64,000 nt of DNA from Rhodovastum atsumiense. Lineage in GTDB: Bacteria; Pseudomonadota; Alphaproteobacteria; Acetobacterales; Acetobacteraceae. A model generated the notes under the pieces. That model saw only the letters and a program-made list of their open reading frames with translations. It was not told the origin of the DNA and did not search any database. A program made the position numbers and the translations under genes. The stretch is from positions 5,439,501-5,503,500 of the forward strand of contig NZ_OW485601.1 of the NCBI RefSeq assembly GCF_937425535.1. The letters are read 5' to 3'. Every line of letters starts with the position of its first letter. Positions within the stretch are counted from its first letter, which is position 1. Below, one piece after another: positions 1 to 64,000 of this stretch.

Positions 1-951
1 TGTCTGAACCATGTACGTAATGTCTTTGATCTCGGCAGTAAATCCAAGCACCTCACGTGCCCGGGCAGGGTCGGCGAACAGAACCGCCGGATCGCCGGGG
101 CGACGAGGGGCAAGTCTGCGCGGAAGCGGCCGGCCAGTCACTCGCTCTACCGCCCTGATGATTTCCATCACCGACGTGGGTTGCCCTGTGCCTAGATTGA
201 GGCGGCAATTTTTGCCACCTTTGAGCAAGTATTGTACAGCCTGAATGTGGGCCCTGGCCAGATCATTGACATGGATGTAGTCACGAATGCACGTGCCATC
301 GGGCGTGTCGTAATCATCACCGAACACCTCAAGATGCGGGATCTGCCCGGTTACCGCCATGAATGCACGCGGGATCAGGTGGAATTCGGGGTCATGCCAC
401 TCGCCGATCTCACCGTCCGGATCACTGCCGCAAGCATTGAAATAGCGTAACGCCGCATACTGAAACCCATATGCACTGGCATAATCCTCAAGGATCTGCT
501 CAATCATCCACTTTGTGCGGCCATAGGGGTTGACGGGTGCCTGAGGCTCGGCTTCCCGAATAGGGCTGGTCTTCGGTTCCCCATAAGTGGCGCATGTACT
601 GGAAAACACCATGGTCCGCAGATCGGTCCGCCGCATGGCTTCCAGTAAAGAAAGCGTGCCACTAACGTTATTAGTGTAATATTTCCCTGGGTCACGGACG
701 GATTCACCGACATAGGCGAAAGCAGCGAAATGGATCACCGCGATCGGCCGGTACACGGCAAGGGCACGGTCAAGGGAATCGCCGTCGCCAATGTCACCGA
801 CGACGAGAGGTCCCCATCTGACGGCTTTTTCATGGCCGAGCGCCAAATTGTCGAACGCCACAGGAATATAATTGGCTTTTGCCAGGGCCTTGCAGGCGTG
901 ACTGCCAATATAGCCCGCACCCCCGGTTACCAGGACGTGGCGTCGTTCCAT
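1..951 (-). CDS. galE: UDP-sugar 4-epimerase, GalE/ExoB/UXE type (3' end beyond window)
   Basis: NAD-dependent short-chain epimerase that inverts C4 of a UDP-sugar in the cytoplasm. The 317 residues visible start at ATG 951 and run off the left edge; family members have about 330-340, so only the last 10-20 are missing. Seen: NAD-binding TGGAGYIGSH (residues 9-18), the SST triad segment (117-119) and the catalytic YGRTK (Tyr143, Lys147). The phrase YVGESVRDPGKYY is typical of ExoB-like alphaproteobacterial epimerases. It is the last gene of a same-strand group that begins with a UDP-xylose synthase. The substrate may therefore be UDP-xylose (giving UDP-arabinose) rather than UDP-glucose; sequence alone cannot separate these. 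Codon use is AT-richer than in the rest of the window. Confidence 0.9.
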   Translation of the reverse strand, partial: MERRHVLVTGGAGYIGSHACKALAKANYIPVAFDNLALGHEKAVRWGPLVVGDIGDGDSLDRALAVYRPIAVIHFAAFAYVGESVRDPGKYYTNNVSGTLSLLEAMRRTDLRTMVFSSTCATYGEPKTSPIREAEPQAPVNPYGRTKWMIEQILEDYASAYGFQYAALRYFNACGSDPDGEIGEWHDPEFHLIPRAFMAVTGQIPHLEVFGDDYDTPDGTCIRDYIHVNDLARAHIQAVQYLLKGGKNCRLNLGTGQPTSVMEIIRAVERVTGRPLPRRLAPRRPGDPAVLFADPARAREVLGFTAEIKDITYMVQT

Positions 952-1158
952 GTATTTTTCTCCGATGGAAATATTTCTGGTGGAATTGCTTAAAATAATA
1001 TCAGAATGACAAATTATCAGAGATTCAGCAAAATCTGATGTATCATATTCAATAGTGCAGCATCATAGATTTTGATGGAACCGGAATATTCCGGAGTGCT
1101 TCTGGTGAACTTCGGGGCGGGCCGCCTGGTTGCTCCGACCCGCCTCCGGCATCGATAA

Positions 1159-2349
1159 TTACGACGAAAGGTATTCCGTGACCTGAAGAATGCGCTGGTC
1201 CCATGCGTGCAGGGAATTCGTTCTTTTCAGTCCTTCCAATGCGATTTCTTCAAGTCTTCCGTGGTGCTCCGCGACAACGTCGGCAATATCATCGCCATTC
1301 TGTGCATAGCACAGGCAGGCTTCCGCATGGGGCAAAGCGGAAGTGGCGAAGCGATTGTGCTGGGTCAAGGAAACAGCTCCCGCCACCGCCGTATTGAACA
1401 CCCGATCGTGCACGCCGAAATCCCAATTGGGATCCACGTTGAGACCGAGGCGCGAACGTCGGAAGATCTCATGCTGATCTTCGTATTTTCGTGAGCCATG
1501 AATGACAAGACCGGGGATGTCACCGGCCAACTGATCCCATCCGGCGCCGAACGCATTGATCTTGTGACCGGAGAGCTTCCGGACAATCTGCAGGCGCCGG
1601 TAACGCTTGATCAAAGAATCTACGTCGACGCTGAGCTTCTGCCAACGCAGATCAAACAAAACATCCTCTGCCTTCAGATTGAACTCTTTCATCAGTTGCA
1701 GAGTCACGTTCCCGCTGGTCGGATTATTCAGAATCTCATTCACGACTGCTATCAGAGTTTCCAGAGAAACCATGCTGCTGTCGTAGCTGCGGAAGCTCTC
1801 TTCCACGGTCTCACGGATATGTTGGGCCGAGAGTTCCCTGCCGACATTGCCGAAAATGGAGATTTCCAGGTCACGCTCGGCCCAGGGGCGATCGCAGAGG
1901 TGAGGGGGCATCGCGCCGAACGGAAGGAACATTGTACTGACAGGCTTGCCGCGGCGCCGTGCCGCTTCACTCAACAGAGATTGATAATCCGCGTCGGGCA
2001 GCCCAAAAACCAATTTGTTTTCCGTTTCAAAAAGCAATTTTTGCATTAATGGAGAATTAATATAATAAATTGGGGCGTCCAGTAAATAAACAAAGTATTT
2101 TATTGGCAAGATGTCCCAAATCGGTGCGTTGTTGACATGCAAATTGAGCGCGGCGTGGGTTAGCGAAAAGCCGAAGGCGATTTGCCGGGAACGAAAAAGA
2201 TTCTGGAGATTTTCATGAAAATCCGGCGCAGACGCGCATATATGGATAACGTTAAAGCCATGTCTTGAAAGCGCCCAATCAATCATCTTCGCAAAATTCT
2301 GAGTAACATTTTCTCCGTGCATCCAGTAAAATAATGGAACAGTCTTCAT
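1159..2349 (-). CDS. glycosyltransferase, CgeB-like C-terminus
   Basis: A 396-residue protein with no signal peptide or membrane helix. The C-terminal third resembles GT1/CgeB-like glycosyltransferases: GLNVDPNWDFGVHDRVFN is followed by a small-residue stretch and an LTQ segment, which is the nucleotide-sugar binding end of a GT-B fold. The N-terminal half is poorly conserved and I recognise no domain in it. It lies between UDP-xylose synthase and a 4-epimerase on the same strand, so it may transfer the pentose that these make onto a polysaccharide or a protein. Acceptor and linkage cannot be read from the sequence. Base composition is near 50% GC, unlike the genes beyond 4.1 kb. The family call is moderately sure and the substrate is an inference. 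Confidence 0.65.
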   Translation of the reverse strand: MKTVPLFYWMHGENVTQNFAKMIDWALSRHGFNVIHICASAPDFHENLQNLFRSRQIAFGFSLTHAALNLHVNNAPIWDILPIKYFVYLLDAPIYYINSPLMQKLLFETENKLVFGLPDADYQSLLSEAARRRGKPVSTMFLPFGAMPPHLCDRPWAERDLEISIFGNVGRELSAQHIRETVEESFRSYDSSMVSLETLIAVVNEILNNPTSGNVTLQLMKEFNLKAEDVLFDLRWQKLSVDVDSLIKRYRRLQIVRKLSGHKINAFGAGWDQLAGDIPGLVIHGSRKYEDQHEIFRRSRLGLNVDPNWDFGVHDRVFNTAVAGAVSLTQHNRFATSALPHAEACLCYAQNGDDIADVVAEHHGRLEEIALEGLKRTNSLHAWDQRILQVTEYLSS

Positions 2350-2470
2350 ATCAATTACTTTCCTTTACAAAATACCAAAATGTAGCAATATAATTGCTGC
2401 ATTTTGCCTATGTGTATCACTTAAGGCTTGGTGCTTCTGTGTGCAAAAGCGAAAATTTCAAAAAATCGGA

Positions 2471-3547
2471 TTATGTGAATTCCGTTTCGCGTGATGGACG
2501 AGCTTGCAATGGAAATTTTGTTGAAATTCTTTCAGATCTGATGATATTGACCTGACGCCGCTTAGAGGGTTGTGCGGCCTTGACTGAACCTTTGCTGAGC
2601 AGGCAGTCGAAATATTCAATCGTGCGCATTAGCCCCTCTTTCAGCGGCACTGAGGGTTGCCAGTTCAGCACCCGACGGGCCTGGGTAATGTCAGGGCAAC
2701 GCTGCAACGGATCGTCTTGGGGGAGGGGGCAGGTAACGATGCGAGACCGTGACCCGGTCAGGGCGATCACCTGCTCAGCGAGGTCGCGCACCGTAACTTC
2801 ATGGGGGTTCCCAATATTTATTGGCCCGATCACCTCGTCTGGAGTTTCCATCATGCGCATCATGCCGCAGATCAGATCGTCAACGTAGCAGAAGGAGCGG
2901 GTCTGGCTGCCGTCCCCATAGAGGGTGATATCCTCTCCCTGCAATGCCTGCATGATGAAGTTGGAAATCACCCGGCCATCACCAGGCTGCATGCGCGGGC
3001 CGTAGGTGTTGAATATCCGCACGACTTTGATGCGCGTCTTGTGCTGGCGATGATAATCGAAAAACAGCGTTTCTGCACAACGCTTTCCCTCATCGTAACA
3101 GGCGCGCGGGCCAAGGGGATTCACGTTGCCCCGGTAACTTTCCGGCTGTGGATGCACCGACGGATCGCCGTAGACCTCGCTCGTTGAAGCCTGCAGTACT
3201 TTGGCGCGTGTGCGTTTGGCTAGGCCGAGCATGTTAATGGCCCCCACCACACTGGTCTTGATGGTTTGCACGGGATCAAATTGATAGTGAACTGGGGATG
3301 CTGGACATGCTAGATTAAATATTTCGTCGATTTCGACATATAGTGGAAATGTTACGTCATGGCGCATAACTTCAAAATTTTCATTCGATTGAAGGTGAGC
3401 GATATTTTTATGGCGACCTGTAAAATAATTATCAATACATAAAACTTCATTTCCACGACGAAGAAGGCTTTCGCACAAATGAGAGCCAAGAAAACCTGCC
3501 CCTCCGACTACCATAATTCGCTTATTGATTAAGTTTTGATTTATCAT
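2471..3547 (-). CDS. uxs: UDP-glucuronate decarboxylase (UDP-xylose synthase)
   Basis: Extended short-chain dehydrogenase of 358 residues that converts UDP-glucuronate to UDP-xylose through a 4-keto intermediate, using bound NAD. Seen: the Rossmann motif GGAGFLGSH near residue 16, the family signature [11 protein letters not shown], the TSEVYGDP segment, catalytic YDEGK, and FNTYGPRM followed by a [15 protein letters not shown] stretch. Together these separate UXS from RmlB and GalE. ATG 3547 is chosen over GTG 3550 because GGTGATG lies just upstream. The C-terminal 40 residues after the catalytic domain (Ser/Arg-rich) are not conserved in the family. It is the first gene of the sugar group read leftwards, and the AT-rich 3551-3600 stretch probably carries its promoter. 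Confidence 0.92.
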
Positions 3548-3550
3548 CAC

Positions 3551-3928
3551 ATCACCATATGTTATTAACAGTCTATAGATTATTTTATAAACATGTCGCT
3601 CAAAGGCGACGCAATAATGCTGTTACTCGGTAACAAAAACTTGAGCTTTGTCTGCATGGGCCTGCGGCATTCGCGCAGCCTGGCGGTTGATATGCCTTCT
3701 GTGGGCACGCGCCATAGATACGGACAGGGCAGACCGGTTGGACGGAACGGCTTCGCCGAGATGGGGCGGGTCAAGATGGAGCTGACGCGGCCGTGTCCCG
3801 GCTCGTGGTGTAGCAGCCGTGGGTGGATGGCCTGCCGTAGCCACCGTCCAGGGGCTGGCGGAAGCGGAGGCCCCCCTGTGTCAGGGGAGTTGGCGCGCGG
3901 ATGGGATGAGGCAACAGGGGGGCATGCG
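3551..3928. other. intergenic region, AT-rich then GC-rich
   Basis: The first 50 bases are very AT-rich and lie just upstream of the UDP-xylose synthase gene, so they are the probable promoter of the leftward sugar operon, although I cannot place a clear -35/-10 pair. From about 3680 the composition jumps to the high-GC level of the rest of the window. I see no intact gene, RNA or terminator here. The compositional edge lies close to the transposase remnant that follows. Confidence 0.5.
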
Positions 3929-4105
3929 GGCTGGACGCCGGCAGCGCGGCTGGAAGCCCGTACGGTGGTGCTGGACGAGACGATCCGCGGCATCTGGTGC
4001 CAGCAGCACGGGATCTACGTCGCCGGCCTGCCAGCCTGGAAGCGCGACGTCATCGCTGGGCCTGGTCAGCCGCGCGGGGCGCGGGCCGTGGAGTCCGTAA
4101 CCTGA
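3929..4105 (+). pseudogene. remnant of an IS3-type OrfA transposase
   Basis: About 58 codons read GWTPAARLEARTVVLDETIR, then GIWCQQHGIY and LPAWKRDVIAG. This matches the helix-turn-helix start of IS3-family OrfA proteins (pattern W-(S/T)-P-(A)-K-L-x-A-V, D/E-A, W-C-x-x-x-G-I-Y, L-x-x-W-(K/R)-x-x-V-I-A-G). The expected continuation (a basic, coiled RRxIKxLExxL segment) is missing and the frame ends after about 15 unrelated residues. No OrfB, terminal inverted repeats or target duplication are visible. I read it as a decayed insertion sequence at the edge of the AT-rich sugar block. The match is short, so this is tentative. Confidence 0.4.
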
Positions 4106-4123
4106 CCGGGTCCGACCCGCGCT

Positions 4124-4669
4124 TCAGCGCGCCGCAGCCGGAGCCTCGCCGGCGGCCGGCCCCTCGGCGCCGGGAAGCACGGTCACGGTGATCCGCCGCG
4201 ACATCACCGGCGGGGAATGCGGCACATGGTCGCCGTCGCCCATGAGCAGTTGCAGCGTATGCCGGCCCGGCGGCAGTTCCAGCATTGTCTCGGTCTGGCC
4301 CAGGCCGAAATGCAGGTGGTTGCGGTCGTTCGGGATCGGCTCGTCCAAAGACGGCAAAGGCGTGTCGATCAGCAGGTGGTGGTGGCCGGTATTCGGGACA
4401 TCGGTGCCGGCGGGGGCCACGCCGAAGTCGCGGGTGCCGAACCACACCTTGAATCGGCGGCCGCGGATCACCTGCCCGTCATTCGGCCAGCCGATATAGA
4501 CATAGGCCCCTGCCGGCGCCGGGGTCCGCGGACGCATGTCGGCTGGCGCGGTGGCGTGGTCGTGCTCCGGCGCGGACGTCTGCGCCCCGGCCCCCGCGAC
4601 GGCCAGCCCGCCCGCCAGGGCCAGGATGGCGCCCCAGGCCCCGCGCCGTGCCGTCCGCGCGCGGATCAT
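4124..4669 (-). CDS. periplasmic DUF4399 protein, paralogue 1
   Basis: A 181-residue exported protein of unknown function. An N-terminal signal peptide ends near an AGAQT site and is followed by a linker rich in His, Ala and Pro. The DUF4399 domain covers about residues 50-165, with the family core VYIGWPNDG, NTGHHHLLID, IPNDRNHLHFG, and LPPGRHTLQL then DHVPHSPPV. The many conserved histidines suggest a metal or ligand site, which is inference. Its ATG overlaps the stop of the paralogue just upstream by four bases (ATGA), so the two are translationally coupled. The C-terminal 20 residues are Ala/Gly/Pro-rich and absent from the paralogue. Confidence 0.85.
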   Translation of the reverse strand: MIRARTARRGAWGAILALAGGLAVAGAGAQTSAPEHDHATAPADMRPRTPAPAGAYVYIGWPNDGQVIRGRRFKVWFGTRDFGVAPAGTDVPNTGHHHLLIDTPLPSLDEPIPNDRNHLHFGLGQTETMLELPPGRHTLQLLMGDGDHVPHSPPVMSRRITVTVLPGAEGPAAGEAPAAAR

Positions 4670-5097
4670 GGCACCACCGTCACGGTGATCTTCTTCGAAA
4701 ACAGCGGGGGATTGTGCGGCACGTGGTTGGTATCACCGAGCAGCAATTGCAGCGTATGCCGGCCGGGCGGCAGTTCCAAGCGCACCTCGGTCTGGCCGAG
4801 GCCGAAATGCAAATGGTGGCGGTCGTTGGGGATTTCCTCGCCGAGTGGCGGCAGGTCGGTGTCGATCAGCAGGTGGTGGTGGCCGGTATAGGGTTTGTCG
4901 ACGCCGGCCGGGGCGATCCCGGCTTCGCTGAGTCCCATGCGCACCCAGAACTTTCCGCCGCTGATCACCTGGCCATCGCCTGGCCAGAGGATGTAGACGC
5001 GCGCGTTCTCCGGCATCGGCCTGGTCTCGGCGGCGCCGGCGAGGGATGCGGCCAGGACCGTGGCCATGGCGACGCCCGCGCAACAATACCTGGACAT
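4666..5097 (-). CDS. periplasmic DUF4399 protein, paralogue 2
   Basis: A 143-residue exported protein with a signal peptide ending near LAGAAE and a DUF4399 domain over most of the remainder (VYILWPGDGQ, YTGHHHLLID, IPNDRHHLHFG, LPPGRHTLQLL, HVPHNPP). It is very similar to the neighbouring gene, so the pair is a tandem duplication. ATG 5097 is preferred over ATG 5103 because the GGGGGA motif then sits six bases upstream. The function of the family is unknown. As the first gene of the pair it probably carries the promoter, in the 5098-5331 gap shared with the divergent gene. Confidence 0.85.
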   Translation of the reverse strand: MSRYCCAGVAMATVLAASLAGAAETRPMPENARVYILWPGDGQVISGGKFWVRMGLSEAGIAPAGVDKPYTGHHHLLIDTDLPPLGEEIPNDRHHLHFGLGQTEVRLELPPGRHTLQLLLGDTNHVPHNPPLFSKKITVTVVP

Positions 5098-5331
5098 GTT
5101 CATTCCCCCGCGACGAGCAGTGCGGCCAATCTGATTCCCTCGAAAGATGAAGGTGCCGCGAGCGTCTTTTGCCGGGGATCACAGGGCGGCCTTGCCTCCG
5201 CCGCAATCGGAAACATGGAATCCGGCGGACGCGATCCCCACGAATTGATCCCTCTTTTTGTGATCCGCCCCACAGTGGGCGGCAACGGCGGCGCGTCGAT
5301 TGGGTCGCATCAGCCAAAAGGGTGTCGTGCC

Positions 5332-6081
5332 ATGCCCCTGTTGCTTTCCCGCCTGCCCGGGCTGTTGCGCCGGTGCATCCTGGCCATCCTGGTACTCGGC
5401 AGTGCTCCGGCCCTGGCGGCCGATGCGGTGCTGCTTGCCTCCACCGCGCCCGGCTACCTGCCAGGCATGGCGATCGCCGCCGCCGACCGGCTGGCGCTGC
5501 CCGAGGGCGCGAGCGTCACCCTGTTGTTCCGGTCAGGCCAGATGCTGCGCCTGCGCGGCCCGTTCGAAGGGGCGCTGGAGCAGGTGCAGCCGCAGGTTGG
5601 CAAGGCGTCGGTGCCGGCGCTGGCGCAACTGTTCCGGCTGCGGGGCGTGGATGCCTCGGTCATCGGTGGCACCCGCGCCACCGGCGGCGTGGACATGGCG
5701 ACGCCGCCGCAGGACGTGGCGGTCGATCCGCAGCGTCCGGCCGTCTATTGCCTGGGTCCCTCCGATGCTGTCTGGATCCGCCGCCCCGTGCCGGAAGGGG
5801 CGAGCTATGTGCTCCGCCGGCATGTGGGGGGGCGGAGGCTGGTTTTTCCCGCCGGCGCGGACCGGATCGAATGGCCGGCCGACCTGCCGATCGAGGATGG
5901 CGACCGCTTCGAACTGCTGGTCGATGGCGCGGTGCGGGTCAGCTTCAGCTTCCGCATGCTGCCGCCGCGCCATGGCTCGGTTGCCGCCTGGGTCGCCGCC
6001 GGGGTTCTGGCGGGATGCCACGAGCAATTCGATGCCGCCCTGCGCCGCCTCGCCCGCGAGGCGGTGCCGCAGGCGGAATAA
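5332..6081 (+). CDS. exported protein of unknown function
   Basis: A 249-residue protein with a clear Sec signal peptide (cleavage near ALAADA, residue 30). The segment after it (ALPEGASVTLLFRSGQMLRL then RGPFEG) looks like the beta-rich core of FecR-type or Ig-like periplasmic domains, where a short opening strand is followed by a ligand or gene-readout strand. This resemblance is loose and I give no function. No lipobox and no further membrane segment are seen. It is divergent from the DUF4399 pair and convergent with the CBS membrane protein that follows after 19 bases. Confidence 0.6.
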   Translation: MPLLLSRLPGLLRRCILAILVLGSAPALAADAVLLASTAPGYLPGMAIAAADRLALPEGASVTLLFRSGQMLRLRGPFEGALEQVQPQVGKASVPALAQLFRLRGVDASVIGGTRATGGVDMATPPQDVAVDPQRPAVYCLGPSDAVWIRRPVPEGASYVLRRHVGGRRLVFPAGADRIEWPADLPIEDGDRFELLVDGAVRVSFSFRMLPPRHGSVAAWVAAGVLAGCHEQFDAALRRLAREAVPQAE

Positions 6082-6100
6082 GGCGGCACCACGGCCCGGT

Positions 6101-7399
6101 CTATCCTTCCGCCAGCGGCTCGCGGCTCGCGCGCACCCGCGCCACCCGTCGCCCGTCCATCTCCGTCACCTCGAACAGCCAGCCGGCGAAGACGATGCGG
6201 TCGCCCTGGCGCGGCACCCGCCGCAGCAAGGCCAGCAACAGCCCGGCGATGGTGTGGTAGCTGCCCGCCGCCGGCAGGTCCGGCAGCATCAGCCGCTCCT
6301 TCGCCTCGTCCACCGGCATCATCCCGTCCAGCAGGTACGTTCCCTCGACCGCCTCGATGCCCTCGCCACCACCCGGGGCGGCGTCGTTGGCGTCGCCGAT
6401 GATCGCTTCCAGCACGTCGGCCGCGGTCACCACGCCTTCGAAGCTGCCGTACTCGTCCAGCACCAGCGCCAGCCCCAGCGGATCGGATTTCAACCGTTCC
6501 AGCGCATCCAGCGCCGTCACCGTGTCGGGCATCACGATGGGCTGGCGCAGCGCCGCCCCGATCGACACTTCCTTGCCGTCCAGCACGCCATCCAGGATGT
6601 CCTTGGCCTGCACCACGCCGACGACGTTGTCGACGCTGCCGTCGCAGACCACGAAGCGGCTGTGCGGGGCCGATTTCAGCGTGGCCGCGATGTCGCGCGC
6701 CGGGTCGGTGCGGTCGATCCAGGCGATCTCGGTGCGCGGCGTCATGATCGCGCGCACCGGTTTGTCGGCCAGCCGCAGCACCCGCTCGATCATGTCGCGT
6801 TCCTCGCTTTCCAGCACACCGGTCTTCTCGCCTTCCACCAGCAACGCCTTCAGCTCCTCCTCGGTGACCGGCGGCGGCAGGTCCCGGTGCGCGCCGAAGA
6901 TGCGCAGCACCAGCGCCGAGGACTTGCCGAGCACCCAGACGAACGGGCGCGAGACCCGGGTGAGCCAGACGAGCGGGCCGGCAACCACCGCGGCGGTGCG
7001 CTCCGGGGACCGCAACGCCAGTTGCTTGGGCACCAGCTCGCCGATCACCAGTGTCAGGTAAGTGATCGCGATCACAACCACCGCGAGTGACAGGCTGGAG
7101 GCGAAGGGCCGCAGCCAGGTCACCTCTTCCAGCGCCGGACGGACGAAATCGGCGACGCGGGCGCCGCCGAACACGCCGGAGAGGATGGCGACCACCGTGA
7201 TGCCAACCTGCACCGTGGGCAGGAAACGCTGGGGATCCTCGGAAAGCTCCAGGGCCAGTGCAGCGCCGGCGACACCCTTGCGTTCAAGCACGGCGAGTCG
7301 GGCGCGGTTGGCGCTGACCAGGGCGAGTTCGCTCAGTGCGAACAGCCCGTTCAGCACGATGAGCAACAAAATGATGACCGAGTCGAGGACTGCTTCCAT
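6101..7399 (-). CDS. CNNM/CorC-type membrane protein (DUF21, CBS pair, CorC_HlyC)
   Basis: A 432-residue inner-membrane protein. The N-terminal DUF21 domain (about 1-190) has the expected membrane segments (LDSVIILLLIVLNGLFALSE then GITVVAILSGV). Two CBS repeats follow (about 205-335; RAIMTPRTEIAWID opens the first), then a C-terminal CorC_HlyC domain (about 345-425) ending in VTEMDGRRVARV. Proteins of this build are linked to Mg2+/Co2+ export or tolerance, although they are often named hemolysin-like. It stands alone, convergent with the secreted protein on its left. Length and domain order are normal for the family. Confidence 0.88.
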   Translation of the reverse strand: MEAVLDSVIILLLIVLNGLFALSELALVSANRARLAVLERKGVAGAALALELSEDPQRFLPTVQVGITVVAILSGVFGGARVADFVRPALEEVTWLRPFASSLSLAVVVIAITYLTLVIGELVPKQLALRSPERTAAVVAGPLVWLTRVSRPFVWVLGKSSALVLRIFGAHRDLPPPVTEEELKALLVEGEKTGVLESEERDMIERVLRLADKPVRAIMTPRTEIAWIDRTDPARDIAATLKSAPHSRFVVCDGSVDNVVGVVQAKDILDGVLDGKEVSIGAALRQPIVMPDTVTALDALERLKSDPLGLALVLDEYGSFEGVVTAADVLEAIIGDANDAAPGGGEGIEAVEGTYLLDGMMPVDEAKERLMLPDLPAAGSYHTIAGLLLALLRRVPRQGDRIVFAGWLFEVTEMDGRRVARVRASREPLAEG

Positions 7400-7589
7400 G
7401 ACATTCCACCATACAACGCAAGGCGAATCCCGGCACCGGGCCAGGTCGCCGGTGCGAGCGCTGCAGGGGGAGTGATCAATTTTTAAGATGACTCTCGATT
7501 TTCTGGGCTGTTTATGATTGGTTAACTAATCCATTTTGGCAACACCGGGGGTTGTTCCCCGGCGGTGCCGTACCCGGCAGGAGCCCCGC

Positions 7590-7913
7590 ATGGATCGGCC
7601 ATCCGCTGTTGTCATTCCCTTCCCCCGGCCGGCCGAGCCCGCCGCCGCGCCATCCCCGGCAACGCCGGACCCGCAGCAGCGGCTGCAGGCGGCGCTGGTG
7701 GCGCTGCAGGACGCGCTCGGGGCGCAGCGTGAAGCCATCGCCGGCTGGCGCAAGGCGCTCGGCGACCTGCAGGGCAGTGTACACGGCCTCGGCAGTTCAC
7801 TGAATTCCTACCAGGAGCGGCTCGGCACGCTCGGCACGCAGGTCACGGCGCTGAACACGCAGGCCCGCCGCCTCGAAGCCTGGGCGGACGGCGTCATCTC
7901 CCAGTCCCGCTAG
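7590..7913 (+). CDS. small coiled-coil protein, unknown
   Basis: A 107-residue soluble protein. The Pro/Ala-rich start (residues 1-30) contains VIPFPRP, and the rest is a long heptad-like helix (LQAALVALQDALGAQREAIA and GSSLNSYQERLGTLGTQ) typical of a coiled coil. It has no signal peptide, cysteine or known motif. ATG 7590 is chosen because GGCAGGAG lies just upstream; longer readings begin in non-coding sequence. It stands 49 bases before the aldolase gene on the same strand but has no clear link with it. A granule- or cell-envelope-associated helper protein is possible but not shown. Confidence 0.6.
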   Translation: MDRPSAVVIPFPRPAEPAAAPSPATPDPQQRLQAALVALQDALGAQREAIAGWRKALGDLQGSVHGLGSSLNSYQERLGTLGTQVTALNTQARRLEAWADGVISQSR

Positions 7914-7962
7914 TTTTCGCACCCCCACCTCCCGTGCCACTGTACGGGATGGAGGGGAATTC

Positions 7963-8598
7963 ATGACCGAAACAAACAGCGATGTGCCCGGTCTGCTCGC
8001 GTCCTTGCGGGCCGCCCGGGTGGTCCCGGTGGTCCGCACCCGCAATTCCGCCCATGCCGCGACTGCGGTGCAATGGCTGCGCGAGGCCGGGCTCACGGTG
8101 TTCGAGATCACCATGACCATTCCCGACGCGCCGGCGCTGATCCGCGAGCTGGCCGCGGAGCCGGGAGTGCTGGTGGGGGCCGGCACGGTGCCGGATGCCC
8201 GCACCGCGGAGCTCTGCCTTGCCGCCGGGGCCCGTTTCATTGTCGCGCCCTGGGTCGATCCCGCCCTGGCCGCCCCCTGCCGGGCGGCGCGGGCCGCCCT
8301 GCTGCTCGGCGCGGTGACGCCGACCGAGGTGCGCGCGGCCCTGGCCGCAGGGGCGGATGCGGTCAAGATCTTCCCGGCCGCCTCCGCTGGCGGCCCCGGC
8401 CATCTCAAGGCGCTGGTCAGTGTGTTTCCACATGTTACTTTCTGCCCGACCGGCGGTGTCGATTCGGGCAATGTCGCGGCCTATATTGCCGCGGGTGCCG
8501 CCTTCGTCGGCATGGGCGGCAACCTGGTCGACGAGGCGCGCATCGCGGCCGGCGACAAGGCGACGATTCAGGCGGCCGCGCGGGCCATCCTGCCATGA
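7963..8598 (+). CDS. KDPG/KHG aldolase family protein
   Basis: A 211-residue class I aldolase that would cleave 2-keto-3-deoxy-6-phosphogluconate (or the galactonate analogue) to pyruvate and glyceraldehyde-3-phosphate. Seen: the catalytic Glu48 in TVFEITM, the phosphate/pyruvate Arg25 in PVVRT and Schiff-base Lys135 in DAVKIFPA, with GAGTV and PTGGV loops of the TIM barrel. GGAGGGGAA before ATG 7963 is a good ribosome binding site. The gene is 21-25 kb from the kdgK/kdgT/kduI/kduD unit, for which it could supply the last step. Gluconate (Entner-Doudoroff) or galactonate use is equally possible from the sequence. Confidence 0.87.
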   Translation: MTETNSDVPGLLASLRAARVVPVVRTRNSAHAATAVQWLREAGLTVFEITMTIPDAPALIRELAAEPGVLVGAGTVPDARTAELCLAAGARFIVAPWVDPALAAPCRAARAALLLGAVTPTEVRAALAAGADAVKIFPAASAGGPGHLKALVSVFPHVTFCPTGGVDSGNVAAYIAAGAAFVGMGGNLVDEARIAAGDKATIQAAARAILP

Positions 8599-8622
8599 AG
8601 GGCAAGCTGCGGGGCTGATCCG

Positions 8623-9153
8623 ATGATTTTGCAGAGCGAACGGCTGATCCTGCGCCCGTGGCGGGAGGCGGACCGTGTGCCGCTCGCCGCGCTGTCGTCC
8701 GATCCCCAGGTGATGCGCTTCTTTGCCGTCATCCGCGACCGTGCGCAGTCGGACGCGTGGATGGACCGCACCCAGGCCCATATCGACCGGCACGGCTTCG
8801 GGGTCTGGGCCGCCGAGGCACCTGGCGTGGCCGATCTGATCGGCTTCGTAGGGCTGTCGACCATTCCGGCCGATACACCGGTCCCTGCCGGGGTCGAACT
8901 GGTCTGGACCCTCGCCGCCGCCTACTGGGGCCGCGGCTACGCGCCGGAAGCGGCGCGGCTGGTCGCCAAATACGGGTTCGGGCGGCTGCACCTGCCGGAA
9001 ATCCTGGCCTTTACCGCCGCAGTGAACGCACCGTCGCGGCGGGTGATGGAAAAGATCGGCATGCGTCACGATCCGGTCGGCAGCTTCGACCATCCGCGCG
9101 TGGCGCCGGGCGTGCTGCGCCGCCACGTGTTGTACCGGCTGGCACGGGCCTGA
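8623..9153 (+). CDS. GNAT acetyltransferase, RimJ/RimL-like
   Basis: A 176-residue GNAT-fold protein of the RimJ/RimL group (Acetyltransf_3). The opening SERLILRPWREAD is diagnostic for this group. The acetyl-CoA site shows as YWGRGYAPEAARLVAKYGF, and the C-terminal NAPSRRVMEKIGM is the family end motif. Substrates in this group range from ribosomal protein N-termini to small amines, so none is given. It begins 24 bases after the aldolase gene and could share its mRNA. A multi-hairpin repeat begins eight bases after its stop codon. Confidence 0.85.
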   Translation: MILQSERLILRPWREADRVPLAALSSDPQVMRFFAVIRDRAQSDAWMDRTQAHIDRHGFGVWAAEAPGVADLIGFVGLSTIPADTPVPAGVELVWTLAAAYWGRGYAPEAARLVAKYGFGRLHLPEILAFTAAVNAPSRRVMEKIGMRHDPVGSFDHPRVAPGVLRRHVLYRLARA

Positions 9154-9160
9154 TCAAAGG

Positions 9161-9313
9161 AAAGGCAAGGGCTTCGCCCTTGACCCACCAAGGGCCACAA
9201 GGCCCTTGGATCCCATTCGCGCTGCGCGGCACAGAAGGGGTTCCAAGGGCCAAAGGCCCTTGGTGGAGGTGCAGGAGGCAAAGCCTCCTGCCAGGGTCCG
9301 GGGCAGCGCCCCG
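9161..9313. repeat. multi-hairpin interspersed repeat, copy A
   Basis: A string of five or six short perfect hairpins lies between two convergent genes: AGGGCttcGCCCT, CCAAGGGCCacaAGGCCCTTGG (imperfect centre), CGCGCtGCGCG, CCAAGGGCCaaAGGCCCTTGG, AGGAGGCaaaGCCTCCT and GGGGCagcGCCCC. On the opposite strand it aligns over its whole length with the copies near 39.5 kb and 56.4 kb. Some stems differ from those copies by paired changes on both arms. It has no coding potential. It probably acts as terminator or 3'-end stabiliser for one or both flanking mRNAs; this is inferred from position. Confidence 0.85.
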
Positions 9314-9318
9314 GCTGC

Positions 9319-11484
9319 TTACGCCTGAGCCTTCGCCTCGCGGCGCCGCGCGGTCAGGATGAACTCCGTATACCCGTTCGGCTGGCTGCGCCCCTTGAAG
9401 ATCAGGTCGCAGGCGGCCTGGAACGCCACCCCGTCATAGCCGGGCGCCATCGGCCGGTAGGCCGGGTCGCCGGCGTTCTGCCGGTCTACCACCACCGCCA
9501 TGCGCTTCAGCGTCTCCAGCACCTGGGCCTCGGTGGTCACGCCGTGGCGCAGCCAGTTGGCGATATGCTGGCTGGAGATGCGCAGCGTCGCCCGGTCCTC
9601 CATCAGCCCGACATCATGGATGTCCGGCACCTTGGAGCAGCCCACGCCCTGGTCGATCCAGCGCACCACGTAGCCGAGGATGCCCTGGGCGTTGTTGTCC
9701 AGTTCCTGCTGGATTTCCTCGGGCGACCAGTTCGGCCGGTCGGCGAGCGGAATGGTCAGGATATCCGAAAGCTTTGCCGGGGCGCGTGTCGCCAGGTCCT
9801 CCTGCCGGGCCGCGACGTCCACCTGGTGGTAGTGCAGCGCGTGCAGCGTGGCGGCGGTGGGCGAGGGGACCCAGGCGGTGTTGGCGCCGGCGCGCGGATG
9901 GCCGATCTTTTGCGCCAGCATGTCGGCCATGCGGTCCGGGGCCGCCCACATGCCCTTGCCGATCTGCGCCCGTCCGCGCAGGCCGCAGGCCAGGCCCACG
10001 TCGACGTTGTTGTTTTCGTAGGCGCCGATCCAGGCGGCGGCGCGCATGTCGTTCTTGCGCACGACCGCGCCCGCTTCCATCGAGGTGTGGATCTCGTCAC
10101 CGGTGCGGTCGAGGAAGCCGGTGTTGATGAACACCACCCGCTCGCGCGCCGCGGCGATGCAGGCCTTCAGATTGATGGTGGTGCGGCGCTCTTCGTCCAT
10201 GATGCCCATCTTGAGCGTGTTGCGGGCAAGGCCCAGCACGTCCTCGACGGCGGCGAACAGGTCGGAGGCGAACTGCACCTCGTCCGGCCCGTGCATCTTC
10301 GGCTTGACGATGTAGACCGAGCCGGCGCGCGAGTTGCGCAGCTTCCCGCCGCCCTTGAGGTCATGCAGCGCGATCGCCGAGGTGATCAGGGCATCGAGGA
10401 TGGTTTCGGGCACGTCGGCGCCCGTCGCGTCCTGCACCGCGTCGGTGTACATGTGGTGGCCGACGTTGCGGACCAGCATCAGGCTGCGGCCGGGCAGGGT
10501 GACGGAGGTGCCGTCCGGGGCGGTGTAGACCCGGTCCGGATTGAGCCGGCGCTCGAACTCCTTGCCGCCTTTCTCGAAGGTGGCCGACAGCGTCCCCTTC
10601 ATCAGGCCGAGCCAGTTCCGGTAGACCACCACCTTGTCCTCGGCGTCGACGGCGGCGACCGAGTCCTCGCAATCCATGATGGTGGTGACCGCCGATTCGA
10701 TCACGACGTCGGCGAGCCCGGCGGCGGAGGTCTTGCCGATCGGGTGGGTGCGGTCGAACCGCAGTTCGATGTGCAGGCCGTGGTTCTTCAGCAGCACCAC
10801 GGTCGGGTTGGCGGGATCGCCCTGGTAGCCGGCGAACTTGCCGGGCGTGACCAGCACGGTGTGCGCGCCCGATTCCAGCGTCACTTCCAGCCGTCCGCCG
10901 CGGACGGCGTAGCCGGCGACGTCGGCATGGCTCGCGTGCACCAGCGGCACGGCGGCATCCAGCACCTCGTGCGCCCGGGCGATCACCGCGGCGCCGCGCA
11001 CCGGGTTGAAGCCGCGGCCGCGCTCCGTGCCGTCGTCATCGCCGATGGCATCGGTGCCGTACAGCGCGTCGTACAGGCTGCCCCAGCGGGCATTGCCGGC
11101 ATTCAGGGCGTAGCGGGCATTGTTGACCGGCACCACGAGCTGCGGGCCGGCGATGCTGGCGATCTCGGCATCGACATGGGCGGTGCTGACCTGGAAGGCC
11201 GGCGGCTCGGGCACGAGATAGCCGATTTCCTTCAGGAACGCCGTGTAGGCCGCCTGGTCGATCGGCCGGGCCGGGTTGGCGGCGTGCCAAGCGTCCAGTT
11301 TGGCCTGCAGCGCGTCACGAACCTCCAGCAGGGCCTTGTTGCGGGGCCCGAAGGTGGCGACCAGCCGAGACAGCCCGGCCCAGAATGTGGCCGCGTCCAG
11401 ACCGGTGCCCGGCAGGGCCTCGGTCTCGATGAACTCCTTCAGGGGGCGCGACACCTTGAGGTCGCCTGCCTGCGCATGACCCAT
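9319..11484 (-). CDS. glcB: malate synthase G
   Basis: A 721-residue enzyme that condenses glyoxylate with acetyl-CoA to give malate (glyoxylate bypass, glycolate use). It is the single-chain G isoform, about 720-730 residues in the family. Seen: [18 protein letters not shown] in the barrel, [14 protein letters not shown] and [13 protein letters not shown], which hold the Mg2+-binding Glu and Asp, and the C-terminal VGCSKVPDI with [13 protein letters not shown] holding the catalytic Asp. ATG 11484 follows GGAGGAA at a good distance. It lies 170 bases behind a LacI-type regulator on the same strand. ActP and PrpE elsewhere in the window fit acetate or propionate use. Confidence 0.97.
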
Positions 11485-11654
11485 GTGAGTGGTTCCTCCG
11501 TTCTCCTGGCGCGCTTATTGGTGCCCGGGGCCGGGTTTGTCGAGGGGGCGCACCAATGCGCTGCCCGCAAGCCCCGGCGATCCGGGGGGGCACGCGCCAT
11601 TCTTCCGACGGCGCCGTCGGCCGGACAAGCCCCTCCCGGGGGGCAAGGCGCGGG

Positions 11655-12677
11655 TCAGGTCGTGGCCCGTTCGCGGATGCCGGCCGGGATCAGGATCCGG
11701 CGCGGCGCGGAGCCGCCGGCCAGGCGCGCCAGCAGGTTTTCCGCCGCCTGCCGCCCCATCGCGGTGCCGTCCACGCCGACGCTGGTGATCGGCGGCTCGC
11801 TGGCTTGCGCCAGCTCGAAATCGCCGAATCCGCACACCGCCAGCGTTTCCGGCACGGCGATGCCGAGCGCGCGCGCCTGGGTGACGGCGCCGAAGGCCAC
11901 CAGGTCGGAGCCGCAGAACAGGGCGGTGCGGGGCGGGATCTGGTCGGCGATCGCCTGCAGGGCGGTGCGGCCGTCGCGGATGCCACTTGGCGCGGGCAGG
12001 ATGCGTTCGGCCACCAGGACGCCGCCCCGCGCCTCGATCCGGTCGATGAAGCCGCGTCGGCGCAGCCGCGCCCGCGGGTCGCCCGCGGTCAGCACGGCGA
12101 AGCGGCGGTGGCCACGGGCGAGGAAGAAATCAGCGACCTTGGCGCCGATCTCGGCATGGTCGAAGCCCACCAGCATGTCGGTCGGCGTGTCGCTGGCGTC
12201 CCAGATCTCGACCACGGGCACGCCGGCATCCCGCAGCAGGCGCTTCACCTCCGGCGAATGCGCCGCCCCGGTCAGCAGCAATCCGTCCGGCCGGCGCGTC
12301 AGCACGGCGCGGATCAGCCCGTCCTCGGTGCCGGGCGTGTAGCCGGACAGGCCGAGCAGCACGTGGTAGCCGGCGCGGTGCATCGCATCGGTGAAGGATT
12401 GGACGGGCTCGCTGAACATCGGGCTGGCGATGGTCGGCACGATCGCCGCGATCATGCGGCTGCGCCGGCTCGACAGGCCGCCGGCGATCATGTTGGGCAC
12501 GTAGCCCAGTTTCTCGATCGCCTCGCGCACCCGTGCGGCGGTGGTTTCCGACACACGCTCGGGCGTGTTCAGCACGCGTGAGACCGTCATCGGCGCCACG
12601 CCCGCTTCGGTGGCGACGTCAGTGATCTTGACCGAGGCGAAGGGGCCGCGTCGGCGTGCCGCCACGTGCATCCTCAT
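11655..12677 (-). CDS. LacI-family transcriptional regulator
   Basis: About 340 residues. The N-terminal helix-turn-helix reads KITDVATEAGVAPMTVSRVL with the hinge LGYVPNMIAGGL. The periplasmic-binding-like sensor domain (about 70-335) opens RSRMIAAIVPTI and resembles GntR-type gluconate repressors of the LacI family. Start choice is uncertain: ATG 12677 and ATG 12671 both lack a strong ribosome binding site, while a start further up at 12776 would add 33 unconserved residues. It is upstream of glcB in the same direction, so it may control itself and glcB. Family members usually sense a sugar acid or sugar, so a link to glyoxylate metabolism would be unusual. Confidence 0.85.
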   Translation of the reverse strand: MRMHVAARRRGPFASVKITDVATEAGVAPMTVSRVLNTPERVSETTAARVREAIEKLGYVPNMIAGGLSSRRSRMIAAIVPTIASPMFSEPVQSFTDAMHRAGYHVLLGLSGYTPGTEDGLIRAVLTRRPDGLLLTGAAHSPEVKRLLRDAGVPVVEIWDASDTPTDMLVGFDHAEIGAKVADFFLARGHRRFAVLTAGDPRARLRRRGFIDRIEARGGVLVAERILPAPSGIRDGRTALQAIADQIPPRTALFCGSDLVAFGAVTQARALGIAVPETLAVCGFGDFELAQASEPPITSVGVDGTAMGRQAAENLLARLAGGSAPRRILIPAGIRERATT

Positions 12678-12922
12678 TCGTTGTTGATCTGAATCTGAAG
12701 GATAATCCGCCGGGGTGGGGGCGGTTAAGGTGGCACGTCCGCTTCTTGCACGACCGAACCGACCATCCAGGCGCACATCCGCCGCCTTTCCCGATGATCA
12801 TGCACGTGAATCCGGTATCCGGCGATGCACGGTGGGCTCACGGCAAGTTCACAACCCTTGGCTGTGGGAAACGCTACCCGGGCGGCAATGTCTGAATGGC
12901 CGAAACGACACGGGAAAGCCGC

Positions 12923-13249
12923 ATGATTCGCCTGCTCGTCGTCCTGGTCCTGTGTGCCGTGCCGGCGGCCCAGGCGCGTCCCCCCGAAAACCCCGATCCG
13001 GAACTCGCGCCCTGGTACAACAGCCTGCGCCAGCCGGGCACCGGCATTTCCTGTTGTTCGATCGCCGATTGCCGGCCAGTTGATTACCGGGTGGTGCAGG
13101 ATCGCTACGAGGCCTTCATCGCCGGCGCATGGCGCGCCGTGCCGCCGGATCGGGTGCTGCACCGCGAGGACAACCCGACCGGACGGGCAGTGGTGTGCTG
13201 GACTCCCACCGCCGGGATCATGTGTTTCGTGAAGGGGCCGGAAATCTAG
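12923..13249 (+). CDS. small exported cysteine-containing protein
   Basis: A 108-residue protein with a signal peptide (MIRLLVVLVLCAVPAAQARP). The mature part has the conserved-looking block ISCCSIADCRPVDYR, then VPPDRVL, and a final pair of cysteines in VVCWTP and IMCFVKG. Small exported proteins with this CCxxxDC core are common in alphaproteobacteria, but their role is unknown. ATG 12923 is used because a signal peptide starts exactly there; ATG 12896 would put nine charged residues in front. It is divergent from the LacI regulator, and the shared gap (12678-12922) would hold both promoters. Confidence 0.65.
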   Translation: MIRLLVVLVLCAVPAAQARPPENPDPELAPWYNSLRQPGTGISCCSIADCRPVDYRVVQDRYEAFIAGAWRAVPPDRVLHREDNPTGRAVVCWTPTAGIMCFVKGPEI

Positions 13250-13347
13250 CTATCCTTGCCGGCGGCAGGCGGCGTGTGAGGGCGCTGCCGTTGTCGCGCG
13301 ACCGGTTTCCATGCTGGCTTCCACGGCGATGCAAACGCGCCTGCCGT

Positions 13348-13364
13348 ATTTTCATCATGAAAAT
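13348..13364. promoter_or_regulatory. perfect palindrome, operator-like
   Basis: ATTTTCAT-C-ATGAAAAT is a perfect 8-base inverted repeat around one central base. It is AT-rich within a GC-rich context, the usual look of a dimeric repressor site. It lies 280 bases before the small membrane protein gene at 13644 and 100 bases before the tiny Cys-rich frame. No regulator is assigned. Confidence 0.3.
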
Positions 13365-13450
13365 CGGGTATGGCCGCGCAAGCAATGGATATCGGTATTC
13401 GCCGCTACGAAATCAGCCGGATCGCGCGTGAATGCTGTGATGGGGTAGAT

Positions 13451-13513
13451 ATGTCACGACGCATCCCAGGGGTGGGATGTTGTCGGATCTGCAAATACTG
13501 CGGACCGTCATGA
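13451..13513 (+). CDS. possible 20-residue Cys-rich peptide
   Basis: An ATG frame of 20 codons encodes MSRRIPGVGCCRICKYCGPS, with a CCxxCxxC arrangement. A GGGGTAG stretch lies a few bases before the ATG. Four cysteines in eleven residues is far above chance for this GC-rich sequence, but the frame is very short. It could be a Cys-sensing leader peptide, a metal-binding microprotein or a chance frame. The next gene starts 130 bases downstream. Confidence 0.25.
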   Translation: MSRRIPGVGCCRICKYCGPS

Positions 13514-13643
13514 AACTCTGCCAGCGGGCAGGGGTGAAGTGCTGTCGCCTGCCATCTGTCGGCGCTTCTGGATTGCAGGGGATCCGGTCTCACGAAGCAA
13601 AGGGTTCGTATCAGGCGGACGCACGAAAGGGGGAAAGTTCCCG

Positions 13644-13919
13644 ATGAACGTCTGGATGGTCGGATGCTCCGGGCCACGGGCCTGCACCCTCCTCGACCGG
13701 ATTGCAGCGTTCGAGACCGGTCTCGCACGTCAGGCCGCGCGATGGCGCGTGGAAGACGACGCCGCCATGCTCGCGATGGAGGAAGAGATCCTGTCCGCAG
13801 GCGAGGAGGAGGCGTCGGCTTCCTCCCGGCCGCGGACATCGTCCGCCCGTTCCATCCTGGGCACGCTCGGCATCGCGGCAAGCCTCGTGCTGATGTGGCT
13901 CGGCATGCAGGTGATCTGA
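13644..13919 (+). CDS. small protein with C-terminal membrane anchor
   Basis: A 91-residue unknown protein. Residues 1-55 are amphipathic and acidic (WRVEDDAAMLAMEEEILSAG), a Ser-rich linker follows, and residues 70-90 form one hydrophobic helix (LGTLGIAASLVLMWLGMQVI). The layout suggests a cytoplasmic helix held at the inner membrane by its tail. ATG 13644 follows GGGGGAAAG at the right distance. It ends 12 bases from the convergent gamma-glutamyltransferase gene. I recognise no family. Confidence 0.55.
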   Translation: MNVWMVGCSGPRACTLLDRIAAFETGLARQAARWRVEDDAAMLAMEEEILSAGEEEASASSRPRTSSARSILGTLGIAASLVLMWLGMQVI

Positions 13920-13931
13920 CCCGCTGCCCCC

Positions 13932-15704
13932 TTATCGCCCGACGGCGTAGCCCTGCATCCCGCGCGGATTCGCGCCGGCGAACATCTGCCCGTCCGGCTC
14001 GAGCCGTGCCGCCGACAAACGGCCTTCGCTCCAGGGTTCGCCGATCTCGGCCAGGTGGCCACGCGCCTGCAGCGCCGCCAGCACGCTGGCATCGGTGCCG
14101 CCTTCCAGCACCACCTTGCCCGGGCGCGCCACGCGCGGCCAGAAACTGGATGGCCAGTGCTCGGTATGGAAGGACGGCGCGTCGATCGCCTGCTGGATGC
14201 CCATCCGGTGATGCAGCATGCGCAGCAGCAGGATGGGCTGCCACTGGTCCTGCTGCTCGCCGCCGGGCGTGCCGAGCGACATCCAGGCGCGGCCGTCGCG
14301 CAGCACCAGGCTCGGCGAGAGCGTGGTGCGCGGTCGCTTGCGCGGCTGCACGGAATTCGGGTGGCCCGGCTGCGTCCAGAACATCTGCCCGCGCGTGGAC
14401 AGCGGGAACCCGAGCCCCGGCACCACCGGCGAGGAGTGCAGCCAGCCGCCGGAGGGCGTGGCGCTGACCATGTTGCCCCAGCGGTCGATCACGTCGAGAT
14501 GGCAGGTATCGCCGCCCACCACGCCGAGTCGCCCGACGGTGGGCTCGCCCGCGCCGGCATTGCCGAGCAGCGCGGCGCGGCCGGCCGCGTCGTGGTCCAC
14601 ACGCGGCGTGAAGCCCGGCACATGGCCCGGCCGAAGTTCCAGGGAGGCTTGCTCGCCGACCAGCCTGCGCCGCTCGTCGTTGTAGGCGCGCGAGAGCAGG
14701 GTCCCGAGCGGCACCTGCACGAAATCGGGGTCGCCGTAATAGGCCTCGCGGTCGGCGAAGGCGAGCTTGAGGCATTCCACCACGACATGCACGAACTCCG
14801 CCCCCAGCGGGTCCATGGCGCCGATGTCGAATCCCTCGGCCAGGGCGAGGAACTGCAGAAAGGCGGGGCCCTGGCTCCAGGGACCGCATTTCAGCAGCCG
14901 GTGGCCGTGATAGTCGAACCCGACCGGCGCTTCGACCGGGGCGGCCCAGCGTGCCATGTCATCGCCGGTCAGCAGGCCGCGGTGATGCCGGCCCGAGCAG
15001 TCCAGCACGTCGGTGTCGCGGTAATAGCGGTCCACCGCCTCGGCGACGAAGCCACGGTAGAAGGCATTGCGCACGGCATCGATGCGCGCCTCGCGGTTGG
15101 GGCCGACGGCGCAGGCGCACAGCCGTTCCCAGGTCGCGGCCAGCGCCGGGCGGCGCAGCAGGCTGCCGGGGGCGGGCACCTCGCCGCCGGGCAGGAACAC
15201 CTCGGCGCTGGTGCCCCAGGCTTCCAGCAACGGCTGCGCATGCAGGATGGTGGCGCTGATGCGCGGCACGACATGCACGCCTTTCTCCGCGTAGCCCAGC
15301 GCATAGGCGAGCACGTCAGCGAATTCCCAGGTTCCCCATTCGCGCAGCAGGGTGCACCAGGCATCGAAGGCCCCCGGCACCACCGCGGGCAGCAGCCCGG
15401 TGCCCGGCACCAGGTCGAGCCCGAGTGCGGCGAATCGCTCCGGCGTCGCCGCGTCGGGGGCCACGCCCTGGCCGCAGACGACGTGCTGGGTGCCGGCGGT
15501 TGCGTCGTGCAGCAGGATCGGCGCGTCGCCGCCCGGTCCGTTCAGGTGCGGCTCGGCGACCTGCAGGGTGAAACCGGCGGCGACCGCGGCATCGAAGGCA
15601 TTGCCGCCGCGTTCGAGCACCGCCATGCCGACCTGGCTCGCGATCCAATGCGTGGAGGTGACCACGCCGAAGGTGCCGGCGATCTCGGGCCGTGTCGTGA
15701 ACAT
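13932..15704 (-). CDS. ggt: gamma-glutamyltransferase family protein
   Basis: A 590-residue Ntn-hydrolase that cleaves gamma-glutamyl bonds, for example in glutathione, or acts as an acylase. The precursor self-cleaves before a Thr: here GGDTCHLDVID places the nucleophile at about Thr400, followed by WGNMVSATPSGGW. The large-subunit mark GGNAFDAAVAAGF and LNGPGGDAPILL are also present. The family Gly-rich oxyanion segment appears as GTPGGEQQDQW. Many GGTs carry a signal peptide, but here the N-terminus (MFTTRPEIAGTFGVV) has none, so it is probably cytoplasmic. ATG 15704 has only a weak ribosome binding site. It is divergent from the PhnN-like gene with a 75-base gap. Confidence 0.88.
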   Translation of the reverse strand: MFTTRPEIAGTFGVVTSTHWIASQVGMAVLERGGNAFDAAVAAGFTLQVAEPHLNGPGGDAPILLHDATAGTQHVVCGQGVAPDAATPERFAALGLDLVPGTGLLPAVVPGAFDAWCTLLREWGTWEFADVLAYALGYAEKGVHVVPRISATILHAQPLLEAWGTSAEVFLPGGEVPAPGSLLRRPALAATWERLCACAVGPNREARIDAVRNAFYRGFVAEAVDRYYRDTDVLDCSGRHHRGLLTGDDMARWAAPVEAPVGFDYHGHRLLKCGPWSQGPAFLQFLALAEGFDIGAMDPLGAEFVHVVVECLKLAFADREAYYGDPDFVQVPLGTLLSRAYNDERRRLVGEQASLELRPGHVPGFTPRVDHDAAGRAALLGNAGAGEPTVGRLGVVGGDTCHLDVIDRWGNMVSATPSGGWLHSSPVVPGLGFPLSTRGQMFWTQPGHPNSVQPRKRPRTTLSPSLVLRDGRAWMSLGTPGGEQQDQWQPILLLRMLHHRMGIQQAIDAPSFHTEHWPSSFWPRVARPGKVVLEGGTDASVLAALQARGHLAEIGEPWSEGRLSAARLEPDGQMFAGANPRGMQGYAVGR

Positions 15705-15779
15705 CCGTATTGCGTTCCCGCTCTGTATCCGCCACAGCCTAGCGGCCGAAGGCACAGTGTCAAAACGAAGGGGCGGCGC

Positions 15780-16217
15780 ATGCTGGTCCTGGTGATCGGC
15801 CCTTCGGGAGAGAGCGGGACGGCGCTGCTCGCCGGGGTGCGGGCGGCACTGGCCGGTGATGATCGCTTCAGCTTTCCGCGCCCGCAGATCACCCGCCGGG
15901 CGAGCGGGAACCCCGACAGCCACGAACCGGTCGATCGCGAAAGCTTCGAGCTGCGCCGTGCCGTCGGCGCCTATGCCATGAGCTGGCAGGAAGACGGCAT
16001 CCGCTACGGCATTCCCGCCGAGATCGCGCTCGATCTCGATCTCGGCCATATCGTGGTGATTGCCGCCGCGCACGCCGTCATCGCCGAGGCATCGCGCCGG
16101 TTCCGCGTGTCCGTGCTGGAGAGCGCGGCGGCCTCGCCGGACGCCGTCGCCACGCTGGTGGCGGAACTGCGCCTGCTGGCGCGCCAGCTCGACTCCGTGG
16201 TCAGCCTGCCAGGCTGA
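15780..16217 (+). CDS. PhnN-like ribose 1,5-bisphosphokinase homologue, degenerate
   Basis: A 145-residue relative of PhnN, which phosphorylates ribose 1,5-bisphosphate to PRPP in phosphonate breakdown. The fold is recognisable: GPSG loop, PQITRRAS, ESFELRR, AYAMSWQEDGIRYGIP then AEIALDLDLGHIVVI. Two key parts are missing. The P-loop reads GPSGESGTALL instead of GPSGxGKDxLL, so the Walker A lysine is absent. The C-terminal LID region with the RGRE motif is also gone (the family has about 185 residues). It is probably not an active kinase. Its 3' end overlaps the convergent DUF1045 gene by 17 bases. Confidence 0.7.
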   Translation: MLVLVIGPSGESGTALLAGVRAALAGDDRFSFPRPQITRRASGNPDSHEPVDRESFELRRAVGAYAMSWQEDGIRYGIPAEIALDLDLGHIVVIAAAHAVIAEASRRFRVSVLESAAASPDAVATLVAELRLLARQLDSVVSLPG

Positions 16218-16878
16218 TCCGCGCGTCCAGGATGAAGGCTGCGCCTGGTGTGGGCTGGGCGAACAGGCAGATCTCGCTCACCCGCCGCGGCAGGGCCAGG
16301 ACATCGGCGAAATGCGCCTCCGCCGCCGGACGGTAAAGCGCGTGCTCGGCCGAAGACAGGCGCCGGGTCAGGGTCAGGTGGAAGAACCAGGTGGCGAACA
16401 CATAGGGATAGCCCCAGCGCCGCAGGTTGGCCTCCGCGGCGGGCGGCAGGCCGGAGCCACGGCGGCGGGCCAGTTCCGCCGCGTCCGGGGGCGCGCGCAG
16501 GGGATCGGCCCAGGCCACGGCGGCATCGGCCAGCGCCTGCAAAGGCGGGCAGGGGCGGCTCTCGCGCAGGGCCAGGAAGCCGTGCGGCGCGGCTACTTCA
16601 AGCGGCGGCAGGTCGAAGGCGGGGGCCGCGGCGGCGATCGCCCGTGCCACGGCCAGCAGATCATCCCGCCCGGCACCGTCGCGCAGCCGCATCGGCGGCT
16701 TCAGCGTGGCATGGAAGCCGTAGAGCCGCGGTTCCGCTGTGACGGCGGCGATGTCCGGCAGGTCGGGCTGCGCCACCGCCGCATCGGCTTCCGGGTCGCG
16801 CCCCAGCCAGGCGGCCGCAAGGGCCCAGAGCGGATCCGTTGGTGCCGGGGCGTAATAAAGGGCGTAGCGCGCGCAGAT
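16201..16878 (-). CDS. DUF1045 phosphonate-associated protein with no canonical start codon
   Basis: A protein of the DUF1045 family (2H-phosphoesterase-like), usually encoded among phn genes; its reaction is not established. The reading frame shows the family opening RYALYYAPAPTDPLWALAAA followed by WLGRD, then LYGFHATLKPPM and a second His motif in WFFHLTLTRRL. The conserved start of the family lies at about 16870, but no ATG, GTG or TTG exists there in frame. The first GTG is at 16776, after the conserved part. The codon in the expected place is ATC at 16878-16876, overlapping the phnM stop as TAATC where TAATG is usual. The start given assumes this ATC. Length would then be 225 residues, normal for the family. 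Confidence 0.8.
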   Translation of the reverse strand: MCARYALYYAPAPTDPLWALAAAWLGRDPEADAAVAQPDLPDIAAVTAEPRLYGFHATLKPPMRLRDGAGRDDLLAVARAIAAAAPAFDLPPLEVAAPHGFLALRESRPCPPLQALADAAVAWADPLRAPPDAAELARRRGSGLPPAAEANLRRWGYPYVFATWFFHLTLTRRLSSAEHALYRPAAEAHFADVLALPRRVSEICLFAQPTPGAAFILDARISLAG

Positions 16879-18008
16879 TATGCCACTCGCTCCCCCGCCC
16901 GCCAGACCTGTCGCACCACCGGCAGCCCGTCATGCATGCGCACCCGCACCAGATCGGCCCGCAGGCCCGGTTCGATCCGGCCGCGATCGGGCAGCCGGCA
17001 CAGCCGGGCCGGCCGGTCGGTCACCAGTGCCACCGACTCCGCCAGCCCAAGCCCGATCTCCGAACAGGTCAGGAATGCCGCCTCCACCAGCGAGGCCGGC
17101 ACGTAGTCGCTGGCATAGGCGTCCACCACGTCCGCACGCACCAGCGCCGCCGCCGCCACGTTGCCGGAATGGCTGCCGCCGCGCACGACATTGGGGGCGC
17201 CGGCGATCACGGCGATGTCGCGCTGCCGCGCCGCGCGGGCGGCCTCCAGGCTCACCGGGAACTCGCTGATCAGGACGCCGTCCGCCAGGTTTTCCTCGAT
17301 TTCCGCCTCGGTGCGGTCGTCGTGGCTGGCCAGCGGCACGTCCAGATGGGCGACCCGGGCCAGCAGGGCGCGGCGATTGGGGGTGCGGTGGCGCGCCCGC
17401 TGCTCGGCCAGCTCGGCGATGCGGCGCTCGATGGTGGCATCGTCCATCCCGTCCCGCCGGCGCATCCGCCGGTAGCGTTCGAGATCGGCGTACTGGCCCA
17501 CCCCGGGGCTGTGGTCCATCAGGCTGATCATGCGCACGCGCGGATGCTCCACCACCGGCTCGGCCAGCGTGATCACCTCGGGCGCCGGCAGCTCGCAGCG
17601 CAGGTGCAGGAAATGCTCGCTCCGGAGCAGCCCGGTCCCGCCCAGCGCGTCGAGGTCGGCCACGCCTTCCTGGAAGGTGCGGATCCGGTCCGGCTCGAAG
17701 CCGAGATCGCCGATGCACAGCGCATCCAGCACCGTGGTCACGCCCGCGGCGGCGCAGTGCGCGTCATGGGCGAGCAGCGCCGAGCGCGACGGCCAGCGCG
17801 CATTGTTGCGCGGCTGCACCTGGCGTTCGAGATTGTCGGTGTGCACGTCGACCACGCCCGGGATCAGGAAATCGCCGTCCAGGTCCCGCGCCGCGGCCGA
17901 GCGGCTGCGGCCTTCGGACACGGCGACGATGCGGGCGCCGTCGAGCGCCACGGTTCCCGCGATGATCGCATCGGGCAGGACGATGCGGGCATTGGTCAGG
18001 ATGGTCAT
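16878..18008 (-). CDS. phnM: alpha-D-ribose 1-methylphosphonate 5-triphosphate diphosphatase
   Basis: An amidohydrolase-superfamily enzyme of 376 residues that removes pyrophosphate from the ribose-triphosphate phosphonate intermediate of the C-P lyase pathway. Seen: the metal site VVDVHTDNLE, SHDDRTEAEI, the GAPNVVRGGSHSGN loop and ASDYVPASLVEA with the final metal Asp. ATG 18008 opens with MTILTNARIVLPD, the usual family start; an upstream start at 18041 would add eleven unconserved residues. The DUF1045 gene follows directly. None of the other C-P lyase genes (phnGHIJKL) is in the window. Confidence 0.92.
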   Translation of the reverse strand: MTILTNARIVLPDAIIAGTVALDGARIVAVSEGRSRSAAARDLDGDFLIPGVVDVHTDNLERQVQPRNNARWPSRSALLAHDAHCAAAGVTTVLDALCIGDLGFEPDRIRTFQEGVADLDALGGTGLLRSEHFLHLRCELPAPEVITLAEPVVEHPRVRMISLMDHSPGVGQYADLERYRRMRRRDGMDDATIERRIAELAEQRARHRTPNRRALLARVAHLDVPLASHDDRTEAEIEENLADGVLISEFPVSLEAARAARQRDIAVIAGAPNVVRGGSHSGNVAAAALVRADVVDAYASDYVPASLVEAAFLTCSEIGLGLAESVALVTDRPARLCRLPDRGRIEPGLRADLVRVRMHDGLPVVRQVWRAGERVA

Positions 18009-18503
18009 GCATTGTTCCGGATGGAGGGGGCGCCACGCCAAGGGTCGACGACCTGATCGTGTCCCGCGGTGTCGGGGAGAAGCCTCGCCATGGCAATCCC
18101 TATCGGCTGCCCACCGGCAGGCTGTCCATTCCGAACGAGTGATAAAAGGCGAAATTGCAACAAATTGAACGCAAACACGTCAGCAGATCAGCCGCGACGA
18201 CAGGCGGGGCAGGGCAACCCTTGCGGGCGAAATCCATTTCCCTCGGTCAAACAGTGTCAGTATATGAGAAGATAAGCAAAATCAATTCATTTTGCCGATT
18301 GTATCCGTATCACCCGGCCTCGCCTCATGGGCATTCAGGGTCAGGCAAGGGCCCTGTCCTTGCCCCGGCATGGTTGGCCGGCCTGCATTCGCGCGATGGC
18401 CACAAGGCCCCCTTGGTCCACTTCGCGGCCCAGGCCCATTCGCACGGCACGGCAATGATTAACTAATTCCAAAATCGTATCGATATGCCATGCTGGCCGC
18501 GCA
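18009..18503. other. intergenic region, partly AT-rich, with decayed repeat
   Basis: About 495 bases between divergent phnM and comM. Bases 18130-18310 are AT-richer and may hold promoters, although no clear -35/-10 pair can be fixed. A degenerate copy of the multi-hairpin repeat seems to lie at about 18342-18455. An open frame of 103 codons on the plus strand shows no domain or credible start and I do not call it. No RNA gene is seen. Confidence 0.45.
18342..18455. repeat. degenerate copy of the multi-hairpin repeat (copy D)
   Basis: Pieces in the same order as copy A are visible: GGCAAGGGCCCTGTCCTTG, then GGCCACAAGGCCCCCTTGG, then CCCATTCGCACGGCACGG. Several stems are broken by substitutions and small insertions. 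Unlike the other copies, it sits upstream of a gene (comM) and not at a 3' end. The alignment is by eye and weak. Confidence 0.35.
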
Positions 18504-20009
18504 ATGACCATCGCGCGCGTCCAGTGCTTTACCTTCTCCGGCATCGAGGCGGTGCCTGTGGAAGTGCAGGTTCAGATCTCCCGCGGCCTCCCGGCCTTCC
18601 TGGTGGTGGGGCTTGCCGACAAGGCCGTTGCCGAGGCGCGCGAGCGGGTGCGGGCCGCGCTCAGCGCCATGGGCCTGTCCTTGCCGCCCAAGCGCGTGCT
18701 GATCAATCTGGCCCCGGCCGACCTGCTCAAGGAAGGCAGCCATTTCGACCTGCCGATCGCGCTGGCCGTGCTCGCCGCCATGGAGGTGCTGCCGCGCGAG
18801 GAGGTCGGCGAGTATGCGGCGCTGGGCGAGCTGTCGCTGGATGGATCGCTGAACCCGGTGGCCGGGGTGCTGCCCGCGGCGATCGGTGCCTCGGCGCTGG
18901 GGCTCGGGCTGGTCTGCCCGGCCGCGCAGGGCGGCGAGGCGGCCTGGGCTGGCGACATTCGCGTGCTCGCCGCCCCGGACCTGCTGGGCATCGTCAATCA
19001 CTTCAAGGGTCTGCAGGTGCTGAGCCCGCCGGAGCTGGCTGGTCGCGCCCCTGCTTCCGCCGCCCCCGACCTCGCGGAGGTGCGCGGGCTGGAGACGGCG
19101 CGGCGTGCGCTGGAGATCGCCGCCGCCGGAGCGCATAACCTTTTGTTCGTGGGTCCGCCGGGCAGCGGCAAGTCGATGTTGGCCGCCCGCCTGCCTGGCC
19201 TGTTGCCTGACCTCTCGCCGCTGGAGGCGCTGGAGGTATCGATGATCCATTCGGTGGCCGGCATCCTCGACGGCGGCCGGCTGGTCATGCGCCCGCCCTT
19301 CCGCGACCCGCATCACTCTGCCTCCCAGGCGGCGTTGACCGGTGGCGGCCATCGCGCCCGGCCCGGAGAGATCAGCCTTGCCCACCGGGGCGTGCTGTTC
19401 CTCGACGAATTGCCGGAATTCCCACGGGCAACGCTGGAAGCGCTGCGCCAGCCGATGGAAACCGGCCGCACCACGGTCTCGCGCGCCAGCGCCCATGTCA
19501 CCTATCCCGCCCGTTTCCAACTGATCGCCGCGATGAACCCGTGCCGCTGCGGCTATCTTGGCAATGCCGCGCGTGAATGCGGGCGTGCTCCACGCTGCGG
19601 CGAGGAGTACCGGATGCGCATCAGCGGGCCGCTGCTTGATCGCATCGACCTGGTGGTGGAGGTGGAAGCGGCTTCCCCCGCCGCGCTCTCACGCGCGCCG
19701 CCCGGCGAGGCGAGTGGCCCCGTCGCCACCCGGGTGGCAGCCGCGCGGGAGCGTCAGCGGGTACGTGCCGGAACGGCGGGACCCGTCACCAATGCCGAGG
19801 CGGATGCAACGCAATTCGCCCTGGTGCCAGAGGCGCGGACGCTGGCCGAACAGGCGGCGGAGCGCCTGGGCCTGTCGAACCGTGGTTTCATCCGTACACT
19901 GCGGGTCGCTCGCAGCATTGCCGATCTGGCTGGTGCCGAGGCAATCCGGCGCACCGACATTGCCGAGGCACTGGCCTACCGTCCGCGCATATCGGAGCGA
20001 CGGGGATAG
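18504..20009 (+). CDS. comM: ComM/YifB-type Mg-chelatase-like AAA+ ATPase
   Basis: A 501-residue AAA+ protein; ComM acts as a branch-migration helicase in natural transformation in other bacteria. The N-terminal ChlI-like domain (about 1-165) opens FTFSGIEAVPVEVQVQIS. The Mg-chelatase AAA domain (about 190-395) has Walker A GPPGSGKS (near 216-223), Walker B GVLFLDELPEF, and the four-Cys insert CRCGYLG with ECGRAPRCG. The C-terminal helical domain ends in IAEALAYRPRI. All parts are intact and length is normal. No ribosome binding site is obvious before ATG 18504. Other competence genes are not in the window, so its role here is open. Confidence 0.93.
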   Translation: MTIARVQCFTFSGIEAVPVEVQVQISRGLPAFLVVGLADKAVAEARERVRAALSAMGLSLPPKRVLINLAPADLLKEGSHFDLPIALAVLAAMEVLPREEVGEYAALGELSLDGSLNPVAGVLPAAIGASALGLGLVCPAAQGGEAAWAGDIRVLAAPDLLGIVNHFKGLQVLSPPELAGRAPASAAPDLAEVRGLETARRALEIAAAGAHNLLFVGPPGSGKSMLAARLPGLLPDLSPLEALEVSMIHSVAGILDGGRLVMRPPFRDPHHSASQAALTGGGHRARPGEISLAHRGVLFLDELPEFPRATLEALRQPMETGRTTVSRASAHVTYPARFQLIAAMNPCRCGYLGNAARECGRAPRCGEEYRMRISGPLLDRIDLVVEVEAASPAALSRAPPGEASGPVATRVAAARERQRVRAGTAGPVTNAEADATQFALVPEARTLAEQAAERLGLSNRGFIRTLRVARSIADLAGAEAIRRTDIAEALAYRPRISERRG

Positions 20010-20069
20010 AAGGCATGCCTGCGCAGTCCTCCCATCGCCACGCTGGGTCCGTGGGACAGCCAGGTTATG

Positions 20070-20438
20070 TCAATAGGGAACGCATGCCGTCGTGGCGAGG
20101 AGATCCTTCACCAGTGACAAGGCCAGGCGGTGTTCGCGCTCGAGCGAGTTGTCGGGGATGTACTCGCAGATCGCCGTGCGCAGCACATCGGCTTTGGCAC
20201 GAACCCCGGCAAGGGTCTGGGCGGGCGTATCGATGATGCGGGTGACGAGCCTGTTCCATTCCTCGCTGGCGGCTTCCCCGTCGGTGTCGTCGGTCTGGTC
20301 GGCGCTCCACTGGTCCATCACTGCCTGGGCGGCCCCCAGATCGGCACAGAGCAACAGCAAGTCTGCATCGGGATGCACAGCAGCGTGCACACTCCTGTGC
20401 GCACTCGTGTGCAACGAATGAAAGTCCGATACACTCAT
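20070..20438 (-). CDS. small protein of unknown function
   Basis: A 122-residue soluble protein, mostly helical. A His-rich opening (SLHTSAHRSVHAAVH) is followed by DADLLLLCADL, a polar segment and the block EEWNRLVTRIIDTPAQTLAG then VRAKADVL. Proteins with this WxxLxxxIxxxPAxTxxGxxAKA block are common in alphaproteobacteria, often near mobile DNA, and have no known function. GAGGAAC before ATG 20438 supports the start. It is convergent with comM at a distance of 60 bases. The start lies next to an AT-rich stretch that may hold its promoter. Confidence 0.6.
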   Translation of the reverse strand: MSVSDFHSLHTSAHRSVHAAVHPDADLLLLCADLGAAQAVMDQWSADQTDDTDGEAASEEWNRLVTRIIDTPAQTLAGVRAKADVLRTAICEYIPDNSLEREHRLALSLVKDLLATTACVPY

Positions 20439-21025
20439 GAATTCCGTTCCTCAGGATCTGGTTAGGCTCGGGGCAGAAATGTCTTGCCGCTTCGGCGGAC
20501 CGCCTGGCCCGTGAATGGTCATCAGGAATATTACGTATTCATAATTTCAGTCGTCAACTACGTGTATCGAACAATGCCCACAATGGACATCGATTCTGCG
20601 TGATCGAAGCGGATTTGCACCGATTAAATTTATTCCTGCCGCATATCGTTACAGAATTACTATTGTAATATATTAACAATAAAAGAACTCATGACGGGGC
20701 GGGGCGCTCTGGGGAGAAAATTTCTTGTTCATTGCAAGGATGGGTCATGCCAACAGCAGGCATGCGGAAATATGCATGGATCGCAGGTGGAAAGACTGCA
20801 GCGCGATGATGCGCACAAGACCGGACAGCCTCGGTCGGTAGTGGGGGTGTTCAACGGATTGCAGTGCGCGTGAACTTTCAAACCAGGAACGATGGACCGG
20901 GCAGGATTCCGAGCACGATCGCATGCGGTTGCCCGGGGGCGGCGCCGCGACGCGGGCGGGCCTTCGGCCATGGTCAGGTTCCGCCGGGCTGCGCTACGAT
21001 CCCCCGACGCTTGAAGGAGACTGCC
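20439..21025. other. long intergenic region with AT-rich island
   Basis: 587 bases before the metallochaperone gene. Bases 20520-20700 are strikingly AT-rich for this window, with an imperfect palindrome around 20662-20682 (ATTGTAATATATTAACAAT). This is suitable for promoters of either flanking gene. A 60-codon frame at 20691-20873 starts right after the island and has four cysteines, but it has no good ribosome binding site and I leave it uncalled. No RNA gene or terminator is recognised. Confidence 0.45.
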
Positions 21026-21226
21026 ATGCCCCGCTTTTCCGTCCCCGACATGAGTTGCAATGGCTGCGTGCGCAGCATCACCGGCGCCGTGCAGGGTGTC
21101 GATCCGGCGGCACGGGTGGAAGCCGACCTGGACACGCACCTGGTGACGATCGACTCGCAGGCGGCCCCCGCGGCGCTGCAGGCGGCGATCACCGAGGCCG
21201 GCTTCACGGTGACCCCCGCCGCCTGA
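21026..21226 (+). CDS. copZ: heavy-metal-associated domain protein (CopZ-like metallochaperone)
   Basis: A 66-residue single HMA domain that binds a soft metal ion, usually Cu(I), and passes it to a P-type ATPase or a sensor. The metal site is MSCNGC with Cys11 and Cys14, and the ferredoxin-like fold is shown by the pattern VQGVDPAARVEADL, LVTID and ITEAGFTV. GAAGGAGA is placed six bases before ATG 21026. No copper ATPase or MerR-type regulator is nearby, so the partner must be elsewhere. It lies 70 bases upstream of uppP on the same strand. Confidence 0.88.
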   Translation: MPRFSVPDMSCNGCVRSITGAVQGVDPAARVEADLDTHLVTIDSQAAPAALQAAITEAGFTVTPAA

Positions 21227-21296
21227 CGTCGCGGTTGCATCCGGCAGGCAGTTCCGCCATTCCCGCCGTCGCCATGACGCAGGAGCGGGACTCCGC

Positions 21297-22172
21297 ATGA
21301 ATACCATCCAGGCCATCGCTGTCGCCGTGCTGCAAGGCGCCACCGAGTTGTTCCCCGTCAGCAGCCTGGGTCATGCGGTGGTCCTGCCGGCCCTGCTCGG
21401 CTGGGACCTCGACCAGCGCGCGCCCGCCTTCCTGCCCTTCCTGGTGATGCTGCATGCCGGCACCGCGACGGCGCTGCTGCTGTATTTCTGGCGCGACTGG
21501 TGGGGCATCCTGCGCGGGCTGTTCGGCTTCGGCCGGAATCAGGAAGTCAATGATTCCCGCCTGTTGTTCGTGCTGATCGTCATCGCCACCATTCCCGCCG
21601 TGATCGTCGGCTTCGCGCTGGAAAAATACGTCCGCGGCCTGTTCGCAAGTCCCCTGGTCGCCGCGTCCTTCCTGGCGGTGAACGGGCTGGTCCTGCTGCT
21701 CGCCGAGCGGCTGCGCCGCAACGGGCACCGTCCCCTGGCGCAACTGACGGCGCGCGACGCCCTGCTGATCGGCCTGTGCCAGTGCACGGCCCTGATCCCC
21801 GGCATCTCGCGCTCCGGTGCCACCATCGTCGGCGGGCTGCTGCGCGGCATCGACCATGAAGGCGCGGCCCGGTTCTCCTTCCTGATCGCCACCCCCATCA
21901 TCATCGGCGCTACCGTGCTGGAGGTGCCGAAGCTGCTGCGGGCCGATGTCGACCCGGCGATCTTCCAGATGTCGGCAGTGGCCGCGGTGGTCGCCGGCGT
22001 GACCGCCTGGCTCTCCACCTGGTTCCTGATGCGCTACTTCCGCGGCCACGACAACTGGGCGCTCAATCCCTTCGGCTATTACTGCATGCTGCTGGGGCTG
22101 GGCTCGCTGGGCTGGCTGCTGTGGGGGGACGCCCTCCTTCCTTTCCTGCCCAGCCTCCCCAGCCTCGGCTGA
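21297..22172 (+). CDS. uppP: undecaprenyl-diphosphatase
   Basis: A 291-residue integral membrane enzyme (BacA/UppP family) that removes one phosphate from undecaprenyl pyrophosphate, recycling the lipid carrier for peptidoglycan and polysaccharide export. Catalytic motifs: QGATELFPVSSLGHAVV near the N-terminus, slightly divergent from the usual TEFLPVSSTGHL, and ALIPGISRSGATIVGG near residue 165. About eight hydrophobic segments are visible. GGAGCGGGA lies before ATG 21297. Active-site Glu, Ser, His and Arg are kept. It is convergent with msrB with only two bases between the stops. Confidence 0.93.
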   Translation: MNTIQAIAVAVLQGATELFPVSSLGHAVVLPALLGWDLDQRAPAFLPFLVMLHAGTATALLLYFWRDWWGILRGLFGFGRNQEVNDSRLLFVLIVIATIPAVIVGFALEKYVRGLFASPLVAASFLAVNGLVLLLAERLRRNGHRPLAQLTARDALLIGLCQCTALIPGISRSGATIVGGLLRGIDHEGAARFSFLIATPIIIGATVLEVPKLLRADVDPAIFQMSAVAAVVAGVTAWLSTWFLMRYFRGHDNWALNPFGYYCMLLGLGSLGWLLWGDALLPFLPSLPSLG

Positions 22173-22174
22173 GC

Positions 22175-22591
22175 TCAGGACGTGCCGGGGGCCTCGCCGG
22201 CCGGCTCGAAGACCATCGCCACGCCGTTCATGCAGTAGCGCTGCCCGGTCGGTGCCGGGCCATCCGGGAAGACATGACCGAGATGGCCCTTGCAGCGGCT
22301 GCAATGCACTTCGGTGCGGACCATGAACAGGGACCGGTCCTGGCTGGTTTCGACGGCCCCTTCCAGTGGGGCCCAGAAGCTCGGCCAGCCGCTGCCGCTT
22401 TCGTATTTGGTATCACTGGCAAAGAGTTTCTGGCCGCAGCCGGCACAGACAAAGGTGCCGGTCCGCTTCTCGTAATTCAGCGGGCTGGTGCCGGCATGTT
22501 CGGTGCCGTGCCGGCGCAGGACACGATACTGCTCGGGGGTGAGGGTGTTCTGCCACTCGGCATCGCTGCGGGCGGTCGCGTTGCTGTCCAT
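22175..22591 (-). CDS. msrB: peptide-methionine (R)-S-oxide reductase
   Basis: A 138-residue cytoplasmic enzyme that reduces the R-sulfoxide of methionine in oxidised proteins. The structural zinc is held by Cys49/Cys52 (CAGC) and Cys97/Cys100 (CSRC). The catalytic Cys120 lies in RYCMNGVAM, with GSGWPSFW and GHLGHVF completing the site. GGAGGAG stands before ATG 22591, so the longer reading from 22765 (58 unconserved residues) is rejected. Form and length are standard for the MsrB family. Confidence 0.95.
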   Translation of the reverse strand: MDSNATARSDAEWQNTLTPEQYRVLRRHGTEHAGTSPLNYEKRTGTFVCAGCGQKLFASDTKYESGSGWPSFWAPLEGAVETSQDRSLFMVRTEVHCSRCKGHLGHVFPDGPAPTGQRYCMNGVAMVFEPAGEAPGTS

Positions 22592-22805
22592 GGGGCTCCT
22601 CCGTTGCCGCGCTGATGTGGCGCGGCGGCGGCAAGGATCAACCGCCCCCCGGAAACATGGCCCCGCGCCTGTCACGCAGCACCAGCCCCGGCGTGATGAT
22701 GCAATTGCACCCAGTGCGCGAATTTCTCCGGCCAATTGATCCATCTCATACAGACAAGAGGACATGGCAGCCTAGCGTGGGCGAAAGACCTGAATGGGGG
22801 TCGTC

Positions 22806-24131
22806 ATGCTCAGCTTCTTCTTGCAGTTCGCGCTGGTTCTCGGCGCCATCCTCATTGGCATTCGACGAGGCGGGGTGGCTCTGGGCATGCTGGGCGGGCT
22901 CGGTGTCACCGTCCTGACCTTCGGCTTCGGCAATCCGCCATCGGAACCGCCGGTCACGGTGATGCTGATCATCCTCGCCGTGGTGACCGCCTCGGCCACG
23001 CTTCAGGTGGCCGGCGGGCTCGACTGGCTGGTGCAGCGCACCGAGCGCCTGCTGCGCGCGCATCCGCAACGGGTGACCATCCTGGCCCCGCTCTGCACCT
23101 TCTTCCTGACCGTCTGCGTCGGCACCGGCCATGCCGTCTATTCGCTGCTGCCGGTGATCGCCGACGTGGCGCTGAAGACCAAAATCCGCCCGGAACGGCC
23201 GATGGCGATCTCCTCGGTGGCATCCCAGATGGGCATCACCGCGAGCCCGGTGGCCGCGGCGGTCACCACCTTCCTGGCGATGGCGGCGAAGACGTCACAG
23301 CCGGTGGGGCTGCTCGACATCATCAAGGTGACCCTGCCCGCGGGCGTGATCGGCGTGCTGGCCGCGGCGCTTTGGAGCATGCGCCGCGGCCTCGATCTCG
23401 ATCGTGACCCGGAGTTCCAGGCACGGCTGAAGGATCCCGCCTTCCGCGCGGTCCTGGAACAGGACGTCACCACCCTCGGCAAGCAACTGCCGAAGACCGC
23501 CGCCCTGTCGGTGGCCCTGTTCTTCAGCGGCATCCTGCTCGTGGTGCTGCTGGCGCTGTTCCCGCAATTCCTGCCGCATTACGGCACCGCCACCCTGCCG
23601 ATGACCACCGTCGTGCAGATCGTCATGCTCTCCTTCGGCGCCTTCATCATGTTCGCCGGCAACATCAAGGCCGCCGACATCGCGCGCTCGAGCGTGTTCA
23701 CCGCGGGCATGATCGCGGTGGTGTCGATCTTCGGCATCGCCTGGATGAGCGACTGCTTCGTCAACGGCAACAAGACCTTCCTGATCGCGCAGATCAAGGC
23801 GATGGTCGAGTACGCGCCCTGGACCTTCGCGCTGGCGATGTTCGCGGTCTCCGCCTTCGTCAAGAGCCAGGCGGCGACGCTGACCATCATGATCCCCTTC
23901 GGCATCGCGCTCGGCCTGCCGACGCATCTGCTGCTCGGGGTGATGGCGTCGAGCTACGCCTATTTCTTCTTCGCCTTCTATCCGAGCGATCTCGCCGCCA
24001 TCAACATGGACCGCTCCGGCACCACCCATATCGGCAAATACCTGCTGAACCACAGCTTCATGGTCCCGGGCCTGATCGGCGTCGGCGTGTCCACCACCGT
24101 CGGCTACTTCCTCTCGCTCGCTTATTTCTGA
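22806..24131 (+). CDS. dcu: C4-dicarboxylate transporter, DcuA/DcuB family
   Basis: A 441-residue inner-membrane carrier with about ten hydrophobic segments. In enteric bacteria DcuA/DcuB exchange fumarate, aspartate or malate for succinate under anaerobic growth. Family blocks seen: VTASATLQVAGGLDWLV, CTFFLTVCVGTGHAVYSLLP, SSVASQMGITASPVAAAV, and FFFAFYPSDLAAINMDRSGT near the C-terminus. ATG 22806 is preferred over ATG 22794 because GGGGG then lies at a suitable distance. The A and B subtypes cannot be told apart by eye. A hairpin follows the gene. Confidence 0.9.
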   Translation: MLSFFLQFALVLGAILIGIRRGGVALGMLGGLGVTVLTFGFGNPPSEPPVTVMLIILAVVTASATLQVAGGLDWLVQRTERLLRAHPQRVTILAPLCTFFLTVCVGTGHAVYSLLPVIADVALKTKIRPERPMAISSVASQMGITASPVAAAVTTFLAMAAKTSQPVGLLDIIKVTLPAGVIGVLAAALWSMRRGLDLDRDPEFQARLKDPAFRAVLEQDVTTLGKQLPKTAALSVALFFSGILLVVLLALFPQFLPHYGTATLPMTTVVQIVMLSFGAFIMFAGNIKAADIARSSVFTAGMIAVVSIFGIAWMSDCFVNGNKTFLIAQIKAMVEYAPWTFALAMFAVSAFVKSQAATLTIMIPFGIALGLPTHLLLGVMASSYAYFFFAFYPSDLAAINMDRSGTTHIGKYLLNHSFMVPGLIGVGVSTTVGYFLSLAYF

Positions 24132-24157
24132 CCGCTCCGGCGTCGGTCGAAACGCAG

Positions 24158-24183
24158 CCGCCGGGGGTATCCCCCGGCGGTTT
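24158..24183 (+). terminator. Rho-independent-type terminator after dcu
   Basis: CCGCCGGGGG and CCCCCGGCGG form a perfect 10-base stem with a 3-base TAT loop, followed by TTT. It lies 27 bases after the dcu stop and 18 bases before the antiporter start. The T-tract is short, so termination may be partial. Confidence 0.6.
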
Positions 24184-24200
24184 CGCACTACTTATGGGAC

Positions 24201-25982
24201 ATGCTGGAAACCCTCGCTGCCCTGCTGGCCGCCGCCGCCCTCGCCGTTCCCCTCTCGCGCCGCGCCGGCTTCGGCAGCGTGCTCGGCTACCTGCTCGCCG
24301 GCATCGCCATCGGCCCGTCCGGGCTGCGGCTGGTGACCGATGTCGAGCAGATTGCCCACGTCGCCGAGCTTGGCGTGGTGATGCTGCTGTTCCTGATCGG
24401 CCTCGAAGTGCGGCCGCAGCGCCTGTGGGTGATGCGGCGCTCGGTGTTCGGTCTGGGAACGGCGCAGCTTGTCCTGACCGGCCTGGCCATCGCGGTGCTG
24501 GCGCACCTGGCCGGCTTCGGCTGGGCGGGGGCGAGCGTGCTCGGGGCGGGACTGGCGCTGTCCTCCACCGCCATCGTGCTGCCGATGCTCGCCGAGCGCG
24601 AGCTGCTGGGCTCGCCGGCCGGCCGATACGGCTTCGCCGTGCTGCTGTTCCAGGACCTGGCATTCATTCCGCTGGTCGCGCTGGTGCCGCTGCTCGGGGG
24701 CGGGACGGCGGTGCCGGACGGCGTGCCCTGGTTCGAGGTCGCCCGCGGCGTCGCAGCCATTCTCGTCATCCTGGCCGCGGGGCGCTTCCTGATGCGCCCG
24801 GCCTTCCGCGCGATCGGCGGTGCCCGCACGCCCGAGTTGTTCACCACCCTGGCTCTGCTGACCGTGGTAGGCGCCGCGACGATCGCCAGTGCCGCCGGGT
24901 TGTCGATGTCGCTCGGGGCCTTCCTGGCCGGCGTGCTGCTCTCCGAGAGCGAATACCGCCACGAGTTGCAGGCCGATATCGAACCCTTCGAAGGGCTGTT
25001 GCTCGGCTTCTTCTTCATCTCGGTCGGCATGGGCACCAATCTCGGCCTGGTGGCGCAGGCGCCGCTGGTCTTCGCCGGCGCGGTGGCCGGACTGCTCGTG
25101 GTCAAGACGGCGGTGATGTTCGTGCTCGGACGGCTGGCGCGGCTGGATGGCAGCAACGCGCTGCGCTTCGCCCTGGCGCTGCCGCAGGGCAGTGAGTTCT
25201 CCTTCGTGCTGTTCACCGCCGCGGTGGGCGTGGGCGCGCTCGCCCGCGACGTGGCGGAAGCGGCGACGCTGGTGGTGGCGCTGTCGATGGTGGCGACCCC
25301 GCTGCTGTTCGCGGCCAGCGAGGCAGTGCTGATCCCCCGCCTGAGCCGCGCGCAGGAGCCACGCTATGATGCGATCGACGATGGCTCGGCGCCGGTGATC
25401 GTGGCCGGGTTCGGCCGGGTCGGGCAGATCGTCGGCCGCGTGCTGCGCATGCAGGGGATCCGCTTCACCGCGCTGGAACGCGACCCGGGGCAGGTGGAGG
25501 TGGTGCGGCGCTTCGGGATGAAGGTGTATTTCGGCGATCCGTCCCGCCCCGATTTGCTGCGCGCCGCCGGCGCCGAGACCGCGCGCGTGCTGGTGGTGGC
25601 GCTGGATGACATGGAGGAAGCGCTGCGGGTGGTGGAAATGGCCCGGCGCACCTTTCCGAAGCTGACCATCCTGTCGCGCGCGCGCAACCGGCGGCATGTG
25701 CATCTGCTGATGGATCGCGGCATCGACGGCATCGTGCGCGACACCTTCCATTCCAGCCTGCATCTTTCCGAACTGGTGCTGCGGGCGATGGACGTGCCGG
25801 CGACACGGGCATCGCGGGCGGTGAAGCTGTTCCGCGCCCATGACGAGCGCCTGCTGCTGCAGACCCATGCGATCTATCGCGACGAGAAGGCGCTGATCCA
25901 GAGCACGCAGCAGGCCGCCCAGGAACTGCTCGACCTGTTCGAGGCCGACCGGCCGGAACGGCAGGAGCAGGAGGGGGATTGA
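24201..25982 (+). CDS. monovalent cation:proton antiporter, CPA2 (KefB/KefC-like)
   Basis: A 593-residue protein. The Na+/H+-exchanger-type membrane domain (about 1-375) includes GSVLGYLLAGIAIGPSG and SLGAFLAGVLLSESEY. A cytoplasmic TrkA-N/RCK domain (about 395-510) carries the nucleotide-binding GFGRVGQ and FGDPSRPDLLRAAGA. A charged C-terminal helix ends the protein. In Kef systems K+ efflux is gated by glutathione adducts through this domain and needs an ancillary flavoprotein. The flavoprotein gene 121 bases downstream is not of the KefF/KefG type. Exact ion and gating are not shown by the sequence. Confidence 0.88.
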   Translation: MLETLAALLAAAALAVPLSRRAGFGSVLGYLLAGIAIGPSGLRLVTDVEQIAHVAELGVVMLLFLIGLEVRPQRLWVMRRSVFGLGTAQLVLTGLAIAVLAHLAGFGWAGASVLGAGLALSSTAIVLPMLAERELLGSPAGRYGFAVLLFQDLAFIPLVALVPLLGGGTAVPDGVPWFEVARGVAAILVILAAGRFLMRPAFRAIGGARTPELFTTLALLTVVGAATIASAAGLSMSLGAFLAGVLLSESEYRHELQADIEPFEGLLLGFFFISVGMGTNLGLVAQAPLVFAGAVAGLLVVKTAVMFVLGRLARLDGSNALRFALALPQGSEFSFVLFTAAVGVGALARDVAEAATLVVALSMVATPLLFAASEAVLIPRLSRAQEPRYDAIDDGSAPVIVAGFGRVGQIVGRVLRMQGIRFTALERDPGQVEVVRRFGMKVYFGDPSRPDLLRAAGAETARVLVVALDDMEEALRVVEMARRTFPKLTILSRARNRRHVHLLMDRGIDGIVRDTFHSSLHLSELVLRAMDVPATRASRAVKLFRAHDERLLLQTHAIYRDEKALIQSTQQAAQELLDLFEADRPERQEQEGD

Positions 25983-26103
25983 CGCCGCGCAGGTCGCGTC
26001 CCGCGCGACCACCGGAAGTTGGCTTCGGGGGATCGGGCGGGCGATCCTAGACTGCCTGGTTGCAACACCCGGCGACCTCGTCGCGCAACCCAGGGGGACT
26101 GCC

Positions 26104-27480
26104 ATGCCCTCGTATGACGCCATCGTCATCGGCACCGGCCAGGCCGGACCTTCGCTCGCCCTGCGACTGGCGGCCACCGGCATGAAGGTGGCCGTGGTGG
26201 AACGCGGCCGCATCGGCGGCACCTGCGTCAACACCGGCTGCACGCCGACCAAGGCCATGGTTGCCTCTGCCCGCACCGCCCATCTCGCGCGCCGGGCCGC
26301 CGATTTCGGCGTGACCGTGGCGGGCCCGGTTGGCGTGGACATGGCGCGGGTGATCGCGCGCAAGGACGACATCGTCGCGCAGTCGCGCGAGGGCCTGCGG
26401 GCGAGCCTGCTGGGAAGCGAGAACATCACGCTGATCGAAGGCCAGGCGCGGTTCCGCTCGGGCCACGAGCTGGCCGTGGGCCCGCAACTCCTGACCGCGC
26501 CGCGCATCTTCATCAATGTCGGCGGGCGGGCGGCGATTCCCGCTCTGCCCGGCCTCGGGGACGTGCCGTACCTGACGAATTCCTCGCTGCTGGCGCTCGC
26601 CACCCTGCCGCGGCATCTGATCGTGATCGGCGGCAGCTATGTGGGCCTGGAATTCGCGCAGATGTTCCGCCGCTTCGACAGCGCCGTCACCATCGTGGAA
26701 ATGGGGCCGCGCCTGATCGGGCGTGAGGACGAGGACGTGTCGGCGGCGGTGCAGGCGATCCTGGAGGGCGAAGGCGTGGCCATCCGCACCGGCGCGCACT
26801 GCATCGGCGTGCGACGCGACGGCGAGGACATCGCGGTGCGTCTGGACTGCGCCGAAGGTGCGCCGGACCTCGCCGGTTCGCATCTGCTGGTCGCGACCGG
26901 GCGGCGGCCCAACACCGACGATCTCGGCCTGGCCGAGGCCGGCATCCACATCGACGAGCGCGGCCATATCGTGGTGGACGACCAGTTGCGCACCAGCGTG
27001 CCGGGCGTCTGGGCCCTGGGAGACTGCAACGGCCACGGCGCCTTCACCCACACCGCCTACAACGATTACGAGATCGTGGCCGCGACCCTGCTGGACGGCG
27101 AGCCGCGCCGGATCAGCGAGCGGATTCCCGCCTATGCGCTGTACGTCGACCCGCCGCTCGGACGCGTCGGCCTGACGACGGCGCAGGCCCGCCTGACCGG
27201 ACGCAGCGTGCTGGTGGGGCACCGCCCGATGACACGGGTGGCGCGGGCCATCGAGAAGGGCGAAACCGCCGGCTTCATGCGGGTGCTGGTCGATGCGGAC
27301 ACGCAGGAGATCCTCGGCGCGACGGTGCTGGGTCCCGGCGGGGACGAGGTGGTGCATGCCGTGCTGGACCTGATGTACGCGCGCGCGCCCTATACGGTGA
27401 TGCAGCGCGCGGTGCATATCCATCCGACGGTCGCGGAATTGCTGCCGACGGTGCTGGGCGAGCTGCAGACGCTGGAATGA
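26104..27480 (+). CDS. class I pyridine nucleotide-disulfide oxidoreductase, mercuric-reductase-like
   Basis: A 458-residue FAD enzyme with redox-active cysteines in GGTCVNTGCTPTKAM (near residues 39-52). FAD contact GTGQAGPSLALRLAATG lies near the N-terminus, the NAD(P) domain is marked GGSYVGLEFAQMFRRF, and the dimerisation domain ends with HIHPTVAELLPT. The His-x-x-x-x-Glu pair of the disulfide reductase centre is kept. It has no N-terminal HMA domain and no C-terminal vicinal cysteines, so true mercuric ion reduction is doubtful. It follows the Kef-like antiporter. A paired inverted repeat comes right after the stop. Confidence 0.87.
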   Translation: MPSYDAIVIGTGQAGPSLALRLAATGMKVAVVERGRIGGTCVNTGCTPTKAMVASARTAHLARRAADFGVTVAGPVGVDMARVIARKDDIVAQSREGLRASLLGSENITLIEGQARFRSGHELAVGPQLLTAPRIFINVGGRAAIPALPGLGDVPYLTNSSLLALATLPRHLIVIGGSYVGLEFAQMFRRFDSAVTIVEMGPRLIGREDEDVSAAVQAILEGEGVAIRTGAHCIGVRRDGEDIAVRLDCAEGAPDLAGSHLLVATGRRPNTDDLGLAEAGIHIDERGHIVVDDQLRTSVPGVWALGDCNGHGAFTHTAYNDYEIVAATLLDGEPRRISERIPAYALYVDPPLGRVGLTTAQARLTGRSVLVGHRPMTRVARAIEKGETAGFMRVLVDADTQEILGATVLGPGGDEVVHAVLDLMYARAPYTVMQRAVHIHPTVAELLPTVLGELQTLE

Positions 27481-27505
27481 TTTCGTGGGAAGTGGGACTG
27501 CAAGC

Positions 27506-27599
27506 GTAGGGCGGATAAGCGCAGCGCAATCCGCCATCGCAAGCTTCCACAGACTGGCCGGCTTGCGTGGGCGGATTGCGCTGCGCTTATCCGCCCTAC
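27506..27599. repeat. REP-type inverted pair (30-base perfect arms)
   Basis: Arms 27506-27535 and 27570-27599 are perfect reverse complements of each other, each beginning or ending in GTAGGGCGGATAAGCGCAGC (first 20 of 30 bases). The arms enclose a 34-base loop that contains a second inner stem, CGCAAGC/GCTTGCG. The unit is a widespread proteobacterial extragenic repeat seen as single or doubled copies. It lies between two convergent genes, beginning 25 bases after the flavoprotein stop, and could end or protect both mRNAs. Confidence 0.85.
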
Positions 27600-27621
27600 A
27601 TCAAAAAGCTGATCCGGATGC

Positions 27622-28236
27622 CTACGGCCCGGCTGCAAGCACCGCGTCGGCGCGGGCAAGGTCCTCGGGGCTGTTGACGTTGAAGAACGGGTCCGTCGTG
27701 TAATCGTCGAAATCCACCACGGCCACGCCCTGTTCGGCGGTCCAGCGGTCGATCTTGCGCATGCCGGCGCGCAGGGCGGCCTCCAGCGCGTCAGCCAGGA
27801 CGACCGGCCAGAGCGCGATCACCGGGTGGGTGCGCCCGCCGGTGGCGGCGCAGGCGATCGGCACGTCGACGGCACAGCGCGCGGCAATAAGGCGCTGCAC
27901 CAGATCGGGCGGCAGGAACGGGGTATCGGTGGGCACCGAGAGCACATCGGCGGCGCCCTGCGATTCTGCCCAGCGCATGCCTGCCAGCACGCCTACCAAT
28001 GGTCCTGGATTGTCCGGCAACGGGTCGGCAATGACCGGCAGGCCCCATGCGGCAAAGCGCGCCGGATCGCCATTGGCGTTCAGCGCCACCGCGCTCACCT
28101 GCGGGCGAATGGCGTCCAGCACATGGTCAAGCAGGGCGCGGCCGGCCAGAAGGCGCAACGGCTTGTCGCCGCCGCCCATCCGGCGGCCGAGCCCCCCGGC
28201 CAGCAACACCGCCGCGGGGCCTGTGTGAGAGTGCAT
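27622..28236 (-). CDS. mobA: molybdenum cofactor guanylyltransferase
   Basis: A 204-residue nucleotidyltransferase that joins GMP to molybdopterin to give the bis-MGD cofactor of the DMSO-reductase enzyme family. The GTP-binding signature LLAGGLGRRMGGGDKPL lies at residues 10-26, PGPLVGVLAGM and VPTDTPFLP are the middle motifs, and FFNVNSPEDL is the C-terminal family mark. The length is normal. No other moco gene or molybdoenzyme is in the window, so it serves enzymes encoded elsewhere. It follows the kdu genes on the same strand behind a strong hairpin. Confidence 0.93.
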   Translation of the reverse strand: MHSHTGPAAVLLAGGLGRRMGGGDKPLRLLAGRALLDHVLDAIRPQVSAVALNANGDPARFAAWGLPVIADPLPDNPGPLVGVLAGMRWAESQGAADVLSVPTDTPFLPPDLVQRLIAARCAVDVPIACAATGGRTHPVIALWPVVLADALEAALRAGMRKIDRWTAEQGVAVVDFDDYTTDPFFNVNSPEDLARADAVLAAGP

Positions 28237-28308
28237 GCCTTCATCCCCTCTGGTGGACTGTCAGGGTGCGGCATTTCCGCCATGGCGGATAGCCCGGTGA
28301 AACCGTGG

Positions 28309-28337
28309 CCCACCGGCCTGACGCACAGGCCGGTGGG
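28309..28337 (-). terminator. strong hairpin after the NTF2-like gene
   Basis: CCCACCGGCCTG and CAGGCCGGTGGG form a perfect 12-base stem with a 5-base loop, nine bases after the stop of the gene at 28346 (read leftwards). On that strand only a weak T-rich stretch follows. It separates the kdu transcript side from mobA. Confidence 0.6.
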
Positions 28338-28345
28338 ATCCGGCA

Positions 28346-28810
28346 TCAGACCGGGGGCAGCGGGCCGGACTGGCGGGCCAGCAGCTTCCAGTTGGCGCCG
28401 TACTTCTTCCAGACCTGCAGCACCGTGATATGCGCGGTGGAGGTCTTGCCGCCGGGCAGGTTGTTGACGGCATCGAAGACGTGGCGCACCACGGCGACGT
28501 CGCCGTCGACGAACACGGTCTGCTTCGAGAGATCGATCGACTTGAAGGCGTTGGTGCCGTCAAGCTCCTTCAGGAAATCCGCCTTGTCCTGCAGCCGTCC
28601 GTTGGAATGGCCATAGGTCAGGTCATCGGCCACCAGCGCCGCCAGGGCGGGGCCATTGCCGCTGACCATGGCGCTGCGCAGCGCCTCGACCGCGGCGGCC
28701 ACGGTGTCGGATTCGGCGGCGCGGGCCGGGGTGGCGATGGCGGCAACCGCCAGGGCCGCAGCACCGATGGCGCCAAGCGCGACGCGACGGCCGGACTCGA
28801 ATGAAGACAT
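28346..28810 (-). CDS. exported NTF2-like (SnoaL/DUF4440) protein
   Basis: A 154-residue protein with an N-terminal export signal (SFESGRRVALGAIGAAALAV, cleavage near ARAAE). The RR pair before the hydrophobic run suggests possible Tat export, but only part of the Tat consensus is present. The rest is an NTF2-like fold: LRSAMVSGNGPALAALVADD, LTYGHSNG, DVAVVRH and WKKYGANWKLLARQ. Such domains bind or isomerise small molecules and no activity is assigned. AAGGAA precedes ATG 28810. It is 85 bases behind kduD on the same strand, after a hairpin. Confidence 0.75.
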   Translation of the reverse strand: MSSFESGRRVALGAIGAAALAVAAIATPARAAESDTVAAAVEALRSAMVSGNGPALAALVADDLTYGHSNGRLQDKADFLKELDGTNAFKSIDLSKQTVFVDGDVAVVRHVFDAVNNLPGGKTSTAHITVLQVWKKYGANWKLLARQSGPLPPV

Positions 28811-28857
28811 CCTGTCGTTCCTTTTCGGAAGTGTTTTTCAGGTAAAATGCGGCAGAT

Positions 28858-28886
28858 CCGGCCGGGGACCATCCGGCCCCGGCCGG
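28858..28886 (-). terminator. GC-rich hairpin after kduD
   Basis: CCGGCCGGGG and CCCCGGCCGG form a perfect 10-base stem with a 9-base loop directly behind the kduD stop. No clear T-tract follows, so it may be a partial terminator or an mRNA end protector between kduD and the exported NTF2-like gene. Confidence 0.45.
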
Positions 28887-28895
28887 AGCCGCGCG

Positions 28896-29642
<747 letters not shown>

Positions 29643-29653
29643 CGGACCGTCCT

Positions 29654-30550
29654 TCAACGCATGTCCGCCACGGCGACATGGTCCATGTCGTCGAAGGTCT
29701 GGTTCTCGCCCACCATGCCCCAGATGAAGGTGTAGTTGGTGGTGCCGACGCCGGAATGGATCGACCAGCTCGGCGAGATCACCGCCTGCTCGTTGTGCAC
29801 GACGATGTGCCGGGTCTCCTGCGGCTGGCCCATCAGGTGGAACACCGCCGCGTCCGAGGCCAGGTTGAAATACAGATAGACCTCCATGCGCCGCTCATGC
29901 GTGTGGCAGGGCATGGTGTTCCACAGGCTGCCCTCGGCGAGCTTGGTCATGCCCATGCTGAGCTGGCAGGTGGGCAGCACGTCGGGGACGAAGAACTTGT
30001 GGATGGTGCGGCGGTTGGCGGTGCGGGCATCGCCGAGCGTCACCGAAGCGGCTTCCGCGAGCGTCACGCGACGGGTGGGGAACTGCCGGTGCGCCGGGGC
30101 CGAGTTGTAATAGAACTTCGCCGGCCGGGCAGGGTCGTCGCTGCCGAAACGCACCTCGCGCGCGCCGAGGCCGATATACAACGCCTCTTCGGAACCGATT
30201 TCATAGCGCGCGCCGTCCAGCTCCGCCCAGCCGGGACCGCCGATATTGATCAGCCCCATCTCGCGCCGTTCCAGGAAATAGGCGACGCCGTAGGACTTGC
30301 CGAGCGAGGCGGGCAGCTCCACCGGGGCAGTGACGGGCATGATGCCGCCGACGACGATGCGGTCGATATGGCTGTAGGTCATCGTCAGCGCGTCGGGGCG
30401 GAAGACTTCCTCGACGAGGAACTCGCGCCGCAGCCCGGCGGTGTCCAGCGTGCGGGCATGGTCGCTGTGGATGGCCTGGCGGGTGTCGATCACCGTCGCC
30501 GCCGGCGAGCCGGCCAGGGCGGCGGCATGGATGTCCTGACGTGTGTCCAT
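29654..30550 (-). CDS. kduI: 5-dehydro-4-deoxy-D-glucuronate isomerase with extended N-terminus
   Basis: A cupin enzyme of 298 residues that converts 5-keto-4-deoxyuronate, released from pectin or alginate-type oligouronides, to 2,5-diketo-3-deoxygluconate. The Zn site is [13 protein letters not shown] plus the later His in SWSIHSGVG, and the family ending FDDMDHVAV is present. KduI is usually 278 residues. Here about 20 extra residues precede the normal start, and the opening DTRQDIH is repeated as DTRQAIH at residue 22, so the N-terminus looks duplicated. GAGAGGAAA stands before ATG 30550, which supports the longer form. Confidence 0.95.
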
Positions 30551-30583
30551 GATTGTTTCCTCTCGGCAAGCAAAGGGGGAAAT

Positions 30584-30625
30584 GCGGCTGGCGTACCGGC
30601 CGGTTGATGACCGGGCGCCAGCCGC
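30584..30625 (-). terminator. hairpin between kdgT and kduI
   Basis: GCGGCTGGCG and CGCCAGCCGC form a 10-base perfect outer stem around an inner CCGG/CCGG stem. It lies just behind the kdgT stop and 34 bases before kduI. On the coding strand ATTTCCCCCTTT follows. It may lower read-through from the transporter into the enzymes or mark an RNA processing point. Confidence 0.5.
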
Positions 30626-30632
30626 GAGGCGA

Positions 30633-31640
30633 TCAGTCCGCGTGCGCCATCTGCGGCACCGGGTCATCCGCCCGTGCCTGCTCGGCCATGCCCTTGCCGA
30701 ACGCCTTGTACCAGATGCCGGTGAGGATCGGCACCACGATGGAGGTGACGATGATGCAAATGGCAACCAGCACCGTGGCGCTCTGCGCCGTGGGCACGAA
30801 CTGCGGCGCCACCGCGGCGATCGCCAGCGGGTTGGCCGCCGCCGCGCCGGCGGTGGAGGAGGCGGCGAGGCCGGCCGTGCCGGTGCCGCGGCCGATGAAC
30901 TTGTCGGCCAGGATCAGCGGGATGCCGGTCAGCACGATCACCGACAGCGCCAGCACCACGCCCAGGCCGGCCAGCGGCGAGAGCAGCGTGCTGAGGTCGA
31001 TCGTGTTGCCCAGGGCGAAGGCGAAGAACGGGATCATCAGGATGCCGCCCGGCGTGAAGAAGGCGCGCAGCTTCGGATCGAGGTTGCCCAGCGCGAAGCC
31101 GGCCAGGAACGGCAGCACGGCGCCGATGAAGATCTGCGGCTCGAAATGCGCGACCCCCGAGGCGCCGAGGATGACCATGCTCATCAGCGGACCGGACTCG
31201 ATGGAGGTCAGCACGAAGGCGCCGGCTTCCTCCTTGGTGCCGTAGGTCTGCATCAGCGAGGCGTAGAGGCCGCCATTGGTCATGTCCATCGCGCAGACGA
31301 TGGCCAGGATCGACAGCCCGGCGAAGAAGCCGGTCTGGATGCCCTCGGCGGGGATGAACAGCGAGGTCACCATGACGATGGCCCAGGCCGCGAGCAGCTT
31401 GGTCAGCACGATGGTGCCCGACTTGCGCAGCACGGTGCCGGTGGCGCTGAGTTTGATCGAGGCGCCCATGCAGAAGAACCAGACCGCCAGGATCGGAATG
31501 ACCCCGGTCATGATTCCCATGGTGAAGCCTTTGAAGTAGGCGGGTGCGCCCGGCACGAAGGTCTTGCACAGCGCGCCGAGCAGCAGCGGCATCAGCATCA
31601 GGCCGCCAGGGATCCTGTCGACGAAATCCTTGATTCTCAT
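30633..31640 (-). CDS. kdgT: 2-keto-3-deoxygluconate permease
   Basis: A 335-residue inner-membrane proton symporter of the KdgT family that imports KDG. Typical blocks: [20 protein letters not shown] at the start, [33 protein letters not shown] and [16 protein letters not shown]. About ten hydrophobic segments are visible. ATG 31640 (GGAAGAGG upstream) matches the family start; the reading from 31775 is not conserved. It stands between kdgK and kduI on one strand, so import, conversion and phosphorylation of KDG are encoded together. The C-terminus (about 20 residues) is polar and cytoplasmic. Confidence 0.95.
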
Positions 31641-31799
31641 TGCAACGGGCCTCTTCCGGTGACGTTTTTTGCAGTTGAAGCTTCGGCGCGGCACGCCCCG
31701 TGCGGGGGAAGGCAGCGCAGACTCGGCGGCGGCGTGCGGCCAGCGAGTGGGGGAGCTCCGATCCCGCCGGCGCAAGATAGCTGGCGGTTTTTCGGTGCG

Positions 31800-31814
31800 A
31801 ATTCAAAATGAATT
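31800..31814. promoter_or_regulatory. palindrome upstream of kdgT
   Basis: AATTCA-AAA-TGAATT is a perfect 6-base inverted repeat in an otherwise GC-rich gap between kdgK and kdgT, 160 bases before the kdgT start. It could be an operator or promoter element for a separate kdgT-kduI-kduD transcript. No regulator is assigned. Confidence 0.3.
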
Positions 31815-31841
31815 TGGCAAGGCACGTCCAGGCTTCCCTCT

Positions 31842-32825
31842 CTAGTCGGTGGCAGACCCGGACGGTTGCAGACAAAGCCTCGGCATGGCCTCGCGCGGAA
31901 TTACCGCGCCGCGATGGCGGATGACGGTGCCGGCCAGGGCATGGCCGACGCGCGAGGCGGCGATGGGATCGGCCCCGGCCAGGCGGGCGGCGACATAGGC
32001 GGCGGAGAAACTGTCACCGGCCGCGGTGGTGTCCACCACCTCCGCCACCGGCTCGGCGGCGATCACCGCGTCCACTCCTTCGGCCTGAACATGGCAGGCC
32101 GGCTCGGCAAGTTTGGCGACCCGCTCGGCAACGCCTGCTTCCCGCAGCCGCGCCAACAGGCCTTCCGGCGTCGGATCCTCGTACAGCAGGGCATGGTCCT
32201 CGGTGCTGGCCAGCACGATGTCTGCGCGCGCGAACATCGCGGCGTAGACCCGGCGCGCCCGCGCCCGGTCGGGCCAGCCGCGCGGGCGGAAATTGGTGTC
32301 GAACACCACCCGGCCACCATGCGCGCGCAGGCGGTCCAGCGTGTCGAACAACCGGGCCTGCCCGGCATCGTCGAACAACGACAGAGTGATGCCGGAAAGA
32401 TAGAGCAGGTCGTAGCCGACCAGTGCCGCCTCGGTCGCCGCCGTGTCGGGCAGATTGAACAACTGGCGCACCGGGGCGCTGTCACGCCAATAGGAAAAGC
32501 GGCGCTCACCGCGTGCATCGGTCTGGATCAGATACAGCCCGGGTACCTTTCCGGGCACCCTGGCCACTGCCCCGGTGCCGATCCCCTCGGCCTGCCAGGC
32601 TGCCAGCATCTCGGCACTGAACGGATCGTCGCTCAAGGCAGTCACGTAATCGGTTTCAACGCCAAGCCGTGCCAGATACACGGCGGTATTGAGCGTGTCT
32701 CCGCCGAAGCCGCGCGTCAATGTCCGATCGGGGCGTTCCACCAGTTCGATCATGCATTCGCCGAGGCTGGCGACACGGACCTTACCCGAAACAGGTTGGC
32801 CCGGATTGGTCTGGCCGACACTCAT
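31842..32825 (-). CDS. kdgK: 2-keto-3-deoxygluconate kinase
   Basis: A 327-residue PfkB-family sugar kinase that makes KDPG from KDG and ATP. Seen: GECMIELVE, the substrate-side GFGGDTLNTAVYLARLG, FDTNFRPRGW and the catalytic DTTAAGDSFSAAYVA with its Asp base. ATG 32825 opens MSVGQTNPGQ; some upstream residues could be included from ATG 32840 without changing the domain. It is the gene nearest to the divergent GntR/FCD regulator, with a 127-base shared promoter gap. Its product needs a KDPG aldolase, for which the gene at 7963 is a candidate. Confidence 0.93.
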   Translation of the reverse strand: MSVGQTNPGQPVSGKVRVASLGECMIELVERPDRTLTRGFGGDTLNTAVYLARLGVETDYVTALSDDPFSAEMLAAWQAEGIGTGAVARVPGKVPGLYLIQTDARGERRFSYWRDSAPVRQLFNLPDTAATEAALVGYDLLYLSGITLSLFDDAGQARLFDTLDRLRAHGGRVVFDTNFRPRGWPDRARARRVYAAMFARADIVLASTEDHALLYEDPTPEGLLARLREAGVAERVAKLAEPACHVQAEGVDAVIAAEPVAEVVDTTAAGDSFSAAYVAARLAGADPIAASRVGHALAGTVIRHRGAVIPREAMPRLCLQPSGSATD

Positions 32826-32898
32826 GGCCGTCTCTTTCATCTTGAGGCCGGTAGCGTGCCGAGGCTGCGACAGGCCACCACCTCCCCTTTGTCTTCCA

Positions 32899-32915
32899 GT
32901 GTATGGTAGTGTATA
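32899..32915. promoter_or_regulatory. direct repeat in the kdgK / gntR divergent gap
   Basis: AGTGTAT occurs at 32899-32905 and again at 32909-32915, so the copies are spaced by ten bases, one turn of the helix. It is in the gap between kdgK and its divergent GntR-type regulator and is AT-richer than the surroundings. It is a candidate operator or promoter core for both genes; that the neighbouring regulator binds it is an inference. Confidence 0.35.
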
Positions 32916-32952
32916 TGGGTTGCGCCCAGCAAGTCTTTTTGAGGGAGGCCGC

Positions 32953-33630
32953 ATGGGAACGACCATCGCACCGACTGCGGAATCCGCGGCACGCAAGCTG
33001 GAACGGGAATTGCGGCGCGCCATCATCGATCTCGAAATCGTTCCGGGCGCGCGGCTCTCGGAACAGGAGATCGCCGAGCGCTACGGCGTCTCCCGCCAGC
33101 CGGTGCGCGAGGCCCTGATCGGGCTCGGCCGCACCGGTCTGGTCTCGGCGCTGCCGCAGCGCGGCACGGTGGTGGTGAAGATCTCCACCCAGACGATGCT
33201 GCAGGCCCGGTTCGTGCGGGAATCGATCGAATCGGCGGTGGCGCGGCAGGCGGCGCTGAACTTCGATCCCTACAACCGCGCCCGCCTGGCCACGCTGCTG
33301 GCGCGCCAGGGCGAGGCGGCGCAGCGTGGCGACTCCGATGCGTTCCGGCGCGACGACGAGCTGTTCCATGCCGCTATCGCCGACGGCGCCGGCTGCCCGT
33401 TGGCCTGGAGGACCGTCAGCGACCTCAAGGCGCATCTCGACCGCGCCTGCCGGCTCAGCCTCGCGGGGCCGAAGCCGCTGCAGGCACTGGTGGACCAGCA
33501 CGCCGCCATTGTCGCTGCCATCGACGCGCGCGATCCGGACGCGGCCGAGAGGGCGATGCGCCAGCACCTCACCGAACTCCTGCACGCCCTGCCCGAGATG
33601 GAAGAGCGTTACCCGGAGATGTTCGAATAA
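32953..33630 (+). CDS. GntR-family regulator, FCD sensor domain
   Basis: A 225-residue DNA-binding protein. The winged helix-turn-helix occupies residues 10-75 (GARLSEQEIAERYGVSRQPV followed by REAL), and the all-helical FCD ligand domain about 85-215. The FCD metal-site residues appear in RDDELFHAAIADG and DQHAAIVAAIDARD. GAGGGAGG precedes ATG 32953. FCD-type regulators near uronate genes often sense a pathway intermediate, so control of the divergent kdgK-kdgT-kduI-kduD set is likely. That is an inference from position. Confidence 0.9.
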   Translation: MGTTIAPTAESAARKLERELRRAIIDLEIVPGARLSEQEIAERYGVSRQPVREALIGLGRTGLVSALPQRGTVVVKISTQTMLQARFVRESIESAVARQAALNFDPYNRARLATLLARQGEAAQRGDSDAFRRDDELFHAAIADGAGCPLAWRTVSDLKAHLDRACRLSLAGPKPLQALVDQHAAIVAAIDARDPDAAERAMRQHLTELLHALPEMEERYPEMFE

Positions 33631-33647
33631 GGCACCGGCGGCGCGGG

Positions 33648-35714
33648 TCAGGCAGGCACCGCCGCGGTGAGACGGCCATGGTGGCGGTGCTGCTTCATCG
33701 CCAGCACGAGTTCATGCATCACCTTGTCCACATCGGTGCCGGTCACCACGCCATCGCCCGGGGCAAGGCTCATTTTCTTCAGGATCTCCGCGCCCTCGCC
33801 AAGCGCGGCGACCGGCTTGCCATGGGCGAAGCTCTCCAGCACGAAATGCAGTGCCTGCCCCATGCCGGCGAGCGCCGTGGCCGCCGCGCCACCAGGAATC
33901 ACCACGGCGTCGTACAGCACCGAGGGCGCGTTGGGGGCCGGCCGGTCCACCGGCAAAGCGCTGCCATCCGCTGCCTTCACGCTGCCGGCAACGGCCGCGA
34001 TCACCTCGGTCTTCGCCCCTTCCTGGTGCAGCCGCGTCTGTACCGCGCCTAGCTGGGTGGCATCGACGCCCTCGGCCGCCAGGATCGCGACCTTGCGTCC
34101 CCGGATGCTGTCGGCAGGCCGGTCCATGCTGAGCGCGGGCGAGGCCTGTTGATGCGGTTGGCTGCGGCGCGTGCTCTGGATGGTCAGGCCTGTCTTCTCC
34201 GCCACCCTGGCAGCGAGATCATCGGCGACATTCACCAGCAATTCGTCAAGCACACGCTGCTTGACCGCGACGGTGCCGACCATGTTCAGCTCGAAGCTGA
34301 AGGCATCGACGATATGGTCCTTCTCCCAGGGCGACATGCTGTTCCAGAACAGGGTCGCCTGGCTGAAATGATCGGCGAAACTCTCACTGCGCACCCGTAG
34401 TTTCTGGCCCGAGACCGGCTGGGCATAGGTCCGGAACGCCGCCATGGCATCGGGGGAATGCGCGGGACAGCCGCCGGCAAGAGAGTTCGGAAAATAGGAG
34501 ACGCGGCCACGGTCGATACGATGTCGCAGCTTGCCGTCACGCTGGTTGTTGCTCATGGCCGACACCGGCCGGTTGATCGGCAGCTCGGCGAAGTTCACGC
34601 CGAGCCGGCTGATCTGGGTGTCGAGATAGGAGAACAGCCGCCCCTGCAGCAGCGGATCGTCGGAGAAGTCGATGCCGGGCACGACATGCGCCGGGCAGAA
34701 CGCCACTTGCTCGGTTTCGGCGAAGAAATTGTCAGGGTTGCGGTCCAGCACCAGCCGCCCGACGCGCCGCACCGGCACATCTTCTTCCGGAATGATCTTG
34801 GTCGGATCGAGCAGGTCGAAGGGGAATTTGCCGGCATCCGCCTCCGCCACCACCTGCAGGCCGAGTTCCCATTCCGGGAAGTCGCCGTCCTCGATCGCTT
34901 CCCAGAGGTCGCGGCGATTGAAGTCGGGATCCTTGCCGGCGATCTTCTGCGCCTCGTCCCACAACAGGGAATGCACGCCCTTGCGCGGCTTCCAGTGGAA
35001 CTTGACGAAATGCGCCTGGCCCTGGGCGTTGACCAGGCGGAAGCTGTGGATGCCGAAGCCTTCCATCATGGCGAAGCTGCGCGGCAGCGCCCGGTCGGAC
35101 ATCACCCACATCAGCATGTGCGTGCTCTCCGGCGTGAGCGAGACGAAATCCCAGAACGTGTCATGCGCGGAGGCCGCCTGCGGGATCTCGTTGTGCGGCT
35201 CCGGCTTCACCGCGTGGATGACGTCGGGGAACTTGATGGCATCCTGGATGAAGAAAACGGGAATGTTGTTGCCGACCAGATCCCAGACGCCTTCGTCGGT
35301 GTAGAACTTCACCGCGAAGCCGCGCACATCGCGCGGCGTGTCGGCCGATCCGCGCGATCCCGCCACCGTCGAGAAGCGCACGAAGACCGGCGTACGCTTC
35401 GCCGGGTCGCGGAACAGCGAAGCCATGGTCAGGTCGGAAAGATCCTCGGTGACCTGGAAATAGCCATGGGCGGCGGCACCGCGGGCATGCACGACGCGCT
35501 CGGGGATGCGCTCGTGGTCGAAATGCGTGATCTTCTCACGGAAGTGGAAATCCTCGAGCAGGCTCGGCCCGCGTGCGCCGGCACGCAGCGTGTTCTGGTC
35601 GTCGGCGAGCCGCAGTCCCTGGTTGGTCGTCAGGTGGGGGCCGGGATCCTGCGTCGCGCGCGCAAGATCCTGATCCTTGGCGGCCGGTGCGGCCGTCTGC
35701 CGGGCCTCGTCCAT
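33648..35714 (-). CDS. katE: large-subunit monofunctional catalase (HPII type)
   Basis: A 688-residue heme enzyme that turns H2O2 into water and oxygen. The catalase core (about 40-510) includes [15 protein letters not shown] with the distal His, [20 protein letters not shown] and, near the proximal heme Tyr, [10 protein letters not shown]. The C-terminal flavodoxin/DJ-1-like domain (about 540-685; [32 protein letters not shown]) is a mark of the large clade II form. GGGGGGAG precedes ATG 35714. It lies 103 bases behind the ABC transporter binding protein on the same strand but is probably a separate unit. Length is close to other alphaproteobacterial KatE proteins. Confidence 0.96.
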
Positions 35715-35817
35715 GTGCTCCCCCCTTCGCCTTGCCCCGATGCTGCAGGCGGGGGAACGGTGAATGAACGGGGATGGTTCCGGCTTATCCGCCCCCCGGC
35801 GCGCAGACCCGCGGCGG

Positions 35818-36777
35818 TCAGGTGGCCTCGAACAGCGCCGCCCGCAGGTCAACCGGACGCGGGCACATCCGGTTTTCGATCAGGAAGGCCATGTCACGTT
35901 CCAGCGATTCCAGGTCGGCCGGCGTCAGCCTCGTGTGGAACTCCGCCCAGGAATAGAGCGTGCGCCCATCCTCCAGGCTGAAGCCATTGGCCTTGCAGGC
36001 GATGCGGATGGCGGCATCGGGATCGGCGGCGACGAAGGCGACCGCCTCGGCCTGGGCCTGCTGGTAGAGCCGCACCAGATCCGGCCGCTGTGCCACCAGA
36101 TCGGCCCGTGCGCAGGTGATCGTCACCGGCTGCAGCAATCCCGGCCGCGTTGGCACTTCCCGCGCGCCCTGCCGCTGCGCCGCCAGGATCAGGTCCGCGG
36201 CCAGCACCGCCGCGTCCACCTGGCCCGATTGCAGCGCCGCGAGCGAGACCGGCAACTGCATGTCGAGGAAGGCGACGTCGCCGATGGAGAGCCCCGCGTC
36301 CTGCAACGCCGCGATCAGGTACTGGTGCAGCGCGGTGCCCTTGACCCCGGCGACGGTCCGGCCCTTGAGGTCGGCCACCCGGGTGATCCGCGGATCGCGC
36401 GTCAGGATGGCGGCAAGCTTGCGGTTGCGCGCGACGGCGCCGGTGATGCGCAGCGGATTGCCGTTGGCCAGCGCCATGATCACCGAGGCCGGGTTCATCA
36501 CCGCGCCGATGTCGAGCGATCCCGCCGCCAGGGCCTGCGCCTGCAGCACGCCCGAGGTGATGTCGTGCCAGACCACCTCGAAGCCGAGCGGTCGCAGCCG
36601 CTGCTCCAGCAACTGGCGCTCGCGCATGACGATCTGCGGCACGTTGAAGGGCTGGCGCACATAGGAGACGTTGAACGCCTGGGCCGCCCGCCCCGGACGG
36701 CGCAGGCCGGACAGGCTGGCCACGCCGAGTCCGACCATCAGGCCACGACGCGACAGGACGTGCGGGAAAGCGTTCAT
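35818..36777 (-). CDS. ABC transporter substrate-binding protein, NitT/TauT/SsuA-like
   Basis: A 319-residue periplasmic binding protein. The N-terminus (SRRGLMVGLGVASLSGL) is a Tat-like signal with an RR pair. The mature part starts near AQAFNVSYVRQPF and has the SsuA/TauA/ThiY-type pattern SGVLQAQALAAGSLDIGAVM, LKGRTVAGVKGTALH and LQSGQVDAAVLAADL. Such proteins bind sulfonates, nitrate, pyrimidines or other small anions, and the ligand cannot be told here. Its ATG overlaps the ATPase stop by four bases (ATGA). It is the last gene of a run that begins with a HydE-type radical SAM gene. Confidence 0.88.
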   Translation of the reverse strand: MNAFPHVLSRRGLMVGLGVASLSGLRRPGRAAQAFNVSYVRQPFNVPQIVMRERQLLEQRLRPLGFEVVWHDITSGVLQAQALAAGSLDIGAVMNPASVIMALANGNPLRITGAVARNRKLAAILTRDPRITRVADLKGRTVAGVKGTALHQYLIAALQDAGLSIGDVAFLDMQLPVSLAALQSGQVDAAVLAADLILAAQRQGAREVPTRPGLLQPVTITCARADLVAQRPDLVRLYQQAQAEAVAFVAADPDAAIRIACKANGFSLEDGRTLYSWAEFHTRLTPADLESLERDMAFLIENRMCPRPVDLRAALFEAT

Positions 36778-37601
36778 CTTTCGGGTTCTCCGATCTGTTC
36801 GGACAGCGTTCGGGCCGGTGGCGGCGCGGCGCCGCGGGTCGCCCGGGCCAGGCTCTCCAGCACCAGCGCCTCGATCCGGCCGGCGACGTCCGGACCGAGC
36901 GGCGGACCGCCCGGCGGCGAGCGCACCAGGACACTGGCGGCGATGCGGCCACCGGCGAGCACCGACACCCGGTCGGCGAGCCGCACCGCCTCGGCGAAGT
37001 CGTGCGTCACCAGCACCGTGGTCGGCGCGACCCGGCCGCGCAGCCGGGCGATCTCGTCCTGCATCTGCCGCCGCGTCAGCGCATCCAGCGCCCCGAGCGG
37101 CTCGTCCATCAGCAGCAGCTCGGGTTCGCGCATCAGCGCCCGCGCCAGCGCCACGCGCTGCGCCATGCCGCCCGAAAGCTGCCCCGGCCGCAGCCTCGCG
37201 CAATCGTCGAGCCCCACCAGGGCCAGCACCGCCGCGATGCGCCGGTCTTCCTCCGGACGCGACAGGCGGAAGCGCCGCAGCGCCAGGCGCAGATTTTCGG
37301 CGACGCTCGCCCAGGGCAGCAGCAGGTGCTCCTGGAACACCATCCCGAGGCGGGGCCATGCGCCGCCGGGCGGGGCCGGCCGGAAGGTCACGCGCCCGCC
37401 ATCCGGCCGGTCCAGCCCGGCGATCAGCCGCAGCAGCGTGGTCTTGCCGCAGCCGCTGTAGCCGAGGATGGCGTGGAACTCGCCGGGGGCAATGACCAGA
37501 TCCAACCCGTCCAGCACCTGCACGGGCGCCCCATCCGGCCGGACGAAGCCGCGGCGCAGGCCCGACAGCTCAACTTCCAGCAAGGCCGGGTCCGTTCGCA
37601 T
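36774..37601 (-). CDS. ABC transporter ATP-binding protein, NitT/TauT type
   Basis: A 275-residue ATPase that drives the importer. Walker A GYSGCGKTTLL near residue 48, Q-loop GMVFQEHLLLPW, signature LSGGMAQRVALARALM and Walker B LLLMDEPLGALD, with the switch His in VLVTHDFAEAV, are all intact. The phrase LLPWASVAENL is typical of SsuB/TauB-like subunits. Its start lies inside the permease gene (32-base overlap) and its stop overlaps the binding protein start, so the three subunits are made together. Confidence 0.94.
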   Translation of the reverse strand: MRTDPALLEVELSGLRRGFVRPDGAPVQVLDGLDLVIAPGEFHAILGYSGCGKTTLLRLIAGLDRPDGGRVTFRPAPPGGAWPRLGMVFQEHLLLPWASVAENLRLALRRFRLSRPEEDRRIAAVLALVGLDDCARLRPGQLSGGMAQRVALARALMREPELLLMDEPLGALDALTRRQMQDEIARLRGRVAPTTVLVTHDFAEAVRLADRVSVLAGGRIAASVLVRSPPGGPPLGPDVAGRIEALVLESLARATRGAAPPPARTLSEQIGEPER

Positions 37602-38364
37602 TGCCGACCGTTATACGTGCCAGCAAAACGAACAGCCAGTCGGCCAGGAAGCCGAGCGTGCCGATCACCAGGATCGCCGCATAGACGATGTCGCTGCGGG
37701 CCAGCGTCTGCGCGTCCATCACCAGATAGCCGAGCCCGACCGAGGTCGCGATCAGCTCAGCCCCGACCAGCGCCCGCCAGCAATTGCTGAAGGCAAGCCG
37801 CAGCCCGGCGAGGAAGGTTGGCAGCGCCGCCGGCAGGATGATGAAGCGCACCCGCTCCGCGCCGGTGAGCTGCAGCGTGCGCGCCATTTCCAGCAGTTGC
37901 GGCCGCACCGAATCGAGCCCCGCCATGGTGTTGAGCAGGATCGGGAAGAAGCTCGCCAGCACGATGACGGTCCACTTCACCGCTTCCCCCAGCCCGAACC
38001 ACAGCACCAGCAGCGGCACCAGCGCCAGCGGCGGGGTGGCACGCAGGAAATCGAGGGGAAAGCGCAGGCAGCGCGCCAGCAGCGCCGAGCGGCGCAACGC
38101 CACCGCCAGCGGCACCGCCAGCGCCACCGCCAGCACGAAGCCGACCGCGACACGCTGCGCGCTTGCCAGCACGTGCCGCCCAAGCTCACCCGAGCCCGCC
38201 AGCTCGATCCCGGCGGCGAGCACAGCGGAGGGCGCGGGCAGCAGGAAGGCGTTCACGGCCCCCAGCCGCGCGGCGATTTCCCAGGCGGCCAGCAGGCCCA
38301 GCGGCAGCGCGGCCCCGGCCAGCAGGTGCCCCGATGCCCGGCGCATGGGGCTCCCGCGCCTCAC
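37570..38364 (-). CDS. ABC transporter permease, NitT/TauT type
   Basis: A 264-residue membrane subunit with five to six helices. The coupling loop that contacts the ATPase appears as NCWRALVGAELIATSVGLGY, preceded by LPAALPTFLAGLRLAF, matching the BPD_transp_1 EAA motif of SsuC/TauC. The start is GTG 38364, which overlaps the hydE stop as GTGA; ATG 38346 is an alternative six codons later. The overlap puts the importer under direct translational coupling to the radical SAM gene. Confidence 0.92.
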   Translation of the reverse strand: MRRGSPMRRASGHLLAGAALPLGLLAAWEIAARLGAVNAFLLPAPSAVLAAGIELAGSGELGRHVLASAQRVAVGFVLAVALAVPLAVALRRSALLARCLRFPLDFLRATPPLALVPLLVLWFGLGEAVKWTVIVLASFFPILLNTMAGLDSVRPQLLEMARTLQLTGAERVRFIILPAALPTFLAGLRLAFSNCWRALVGAELIATSVGLGYLVMDAQTLARSDIVYAAILVIGTLGFLADWLFVLLARITVGNANGPGLAGS

Positions 38365-39401
38365 CCGGCGAGCGCCTCCACCGGGCGCTTGCGCGAATGG
38401 CCCGGCCCGTCATCGACGCTGCGTCCGAGCATCTCCAGCCGCCCGACGATGCACAGGGCGCATTGCCCGCCGGTCTCGTCCACGCAGGGCTTGTCGGGAT
38501 AGAGCATGTAGTCGCGGCGGTATTTGCCGGGCGTGCTGTTCGGCATGAACACGTTGGCCCCGCGCTGCAGCGCGAGGTCGCGGCCGGGCGGGTTGGTGAA
38601 CACCGCATCGAAGGCCGTGGTCGCCGGGATATGCGCGTCCGGATTGGCGAGGCGCAGCGCCGCCAGGGCGACGAAATGCATGTCGGGATCGTCGGCATAG
38701 GCGTTGGACGCCCCGCCAAGCGGGGTTTCCGGGTGCGGGATGAACGGGCCGATGCCGATCATGTCCAGATCGAGCTCGCGGCACAGCAGGATGTTGCGCG
38801 CCAGCACCTCGGGCGTCTCGCCGGGCACACCGATCATGAAGCCGCTGCCGACCTGCACCCCGAGCGCACGCAGCGCGTGCAGGCAGTCCAGCCGCTCGGC
38901 CAGCGAGCAATCGGGGTGGATGCGCGCGAACAGCGCCGGATCGCTGGTCTCGAAACGCAGCAGGTAGCGGTCCATGCCGCATTCCCGCCAGTACGCATAG
39001 ACCTCGTGCGGCCGGTTGCCGACCGACAGCGTCACCGCAAGCGAGGTCTCGGCCTTGATGCGCCGGACCAGCTCGCCCAATCGCCGGTCGCCCGCGGGCG
39101 ATGATGCCTCGCCCGACTGCAGGACGATGGTGCCCTGGCGCCAGCCTTCCATCCGGCGGGCGACCTCCATCACCTCGTCCGCCTCCATGCGGTAGCGGTT
39201 GATGGCGCGGTTGGAGACGCGGATACCGCAATAGAGGCAGTCATTGGCGCAGATATTGGAGAACTCGACGATGCCGCGCAGGTGCACCGCCTCGCCCATG
39301 CGCTCGCGCCGCAGCGCGTCGGCGCGGGCGAACAGCGCGGCGCGCTCCGGACCACGGGCCCGCAGCGCCGTCAGGACCTCGTCCACTGCCTGCAGTTCCA
39401 T
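38361..39401 (-). CDS. hydE: HydE-type radical SAM protein
   Basis: A 346-residue radical SAM enzyme. In [FeFe]-hydrogenase makers HydE helps to build the diiron subcluster. The SAM cluster is Cys51/Cys55/Cys58 in ICANDCLYC, a CX3CX2C. Further HydE marks are IVLQSGEASS, RYLLRFETSDP, GSGFMIGVPG, DMIGIGPFIPHPETPL and IPATTAF. Cys306, Cys314 and Cys317 near the C-terminus have the CX7CX2C spacing of the second cluster known in Thermotoga HydE. BioB has a different start motif, and PylB is nearest otherwise. GGAG precedes ATG 39401. No hydF, hydG or hydrogenase gene is in the window. Its stop overlaps an ABC permease start. Confidence 0.87.
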   Translation of the reverse strand: MELQAVDEVLTALRARGPERAALFARADALRRERMGEAVHLRGIVEFSNICANDCLYCGIRVSNRAINRYRMEADEVMEVARRMEGWRQGTIVLQSGEASSPAGDRRLGELVRRIKAETSLAVTLSVGNRPHEVYAYWRECGMDRYLLRFETSDPALFARIHPDCSLAERLDCLHALRALGVQVGSGFMIGVPGETPEVLARNILLCRELDLDMIGIGPFIPHPETPLGGASNAYADDPDMHFVALAALRLANPDAHIPATTAFDAVFTNPPGRDLALQRGANVFMPNSTPGKYRRDYMLYPDKPCVDETGGQCALCIVGRLEMLGRSVDDGPGHSRKRPVEALAG

Positions 39402-39471
39402 GCCGTCTCCTTGCCTGGCCACCGGCCGCAGGATAACGGGGCGGCAGGGGGCAGGCCAGCAGGGCGAGGTA

Positions 39472-39626
39472 GCGGGGCGTTGCCCCGCGCCCCACCAGGA
39501 GGCTTTGCCTCCTGGACCTCCACCAAGGGCCATAGGCCCTTGGATCCCATTTTTGCCGCGCAGCGCGATTGGGGTGCAGGGGCCTTGTGGCCCCTGCCGG
39601 GTCAAGGGCAGAGCCCTGGCCTTTCT
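39472..39626. repeat. multi-hairpin interspersed repeat, copy B
   Basis: Read on the minus strand it aligns with copy A from end to end. Hairpins: AGGGCtctGCCCT, GCAGGGGCCacaAGGCCCCTGC (imperfect centre), CGCGCtGCGCG, CCAAGGGCCtaTGGCCCTTGG, AGGAGGCaaaGCCTCCT and GGGGCaacGCCCC. In the second stem, A-to-G on one arm is matched by T-to-C on the other relative to copy A. It lies directly behind the stop codon of the 1151-residue oxidoreductase and before hydE, so it probably ends or trims that mRNA. Confidence 0.85.
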
Positions 39627-42600
39627 TTACTCCGCCGCCAGTGCCGGCCGGGCGTTCAGCTTGCGCAGGGCGCGGTCGATCCACAGCTTGGTCAGCTTCT
39701 CCGGCAGGCTGTTCTGCCGCAGTCGCTCGTTCAGGGCCGGGAAGTCCACCCGGTCGAGCGGCTGGTCCTGGTTGAAGCAGGAGAAGATGACGGTCCGCTC
39801 CCCGGTCTCGGGGTCGATCTGCGGCTGCAGGCACTGCGCGCAGACTTCCTTCATCATGCACTGCATCGGCGAGTTGATGCTGCCGATCGCGGTGTGGCCC
39901 GGCTTCAGGTAGGGTTGCAGCACGCCTTTCCGGGCGACGCCGACCGCCTGCATCATCCGGTCGGAGCCGATGACGATCAGGTGCTCGGCCTCGTTCAGCG
40001 GCACCGCCTGTTCGCCCAGCCGCCCGGCGCCATAGGCCGCCATCGCCTGCACGATGTTGCCAACGAAGCTGCGGTCCTGCGGGCGGGCCGGGGTGAAGCC
40101 GGGGGCCTCGTCGCAGCACCAGACGATCACGTCGGCGGCGCGCTCGATTTCCTCGATCTTGTAGCGGTCGCGCATCGCCTTGTAGCCGGCGAAGTAGATC
40201 ACCCGGCTGCCGGCGGCGCGCAGCGCGGCGCCGATCGAGAACAGCACGGCGTTGCCCAGGCCGCCGCCGACCAGGGCGACGGTGCTGTTGGCGTGGATCT
40301 CGGTCGGCGTGCCGGTCGGGCCCATCAGCACCACGTTCTGGCCGGGCTGCAGCGTGGCGCAGAGATCGGAGCTGCCGCCCATCTCCAGCGCGATCACCGA
40401 GATCAGGCCGCGGTCCTTGTCGGTCCAGGCCCCGGTCATGGCCAGGCCTTCCATGGTCAGCAGGGTCGGCGGCAGGCCCGGCTCCTCCAGGCGCTGCGAG
40501 GCCATCTCGTAGTTCTGCAGCCGGTAGAACTGGCCGGGGCGGAAGGAGCGGGAGGCGGCGGGTGCGCGCAGCACCACTTCCACGATGTTCGGGGTCAGCC
40601 GGTTCACCGCGTGCACGCTGGCCTGCAGCGTGTCGCGGCACTGCGCGATCAGCTCGGCGCCGGAGAGGGAGGAGGCGGGATCGCGCCCGGCCAGCACCTG
40701 GCTGACCAGCGGATAGCCGCGCTTGGCGCTGCCCATGGCCTTGACCACGTTGCCGAAGAAGCTCGGGTGCAGGTCGCCGAAGAAGCTGATGAAGCGGCCT
40801 TCCTCGGTGCGGTGCATCAGGATGTGGTTGTCGTCGGGCTTGGCCAGCGAGCGCACCGGCGTCACCGGGTTGCCGGCCTCGTCCACCGCCTGGAAATACT
40901 TGCCGTCCAGCCGGATCCGCCCGTCCTCGCGCGCGAGCACGGTGTTGGGCTGGGTGCCGGCGGCGACCAGCACGGCGCGGGCGGGCAGCACCACCTCGGT
41001 GCCGTCGGCCCTGGTGCAGCGCAGTGCCGCGGCGTGGCCGAAGCGGTCGACCTCGACGGCGAGCGGGGCAAGCCCGGCGGCGAAGTGCACGCCCTCGGCC
41101 AGGGCGTGCGCCACTTCTTCATGGTTGAGCGTGTAGGACGGGCTGTCGGTCAGCTTGCGGCGATAGGCGACGGTGGCGCCACCCCAGGAATCCAGCAGCG
41201 GCGCGAAGCGCGGCGCGCGGCCTTCGGCGGCGGCGGCCTCGCGCTCGGCGCGGAGTGCCGCGGCGTGGGCCAGGAATTCCTCGGCGACCCCGGTTTCTTC
41301 CTCGGTCCAGGCGGCGCGCACCGCCTGCTCGCCGCGCTCGGCGACCAGCACGCCGTAGCGGGTGGCGAATTTCTCCACCTGCCGCACGTAGTAGGCCAGG
41401 CTCTCGGTGGCGGTGTCGACCGCGGTCAGGCCGCCGCCGATCACCACCACCGGCATGCGGATCTGCAGGTTGGCGATCGACGACATCTTGGCCGCCCCGG
41501 TGAGCTGCAGGCCCATCAGGAAGTCGCTGGCCTGGCGCACGCCGCGGGCGAGGCCGTTGGGCATGTCGATCACGGTCGGCCGGCCGGCGCCCATGCACAG
41601 CGCGACGTGGTCGAAACCCATCGTCCAGGCGTCGTCGATCGACAGCGTGGCGCCGCCGCCGAAGCGCACGCCGCCGAAGGCGGCGAACTGGGCGCGGCGC
41701 TCCAGCAGGATGCGGATCAGCTTGAGGTAGTTCTTGTTCCAGCGGACGGTGATGCCGTACTCGGCGACGCCGCCGAAGCCGGCCATCACGCGGTCATCGA
41801 GGTTCTCGAACAGCGTGGCGGCGTCGCGCACCGGGGCGTTCGGGTCGATCCCCAGCGGCTCCAGCTTCAGCCCGTCGATGGCGACCACGGTATGGCCGTC
41901 GTTCATCAGGTGGTGCGCCAGGGTGAACCCGGCCGGGCCGAGCCCGACCACCAGCACCTTGCGCCCCGAATCCGGCAGCGGCAGCGGCCGGCGGATGTCC
42001 AGCGGGTTCCAGCGCGTCAGCAGCGCGTAGATCTCGAAGCCCCAGGGCAGCGACAGCACGTCCTTGAGGATGGAGGTCTCGGCCTGCGGGATGTCGACCG
42101 CGTCCTGCTTCTGGTAGATGCAGGCCTTCATGCAGTCGTTGCAGATGCGGTGGCCGGTGGCCGCCATCATCGGGTTGTCGACGGCGATGGTGGCGAAGGC
42201 GCCGAGCACCGAGCCCTGCGCGCGCAGGGTGTGCATCTCGCTGATCTTCTCTTCCAGCGGGCAGCCGGCGAGGGTCACCCCGAACACCGACTTCTGGAAG
42301 GCGCCGGTCTTGCGGTCCTTCAGGCCCTTGCTGCAGGAATCCTTGCCCTGGGTGTGGCACCAGATGCAGTAGTTCATCTGGTCCAGCGCCTGCGTGCCGG
42401 TCATGCCGTGGTCGGTCAGCGCGAAGCCGTCGCGGGCGCGCCATTCCTGCTGCGGCAGGCAGTGCATGGTGACACCGTGGCGCTCCACGGTCTTCAGTGG
42501 TACCAGGTTCTGCGGATCGACCTTGTGCGGCACGCCGAACAGGGTGCCGCCGGCATGGAAGGCGCGGCCTTCCGACGTCAGCGTCGCCCAGGCGGCGTAG

Positions 42601-43082
42601 CGCAGGGCGGTGTCGAGCCATTCGGTGCGCTGGTTGCGCTCCCAGGCCTCGACATGGGTGGCGAAGGCGATCTCGGTCAGCGCCTCGCCCATCATCTGCT
42701 CGAGCTCGGCGCGCAGGGCGGCGCCGTCGAAGCCGGCGGGATCGGCGTATTTCTTGACCGCCTGGCGCTGTACGAAAAGCCGCTTGCAGGCATGCACCGG
42801 ATCGAGCCGCTTCGTGCGCGCCACCACCGCGTCGAGCGCGTCCTCGATGCCGAACAACTCGGCGACGAATCCGTCCAGGATCGGCCCGAGGCTGGTGATC
42901 AGGTGGCTCTCAGCGAGGCGGTCGAGCGCGTCGGGGGCGGCGCGGGCGGTCAGCAGGCGCTCATGCAGGGCAGGGTCCTGCGCCGCGACCTCCTGCAGGA
43001 AGCGCTTGTCGAGCGCGATCAGGCCATCGCGCGTGGCGAGCGAGGCGAAGGTCGCGCCGAAGCCCAGGGTTGAAGCGTCCAT
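39627..43082 (-). CDS. 1151-residue FAD / iron-sulfur oxidoreductase, Nfn/GltD-PyrK-like fusion
   Basis: A very large cytoplasmic flavoprotein. An N-terminal part (about 1-360) carries cysteine groups: CIWCHTQGKDSC, CPLEEK and CNDCMKAC, probable iron-sulfur ligands. A GltD/DPYD-like FAD-NAD(P) module follows, with VVGLGPAGFTLAHHL near 375 and VVVIGGGLTAVDTATE near 545. The C-terminal third is a ferredoxin-reductase/PyrK-like module: FRPGQFYRLQNYE, ALVGGGLGNAVL near 935 and CMMKEVCAQC with a fourth Cys in FSCFNQD near 1070-1100. This order equals NfnB plus NfnA joined in one chain, with an extra N-terminal domain. The electron donors and acceptors are unknown. It is upstream of hydE on the same strand. 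Confidence 0.75.
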   Translation of the reverse strand: MDASTLGFGATFASLATRDGLIALDKRFLQEVAAQDPALHERLLTARAAPDALDRLAESHLITSLGPILDGFVAELFGIEDALDAVVARTKRLDPVHACKRLFVQRQAVKKYADPAGFDGAALRAELEQMMGEALTEIAFATHVEAWERNQRTEWLDTALRYAAWATLTSEGRAFHAGGTLFGVPHKVDPQNLVPLKTVERHGVTMHCLPQQEWRARDGFALTDHGMTGTQALDQMNYCIWCHTQGKDSCSKGLKDRKTGAFQKSVFGVTLAGCPLEEKISEMHTLRAQGSVLGAFATIAVDNPMMAATGHRICNDCMKACIYQKQDAVDIPQAETSILKDVLSLPWGFEIYALLTRWNPLDIRRPLPLPDSGRKVLVVGLGPAGFTLAHHLMNDGHTVVAIDGLKLEPLGIDPNAPVRDAATLFENLDDRVMAGFGGVAEYGITVRWNKNYLKLIRILLERRAQFAAFGGVRFGGGATLSIDDAWTMGFDHVALCMGAGRPTVIDMPNGLARGVRQASDFLMGLQLTGAAKMSSIANLQIRMPVVVIGGGLTAVDTATESLAYYVRQVEKFATRYGVLVAERGEQAVRAAWTEEETGVAEEFLAHAAALRAEREAAAAEGRAPRFAPLLDSWGGATVAYRRKLTDSPSYTLNHEEVAHALAEGVHFAAGLAPLAVEVDRFGHAAALRCTRADGTEVVLPARAVLVAAGTQPNTVLAREDGRIRLDGKYFQAVDEAGNPVTPVRSLAKPDDNHILMHRTEEGRFISFFGDLHPSFFGNVVKAMGSAKRGYPLVSQVLAGRDPASSLSGAELIAQCRDTLQASVHAVNRLTPNIVEVVLRAPAASRSFRPGQFYRLQNYEMASQRLEEPGLPPTLLTMEGLAMTGAWTDKDRGLISVIALEMGGSSDLCATLQPGQNVVLMGPTGTPTEIHANSTVALVGGGLGNAVLFSIGAALRAAGSRVIYFAGYKAMRDRYKIEEIERAADVIVWCCDEAPGFTPARPQDRSFVGNIVQAMAAYGAGRLGEQAVPLNEAEHLIVIGSDRMMQAVGVARKGVLQPYLKPGHTAIGSINSPMQCMMKEVCAQCLQPQIDPETGERTVIFSCFNQDQPLDRVDFPALNERLRQNSLPEKLTKLWIDRALRKLNARPALAAE

Positions 43083-43557
43083 GTATCGATCCTCGGTATT
43101 CGGGCCCGGCGGTCAGGCCAGCCGGCGCGGAAGGGAGAGGAGGGCGCCACGTCCGGTGGCGTCCAGGCGGGCGGCGGGCGCCGGGCTGGCAGGGGCATCG
43201 GGACAGGGCGGCGATGGCACATGCCGACAGAGGGGGCGAGGCGCGGTGCCGCCCCCACGGGTCTGTGCTGCCAGGTTCGCGTGTGCTGCCACCGTGACTG
43301 TCCCGTGACGTCTCCGGTGGGCTACTTAGGGCGGTGATCAGATCGCTGCAAATGATCTCGGCGCCGTGACACGGCGTGCATGGCAGGGTCGCTGTGCCGG
43401 GCGGTCGGGGCGGCCCCGGCGCTTCGTGCCAAAAAAACGCACCGACCAGGAACGATCGGTGCGCGGTGGCGGTGCCAGGGAAGGGCGGCCTGGCGCCGCC
43501 ATGGCCAGAGGGGGCTGCCCTGGGCCGGGCGAGGAAGCGGCCCAGGGGCCCGCGGGG
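43083..43557. other. intergenic region with one terminator
   Basis: 475 bases in front of the large oxidoreductase gene. Apart from the terminator at 43431-43463 I see no gene or RNA. The 43083-43330 part must hold the oxidoreductase promoter, but no clear promoter or redox-regulator box (for example an FNR-type palindrome) can be picked out. Confidence 0.5.
43431..43463 (-). terminator. Rho-independent terminator
   Basis: On the minus strand CGCACCGA and TCGGTGCG form an 8-base perfect stem with a 10-base loop, followed by seven T. It ends the transcript of the small Ala/Pro-rich exported protein, 95 bases behind its stop. Confidence 0.85.
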
Positions 43558-43851
43558 TCAGTTGGTCTTGGTCGGCGCGGGCTGCGGCGCCGGTGTCGTG
43601 GTCCCGGCGGTGGCACCCGGCTTCGCCTCCGGCGCCGTCTGGGCATGGCCGCTCGTCTTGTCGGAGGTCGCCGCCGGCTTTTCGGCGGCCTTCACCGGGG
43701 CCGGCTTGATGGTCTCGTGGCCGGTGGCGGCATGGGTGGCATGGGGATGGGGCGCGGGAGTGGCTTGCGGCGCGGTGGTCTCCGCCAGGGCCGGCAGGGT
43801 GAAGGCACCCATCAGCACGGTGGCCAGCGCGAGACGGGAAAAGCTCTTCAT
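43558..43851 (-). CDS. small exported low-complexity protein
   Basis: A 97-residue protein with a clean signal peptide (SRLALATVLMGAFTLPALAE). The mature 74 residues are almost only Ala, Pro, Thr, Lys, Gly and His (PHPHATHAATGHE, KPAATSDKTSGHAQ), without predicted structure. The spaced His residues could bind metal, but nothing proves this. A complete terminator follows, so it is a single-gene transcript. The start is set by the signal peptide. Confidence 0.65.
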   Translation of the reverse strand: MKSFSRLALATVLMGAFTLPALAETTAPQATPAPHPHATHAATGHETIKPAPVKAAEKPAATSDKTSGHAQTAPEAKPGATAGTTTPAPQPAPTKTN

Positions 43852-43971
43852 CGGGGTGGTCTCCTTCGGTCCGGCATGATCGCCGGGACAGGCAGAGGAA
43901 ACCGCCGGCTCGCGGCGACCGCTTGGCAGGAGTTTGGCGCTGGTGGGGCGGGCGATGAATTCGCGGACATG

Positions 43972-44008
43972 AAAAAGAAAGGGGTGCCCGGCCGCGGCCG
44001 GACACCCC
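43972..44008 (-). terminator. Rho-independent-type terminator after actP
   Basis: On the minus strand a long GC stem (GGGGTGTCCGGCC against GGCCGGGCACCCC, one mismatch) is followed by TTTCTTTTTC. It stands 26 bases behind the actP stop and separates actP from the small exported protein. Confidence 0.8.
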
Positions 44009-44033
44009 CAACGTCAGAAGCCTGATCGGTGGC

Positions 44034-45698
44034 TCAGTGCGAGGCCGCGCCTTCCGCCCCGATTCCGGTCTGGCTGCGGATGTATTGCGCCTCGAACCGT
44101 TCCTTCTCGTTGCGGGCGCCGACGCTGCGGTCGATCAGCGAGAACAGCCAGCAGCCGATGAAGGCGACCGGCATGGAGAACAGCGCCGGCGCGTTGTAGG
44201 GGAAGATGCCGGCGGGGTTGCCCAGCACCACCTTCCAGATCGACGGGCTCAGCACCGTCAGCACCACCGCGGTCAGCAGGCCGAGCCAGCCGCCGAGCAC
44301 GGCGCCACGGGTGGTTAGCCCCTTCCAGTACATCGACAGGATCAGCACCGGGAAGTTGGCCGAGGCGGCGATGGCGAAGGCAAGGCCCACCATGAAGGCG
44401 ATGTTCTGCTTTTCGAAAGCGATGCCCAGCACGATCGCCAGCACGCCCAGCACCACCGTGGTGATCTTCGAAACCCGCAGCTCGTCGCGTTCGTTGGCGC
44501 GGCCGTGCCGGAACACGCTGGCATAGAGGTCATGGCTGACCGCCGAGGCGCCTGCCAGCGTGAGCCCGGCCACCACCGCGAGGATGGTCGCGAAGGCCAC
44601 GGCCGAGATGAAGCCGAGCAACAGGTCGCCGCCCACCGCGTGGGCCAGCCACACCGCCGCCATGTTGCCGCCGCCGCGCAGCGCGGTGCCGGCCAGGTAG
44701 GTGGGGTTGGTGGCGACCAGGGTGATGGCGCCGAAGCCGATGATGAAGGTCAGGATGTAGAAGTAGCCGATGAAGGTGGTCGCCCAGAACACCGACTTGC
44801 GGGCTTCCTTGGCGTCGGCGACGGTGAAGAAGCGCATCAGGATGTGCGGCAGGCCGGCGGTGCCGAACATCAGCGCCAGGCCGAGCGAGATTGCCTCGAC
44901 CGGGTTGGCGACGATGGGGCCCGGCAGCATGATCGCGTCGTGCTTGGGATGCACCTCGATCGCCTTGGCGAACAGCGCCTCCGGGTTGAAGCCGAACTGC
45001 ACCAGCACCAGGATCGCCATCAGGGTGGCGCCGCCGAGCAGCAGGCAGGCCTTGATGATCTGCACCCAGGTGGTCGCCAGCATGCCGCCGAAGGTGACGT
45101 ACAGCACCATCAGCACGCCGACCAGCACGACGGCCACGTTGTAGTCGAGACCGAACAGCAGCTTGATCAACTGGCCGGCGCCGACCATCTGCGCGATCAG
45201 GTAGAAGGCCACCACCACCAGCGTGCCGGAGGCGGCAAGGCTGCGCATCGGCGTCTGCGACAGGCGGTAGCTGACCACGTCGGCAAAGGTGTATTTGCCA
45301 AGGTTGCGCAGCCGCTCGGCCATCAGCGTGACGATGATCGGCCAGCCGACCAGGAAGCCGATCGAATAGATCAGGCCATCATAGCCACTGGTGTAGACCA
45401 GCGCTGAGATGCCGAGGAACGATGCCGCGGACATGTAGTCGCCCGCGATCGCCAGCCCGTTCTGAAAGCCGGTGATGCCGCCGCCGGCCGTATAGAAATC
45501 AGCGGCCGAGCGGGTGCGCTTGGCGGCCCAATAGGTGATGAACAGGGTGCCGATGACGAAGGCGACGAACATCGTGATGGCGGTGACGTTGGTCGCCTGC
45601 CGCTCCGCCTGACCGAGATCGGCGCCGGCGGCCAGGGCGGGAAGCGAGGCCAGCGAGGCCAGGGCGGCAAGCGCCAGGATGCGCGGCAGGCGGCTCAT
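44034..45698 (-). CDS. actP: cation/acetate symporter
   Basis: A 554-residue sodium:solute symporter (SSF family) that imports acetate and often glycolate or propionate. An N-terminal signal-like stretch is followed by about 13 membrane helices. ActP marks: [56 protein letters not shown] and [10 protein letters not shown]. Its ATG overlaps the stop of the DUF485 gene by four bases (ATGA), the usual yjcH-actP arrangement. PrpE, which could activate the imported acid, is divergent from this pair. A strong terminator follows. Confidence 0.95.
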
Positions 45699-45997
45699 CT
45701 TGCGTCCTCCACGATCTCGCGCGTGAGTTGGTCGTAGGCGGTGTTGGCACGCGCCACGTAGATGCCGGTGATGATGATGGCCGAGAGAATCACGCCCAGG
45801 CCGATCGGGAAGGCCAGGGTGATCGTGGCGCCGAGCTTGATCGCGAGGAATTCCTTGTTGAATGCGACCAGGAAAATGAAGCCGTAATAGATTACCAGCA
45901 TCAGGGCCGCGAGCGTCCAGCTGAAGCGATTACGTCTGGCTTCGAGTTCTTTGAATTTTGGATTGCCTCTGACGCGACTAACGACGTCGACGGTCAT
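45695..45997 (-). CDS. DUF485 membrane protein, ActP partner (YjcH-like)
   Basis: A 100-residue protein with two membrane helices ([16 protein letters not shown] and [20 protein letters not shown]) and the DUF485 core [15 protein letters not shown]. In other bacteria it is encoded with ActP and is thought to assist the permease; its exact role is not established. GGGAG precedes ATG 45997. The four-base overlap with actP shows translational coupling. The promoter must lie in the 664-base gap to the right. Confidence 0.92.
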
Positions 45998-46661
45998 TAC
46001 GTTCTCCCGTTCCCGGGCCGCTTGGTGGCCTCGGTGTTGTACTTCGATCTGCTGTCCACGCCGGGTATTGCCGCGCGCAAGACACTGCAGCCCTTTCGCT
46101 CTATCCATGAAGCATGGCTGGAATGCAAGGACCGAAATGTATCCTCTGCAACTCAGCTTCGTGTGTCGCTGCCGGGGCGGTCCCGCCGTCGCGGTGCCCG
46201 CATACTGGGATACTCAGTCCACCGGATGAAAAAGTTGTCGCTTGCGAGATTTCCGATGTAATTTATTCGAAACCGGCGGCTTTGCCGTGCTTCGTGCAGG
46301 GCATCGAGACCCGGCCAAGATCTGGCCCCGGGGCATCGCTCCGGAACGTCCGGGCATAGGGAGGAAGAGACCGTCATGACGTATCGGCCGAAGCTGCCTC
46401 GTGGTCCCACGGCGCACGATATCTCGTGGCCTTCCCGTGGCACACCGACCTGTCAGGACTGTCAATCGCGGTGCGGGTGATTCGCCGCTTGCCCGCGATC
46501 ACGGCAGGACTTCGCGACATCTTCCCCGCCAACCCGTCGCAGGCGCGGCAACGCCGCCTCGTCGCCTAGCCTCACGTCCCGTCACGGCCGCCGGAACGCA
46601 TGCCATACGTTCCGCGATCGTCCATGCCATGGCAAACTGATTGCGCACTGGGAGCAAAAAA
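45998..46661. other. long divergent promoter region between actP unit and prpE
   Basis: 664 bases between two divergent short-fatty-acid genes, so both promoters and probably shared control lie here. Bases 46230-46275 are AT-richer, and TTGTCG (46235) with TAATTT (46259), spaced by 18, could serve as a rightward promoter, but this is weak. A 34-codon frame with a strong ribosome binding site sits at 46376 and is listed separately. No RNA gene is recognised. Confidence 0.45.
46376..46480 (+). CDS. possible 34-residue Cys-containing microprotein
   Basis: A short frame opens MTYRPKLPRGPTAHD and ends TCQDCQSRCG, with three cysteines in CxxCxxxC. GGGAGGAAGAG lies seven bases before the ATG, one of the best ribosome binding sites in the window, which is the main reason to list it. 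The frame stops 180 bases before prpE on the same strand. It could be a leader peptide or metal-binding microprotein. No known family is recognised, and chance is possible. Confidence 0.35.
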   Translation: MTYRPKLPRGPTAHDISWPSRGTPTCQDCQSRCG

Positions 46662-48566
46662 ATGAATGATATTGCGCACAACCCTCGTTACGAAGAAATA
46701 ATGCTTGCATGGCGCCGTGACCCCGAAGCCTATTGGGCGGAAGCGGCCAAAGGCATCGACTGGATCCGTCCGCCCGAGCGCATTTTCGCGCCGGAGCTTG
46801 GCCCCTATGGCCGCTGGTTCGTGGGCGGCGAGATGAATACTTGCGTCAATGCCATCGACCGGCACGTGGCGGCCGGGCGGGGCGACCAGCCGGCCTTGAT
46901 CTGGGACAGCCCGATGACCGGCCGGATCGTCAAGCTGACTTACACCGAGATGCGTGACCGCACCGCGCGGGTTGCCGGCGCGCTCGCGCAGCTTGGGGTG
47001 CGGCGCGGCGACCGTGTGGTGATCTACATGCCGATGGTGCCAGAAGCCGCCATCGCCATGTTCGCCTGCGCCCGCATCGGGGCGATCCACTCCGTCGTGT
47101 TCGGCGGCTTCGCCGCGGCCGAGCTTGCCAAGCGCATCGACGATGCCACGCCGAAGGTGATCGTCTCCGCCTCCTGCGGCCTCGAGCCCGGGCGTGTCAT
47201 TCCCTACAAACCGTTGCTGGACGCGGCGATCGCCTTTTCGAGCCACAAGCCGCAATCCTGCCTGATCCTGCAACGCGAGCAGGTGGTGGCGCCGCTGACA
47301 CCAGGGCGCGACCATGACTTCGCCGAGGCGGAAGCCGCCGCCACGCCGCACGATCCGGTGCCGGTGCTGGCGACCGATCCGCTTTACATCCTTTATACGT
47401 CGGGCACGACCGGAAAGCCCAAGGGCGTGGTGCGCGACAATGGCGGCCACGCGGTCGCCCTGCACAACACGATGCGCATCCTGTACGGCGTGGACCCGGG
47501 CGATGTGTTCTGGGCAGCATCCGACATCGGCTGGGTGGTCGGACATTCCTACATCATCTACGCGCCGTTGCTCGCGGGCTGCACCAGCATCATGTACGAA
47601 GGCAAGCCGGTCGGGACCCCCGATCCCGGTGCTTTCTGGCGGGTCTGCTCGCAGCACGGCGTCCGCGCGCTGTTCACCGCCCCCACCGCGTTCCGCGCCA
47701 TCAAGCAGCAGGATCCCGAGGCGTCCTACCTGGCGAAATACGATCTCTCGAAACTCGAGACGCTGTTCCTCGCGGGCGAGCGCTGCGATCCGCCGACCGC
47801 GGTGTGGGCGGCCGAGAAACTGGGCATCCCGGTGGTCGATCACTGGTGGCAGACCGAAACCGGCTGGGCGATCACGGCCGGCTTCAAGGGGCTTGGCCTG
47901 TTCCCCGTCAAGCCCGGCTCGGGCGGGCGCGCCTCGCCGGGCTTCGACCTGCAGGTGCTGAATGATGACGGCCATGTGCTGCCGCCGGGCGAGAGCGGCA
48001 ACCTCGCGGTGAAACTGCCGCTGCCCCCGGGCTGCGCGCCCACCCTGTGGAACAACGACGAGGGCTTCCGCAACTCCTACATCGCCGACTTCCCCGGCTG
48101 GTACCGCACCGGCGATGCCGGGATCATCGATGCGGACGGCGACGTGTGGATCATGGGACGCACCGACGACATCATCAACGTGGCCGGGCACCGCCTGTCC
48201 ACCGGTTCGATGGAAGAGGTGCTGGCCTCCCACCCGGACGTCGCCGAATGCGCCGTGGTCGGCGCCAAGGACGAACTGAAGGGACAGGTTCCGCTCGGGC
48301 TGGTGGTGCTGAAGGCGGGGGTCAGCCGCGCACCGGAGGACATCGTCCGGGAACTGGTGGCGTTGGTGCGAGACCGCATCGGGCCGGTCGCGGCCTTCAA
48401 GGATGCCCGCGTGGTGGCGCGGTTGCCCAAGACGCGCAGCGGCAAGATCCTGCGCGGATCGATCCGGCGTATCGCCGATGGCGAGGCGGCGGCGCCGCCG
48501 GCGACCATTGATGATCCGGCGGTGCTCGACGAGATCGGGGCGGTGCTGGGTCGCCCGGCCGCCTGA
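46662..48566 (+). CDS. prpE: propionyl-CoA synthetase
   Basis: A 634-residue acyl-adenylate-forming enzyme that activates propionate (and acetate less well) to the CoA thioester. Core motifs: YTSGTTGKPKG, GHSYIIYAPLLAGC then EGKPVGTPDP (typical of PrpE and not Acs), WWQTETGW and the C-terminal KTRSGKILRGS with the catalytic, acetylation-sensitive lysine. The N-terminal ACAS domain opens YEEIMLAWRRDPEAYW. GGGAG stands before ATG 46662. It is divergent from the acetate permease pair. Two tandem hairpins follow the stop. No methylcitrate-cycle genes are in the window. Confidence 0.94.
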   Translation: MNDIAHNPRYEEIMLAWRRDPEAYWAEAAKGIDWIRPPERIFAPELGPYGRWFVGGEMNTCVNAIDRHVAAGRGDQPALIWDSPMTGRIVKLTYTEMRDRTARVAGALAQLGVRRGDRVVIYMPMVPEAAIAMFACARIGAIHSVVFGGFAAAELAKRIDDATPKVIVSASCGLEPGRVIPYKPLLDAAIAFSSHKPQSCLILQREQVVAPLTPGRDHDFAEAEAAATPHDPVPVLATDPLYILYTSGTTGKPKGVVRDNGGHAVALHNTMRILYGVDPGDVFWAASDIGWVVGHSYIIYAPLLAGCTSIMYEGKPVGTPDPGAFWRVCSQHGVRALFTAPTAFRAIKQQDPEASYLAKYDLSKLETLFLAGERCDPPTAVWAAEKLGIPVVDHWWQTETGWAITAGFKGLGLFPVKPGSGGRASPGFDLQVLNDDGHVLPPGESGNLAVKLPLPPGCAPTLWNNDEGFRNSYIADFPGWYRTGDAGIIDADGDVWIMGRTDDIINVAGHRLSTGSMEEVLASHPDVAECAVVGAKDELKGQVPLGLVVLKAGVSRAPEDIVRELVALVRDRIGPVAAFKDARVVARLPKTRSGKILRGSIRRIADGEAAAPPATIDDPAVLDEIGAVLGRPAA

Positions 48567-48596
48567 GCCGGCGTCCTCGGGGCGTTGTCCGTGGGC

Positions 48597-48650
48597 CAGG
48601 GCCGGCGTGGATCGCCGGCCCTGAGTCCCGACCGCCATCATGGTCGGGAC
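48597..48650 (+). terminator. two tandem hairpins after prpE
   Basis: CAGGGCCGGCG/CGCCGGCCCTG (11-base stem, 5-base loop) is followed after one base by GTCCCGACC/GGTCGGGAC (9-base stem, 8-base loop). They stand 30 bases behind the prpE stop. No T-tract follows, so the pair may act as a factor-assisted terminator or 3' barrier. Confidence 0.55.
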
Positions 48651-48795
48651 GGCGAGCGTCTGCGGGAAACCTGTGTTCGCGCGACAAACATCTCGATGCG
48701 GCACCCCGGGATCACTTTGGCGGCGGGAAATGCACGTTACGGTTGCTTTTCGCCGCTTCGATCTCTAGGAAGCAGGGAACCGGGCACGTTTCCTC

Positions 48796-49170
48796 ATGGT
48801 GGCAGGTTCGATGGCGAATTTTGGATCAGGCAACATAATCTTCCATCGCGCCGATATTCTCTATGCCCTGGAGTGGGCGGCGGCGGCACCGGGGCTGGGG
48901 CGCTGGACCGTTCTGCTCGACGATACGGAACAGACCAGGCTGGTTTCGGTGGTGCCTCCCGGTACCGAACGGCCGGCGTTCCTGATCACCCGTTCCCAGG
49001 AAGGCGTTTTCGTGATGCCGCAGGCGCCGGGCGAGGAAGGGTTGCAGATCCGGCGCTTCGGCAATTTGCGGGAAGCCGTGCTGGCGATCTGTCCGCTGGA
49101 CGACGAGCGGGCCGTGGCCGTGAACGAGGCCATGGAGATCCTCTATCCGAGGACGTTGCGTTCGGACTGA
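48796..49170 (+). CDS. protein of unknown function
   Basis: A 124-residue soluble protein (119 if ATG 48811 is used; neither start has a strong ribosome binding site). It has mixed alpha/beta character: ADILYALEWAAAAPGLGRW, TVLLDDTEQTRLVSVVPPG, AFLITRSQEGVFVMPQ and LREAVLAICPL. It has no signal, membrane segment or known motif. The GC-rich third codon positions support real coding. It is not clearly linked to its neighbours: prpE ends 230 bases before it and a GNAT gene starts 80 bases after it. Confidence 0.55.
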   Translation: MVAGSMANFGSGNIIFHRADILYALEWAAAAPGLGRWTVLLDDTEQTRLVSVVPPGTERPAFLITRSQEGVFVMPQAPGEEGLQIRRFGNLREAVLAICPLDDERAVAVNEAMEILYPRTLRSD

Positions 49171-49250
49171 CCGGCTGCGGCCAAGCTGATCCGGCAGGCT
49201 CGTCGCGATCTTCTCTCCCGCCGGGAGGGAAGAGATGCGATGATGTTTCC

Positions 49251-49943
49251 ATGAGCCCGCTTCCGATCGGCCCCGAGGTCGATGCCACCCCGCGTCCGTT
49301 GCCCGCGCGCGTGAAGATTCCCGGCCGGACCGTGACGCTTGAGCCATTGCACCCGCGTCACGCGCCCGATCTCTGGCGCGCCGCCCAGGGCGCGGACGAA
49401 TCCTGGACCTATCTGGGCGTTGGTCCGTTCGCCTCGGCCGAGGCGATGGCACGCCATGTCGCGGCCTTCGCGAGCACGCACGATCCCATGGTCTGGGCGG
49501 TCAGGCCGGTGGCGACCGGCATGGTGTCCGGCTGGATCGCGCTGATGGACATCCAGCCCGCGCATGCCGCGATCGAACTCGGTCATATCTGGTTTGCCCC
49601 GGCGATGCAGCGCACGCGCGCGGCCACCGAGGCGATGTTCCTGTTGCTGCGGCTGGCCGCCGACGACCTGGGCTACCGGCGGCTGGTGTGGAAATGCAAC
49701 GCACTGAATGAACCCAGCCGCCGTGCCGCCGAACGCCTCGGCTTCACCCCCGAGGGCCGGCACCGCGCCCATCTGGTGGTGAAGGGCCGGCTGCGCGACA
49801 CCGACTGGTACAGCATCGTCGACGCGGAATGGCCGCGCTGTCGCGACGCGATCCTGGCCTGGCTTGATCCGGCGAATTTCGCCCCCGACGGCACCGCGCT
49901 GCGCGCGCTCGCCACGATCCGGGCGGAGCTGCAGCCGGCGTAA
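49251..49943 (+). CDS. GNAT acetyltransferase, RimJ/RimL-like
   Basis: A 230-residue GNAT-fold protein (Acetyltransf_3). The opening PGRTVTLEPLHPRHAPDLWR, the middle IELGHIWFAPAMQRTRAATE with acetyl-CoA contacts, and the end NEPSRRAAERLGFTPEGRHR followed by VVKGRLRDTDWYSI are standard for the group. It resembles yeast YPL-type and bacterial small-molecule acetylases, and no substrate is given. It is distinct from the GNAT gene at 8.6 kb. It stands between an unknown gene and the ThDP enzyme on the same strand. Confidence 0.87.
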   Translation: MSPLPIGPEVDATPRPLPARVKIPGRTVTLEPLHPRHAPDLWRAAQGADESWTYLGVGPFASAEAMARHVAAFASTHDPMVWAVRPVATGMVSGWIALMDIQPAHAAIELGHIWFAPAMQRTRAATEAMFLLLRLAADDLGYRRLVWKCNALNEPSRRAAERLGFTPEGRHRAHLVVKGRLRDTDWYSIVDAEWPRCRDAILAWLDPANFAPDGTALRALATIRAELQPA

Positions 49944-50057
49944 CGACTCGCCGCGCCCGGGCGGCACCATCGTCGGCGAAGTGGTCGGGCTTCGGCCCTT
50001 ACCGCCGCGACGCGACCGCTCTATCTTCGCCCCCGGATTGGGCTGGGAGCGGCAGTC

Positions 50058-51848
50058 ATGGAACTGGCGAAGGCGCGCGGGGCTCGGATTGCGCCGCGAC
50101 AGGGCGGACGGGTCCTTGCGGACGCCCTGGTGGCGCAGGGCATCACCCATGCCTTCACCGTCCCTGGCGAGAGCTTCCTGCCGGTGCTCGACGGCCTCTA
50201 TGCCGTGCGCCAGAAACTGCATCTGACCACCTGCCGCTTCGAGGCCGGCGCCGCGAACATGGCCGAGGCCTACGGCAAGCTGACCGGTCGTCCGGCCGCC
50301 GCCTTCGTCACCCGTGGTCCGGGTGCCTGCCACGCCGCCATCGGCGTGCATGTGGCGTTCCAGGATTCGACCCCGCTGCTGCTGTTTGTCGGCCAGATTC
50401 CCTTCGGCGAAACCGATCGCGAGAGCTTCCAGGAAGTCGACTACCGGCGGATGTTCCAGCCGCTCGCCAAATGGGTGACGCAGATCGACGATGCCACCCG
50501 CATTCCCGAGATCGTCGCGCACGCGGTCGATGTCGCCACCACCGGTCGCCCCGGTCCGGTGGTGATCGCGCTCTCGGAGGAGATGCAGCAGCGCGTCGTC
50601 GAGGTTACCGATCTGCGCCCGGTCCAGGTCGCGCGCCCGCATCCGGATCCGGCCGCGCTGGAACGCATGCTGGCGCTGCTGGCGCGGGCCCGCAAGCCGC
50701 TGGCCATCCTCGGCGGCAGTGGCTGGAGCGAGCAGGGGCGGGCGGATATCCGTGCCTTCCTGACAACCAACGATCTGCCGGTCAGCGTTTCCTTCCGCCG
50801 CCAGGCGCTGTACGACAACACGCTGGACAACTATGTCGGCGACCTTGGCGTTGGATCCGATCCGGCGCTGGTGGCGCGGGCGCGGGAAGCCGACCTGATC
50901 CTGGCCATCGGCACGCGGCTGGGGGAGGCGGTGTCGCAGGGCTACACGCTGCTCGATCCGGTGGGCGGCGTGCCGCTGGTGCATGTCCATCCCGATGCCG
51001 GCGAGATCGGCCGGGTGTTCCGGCCGGCACTCGGCATCGTCACCGACCTCAATGTCTTCGCCGCCGCGGCGGCGCGCCTGCCCGCGGTGCAGCCCGCCTG
51101 GTCGGAATGGCGGCACGACCTGCGCGCGCTGCGCCAGGCCGGCCGTGAGGTCCCGGAGTACGAGGGGCCGCTCAATCTCGCCCGGGTCCTGCGCGAGCTC
51201 GAGGACCTGCTGGAAGACGACGCCATCCTCACCTGCGATGCCGGAAACTTCGCGACCTGGCCGCCACGCTTCATGAATTTCAGGGATGGCCAGCGCTTCA
51301 TCGGCCCGACCAACGGCGCCATGGGCTACAGCGTGCCGGCGGCGATCGGGGCGAAGATCGCCTTTCCTGGTCGGCAGGTGGTTTCCTTCGTTGGTGACGG
51401 CGGTTTCCTGATGACCGGCCAGGAACTGGCCACCGCCTTCCATCACGGCGTCGCGCCGATCGTGCTGGTGTTCAACAACCAGATGTACGGCACGATCCGC
51501 ATGCACCAGGAGCGGGCCTATCCCGGCCGCGTTTCCGGCACCGCGCTGACCAATCCCGATTTCGCGCGGCTGATCGAGGCGTTCGGCGGCCATGGCGAAG
51601 TCGTGGCGGCGACAGCGGAATTCGCCCCCGCCTTCCGTCGCGCCGTGCTGAGCGGACGCCCCGCCCTGATCGAGCTGCGGATGAATCCCGAGCAGATCAC
51701 CACCCGCGCCACCATTGCCCAGCTACGCGCCGGCGCGACCGCTGCCAGCCGGCCGCCGGCAAAGCCCAAGGTCAAGCGCGCCTCCGCGCCGAAGCGTGCG
51801 GCGGCGGGCGTGCGCGCGGCGCCGAAGAAGCCCAAGCCGAAGCGCTGA
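50058..51848 (+). CDS. ThDP-dependent enzyme (acetolactate-synthase-like) with basic C-terminal tail
   Basis: A 596-residue enzyme with the three-domain ThDP fold. The N-terminal PYR domain has VPGESFLPVLDGL and the activating Glu in RFEAGAANMAEAYG. The middle domain lies at about 205-335. The C-terminal PP domain has the ThDP/Mg motif GDGGFLMTGQELATAF then NNQMYGTIRMHQE. It is close to acetolactate synthase large chains, but no small subunit is adjacent, so a decarboxylase or ligase on another 2-keto acid is equally possible. The last 40 residues (KPKVKRASAPKRAAA, AAPKKPKPKR) are Lys/Arg/Ala/Pro-rich, histone-H1-like and unusual for the family. Confidence 0.85.
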   Translation: MELAKARGARIAPRQGGRVLADALVAQGITHAFTVPGESFLPVLDGLYAVRQKLHLTTCRFEAGAANMAEAYGKLTGRPAAAFVTRGPGACHAAIGVHVAFQDSTPLLLFVGQIPFGETDRESFQEVDYRRMFQPLAKWVTQIDDATRIPEIVAHAVDVATTGRPGPVVIALSEEMQQRVVEVTDLRPVQVARPHPDPAALERMLALLARARKPLAILGGSGWSEQGRADIRAFLTTNDLPVSVSFRRQALYDNTLDNYVGDLGVGSDPALVARAREADLILAIGTRLGEAVSQGYTLLDPVGGVPLVHVHPDAGEIGRVFRPALGIVTDLNVFAAAAARLPAVQPAWSEWRHDLRALRQAGREVPEYEGPLNLARVLRELEDLLEDDAILTCDAGNFATWPPRFMNFRDGQRFIGPTNGAMGYSVPAAIGAKIAFPGRQVVSFVGDGGFLMTGQELATAFHHGVAPIVLVFNNQMYGTIRMHQERAYPGRVSGTALTNPDFARLIEAFGGHGEVVAATAEFAPAFRRAVLSGRPALIELRMNPEQITTRATIAQLRAGATAASRPPAKPKVKRASAPKRAAAGVRAAPKKPKPKR

Positions 51849-52060
51849 TATCGTATCAACACGGATATCGTTGTAAAATTGCAGCAAAACACTTCCGGCC
51901 ATTTTGCCGGATTTCGTTCGCTTGCGGAAACTTGCAGTTTCCATCTATGCAAGGTGCCATCTCCGTCGTGTGATGTGCCTGTTCGTGATCGGGCCAGCAT
52001 GGTTCGACCGGCGGGCCGCGCCGCTGCCCCGACAAGCGGTCCGCGACGAGGAGGAAACGC

Positions 52061-53320
52061 ATGAGCATCTACACCGGCCCCGTGTTCGAGATGGCACGGG
52101 AACAGTTCAACGTGGTGTCCGATTACATCGGCATCCCGGTCGAGGACCGCGACCGGTTGTTGCTGCCAAAGCGGGCGGTGGCCGTCGCGATTCCCGTGCA
52201 CATGGACAATGGCCGTGAATGCGTCTTCGAGGGTTTCCGCGTGCAGCATCATCTCACGCTCGGCCCCACCAAGGGCGGTACGCGGTTCTCGCCGACGCTC
52301 GACGTGGGCGAGGTGGCGGCGCTGGCGGTGTGGATGAGCTGGAAATGCGCCCTGTGCGGCCTGCCCTATGGCGGTGCCAAGGGCGGCGTGACCTGCGATC
52401 CCTACAAGCTGTCACGGCGCGAGCTGGAAGCGGTGTCGCGCCGCTACATGCAGGAGATGATTCCCTTCGTCGGCCCGCACACCGACGTGATGGCGCCGGA
52501 CATGGGCACCAACGAACAGGTGATGGCCTGGTTCATGGACACCTATTCCATGTACCAGGGCAAGACCGTCACCGAGATCGTCACCGGCAAGCCGGTCTCG
52601 GCCGGTGGCACCGAAGGCCGGCGCGAGGCCACCGGCCGCGGCGTCGCGCATCTGGTGGGCCGCGCGATGGAGCGGCTGCAGATGAATCCGGGCGGTGCCA
52701 CCGCCATCGTCCAGGGCTTCGGCAATGTCGGCTCGGTGACGGCGCTGGCGCTGGCCGAGCGGGGCGTGAAGATCCTCGGCGTCAGCGACCACACGGCCGC
52801 CTATTACGACCGCAACGGCCTCGACCTGGCATCGCTGCAGCGCCACGTGGGCGAGCACGGGGTGCTGGCGGGCTGGTCCACCGAGGCGCTGTTCGATCCC
52901 GGCGAACTGCTGGTGCAGCCTTGCGACGTGCTGGTGCCGGCTGCGGTCGAGCAGGTGATCACCGGCGAGAACGCGGGCCGGTTGCGCTGCCGCATCCTGG
53001 CCGAGGGCGCCAATGGCCCGACCACGCCGCAGGCCGACCGGGTCCTGGCCGGGCGGCGGGACGAGATCTTCGTCATCCCCGACATTCTCTGCAATGCCGG
53101 CGGCGTGGTGGTCAGCTATTTCGAGTGGGTGCAGGACCTGCAGCAGTTCTTCTGGGACGAGCAGGAGGTGCTGTCCCGTCTGGCCAAGGTGCTGGACCGC
53201 GCCTTCACCCGGGTCATGGCACGGGTGGACAGCGACCATGTGCCGCATCGTGACGCGGCCCTGGCGATCGGCGTGCAGAAGGTGCGGGACGCGAAGAAGA
53301 TCCGCGGCCTGTTTCCCTGA
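52061..53320 (+). CDS. gdhA: glutamate dehydrogenase
   Basis: A 419-residue Glu/Leu/Phe/Val dehydrogenase that interconverts glutamate and 2-oxoglutarate with NAD(P). Seen: [18 protein letters not shown], the catalytic Lys region [26 protein letters not shown], the Rossmann turn [19 protein letters not shown] and the end [13 protein letters not shown]. Length and motifs fit the short hexameric form. GAGGAGGAAA precedes ATG 52061. The gap before it (212 bases) is AT-richer and should hold its promoter. A perfect hairpin follows the gene. Confidence 0.95.
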
Positions 53321-53340
53321 GCCACGCTCACGCACGGGCA

Positions 53341-53367
53341 GGCGCCGGCGATGGTATCGCCGGCGCC
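53341..53367 (+). terminator. hairpin after gdhA
   Basis: GGCGCCGGCGAT and ATCGCCGGCGCC make a perfect 12-base stem with a 3-base loop, 20 bases behind the gdhA stop. No T-tract follows, so it is a strong structure but not a classic intrinsic terminator. Confidence 0.55.
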
Positions 53368-53439
53368 GTCGTACAGTTACCGCGAGGAATTTTTCGCGAT
53401 CTGACGCATACTGGCGGGGAATTCCAAGGAGGGCCCGTC

Positions 53440-54726
53440 ATGACGGACAACCACAGCCATCGCGACGCCATCGGCAACCACCGTCTGCATCCCGAGACGA
53501 TGATGCTCGGCTACGGCTACGATCCCGCCCTGTCGGAAGGGGCGGTGAAGCCGCCGGTCTTTCTCACCTCTACCTTCGTCTTCCGGTCCGCCGAGGATGG
53601 CCGCGATTTCTTCGACTACGTCTCCGGACGGCGGGAACCGCCGGGGCGTGGGTCGGCGGGGCTGGTCTATTCGCGCTTCAACCACCCCAACAGCGAGATC
53701 GTCGAGGATCGGCTCGCAGTCTACGAGGGCGGGGAATCGGCGCTGGTGTTTTCCTCGGGCATGTCGGCGATCGCCACCACCATCCTGGCCTATGCCCGGC
53801 CGGGGGATGCCATCCTGCACAGCCAGCCGCTCTACGGCGGCACCGAGACGCTGCTCTCGCGTACCTTCGCTGGCTTCGGCATCGCCGCCGAAGGCTTTGC
53901 CGATGGGCTGAGTGCCGTGGCCATCGACGAGGCGGCCGCGCGGGCCATGGCGCGCGGGCGCGTCTCGGTGATCCTGATCGAGACGCCGTCGAATCCCATG
54001 AACACGCTGGTCGATTTCTCCCTGATCGCCCGCACCGCCGATGCGATCGCCGAGAAGCAGGGCGCGCGTCCGGTGGTGCTGTGCGACAACACCCTGCTCG
54101 GGCCGGTGTTCCAGAAGCCGCTCGCGCACGGCATCGACATCAGCCTTTATTCGCTGACCAAATATGTCGGCGGGCATTCGGACCTGATCGCCGGCGCCGC
54201 CATCGGCTCGCGCGAGCGCATCCGGCCGGTGCGGCTGCTGCGCGGGGCGATCGGCACCCAGCTCGACCCGCATTCCTGCTGGATGCTCGGCCGCTCGCTG
54301 GAAACCCTGTCGCTGCGCATGCGTGAGGCCGCCCGCAATGCGGCGCTGGTCGCGGAGTTCCTCGGCGCGCATCCGCGCATCCGTCGCGTGCACAGCCTCG
54401 GCGCACTGGCCGAGGGCAGCGCCGCGCGTGAGGTCTACGAGGCGCAGTGCAGCGGCGCCGGCTCGACCTTCTCGATCGAGATCGATGGCGGGCAGGCCGA
54501 GGCGTTCCGCGTGCTGAACGCACTGCGCATCTTCCGACTCGCGGTGAGCCTGGGCGGCACCGAGTCGCTGACCTGCCACCCCGCCACCACCACCCATTCC
54601 GGCGTCCCGGCCGAGGTACGCGCGCACGAGGGCATCACCGACGGCACCATCCGCCTGTCGATCGGGATCGAGCATGCCGATGACCTGATAGCCGATCTGG
54701 CGCAGGCGCTGGCAACGCTGGGGTAG
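53440..54726 (+). CDS. cystathionine gamma-synthase family PLP enzyme
   Basis: A 428-residue PLP enzyme of the Cys/Met metabolism family (cystathionine synthases and lyases, methionine gamma-lyase). The PLP lysine is in [19 protein letters not shown]. The phosphate-binding [12 protein letters not shown], the ring-stacking Tyr in [17 protein letters not shown] and the C-terminal [20 protein letters not shown] are intact. The insert [12 protein letters not shown] after YVS is longer than in the classic enzymes. AAGGAGGG precedes ATG 53440. Synthase and lyase roles cannot be separated by eye. No sulfur-assimilation gene is adjacent. Confidence 0.9.
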
Positions 54727-54738
54727 GGGGGCCTGCCG

Positions 54739-54768
54739 CCGGGCCGGGACGGCACTGTCCCGGCCCGG
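54739..54768. terminator. bidirectional hairpin between convergent genes
   Basis: CCGGGCCGGGAC and GTCCCGGCCCGG form a perfect 12-base stem with a 6-base loop in the 47-base gap between the PLP enzyme and glpK, whose 3' ends face each other. It can serve both transcripts. No T-tract is present on either side. Confidence 0.6.
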
Positions 54769-54773
54769 CCCGG

Positions 54774-56270
<1,497 letters not shown>

Positions 56271-56320
56271 GGTGGGTTCACCTCCCCTTGGCCGGAGCAT
56301 CGCCCTCGGTGCGGTCTCTG

Positions 56321-56483
56321 CCAAGCGGGGCGCTGCCCCGCACCCTGCCAGGAGGCTTTGCCTCCTGGACCTCCACCAAGGGCCATAGGCCCTTGGATCC
56401 CATTCATTGGGTGCAGGGGCCGATGGCCCCTGCCGGAGTCCAGAGGCGGAGCCTCTGGTGGGGCACGGGGCAACGCCCCGTAC
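56321..56483. repeat. multi-hairpin interspersed repeat, copy C
   Basis: Same order and orientation as copy B on the plus strand: CGGGGCgctGCCCCG, CCAGGAGGCttTGCCTCCTGG (odd-length centre), CCAAGGGCCatAGGCCCTTGG plus ATCCCATT, and GCAGGGGCCgaTGGCCCCTGC. The last part then differs: CCAGAGGCggaGCCTCTGG and ACGGGGCaacGCCCCGT take the place of the AGGGC stem. It lies directly behind the stop of the M20 dipeptidase (read leftwards) and before glpK. Confidence 0.85.
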
Positions 56484-56486
56484 GCG

Positions 56487-57875
56487 TCACCGCCCCGCGA
56501 GCTTGCCCAGCAGCCGGGCATGGCTACGGGTCCCCTTGTGGAAGCACTTCACCTCGAACTTCTCGTTGGGGCTGTGCACCTGGTCGTCTTCCAGGCCGAA
56601 CCCCATGAGCACGGTGGCGAGTCCCAGTTCCTGCTGCAATGTCTCGACCACCGGGATCGACCCGCCGCAGCCGATCATGACGGCCGGCTTGCCATATTCC
56701 TCCTGCAGCGCCGCCGCCGCCGCGGTGACGAAGCGGTTGTCGGTCGGGATCTCGATGCCGGCGCCGCACCCGAAGGTCTGGAACGACAACTGCGCGTCGG
56801 CCGGAACGTTCGCGCGCATGAACGCCTTGAAGCTTTCGGCGACGCGCTCGGGGTCCTGTCCGGGCACCAGCCGGAAGCTGACCTTGGCGCCGGCTTCGGA
56901 CGCGATCACGGTCTTGCTGCCCGGTCCCTGGTAGCCGCCCCAGATGCCGTTGATGTCGCAGGTCGGCCGCGACCACACGCGTTCCAGCGCCGTGCGGTCG
57001 GTCTCCCCATAGGGTTCCGACAGCCCGAGCCCGGCCAGCACGCGTTTCTCGTCGAAGCCGAGGGCCGTCCAGGACGCGGCCTGCTCGGGCGAGAGGTCGC
57101 GCACGCCGTCATAGAAGCCCGGAAGCTGCACCCGGCCGTTCCCGTCCTTCAGCCGGCCCAGCGCGGTGGCCAGCGCGTTGATCGGGTTGAGCGCCGAGCC
57201 GCCATAGATGCCGGAATGCAGGTCGCGGTTGGCCGCCTTCAGGTCGACCTGCATGTAGACGATGCCGCGCAGGCTGGTGGACAAAGCCGGGGTGTCGATG
57301 TCCCACATGCCGGTATCGGAGATCACCGCGATGTCGGCCTTCAGCTCCTCGCGGTGCGCCACCACGAAGGGCTTGAAGTTGAGGCTGCTGATTTCCTCCT
57401 CGCCTTCGATCAGGGCGGTGACGCGGCAGGGCAGGGTGCCGGTCTCGGCGTGCCAGGCGCGGAAGGCGGCCAGCCACATCGCCACCTGTCCCTTGTCGTC
57501 GACCGCGCCGCGGGCCACCACGCGCGGGCCGTGCGGGCCCTCGACCACGGTCGGCTCGAAGGGCGGGTGGGTCCACAGTTCGACGGGTTCGGCCGGCTGC
57601 ACGTCGTAATGCCCGTAGTACAGCAGATGCGGTGCGTCGCCGCCGGGGCCGGGATGGTGCGCGAGCACGCAGGGATGACCGGCGGTGTCACGCACCTCCG
57701 CGGTGAAGCCGATCTCGGCGAGCTGGCCGGCGACGAATTCGGCGGCGCGCCGGCAGTCCGCCGCATGGGCCGGCTGGGCGCTGACGCTGGGGATGCGCAG
57801 CCAGTCCATCCAGCGTGCCAGCGAATCCGCGGCGTCGGCATCGATGCGCGCGAGGACCTTTTCGGTCGTGCTCAT
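56487..57875 (-). CDS. M20-family dipeptidase
   Basis: A 462-residue zinc peptidase (ArgE/DapE/carnosinase-like) for dipeptides, cytoplasmic. Metal ligands: His in YYGHYDVQP, bridging Asp in GAVDDKGQ, catalytic Glu pair in IEGEEEISS, Asp in SDTGMWD and the last His in HSPNEKFEVKCFHKG. The dimerisation lid covers about residues 195-310. All ligands are kept and the length fits the family. It is divergent (148-base gap) from a peptide-type ABC binding protein, which suggests use of imported peptides; this is inference. Confidence 0.92.
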   Translation of the reverse strand: MSTTEKVLARIDADAADSLARWMDWLRIPSVSAQPAHAADCRRAAEFVAGQLAEIGFTAEVRDTAGHPCVLAHHPGPGGDAPHLLYYGHYDVQPAEPVELWTHPPFEPTVVEGPHGPRVVARGAVDDKGQVAMWLAAFRAWHAETGTLPCRVTALIEGEEEISSLNFKPFVVAHREELKADIAVISDTGMWDIDTPALSTSLRGIVYMQVDLKAANRDLHSGIYGGSALNPINALATALGRLKDGNGRVQLPGFYDGVRDLSPEQAASWTALGFDEKRVLAGLGLSEPYGETDRTALERVWSRPTCDINGIWGGYQGPGSKTVIASEAGAKVSFRLVPGQDPERVAESFKAFMRANVPADAQLSFQTFGCGAGIEIPTDNRFVTAAAAALQEEYGKPAVMIGCGGSIPVVETLQQELGLATVLMGFGLEDDQVHSPNEKFEVKCFHKGTRSHARLLGKLAGR

Positions 57876-58023
57876 TCAGTCTCGTCTCCGGATGTTGCAT
57901 CTGGTTGCGGCAAGCGCGGAGTCGCCCCCGCCGTTCCCTGGCGCCGTATTGCACCCCACTCGGCGGCGGCACGGAAGGGGTGTAGGGTCCGGCCGGATCA
58001 GCACGGAGAGGGACGGTCCGGGA

Positions 58024-59601
58024 ATGCAGCGCAGGAGTTTTCTCGCGGGCGGCATCGTATCCGCCGCGGGAGCATTCGGCCGCCATGCGCGCGCCCAGGA
58101 CCGCGGCCGCGAGCTGCGTTTCGTGCCGCAGGGGAACCTTCAGGGGCTGGACCCGGTCTGCACCCCGACCACGGTGGCCCGCACCCATGGCTACATGGTG
58201 TGGGACACGCTGTACGGCCAGGACATGCGCGGCCGGGCCAGCCCGCAGATGGTCGCCGGTCACGAGGTCTCGACCGACCGCCTGGTCTGGCGCTTCACCC
58301 TGCGCGAGAACCTGCTGTTCCATGACGGGGAGAAGGTGCGCGCGCAGGATTGCGTGCCCTCGATCCTGCGCTGGGCGAAGCGGCGGGGCTATGGCGAGGC
58401 ATTGCTGGCCCGGCTCGGCGAGATTCGCGCCCTGGACGACCGGCGTTTCGAGATCCGGCTGAAGCGGCCCTTTCCGCTGATGCTGGAGGCGCTCGGCACC
58501 GATGCCTGCTTCATCATGCCGGAGCGACTCGCCCGCACCGACCCGTTCAGCCAGATCCCCGAGGTCATCGGCAGCGGCCCTTACCGGTTCGTGCCCGAGG
58601 AGTGGGTGCCCGGCGGCAAGGCGGTGTATGCGCGCTGGGACCGCTATGTGCCGGTCGTCACCGCGCCGAACTTCACCAGCGGCGCCAAGGTCGCGCAGTT
58701 CGACCGGGTCGTCTGGCTGATGATGCCCGACCCGGCGATCGCCTCGGCGGCGCTGGTGCAGGGCGAGGTGGACTGGTGGGAAAGCCCGATGGTCGACCTG
58801 CTGCCGGTGCTGCGTGGTGCCGAAGGGGTGCGGCTGCAGGTGGACGACACCATCGGCGTGCAGGCGATGCTGGCTTTCAACCACCTGCATCCGCCGTTCG
58901 ACAATCCGAAGTTGCTGCAGGCCCTGCTGCCCGCGCTGGATCAGGCGGAGTTCATGCAGGCGGCGTTGGGCAGCGAGCCCGACCTGTTCAACATCCCCTG
59001 TGGGGTGTTCACGCCCGGCCAGCCGATGGCCAATGAAGCCGGGCTTGAGGAACTGACCGGCCCGCGCGACCTGGGGCTTGCCCGTCGGCTGGTGGCCGAG
59101 AGCGGCTATCGGGGTGAGCCGGTCGTGCTGCTCGCGCCGACCGATTACCCGGCGACCCAGGCCCTGTGCCAGACCGCCGCGGCGTTGTTCCGCCGCCTCG
59201 GCCTGACCGTGCAGCAGGTCGACATGGACTGGGCCGCCCTGGTGGCCCGGCGCACCAGCCGCGAGCCGCCGTCCCATGGCGGCTGGAGCGCGTTCTGCAC
59301 CACCCATGACGGGGTGTCGGTCGCCACCCCGGCCAATCACGCGCCGTTGCGCGGCACCGGGCGGCATGGCTGGTTCGGCTGGCCCACCAGCCCACGCATC
59401 GAGGCCCTGCGCGATGCCTGGTTCGACGCCCCGCACCAGATGGCACGGCTGGAGATCTGCGAGCGGATCCAGATGCAGGTCTGGGAGGAAGTGCCCTACC
59501 TCCCGCTCGGCCAGTGGTTCAAGCCGACGGCGCTGCGGTCGGATCTGGTGGATGTGGTCGAGGCGCCGTTCCCGCTGTTCTGGGGCGTCCGCCGGGAATA
59601 A
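58024..59601 (+). CDS. ABC transporter substrate-binding protein, peptide type (family 5)
   Basis: A 525-residue periplasmic binding protein of the DppA/OppA family. The start QRRSFLAGGIVSAAGAFG has the RR of a Tat signal, with cleavage near HARAQD. Seen: the family 5 pattern FVPQGNLQGLDPV, RFTLRENLLFHDGEKVRAQD, IGSGPYRFVPEEWVPGGKAV and the C-terminal EEVPYLPLGQWFKP. ATG 58024 is fixed by the signal. No permease or ATPase genes follow (an outer-membrane efflux gene comes next), so it is an orphan that must share a membrane complex encoded elsewhere. Confidence 0.9.
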   Translation: MQRRSFLAGGIVSAAGAFGRHARAQDRGRELRFVPQGNLQGLDPVCTPTTVARTHGYMVWDTLYGQDMRGRASPQMVAGHEVSTDRLVWRFTLRENLLFHDGEKVRAQDCVPSILRWAKRRGYGEALLARLGEIRALDDRRFEIRLKRPFPLMLEALGTDACFIMPERLARTDPFSQIPEVIGSGPYRFVPEEWVPGGKAVYARWDRYVPVVTAPNFTSGAKVAQFDRVVWLMMPDPAIASAALVQGEVDWWESPMVDLLPVLRGAEGVRLQVDDTIGVQAMLAFNHLHPPFDNPKLLQALLPALDQAEFMQAALGSEPDLFNIPCGVFTPGQPMANEAGLEELTGPRDLGLARRLVAESGYRGEPVVLLAPTDYPATQALCQTAAALFRRLGLTVQQVDMDWAALVARRTSREPPSHGGWSAFCTTHDGVSVATPANHAPLRGTGRHGWFGWPTSPRIEALRDAWFDAPHQMARLEICERIQMQVWEEVPYLPLGQWFKPTALRSDLVDVVEAPFPLFWGVRRE

Positions 59602-59694
59602 GGCGCGGGCGAACCCGGGGGCGGTGCCGGGGGTTGCTGCCGATGCGGCCAGGAATCTCTCCTGGCGGTTGAGGGGGAGTTGCCCGCCTTGCCC

Positions 59695-61236
59695 ATGACC
59701 CGGCCCGTCGCGCGCCATGCCGCGATCGCGACGCTGCTGTTGTTGTCCGCCTGTGCCGTGGGACCCGATTTCGAGCGTCCGATACCGTGGTGGAACCCCG
59801 CCGCCTGGTTCTCCGATCCGTCTCCGGCCGCCGGCGATGCCAGCGAGGCGGTGGCCGAGCCGGTCGATCCGCACTGGTGGCGGATCTTCGGCGATCCCGA
59901 CCTGACCCGGCTGGAGCAGCGGCTTGGCGATGCCAATCTCGATGTCCGGGTCGCCGGCATCCGGCTGATGCAGGCTCGCGCCGCGGTGGGCGTCGCCCAG
60001 GCCGCGGGGCTGCCGTCGGTGAACGGCAATGCCAGCTATACCCGCGAGCAGCTCAGCCAGAAGGGGGTGCTGTCACTGTCCCCCGGCGCGAATGCGGCGA
60101 GCCAGGCGAACGGGCTGCCCGGCGCCGGCGCCAGCGTGCAAAATCCGGGGCTGTTCGCCCCCTTCGACCTGTTCCAGTACGGCTTCGACGCGTCCTGGGA
60201 AATCGATTTCTGGGGCCGGGTGCGCCGCAGCGTCGAATCCGCCGATGCCTCGCTCACCGCTGCCCAGGATGCGCGCCGCGATACGCTGGTCACCGCCACG
60301 GCCGAGCTCGCCCGCGCCTATGTCCAGTTGCGCGGCGTGCAGCGGCGCATCGAGATCACCCGGCAGAACCTGGGCATCGCGCAGCAGAGCCTGGTACTGA
60401 CCCGCCAGCGCGCCGTCGGGGGACTCACCACCGATCTCGACGTGGCCAATGCCGCGGCGCAGGTGTCCAGCACCGCGTCCCAGATCCCGCCGCTGGAGGC
60501 GCAACAGGCCCAGTTGATCAATGCGATCGGCTTCCTGCTCGGCGAGGCGCCGGCGGCGCTGGCCGGGGAGCTGGTCCCGCCCAGGGCGATCCCGCCGGTG
60601 CCGCCGCGGGTGCCGGTGGGGCTGCCGTCGGAACTGGCGCGCCGTCGCCCCGATATCCGCCGTGCCGAGGCGCAACTGCATGCCGCCACCGCGGAGGTCG
60701 GCGTGGCGGTGGCCGATTTCTATCCGCGTCTCACCCTCTCGGCCAGCGCCGCGGTCCAGGGCGTGCAGTTCCGTGACCTGGCCGATTGGGGCCATGCCGG
60801 CACCTATGCGCTCGGGCCATCGGTGACGCTGCCGGTGTTCGAGGGCGGTCGCCTGCGCCGCACGCTGGAACTGCGCCAGGCGCAGCAGCAGGAAGCGGCG
60901 GTGCTGTATCAGCGCACCGTGCTGAATGCGCTGCACGAGGTGGATAACGCGCTGAGCGCCTACGCGGCCGAGCAGCGCCGCCGCGCCGAGCTGGAACGGG
61001 CGGTGGCGCAGAACCGGCGGGCGCTGGCGCTGGCGCGTGACCGCTATGCCCAGGGCGTTGCTGATTTCCTGCAGGTGCTGGACGTCCAGCGCAACCTGCT
61101 CGCCGCCGAGCAGCAGCTCACCGACAGCACCACCTCGGTCTCGACCAACCTGGTGCAGATCTACAAGGCGCTCGGCGGCGGCTGGGAGAACGATTTCCCG
61201 GAGACGCCGCCGGCGGCGAGGCAAGCCGTGCTTTAG
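59695..61236 (+). CDS. NodT-type efflux outer-membrane lipoprotein
   Basis: A 513-residue outer-membrane channel of RND-type pumps (OprM/NodT family). A lipobox LLLSAC lies near residue 22, followed by AVGPDFERP, the family start. The two TolC-like repeats show in WWRIFGDPDLTRLEQRLGDA, YGFDASWEIDFWGRVRRSVE, ELARRRPDIRRAEAQLHAA and GVADFLQVLDVQRNLLAAEQ. ATG 59695 is used; TTG 59689 is closer to the GAGGGGGAG motif and is a real alternative. The inner-membrane pump and fusion protein are not adjacent. Confidence 0.93.
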   Translation: MTRPVARHAAIATLLLLSACAVGPDFERPIPWWNPAAWFSDPSPAAGDASEAVAEPVDPHWWRIFGDPDLTRLEQRLGDANLDVRVAGIRLMQARAAVGVAQAAGLPSVNGNASYTREQLSQKGVLSLSPGANAASQANGLPGAGASVQNPGLFAPFDLFQYGFDASWEIDFWGRVRRSVESADASLTAAQDARRDTLVTATAELARAYVQLRGVQRRIEITRQNLGIAQQSLVLTRQRAVGGLTTDLDVANAAAQVSSTASQIPPLEAQQAQLINAIGFLLGEAPAALAGELVPPRAIPPVPPRVPVGLPSELARRRPDIRRAEAQLHAATAEVGVAVADFYPRLTLSASAAVQGVQFRDLADWGHAGTYALGPSVTLPVFEGGRLRRTLELRQAQQQEAAVLYQRTVLNALHEVDNALSAYAAEQRRRAELERAVAQNRRALALARDRYAQGVADFLQVLDVQRNLLAAEQQLTDSTTSVSTNLVQIYKALGGGWENDFPETPPAARQAVL

Positions 61237-61270
61237 AGGGGCATCTGCTTTCGCCCATGATTGGTTCCGT

Positions 61271-61303
61271 ATCATTATAATCGGCAAAAATTATGATAAT
61301 GAT
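61271..61303. promoter_or_regulatory. AT-rich palindrome in front of the DUF4189 gene
   Basis: ATCATTAT (61271-61278) pairs perfectly with ATAATGAT (61296-61303), with a further AAT/ATT pair inside. The whole 61260-61420 stretch is far more AT-rich than the window average. It lies 133 bases before the DUF4189 gene start and 35 bases behind the efflux gene stop. It may be an operator, a promoter region or a weak terminator. Confidence 0.35.
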
Positions 61304-61435
61304 GAAATGGATAAATGAAAAATGATGAACGCTCGAATATAATGCAGATTAGCAAGCGATTGAGATTGGTTTGAATGGCGTTTTGAAAGGCGTTATAACA
61401 CTGAGACGCGAAGATCTATTGAAGGTTTTCCTCTC

Positions 61436-61789
61436 ATGTTGTTCCGCCTTGCGGCCGTTTCCTTCGTGTTGCTCGCGACCGCCGCCGGGCCGGGGGAGGC
61501 TCGTGCCGACGGCGCGATCGCGTATGGCGGCAATGGCCGTGTCGGTTTCTCCTACGACGAACATCCCCGCGCCGCCGCGGCCCGTGCGCTGGAGGATTGC
61601 GGGTATCAGTGCCGGATCGTCGCGCGCTTTTCCAACGCCTGCGCCTCGGTCGCCATCTCCCCTGATGGCGGCTATGGCTATGCGATCCGCGATCACCAGC
61701 GTCGTGCCGACATCGCCGCGGTGGAGAATTGCCGCGACTACGGCAATCGCGGCTGCCGCATCGAAATGCGCGGCTGCGACGAACGCTGA
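61436..61789 (+). CDS. exported DUF4189-type protein
   Basis: A 117-residue exported protein with a signal peptide (cleavage near EARADG). The mature part shows the DUF4189 pattern GAIAYGGNGRVGFSYDE, ARALEDCG, NACASVAIS and VENCRDYGNRGC, with six cysteines that should form disulfide bonds in the periplasm. The function of the family is unknown. The upstream AT-rich stretch probably holds its own promoter. It is convergent with the sensor kinase gene (30-base gap). Confidence 0.75.
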   Translation: MLFRLAAVSFVLLATAAGPGEARADGAIAYGGNGRVGFSYDEHPRAAAARALEDCGYQCRIVARFSNACASVAISPDGGYGYAIRDHQRRADIAAVENCRDYGNRGCRIEMRGCDER

Positions 61790-61818
61790 GTCGCGTCGGG
61801 AATGCTCCGGGGCAAGCC

Positions 61819-64000
61819 TCATTCCGCTGTCTGGTCCAGCGGCAACTCAATTCTGCAGCGCACGCCGTCGCTGCAGAATTCCAGGAGGGTTTCGGCGTCC
61901 AGGTCGTAGGGCAGGCTGACCTCCAGCAGTTCCCGCCCGAAGCCACGACGTATGGCGCCGGACGGAGCGGCGAGCACCAGCCCGCTTTCCCGCCAATCAA
62001 GGTGCAGGCGGCATCGACCCTCGGCATCGGGGTCCGCCTGCACTGTCCAGGCCACGTCCAGCCGTCCGCCCTCATGGCCGAGCGCGCCGTGCTTGATGGC
62101 ATTCGTGGCCAGTTCGTGCAGGGCCAGTGCGAGCAGTTGCACGGTGTGGCCGGGCAGCACCACCGGTGGTCCGCCGACCCGTGCCTGCGATCCGGCATCG
62201 GCACCGTGGGCAGCAAGCTCAAGGCGTACCAACTCCTCCACCAGAATGCCGGACGAGCCCTCCCGCGACAGCAGCGCCTGCGCGCGTCCCAGGGCGGCGA
62301 GCCGTTGCTCGAAGCGCATCCCGAAATCGTCGAGCGAGTCACTGGTCACGAGCGTCTGGTCGGCAATACCGCCGATTACCGCGAGCAGATTGCGTGTGCG
62401 ATGCTGTACCTCGGCGACCAGCACCTTCTGCACTTCCTGCATCCGGCGCAGGTCATGGACATCGGTCGAGGTGCCGAGCCACTCGACGATATGTCCTTCG
62501 GCGTTGCGCACCGGCCTGGCCCGGGTCTGGAACCACCGCCAGGCTCCCTGTGCGGCATCCAGGAGGCGATGCTCGGTCTCCAGCCCGCCCACCCGGTCCG
62601 CCTCTGCCCAGGCCGCCATGACGGGCTCGCGATCACCGGGATGCACGGCGCCAAGCCAACCATGGCCATGACTCTCCGCCCCGGACAGGCCGGTGAAGGT
62701 GCTCCATTGCGGGCTCGACCAGGTCCATCTGCCACCGTCGGTGGCCCGCCAGACGAACTGCGGGATGCCCTCCACGAGCGCCCGCTGCCGTGCTTCCTCG
62801 TCACGGAGTGCAGCCTCGACCCGCTTCAGTTCGGTAACGTCCTGCCCGATGCCGCCGATCCGTTCCACCGCCCCGCTCGCACTTCGCATCGGGAAGTCGG
62901 TGTTGCGCAGCCAGCGTAGCGCGCCGTCCGGGCGGCGGATGCGGTACTCGAATGTGACATGATCGCCTTCGCACACGCGGGCGATGCAGGCCACGGCACG
63001 CTCGCGGTCTTCCTCGACGATCAGGGCGGCCCAGCTTCGCAAGCCGTTGTCGGCGAACACGGTCTCGCGGTCGGCACCGTAGATCGCCTCGAAGGCCGGG
63101 CTCAGGTATTCCCATTGCAGGGTCTTGGCATTCCGGATCCAGAGCACATCGGAAGATGCTTCGCCGAACTGGCGAAAGCGCGCCTCGCTCTCGCGCAACC
63201 GCCGGAGAATCTGCAGGCGTTCGATCAGGTTGGCCGCGAGCCGGGCGAGCACGTCGAGAAAGCGGAGCATATCTCCCGTGGGCGTGCGGCATTCACGCCA
63301 TTGGGCCGAGAGCATGCCGACGATCCGGCCACTATGCGCGCGGAGCGGCAGGGACACGACGGACAGGAAACCCGAGCTCCGGAACGCCGCGGCATCATCC
63401 GACCCGGCATCGAACTGCTCAAGGTCGGAGATGATGATGCGTTTGCCGGCCCGAAGGGCGCGGCCGCAGGCGCTGTCGCTGTCGGCCCGCACCCACTCCC
63501 AGTGCGTGGCGGATTCTGGATGGAAACCACGGCAGGCCATCAGCTTCAGCCTGTTGGTTTCGGCGTGCAGCTCCTGGATGCTGGCCGCGTCCGACCGCAT
63601 GAGCACGGTGGCAGCTTCGACGATCCGGCTGTAAAGGGCTTCCGGCTCGCGCATGCCGACCAGGTCGGTGCTGACGCTCTGCAGCGTCTGCATGGCGGCG
63701 AGGTCGGCGGCGAGCCGCGTCTCGCTCTCACGCAGCGCCGCTTCCGCGATCTTGCGTTCATGGATGTCGATGTTCATCCCGACCCATTTTCGGACGATGC
63801 CGGCCGGGTCGGGAACTGGCACGGCACGCATGTTGGTCCAGCGCCATCCATTGCTGGCGACGCTGCGCAGGCGGAATTCCGCATCCACATGACGCCGCCC
63901 CGCCACCGCCTCGCGCCATTGTCGTTCGGCGCAGGAGCGATCCTCGGGGTGGATCGCATTCACCCAGCCATGGCCGAGCCATTGCGCCAGGGACTGACCA
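61819..64000 (-). CDS. HWE-family sensor histidine kinase with GAF and PAS domains (5' end beyond window)
   Basis: A cytoplasmic multi-domain kinase; at least 727 residues are visible and the start lies beyond the right edge. Domains in order: a PAS domain whose beginning (GHGWVNAIHPEDR) crosses the edge, a GAF domain (about 63270-63700), then PAS domains at about 62850-63170 and 62450-62790 (HPGDREP). The kinase core has H-box EVQHRTRNLLAVIGG (about 62365-62410), N-box HELATNAIKHGAL and the Trp-x-Glu in LDWRESGL that define the HWE class. No membrane segment is seen in the visible part. PAS and GAF set-ups of this type include light and redox sensors, but no chromophore Cys motif is obvious. 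No response regulator is visible beside it. Confidence 0.92.
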   Translation of the reverse strand, partial: GQSLAQWLGHGWVNAIHPEDRSCAERQWREAVAGRRHVDAEFRLRSVASNGWRWTNMRAVPVPDPAGIVRKWVGMNIDIHERKIAEAALRESETRLAADLAAMQTLQSVSTDLVGMREPEALYSRIVEAATVLMRSDAASIQELHAETNRLKLMACRGFHPESATHWEWVRADSDSACGRALRAGKRIIISDLEQFDAGSDDAAAFRSSGFLSVVSLPLRAHSGRIVGMLSAQWRECRTPTGDMLRFLDVLARLAANLIERLQILRRLRESEARFRQFGEASSDVLWIRNAKTLQWEYLSPAFEAIYGADRETVFADNGLRSWAALIVEEDRERAVACIARVCEGDHVTFEYRIRRPDGALRWLRNTDFPMRSASGAVERIGGIGQDVTELKRVEAALRDEEARQRALVEGIPQFVWRATDGGRWTWSSPQWSTFTGLSGAESHGHGWLGAVHPGDREPVMAAWAEADRVGGLETEHRLLDAAQGAWRWFQTRARPVRNAEGHIVEWLGTSTDVHDLRRMQEVQKVLVAEVQHRTRNLLAVIGGIADQTLVTSDSLDDFGMRFEQRLAALGRAQALLSREGSSGILVEELVRLELAAHGADAGSQARVGGPPVVLPGHTVQLLALALHELATNAIKHGALGHEGGRLDVAWTVQADPDAEGRCRLHLDWRESGLVLAAPSGAIRRGFGRELLEVSLPYDLDAETLLEFCSDGVRCRIELPLDQTAE

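Follow-up and report, generated by a model that had tools for sequence, protein, structure and literature searches.

A lineage-specific NitT/TauT-type importer joined to the sole hydE of Rhodovastum atsumiense, with a possible role in [FeFe]-hydrogenase assembly

The hydE-importer unit and its maturase

HydE is a helper protein in the building of the iron centre of [FeFe]-hydrogenases. The window analysed here, a 64,000-nt stretch of Rhodovastum atsumiense DNA, carries the gene for this radical SAM maturase at the head of four overlapping genes on the minus strand (35818-39401), whose coordinates and overlaps were reproduced as first annotated. The hydE gene (38361..39401; 346 aa) is the only copy in the genome, and its TGA stop lies within a GTGA overlap (38361..38364) with the GTG start of a NitT/TauT-type ABC permease (37570..38364; PF00528, 96.2 bits), which is 264 aa long from that codon and could alternatively begin at an ATG at 38346. 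An ABC ATPase of 275 aa (36774..37601; PF00005, 109.5 bits) overlaps the permease gene by 32 nt, and its stop forms an ATGA overlap with the gene for a 319-aa NMT1/SsuA-like periplasmic binding protein (35818..36777; PF09084, 62.2 bits), the N-terminal SRRGLMV of which we take to be a Tat-like motif. The unit thus comprises the Pfam families Radical_SAM, BPD_transp_1, ABC_tran, and NMT1, and the three importer proteins all exceed the Pfam gathering scores that place them in this superfamily. A riboswitch was considered as a clue to the cargo and dropped, as no Rfam family reaches its gathering score between 33 and 44 kb of the window; across loci L113, L114, L115, and L120 the sole match was to the signal recognition particle RNA, at L115.

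The encoded HydE passes the equivalog cut-off of the TIGR03956 rSAM_HydE model (285.8 bits against 254.6) and falls far below those of the rival PylB (121.8; cut-off 348.2) and BioB (85.8; cut-off 225) models. It matches T. maritima HydE in the PDB (E = 1.5e-86), and both the CX3CX2C motif and the C-terminal cysteine motif noted in the initial annotation were found on alignment. The protein is identical to its T. maritima counterpart at the equivalents of S108, T134, R155, R159, M291, Y303, and Y306, presumably residues of the HydE substrate pocket; across 83 aligned HydE sequences T134, R155, M291, Y303, and Y306 are invariant, with R159 retained in 82 and S108 in 67. The homologs from the congeneric drafts G006 (281.3 bits) and G005 (279.0 bits) pass TIGR03956 and the shortened frame of G003 (244.2 bits) fails; the G003 prediction is missing an internal stretch and the G005 protein its C-terminal cysteines, which may be draft errors. 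Among 72,556 plasmid records, six have a HydE match at E<=1e-40, each with less than 60% identity. Judged by its sequence, the window protein looks canonical, the ordinary and sole HydE of an [FeFe]-hydrogenase organism.

Hydrogenase genes in the genome and the genus

A lone hydE requires a genome-wide check before it is labelled an orphan, and here the label does not survive. The initial annotation had placed this HydE in a non-hydrogenase pathway and had reported no hydrogenase or other maturase gene nearby. The latter observation is correct for the 64-kb window, where no hydF, hydG, or hydA match exceeds its cut-off, a point in favor of HydE having been repurposed for a pathway unrelated to hydrogenase, but it fails genome-wide: HydF (544.3 bits), HydG (534.4 bits), and two HydA (294.5 and 290.9 bits) are encoded elsewhere in the genome, a finding that the initial annotation had itself named as refuting its reading, and the orphan HydE of another pathway was accordingly rejected. 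Since no second HydE was found in this genome, the window HydE presumably serves these proteins, and with the active-site positions retained and hydE heading the hyd operon in congeners, repurposing is exceedingly improbable. The maturation genes of R. atsumiense are scattered over the chromosome, with aspA-hydF and hydB-hydA at two other sites and hydG beside another hydA, and hydE, permease, ATPase, and binding protein are still joined.

A survey of the genus found HydE, [FeFe]-hydrogenase, and the binding protein together in four of seven genomes and none of the three in the others, which are rated 100, 88, and 94% complete. In the three HydE-bearing drafts, G003, G005, and G006 (80, 90, and 91% complete), the order hydE-permease-ATPase-binding protein-aspA-hydF is contiguous, and hydB-hydA follows directly downstream of hydF in G005 and G006; the G003 contig terminates in hydB, and a hydA lies on a separate contig. 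The 4-nt overlap of hydE and permease recurs in G003 and G005, and G006 has instead a 38-nt gap composed of a repeated ATGACAACGACC-like unit; in G005 one open frame spans ATPase and binding protein. The four-gene order, far from being unique to one strain, is retained in all four HydE-bearing genomes found in the genus, within a hyd operon in the three congeners and despite divergence of the proteins to 56-72% identity. The importer beside hydE is more than strain noise.

Beyond the genus, the operon of Oleispirillum naphthae (L032) offers the closest comparison, with the order hydE-hydG-aspA-hydF-hydB-hydA. It contains the same maturases and likewise places aspA beside hydF, and its HydA is 71% identical to HydA2 of R. 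atsumiense, but hydG stands between hydE and aspA where the Rhodovastum genus has permease, ATPase, and binding protein, such that the importer fills the hydG slot in the congeners. HydG was found in none of the three HydE-bearing drafts and is present in 46 of 49 other HydE-bearing genomes. The AspA proteins of G006 and L032 score above the NF008909 subfamily cut-off and below that of TIGR00839. An association of aspA with hydF has been described in DTMA synthesis, in the portion of that paper available (PMC11736057), and an AspA/fumarase-family gene directly adjoins hydF in R. atsumiense and its congeners as well; unlike in this genus, a transporter is never mentioned in the available main text (term count 0). 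Titles and abstract openings, in a search that left subscription journals mostly outside, yielded no report of an importer in hyd maturation or of the hyd genes of this genus, and the available portions of two further papers make no mention of a Rhodovastum [FeFe]-hydrogenase (PMC10715153; PMC8777916).

Relatives and cargo of the importer

The importer belongs by sequence to the same superfamily as SsuABC and TauABC, and the best PDB match of its binding protein is E. coli SsuA (2x26), yet it remains below every sulfonate family cut-off, whether SsuA_fam (122.4 against 163.5 bits), SsuC (153.1 against 347), or taurine binding protein (47.3 against 304.25 bits); the ATPase too scores below the Ssu/Tau family cut-offs. 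In the available text on these proteins, the sulfonate is held by the hydroxyl of Ser141 in SsuA or Thr132 in TauA (PMC6906117; PMC3839906). The corresponding position is A149 in the window binding protein and V, V, and L in its congeners, unlike in four paralogs, where it is Thr. Sulfonate is accordingly disfavored as the cargo. The hyd-linked binding proteins share three lineage-specific cysteines and form one clade in the tree (support 1.000). An AlphaFold2 prediction of the binding protein from three sequences gave a model too poor to draw on (mean pLDDT 56.1, pTM 0.41).

Binding proteins with at least 57% identity were found in none of the other 384 of 385 genomes of the class (E<=1e-45), and in none of 49 of 50 HydE-bearing genomes (E<=1e-40), so that H-cluster assembly is generally independent of such an importer. 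An importer of this type lies nearby at 2 of 80 HydE loci, and one of these two, near hydG in Pleomorphomonas (L016), represents another subfamily. It was rejected as a second independent case, as its three proteins are 54-64% identical to a paralogous importer of R. atsumiense and 36-48% to the window importer, and its binding protein groups in the tree with Pleomorphomonas proteins that are not hyd-linked. That paralogous importer (contig C1, ~440-442 kb; L120) and those of Pleomorphomonas have the same order of permease, ATPase, and binding protein; their binding proteins are 34-42% identical to that of the window and are devoid of the three cysteines, and among the importers examined only L016 is near hyd genes. 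Eight L016-like loci with hydE, hydF, and hydG (L020-L025, L028, and L031) have no permease and binding protein among the gene calls past hydG in the stretches covered, although L023 (labelled only Proteobacteria), L024, and L025 end soon after. A related importer in genome G793 (L140/L145) was set aside as a cargo clue because its neighbors are uninformative; they include a 350-aa protein that has no Pfam match and a gene that we take to be MetH-like from its sequence.

A possible role in H-cluster assembly

The proposal that the importer acts in the pathway of HydE is upheld as a hypothesis by the order retained in four of four genomes, its position inside the hyd operon of three congeners, and the intact unit in R. 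atsumiense, whose remaining hyd genes are located at other sites. We favor, with a probability of about 0.58, the reading that this lineage-specific importer contributes to H-cluster assembly, or to the use of the hydrogenase, probably no later than the step of HydE. The three importer genes would have entered the hyd operon in an ancestor of the hydrogenase-bearing lineage of the genus, at the position that hydG occupies in the Oleispirillum operon, and the importer would now help to assemble or use the [FeFe]-hydrogenase. Its cargo would most likely be a small precursor or nutrient that is consumed in the HydE step or immediately upstream of it. We infer this order of events, the functional coupling, the direction of transport, and a cargo that serves maturation.

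Against this reading, all hyd-linked cases fall in one genus and may descend from a single insertion inherited with its neighbors. The main rival explanation is accordingly a bystander, inserted once in the genus ancestor, useful elsewhere, and with no role in hydrogenase assembly, and this is possible given that binding proteins of the superfamily are numerous (at least 32 candidates in R. atsumiense) and that related importers occur there and in Pleomorphomonas apart from hyd neighbors. A bystander nevertheless fits poorly with an order kept while the proteins diverged, with the joint absence of importer and HydE from three congeners, and with a unit that stays joined in R. atsumiense although the rest of the hyd set is scattered. 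It is less probable still, and rather unlikely, that the importer serves an anaerobic hydrogen-linked physiology, for example by importing an electron acceptor or a substrate for fermentation, and is co-expressed with but chemically separate from H-cluster assembly; the importer does share one gene run with the structural hydB-hydA in two congeners, but in R. atsumiense it adjoins hydE rather than hydB-hydA, and the run contains no catabolic enzyme gene, aspA being the only other metabolic gene.

A bolder alternative holds that import replaces HydG in the HydG-less congeners, supplying a CO/CN-bearing iron unit or diatomic ligands from which HydE and HydF assemble the H-cluster. This is improbable because the Rhodovastum genome itself encodes HydG as well as the importer; hydG may also be unbinned in drafts of 80 to 91% completeness, and we know of no transporter that carries a CO/CN-bearing iron complex. 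The occupied hydG slot and the contrast between none of three drafts and 46 of 49 other genomes speak in its favor, as does the activation of HydA by HydE and HydF alone, which reached ~1% and was doubled by added CO or cyanide in the available portion of the study concerned (PMC9431212).

If replacement of HydG were true, it would mean that an organometallic enzyme centre can be built by a nutritional route, possibly one that depends on cross-feeding. To our knowledge, H-cluster assembly is thought to use only intracellular inputs, including tyrosine, cysteine, iron, and SAM; serine and ammonium are also among the inputs given in the available text of the paper on DTMA synthesis (PMC11736057). 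A dedicated importer within a maturation operon, at the place of hydG in drafts with no detected HydG, would suggest that the pathway takes an external input, and the binding protein provides a single concrete target for identifying it.

The hydE-importer genes and the maturation set of R. atsumiense

Four overlapping genes on the minus strand of the window encode a HydE-type protein (38361-39401; Radical_SAM family scan), a permease (37570-38364; BPD_transp_1), an ATPase (36774-37601; ABC_tran), and a binding protein (35818-36777; NMT1), the last three forming a NitT/TauT-type importer. The overlap between hydE and the permease gene is GTGA, that between the permease and ATPase genes spans 32 nt, and that between the ATPase and binding protein genes is ATGA, so that coordinates, overlaps, and family scans bear out the arrangement described in the initial annotation. 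HydE reaches 285.8 bits with TIGR03956 (NCBIfam equivalog cut-off, 254.6) and falls far under the respective cut-offs of the PylB, BioB, HmdB, and HydG models. Among solved structures its best matches are those of T. maritima HydE, and the positions corresponding to T. maritima S108, T134, R155, R159, M291, Y303, and Y306, residues of the HydE substrate pocket, are identical in it. Across 83 aligned HydE proteins, T134, R155, M291, Y303, and Y306 are invariant, while R159 is found in 82 and S108 in 67.

The assembly that contains the window totals 7.42 Mb, of which 6.48 Mb are on the window's own contig, and has a completeness rating of 100%. Its maturation genes make up a full set but are dispersed, and the window HydE is its only HydE. 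A search of the genome found no second HydE, the next match (42 bits) falling at the hydG locus; it did find two large subunits of [FeFe]-hydrogenase, scoring 294.5 and 290.9 bits, one HydG (534.4 bits), and one HydF (544.3 bits). Gene calling places aspA with hydF (locus L112), hydB with hydA2 (L111), and a NuoE/F-like gene with hydA1 and hydG (L110), where we use the name hydB for a gene whose product carries NADH_4Fe-4S, Fer4_20, and Pyr_redox_2 domains. With hydF, hydG, and two hydrogenases all found elsewhere in the genome, HydE is not the orphan, outside any hydrogenase pathway, that it had been taken for.

Several neighboring genes were also recorded. Upstream of hydE lies a 1151-aa flavin oxidoreductase (39627-43082) matching Pfam Pyr_redox_2 at 46.6 bits and Fer4_20 at 22.7 bits, under the gathering score; the congeners' gene calls contain no gene as long beside hydE. 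The stretch at 27622-33630 contains a gene with a KduI/IolB match, together with what we take, from reading the translations, to be a short-chain dehydrogenase and 2-keto-3-deoxygluconate-permease-like, sugar kinase-like, and GntR-like regulator genes, and is probably a ketouronate catabolic cluster. In L110 (G000:C1:2776000-2795000), the hydG-hydA1 cluster is directly adjoined (3134-7805) by one NifH-like and two nitrogenase component 1-type genes and, after them, a gene for a solute-binding protein; all the nitrogenase-like genes score under the NifH/NifD/NifK cut-offs, and on sequence this is an uncharacterised nitrogenase-like system.

Gene order within the genus

Among 147 relatives, HydE (E<=1e-60) occurs in nine, namely R. 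atsumiense, the three draft congeners G003, G005, and G006, and five members of other families of the class, while the binding protein (E<=1e-50) occurs in exactly the first four. Neither protein, nor an [FeFe]-hydrogenase, was found in the congeners G001, G002, and G004 (rated 100, 88, and 94% complete), and HydE is confined to the same four among 397 genomes sampled from the family. The resulting split (4/4 vs 0/3 of seven related genomes) has an exact chance of 1 in 35, weakened further by shared descent.

The order hydE-permease-ATPase-binding protein-aspA-hydF is found on one strand in all three drafts, and the four-gene order is thus not unique to the strain. In G005 and G006 hydB-hydA follows hydF directly; the G003 contig breaks off within hydB, and a hydA lies on another contig. 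The 4-nt hydE/permease overlap recurs in G003 and G005, and in G006 the two genes are 38 nt apart. The G006 gap (locus L113, around 10861-10903) carries a repeated ATGACAACGACC-like unit, and a start codon and an early stop are present in every copy. In G005 a single open frame of 572 aa spans the ATPase and the binding protein, and HydE (L114, 9902-10933) lacks the C-terminal CX7CX2C cysteines while keeping the radical SAM cysteines and the named pocket positions. The predicted G003 HydE (L115, 5758-6648) is shortened, with a gap that in the alignment covers at least residues 221-264 of the window HydE, and at 244.2 bits is under the HydE cut-off; an assembly error is possible, since this draft also has Ns in its binding protein gene. 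The run seen in G006 is split over three places in R. atsumiense (hydE-importer, aspA-hydF, and hydB-hydA2), and from the order in the congeners and Oleispirillum naphthae we infer that the single run is ancestral and was later split.

Distribution and cargo of the importer

The best 80 of at least 537 HydE-encoding candidate stretches were surveyed (with 4 kb or more available downstream in 63, and on each side in 52), and a window-like importer set lies near hydE in two, L030 of G005 and L016 of a Pleomorphomonas draft. L016 was rejected as a second case, because its importer is of another subfamily, nearer to a paralogous importer of R. atsumiense that has no hyd link. The binding protein is matched at E<=1e-45 in three of 385 class genomes (R. 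atsumiense and two others at 38%) and at E<=1e-40 in 10 of 50 HydE-bearing genomes, at 57% in G798, which carries L030 on an identical contig and position and is counted as G005, and at 37-42% in nine others, eight labelled Pleomorphomonas and one (L023) Proteobacteria only. No paper on an importer in Hyd maturation was found by title or abstract opening; full maturase sets are described in alphaproteobacteria such as Pleomorphomonas in a part of PMC4967309, whose main text lacks the word 'transporter'.

The nearest solved relatives of the binding protein are SsuA and TauA, and both it and the permease score under the cut-offs of those families. Passages of two papers list sulfonate contacts at Gln36, Gly68, Gly86, and Ser141 of X. 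citri SsuA (PMC3839906) and at Gln30, Gly61, Gly79, and Thr132 of TauA, which holds the amine via Glu106 and Asp205 (PMC6906117). By alignment, Gly68 is kept as G76, whereas Gly86 becomes N95 and Ser141/Thr132 becomes A149 (V, V, and L in the congeners; Thr in four paralogs); the Gln36 position falls beside an alignment gap. Because these contact residues are changed, a sulfonate cargo appears unlikely. C222, C261, and C305 occur in all four hyd-linked binding proteins, in none of four paralogs, and in none of five further Pleomorphomonas proteins aligned. One of these five, L140, has W70, H71, N95, and the missing Thr in common with the hyd-linked proteins and joins their clade (support 0.999). 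Its permease-ATPase-binding protein set (L145, 2316-5887; Pleomorphomonas draft G793) adjoins a 350-aa protein without Pfam match, lies near what we take to be a MetH-like gene, and has no hyd genes in the surrounding 20 kb.

Proposed role of the importer in H-cluster assembly

Only L030 and the O. naphthae locus L032, of the best 80, have a strong HydA2 match in their flanks (71% for L032). The L032 operon runs hydE-hydG-aspA-hydF-hydB-hydA on one strand, and because the genus has hydE-permease-ATPase-binding protein-aspA-hydF, its importer occupies the place of hydG. With the HydG model, HydG was not found in G003, G005, or G006 (E<=0.001), the sole, weak matches being HydE itself. The same model at E<=1e-40 found HydG in 46 of 50 control genomes from the best 80 HydE loci (45 over the cut-off; misses G787, G798, G807, and G813), or 46 of 49 HydE-bearing genomes outside the genus. 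Three misses in drafts 80, 90, and 91% complete have a chance of ~0.002 if each gene goes missing from a draft independently of the others, which does not hold for genes on islands. Import in place of HydG would fit this slot and these absences, as well as a passage of PMC9431212 in which HydE and HydF, with no HydG present, are reported to give ~1% activation and twice as much when CO or cyanide is added, but it is highly improbable given that R. atsumiense, the sole complete genome here, has both importer and HydG.

The main rival, that the importer is a chance passenger, is doubtful yet deserves more weight, although nothing would then favor its staying with hydE in R. atsumiense. We prefer, at a probability of roughly 0.58, that the importer serves H-cluster assembly, feeding or supporting it with a small precursor; these readings overlap, and their probabilities are not expected to sum to one. 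According to part of PMC11736057, AspA provides ammonium from which the DTMA ligand is made at the HydF step, and the aspA-hydF piece of R. atsumiense fits that role. The hydE-importer piece, read in the same way, suggests that the imported cargo would be spent at or before the HydE step.
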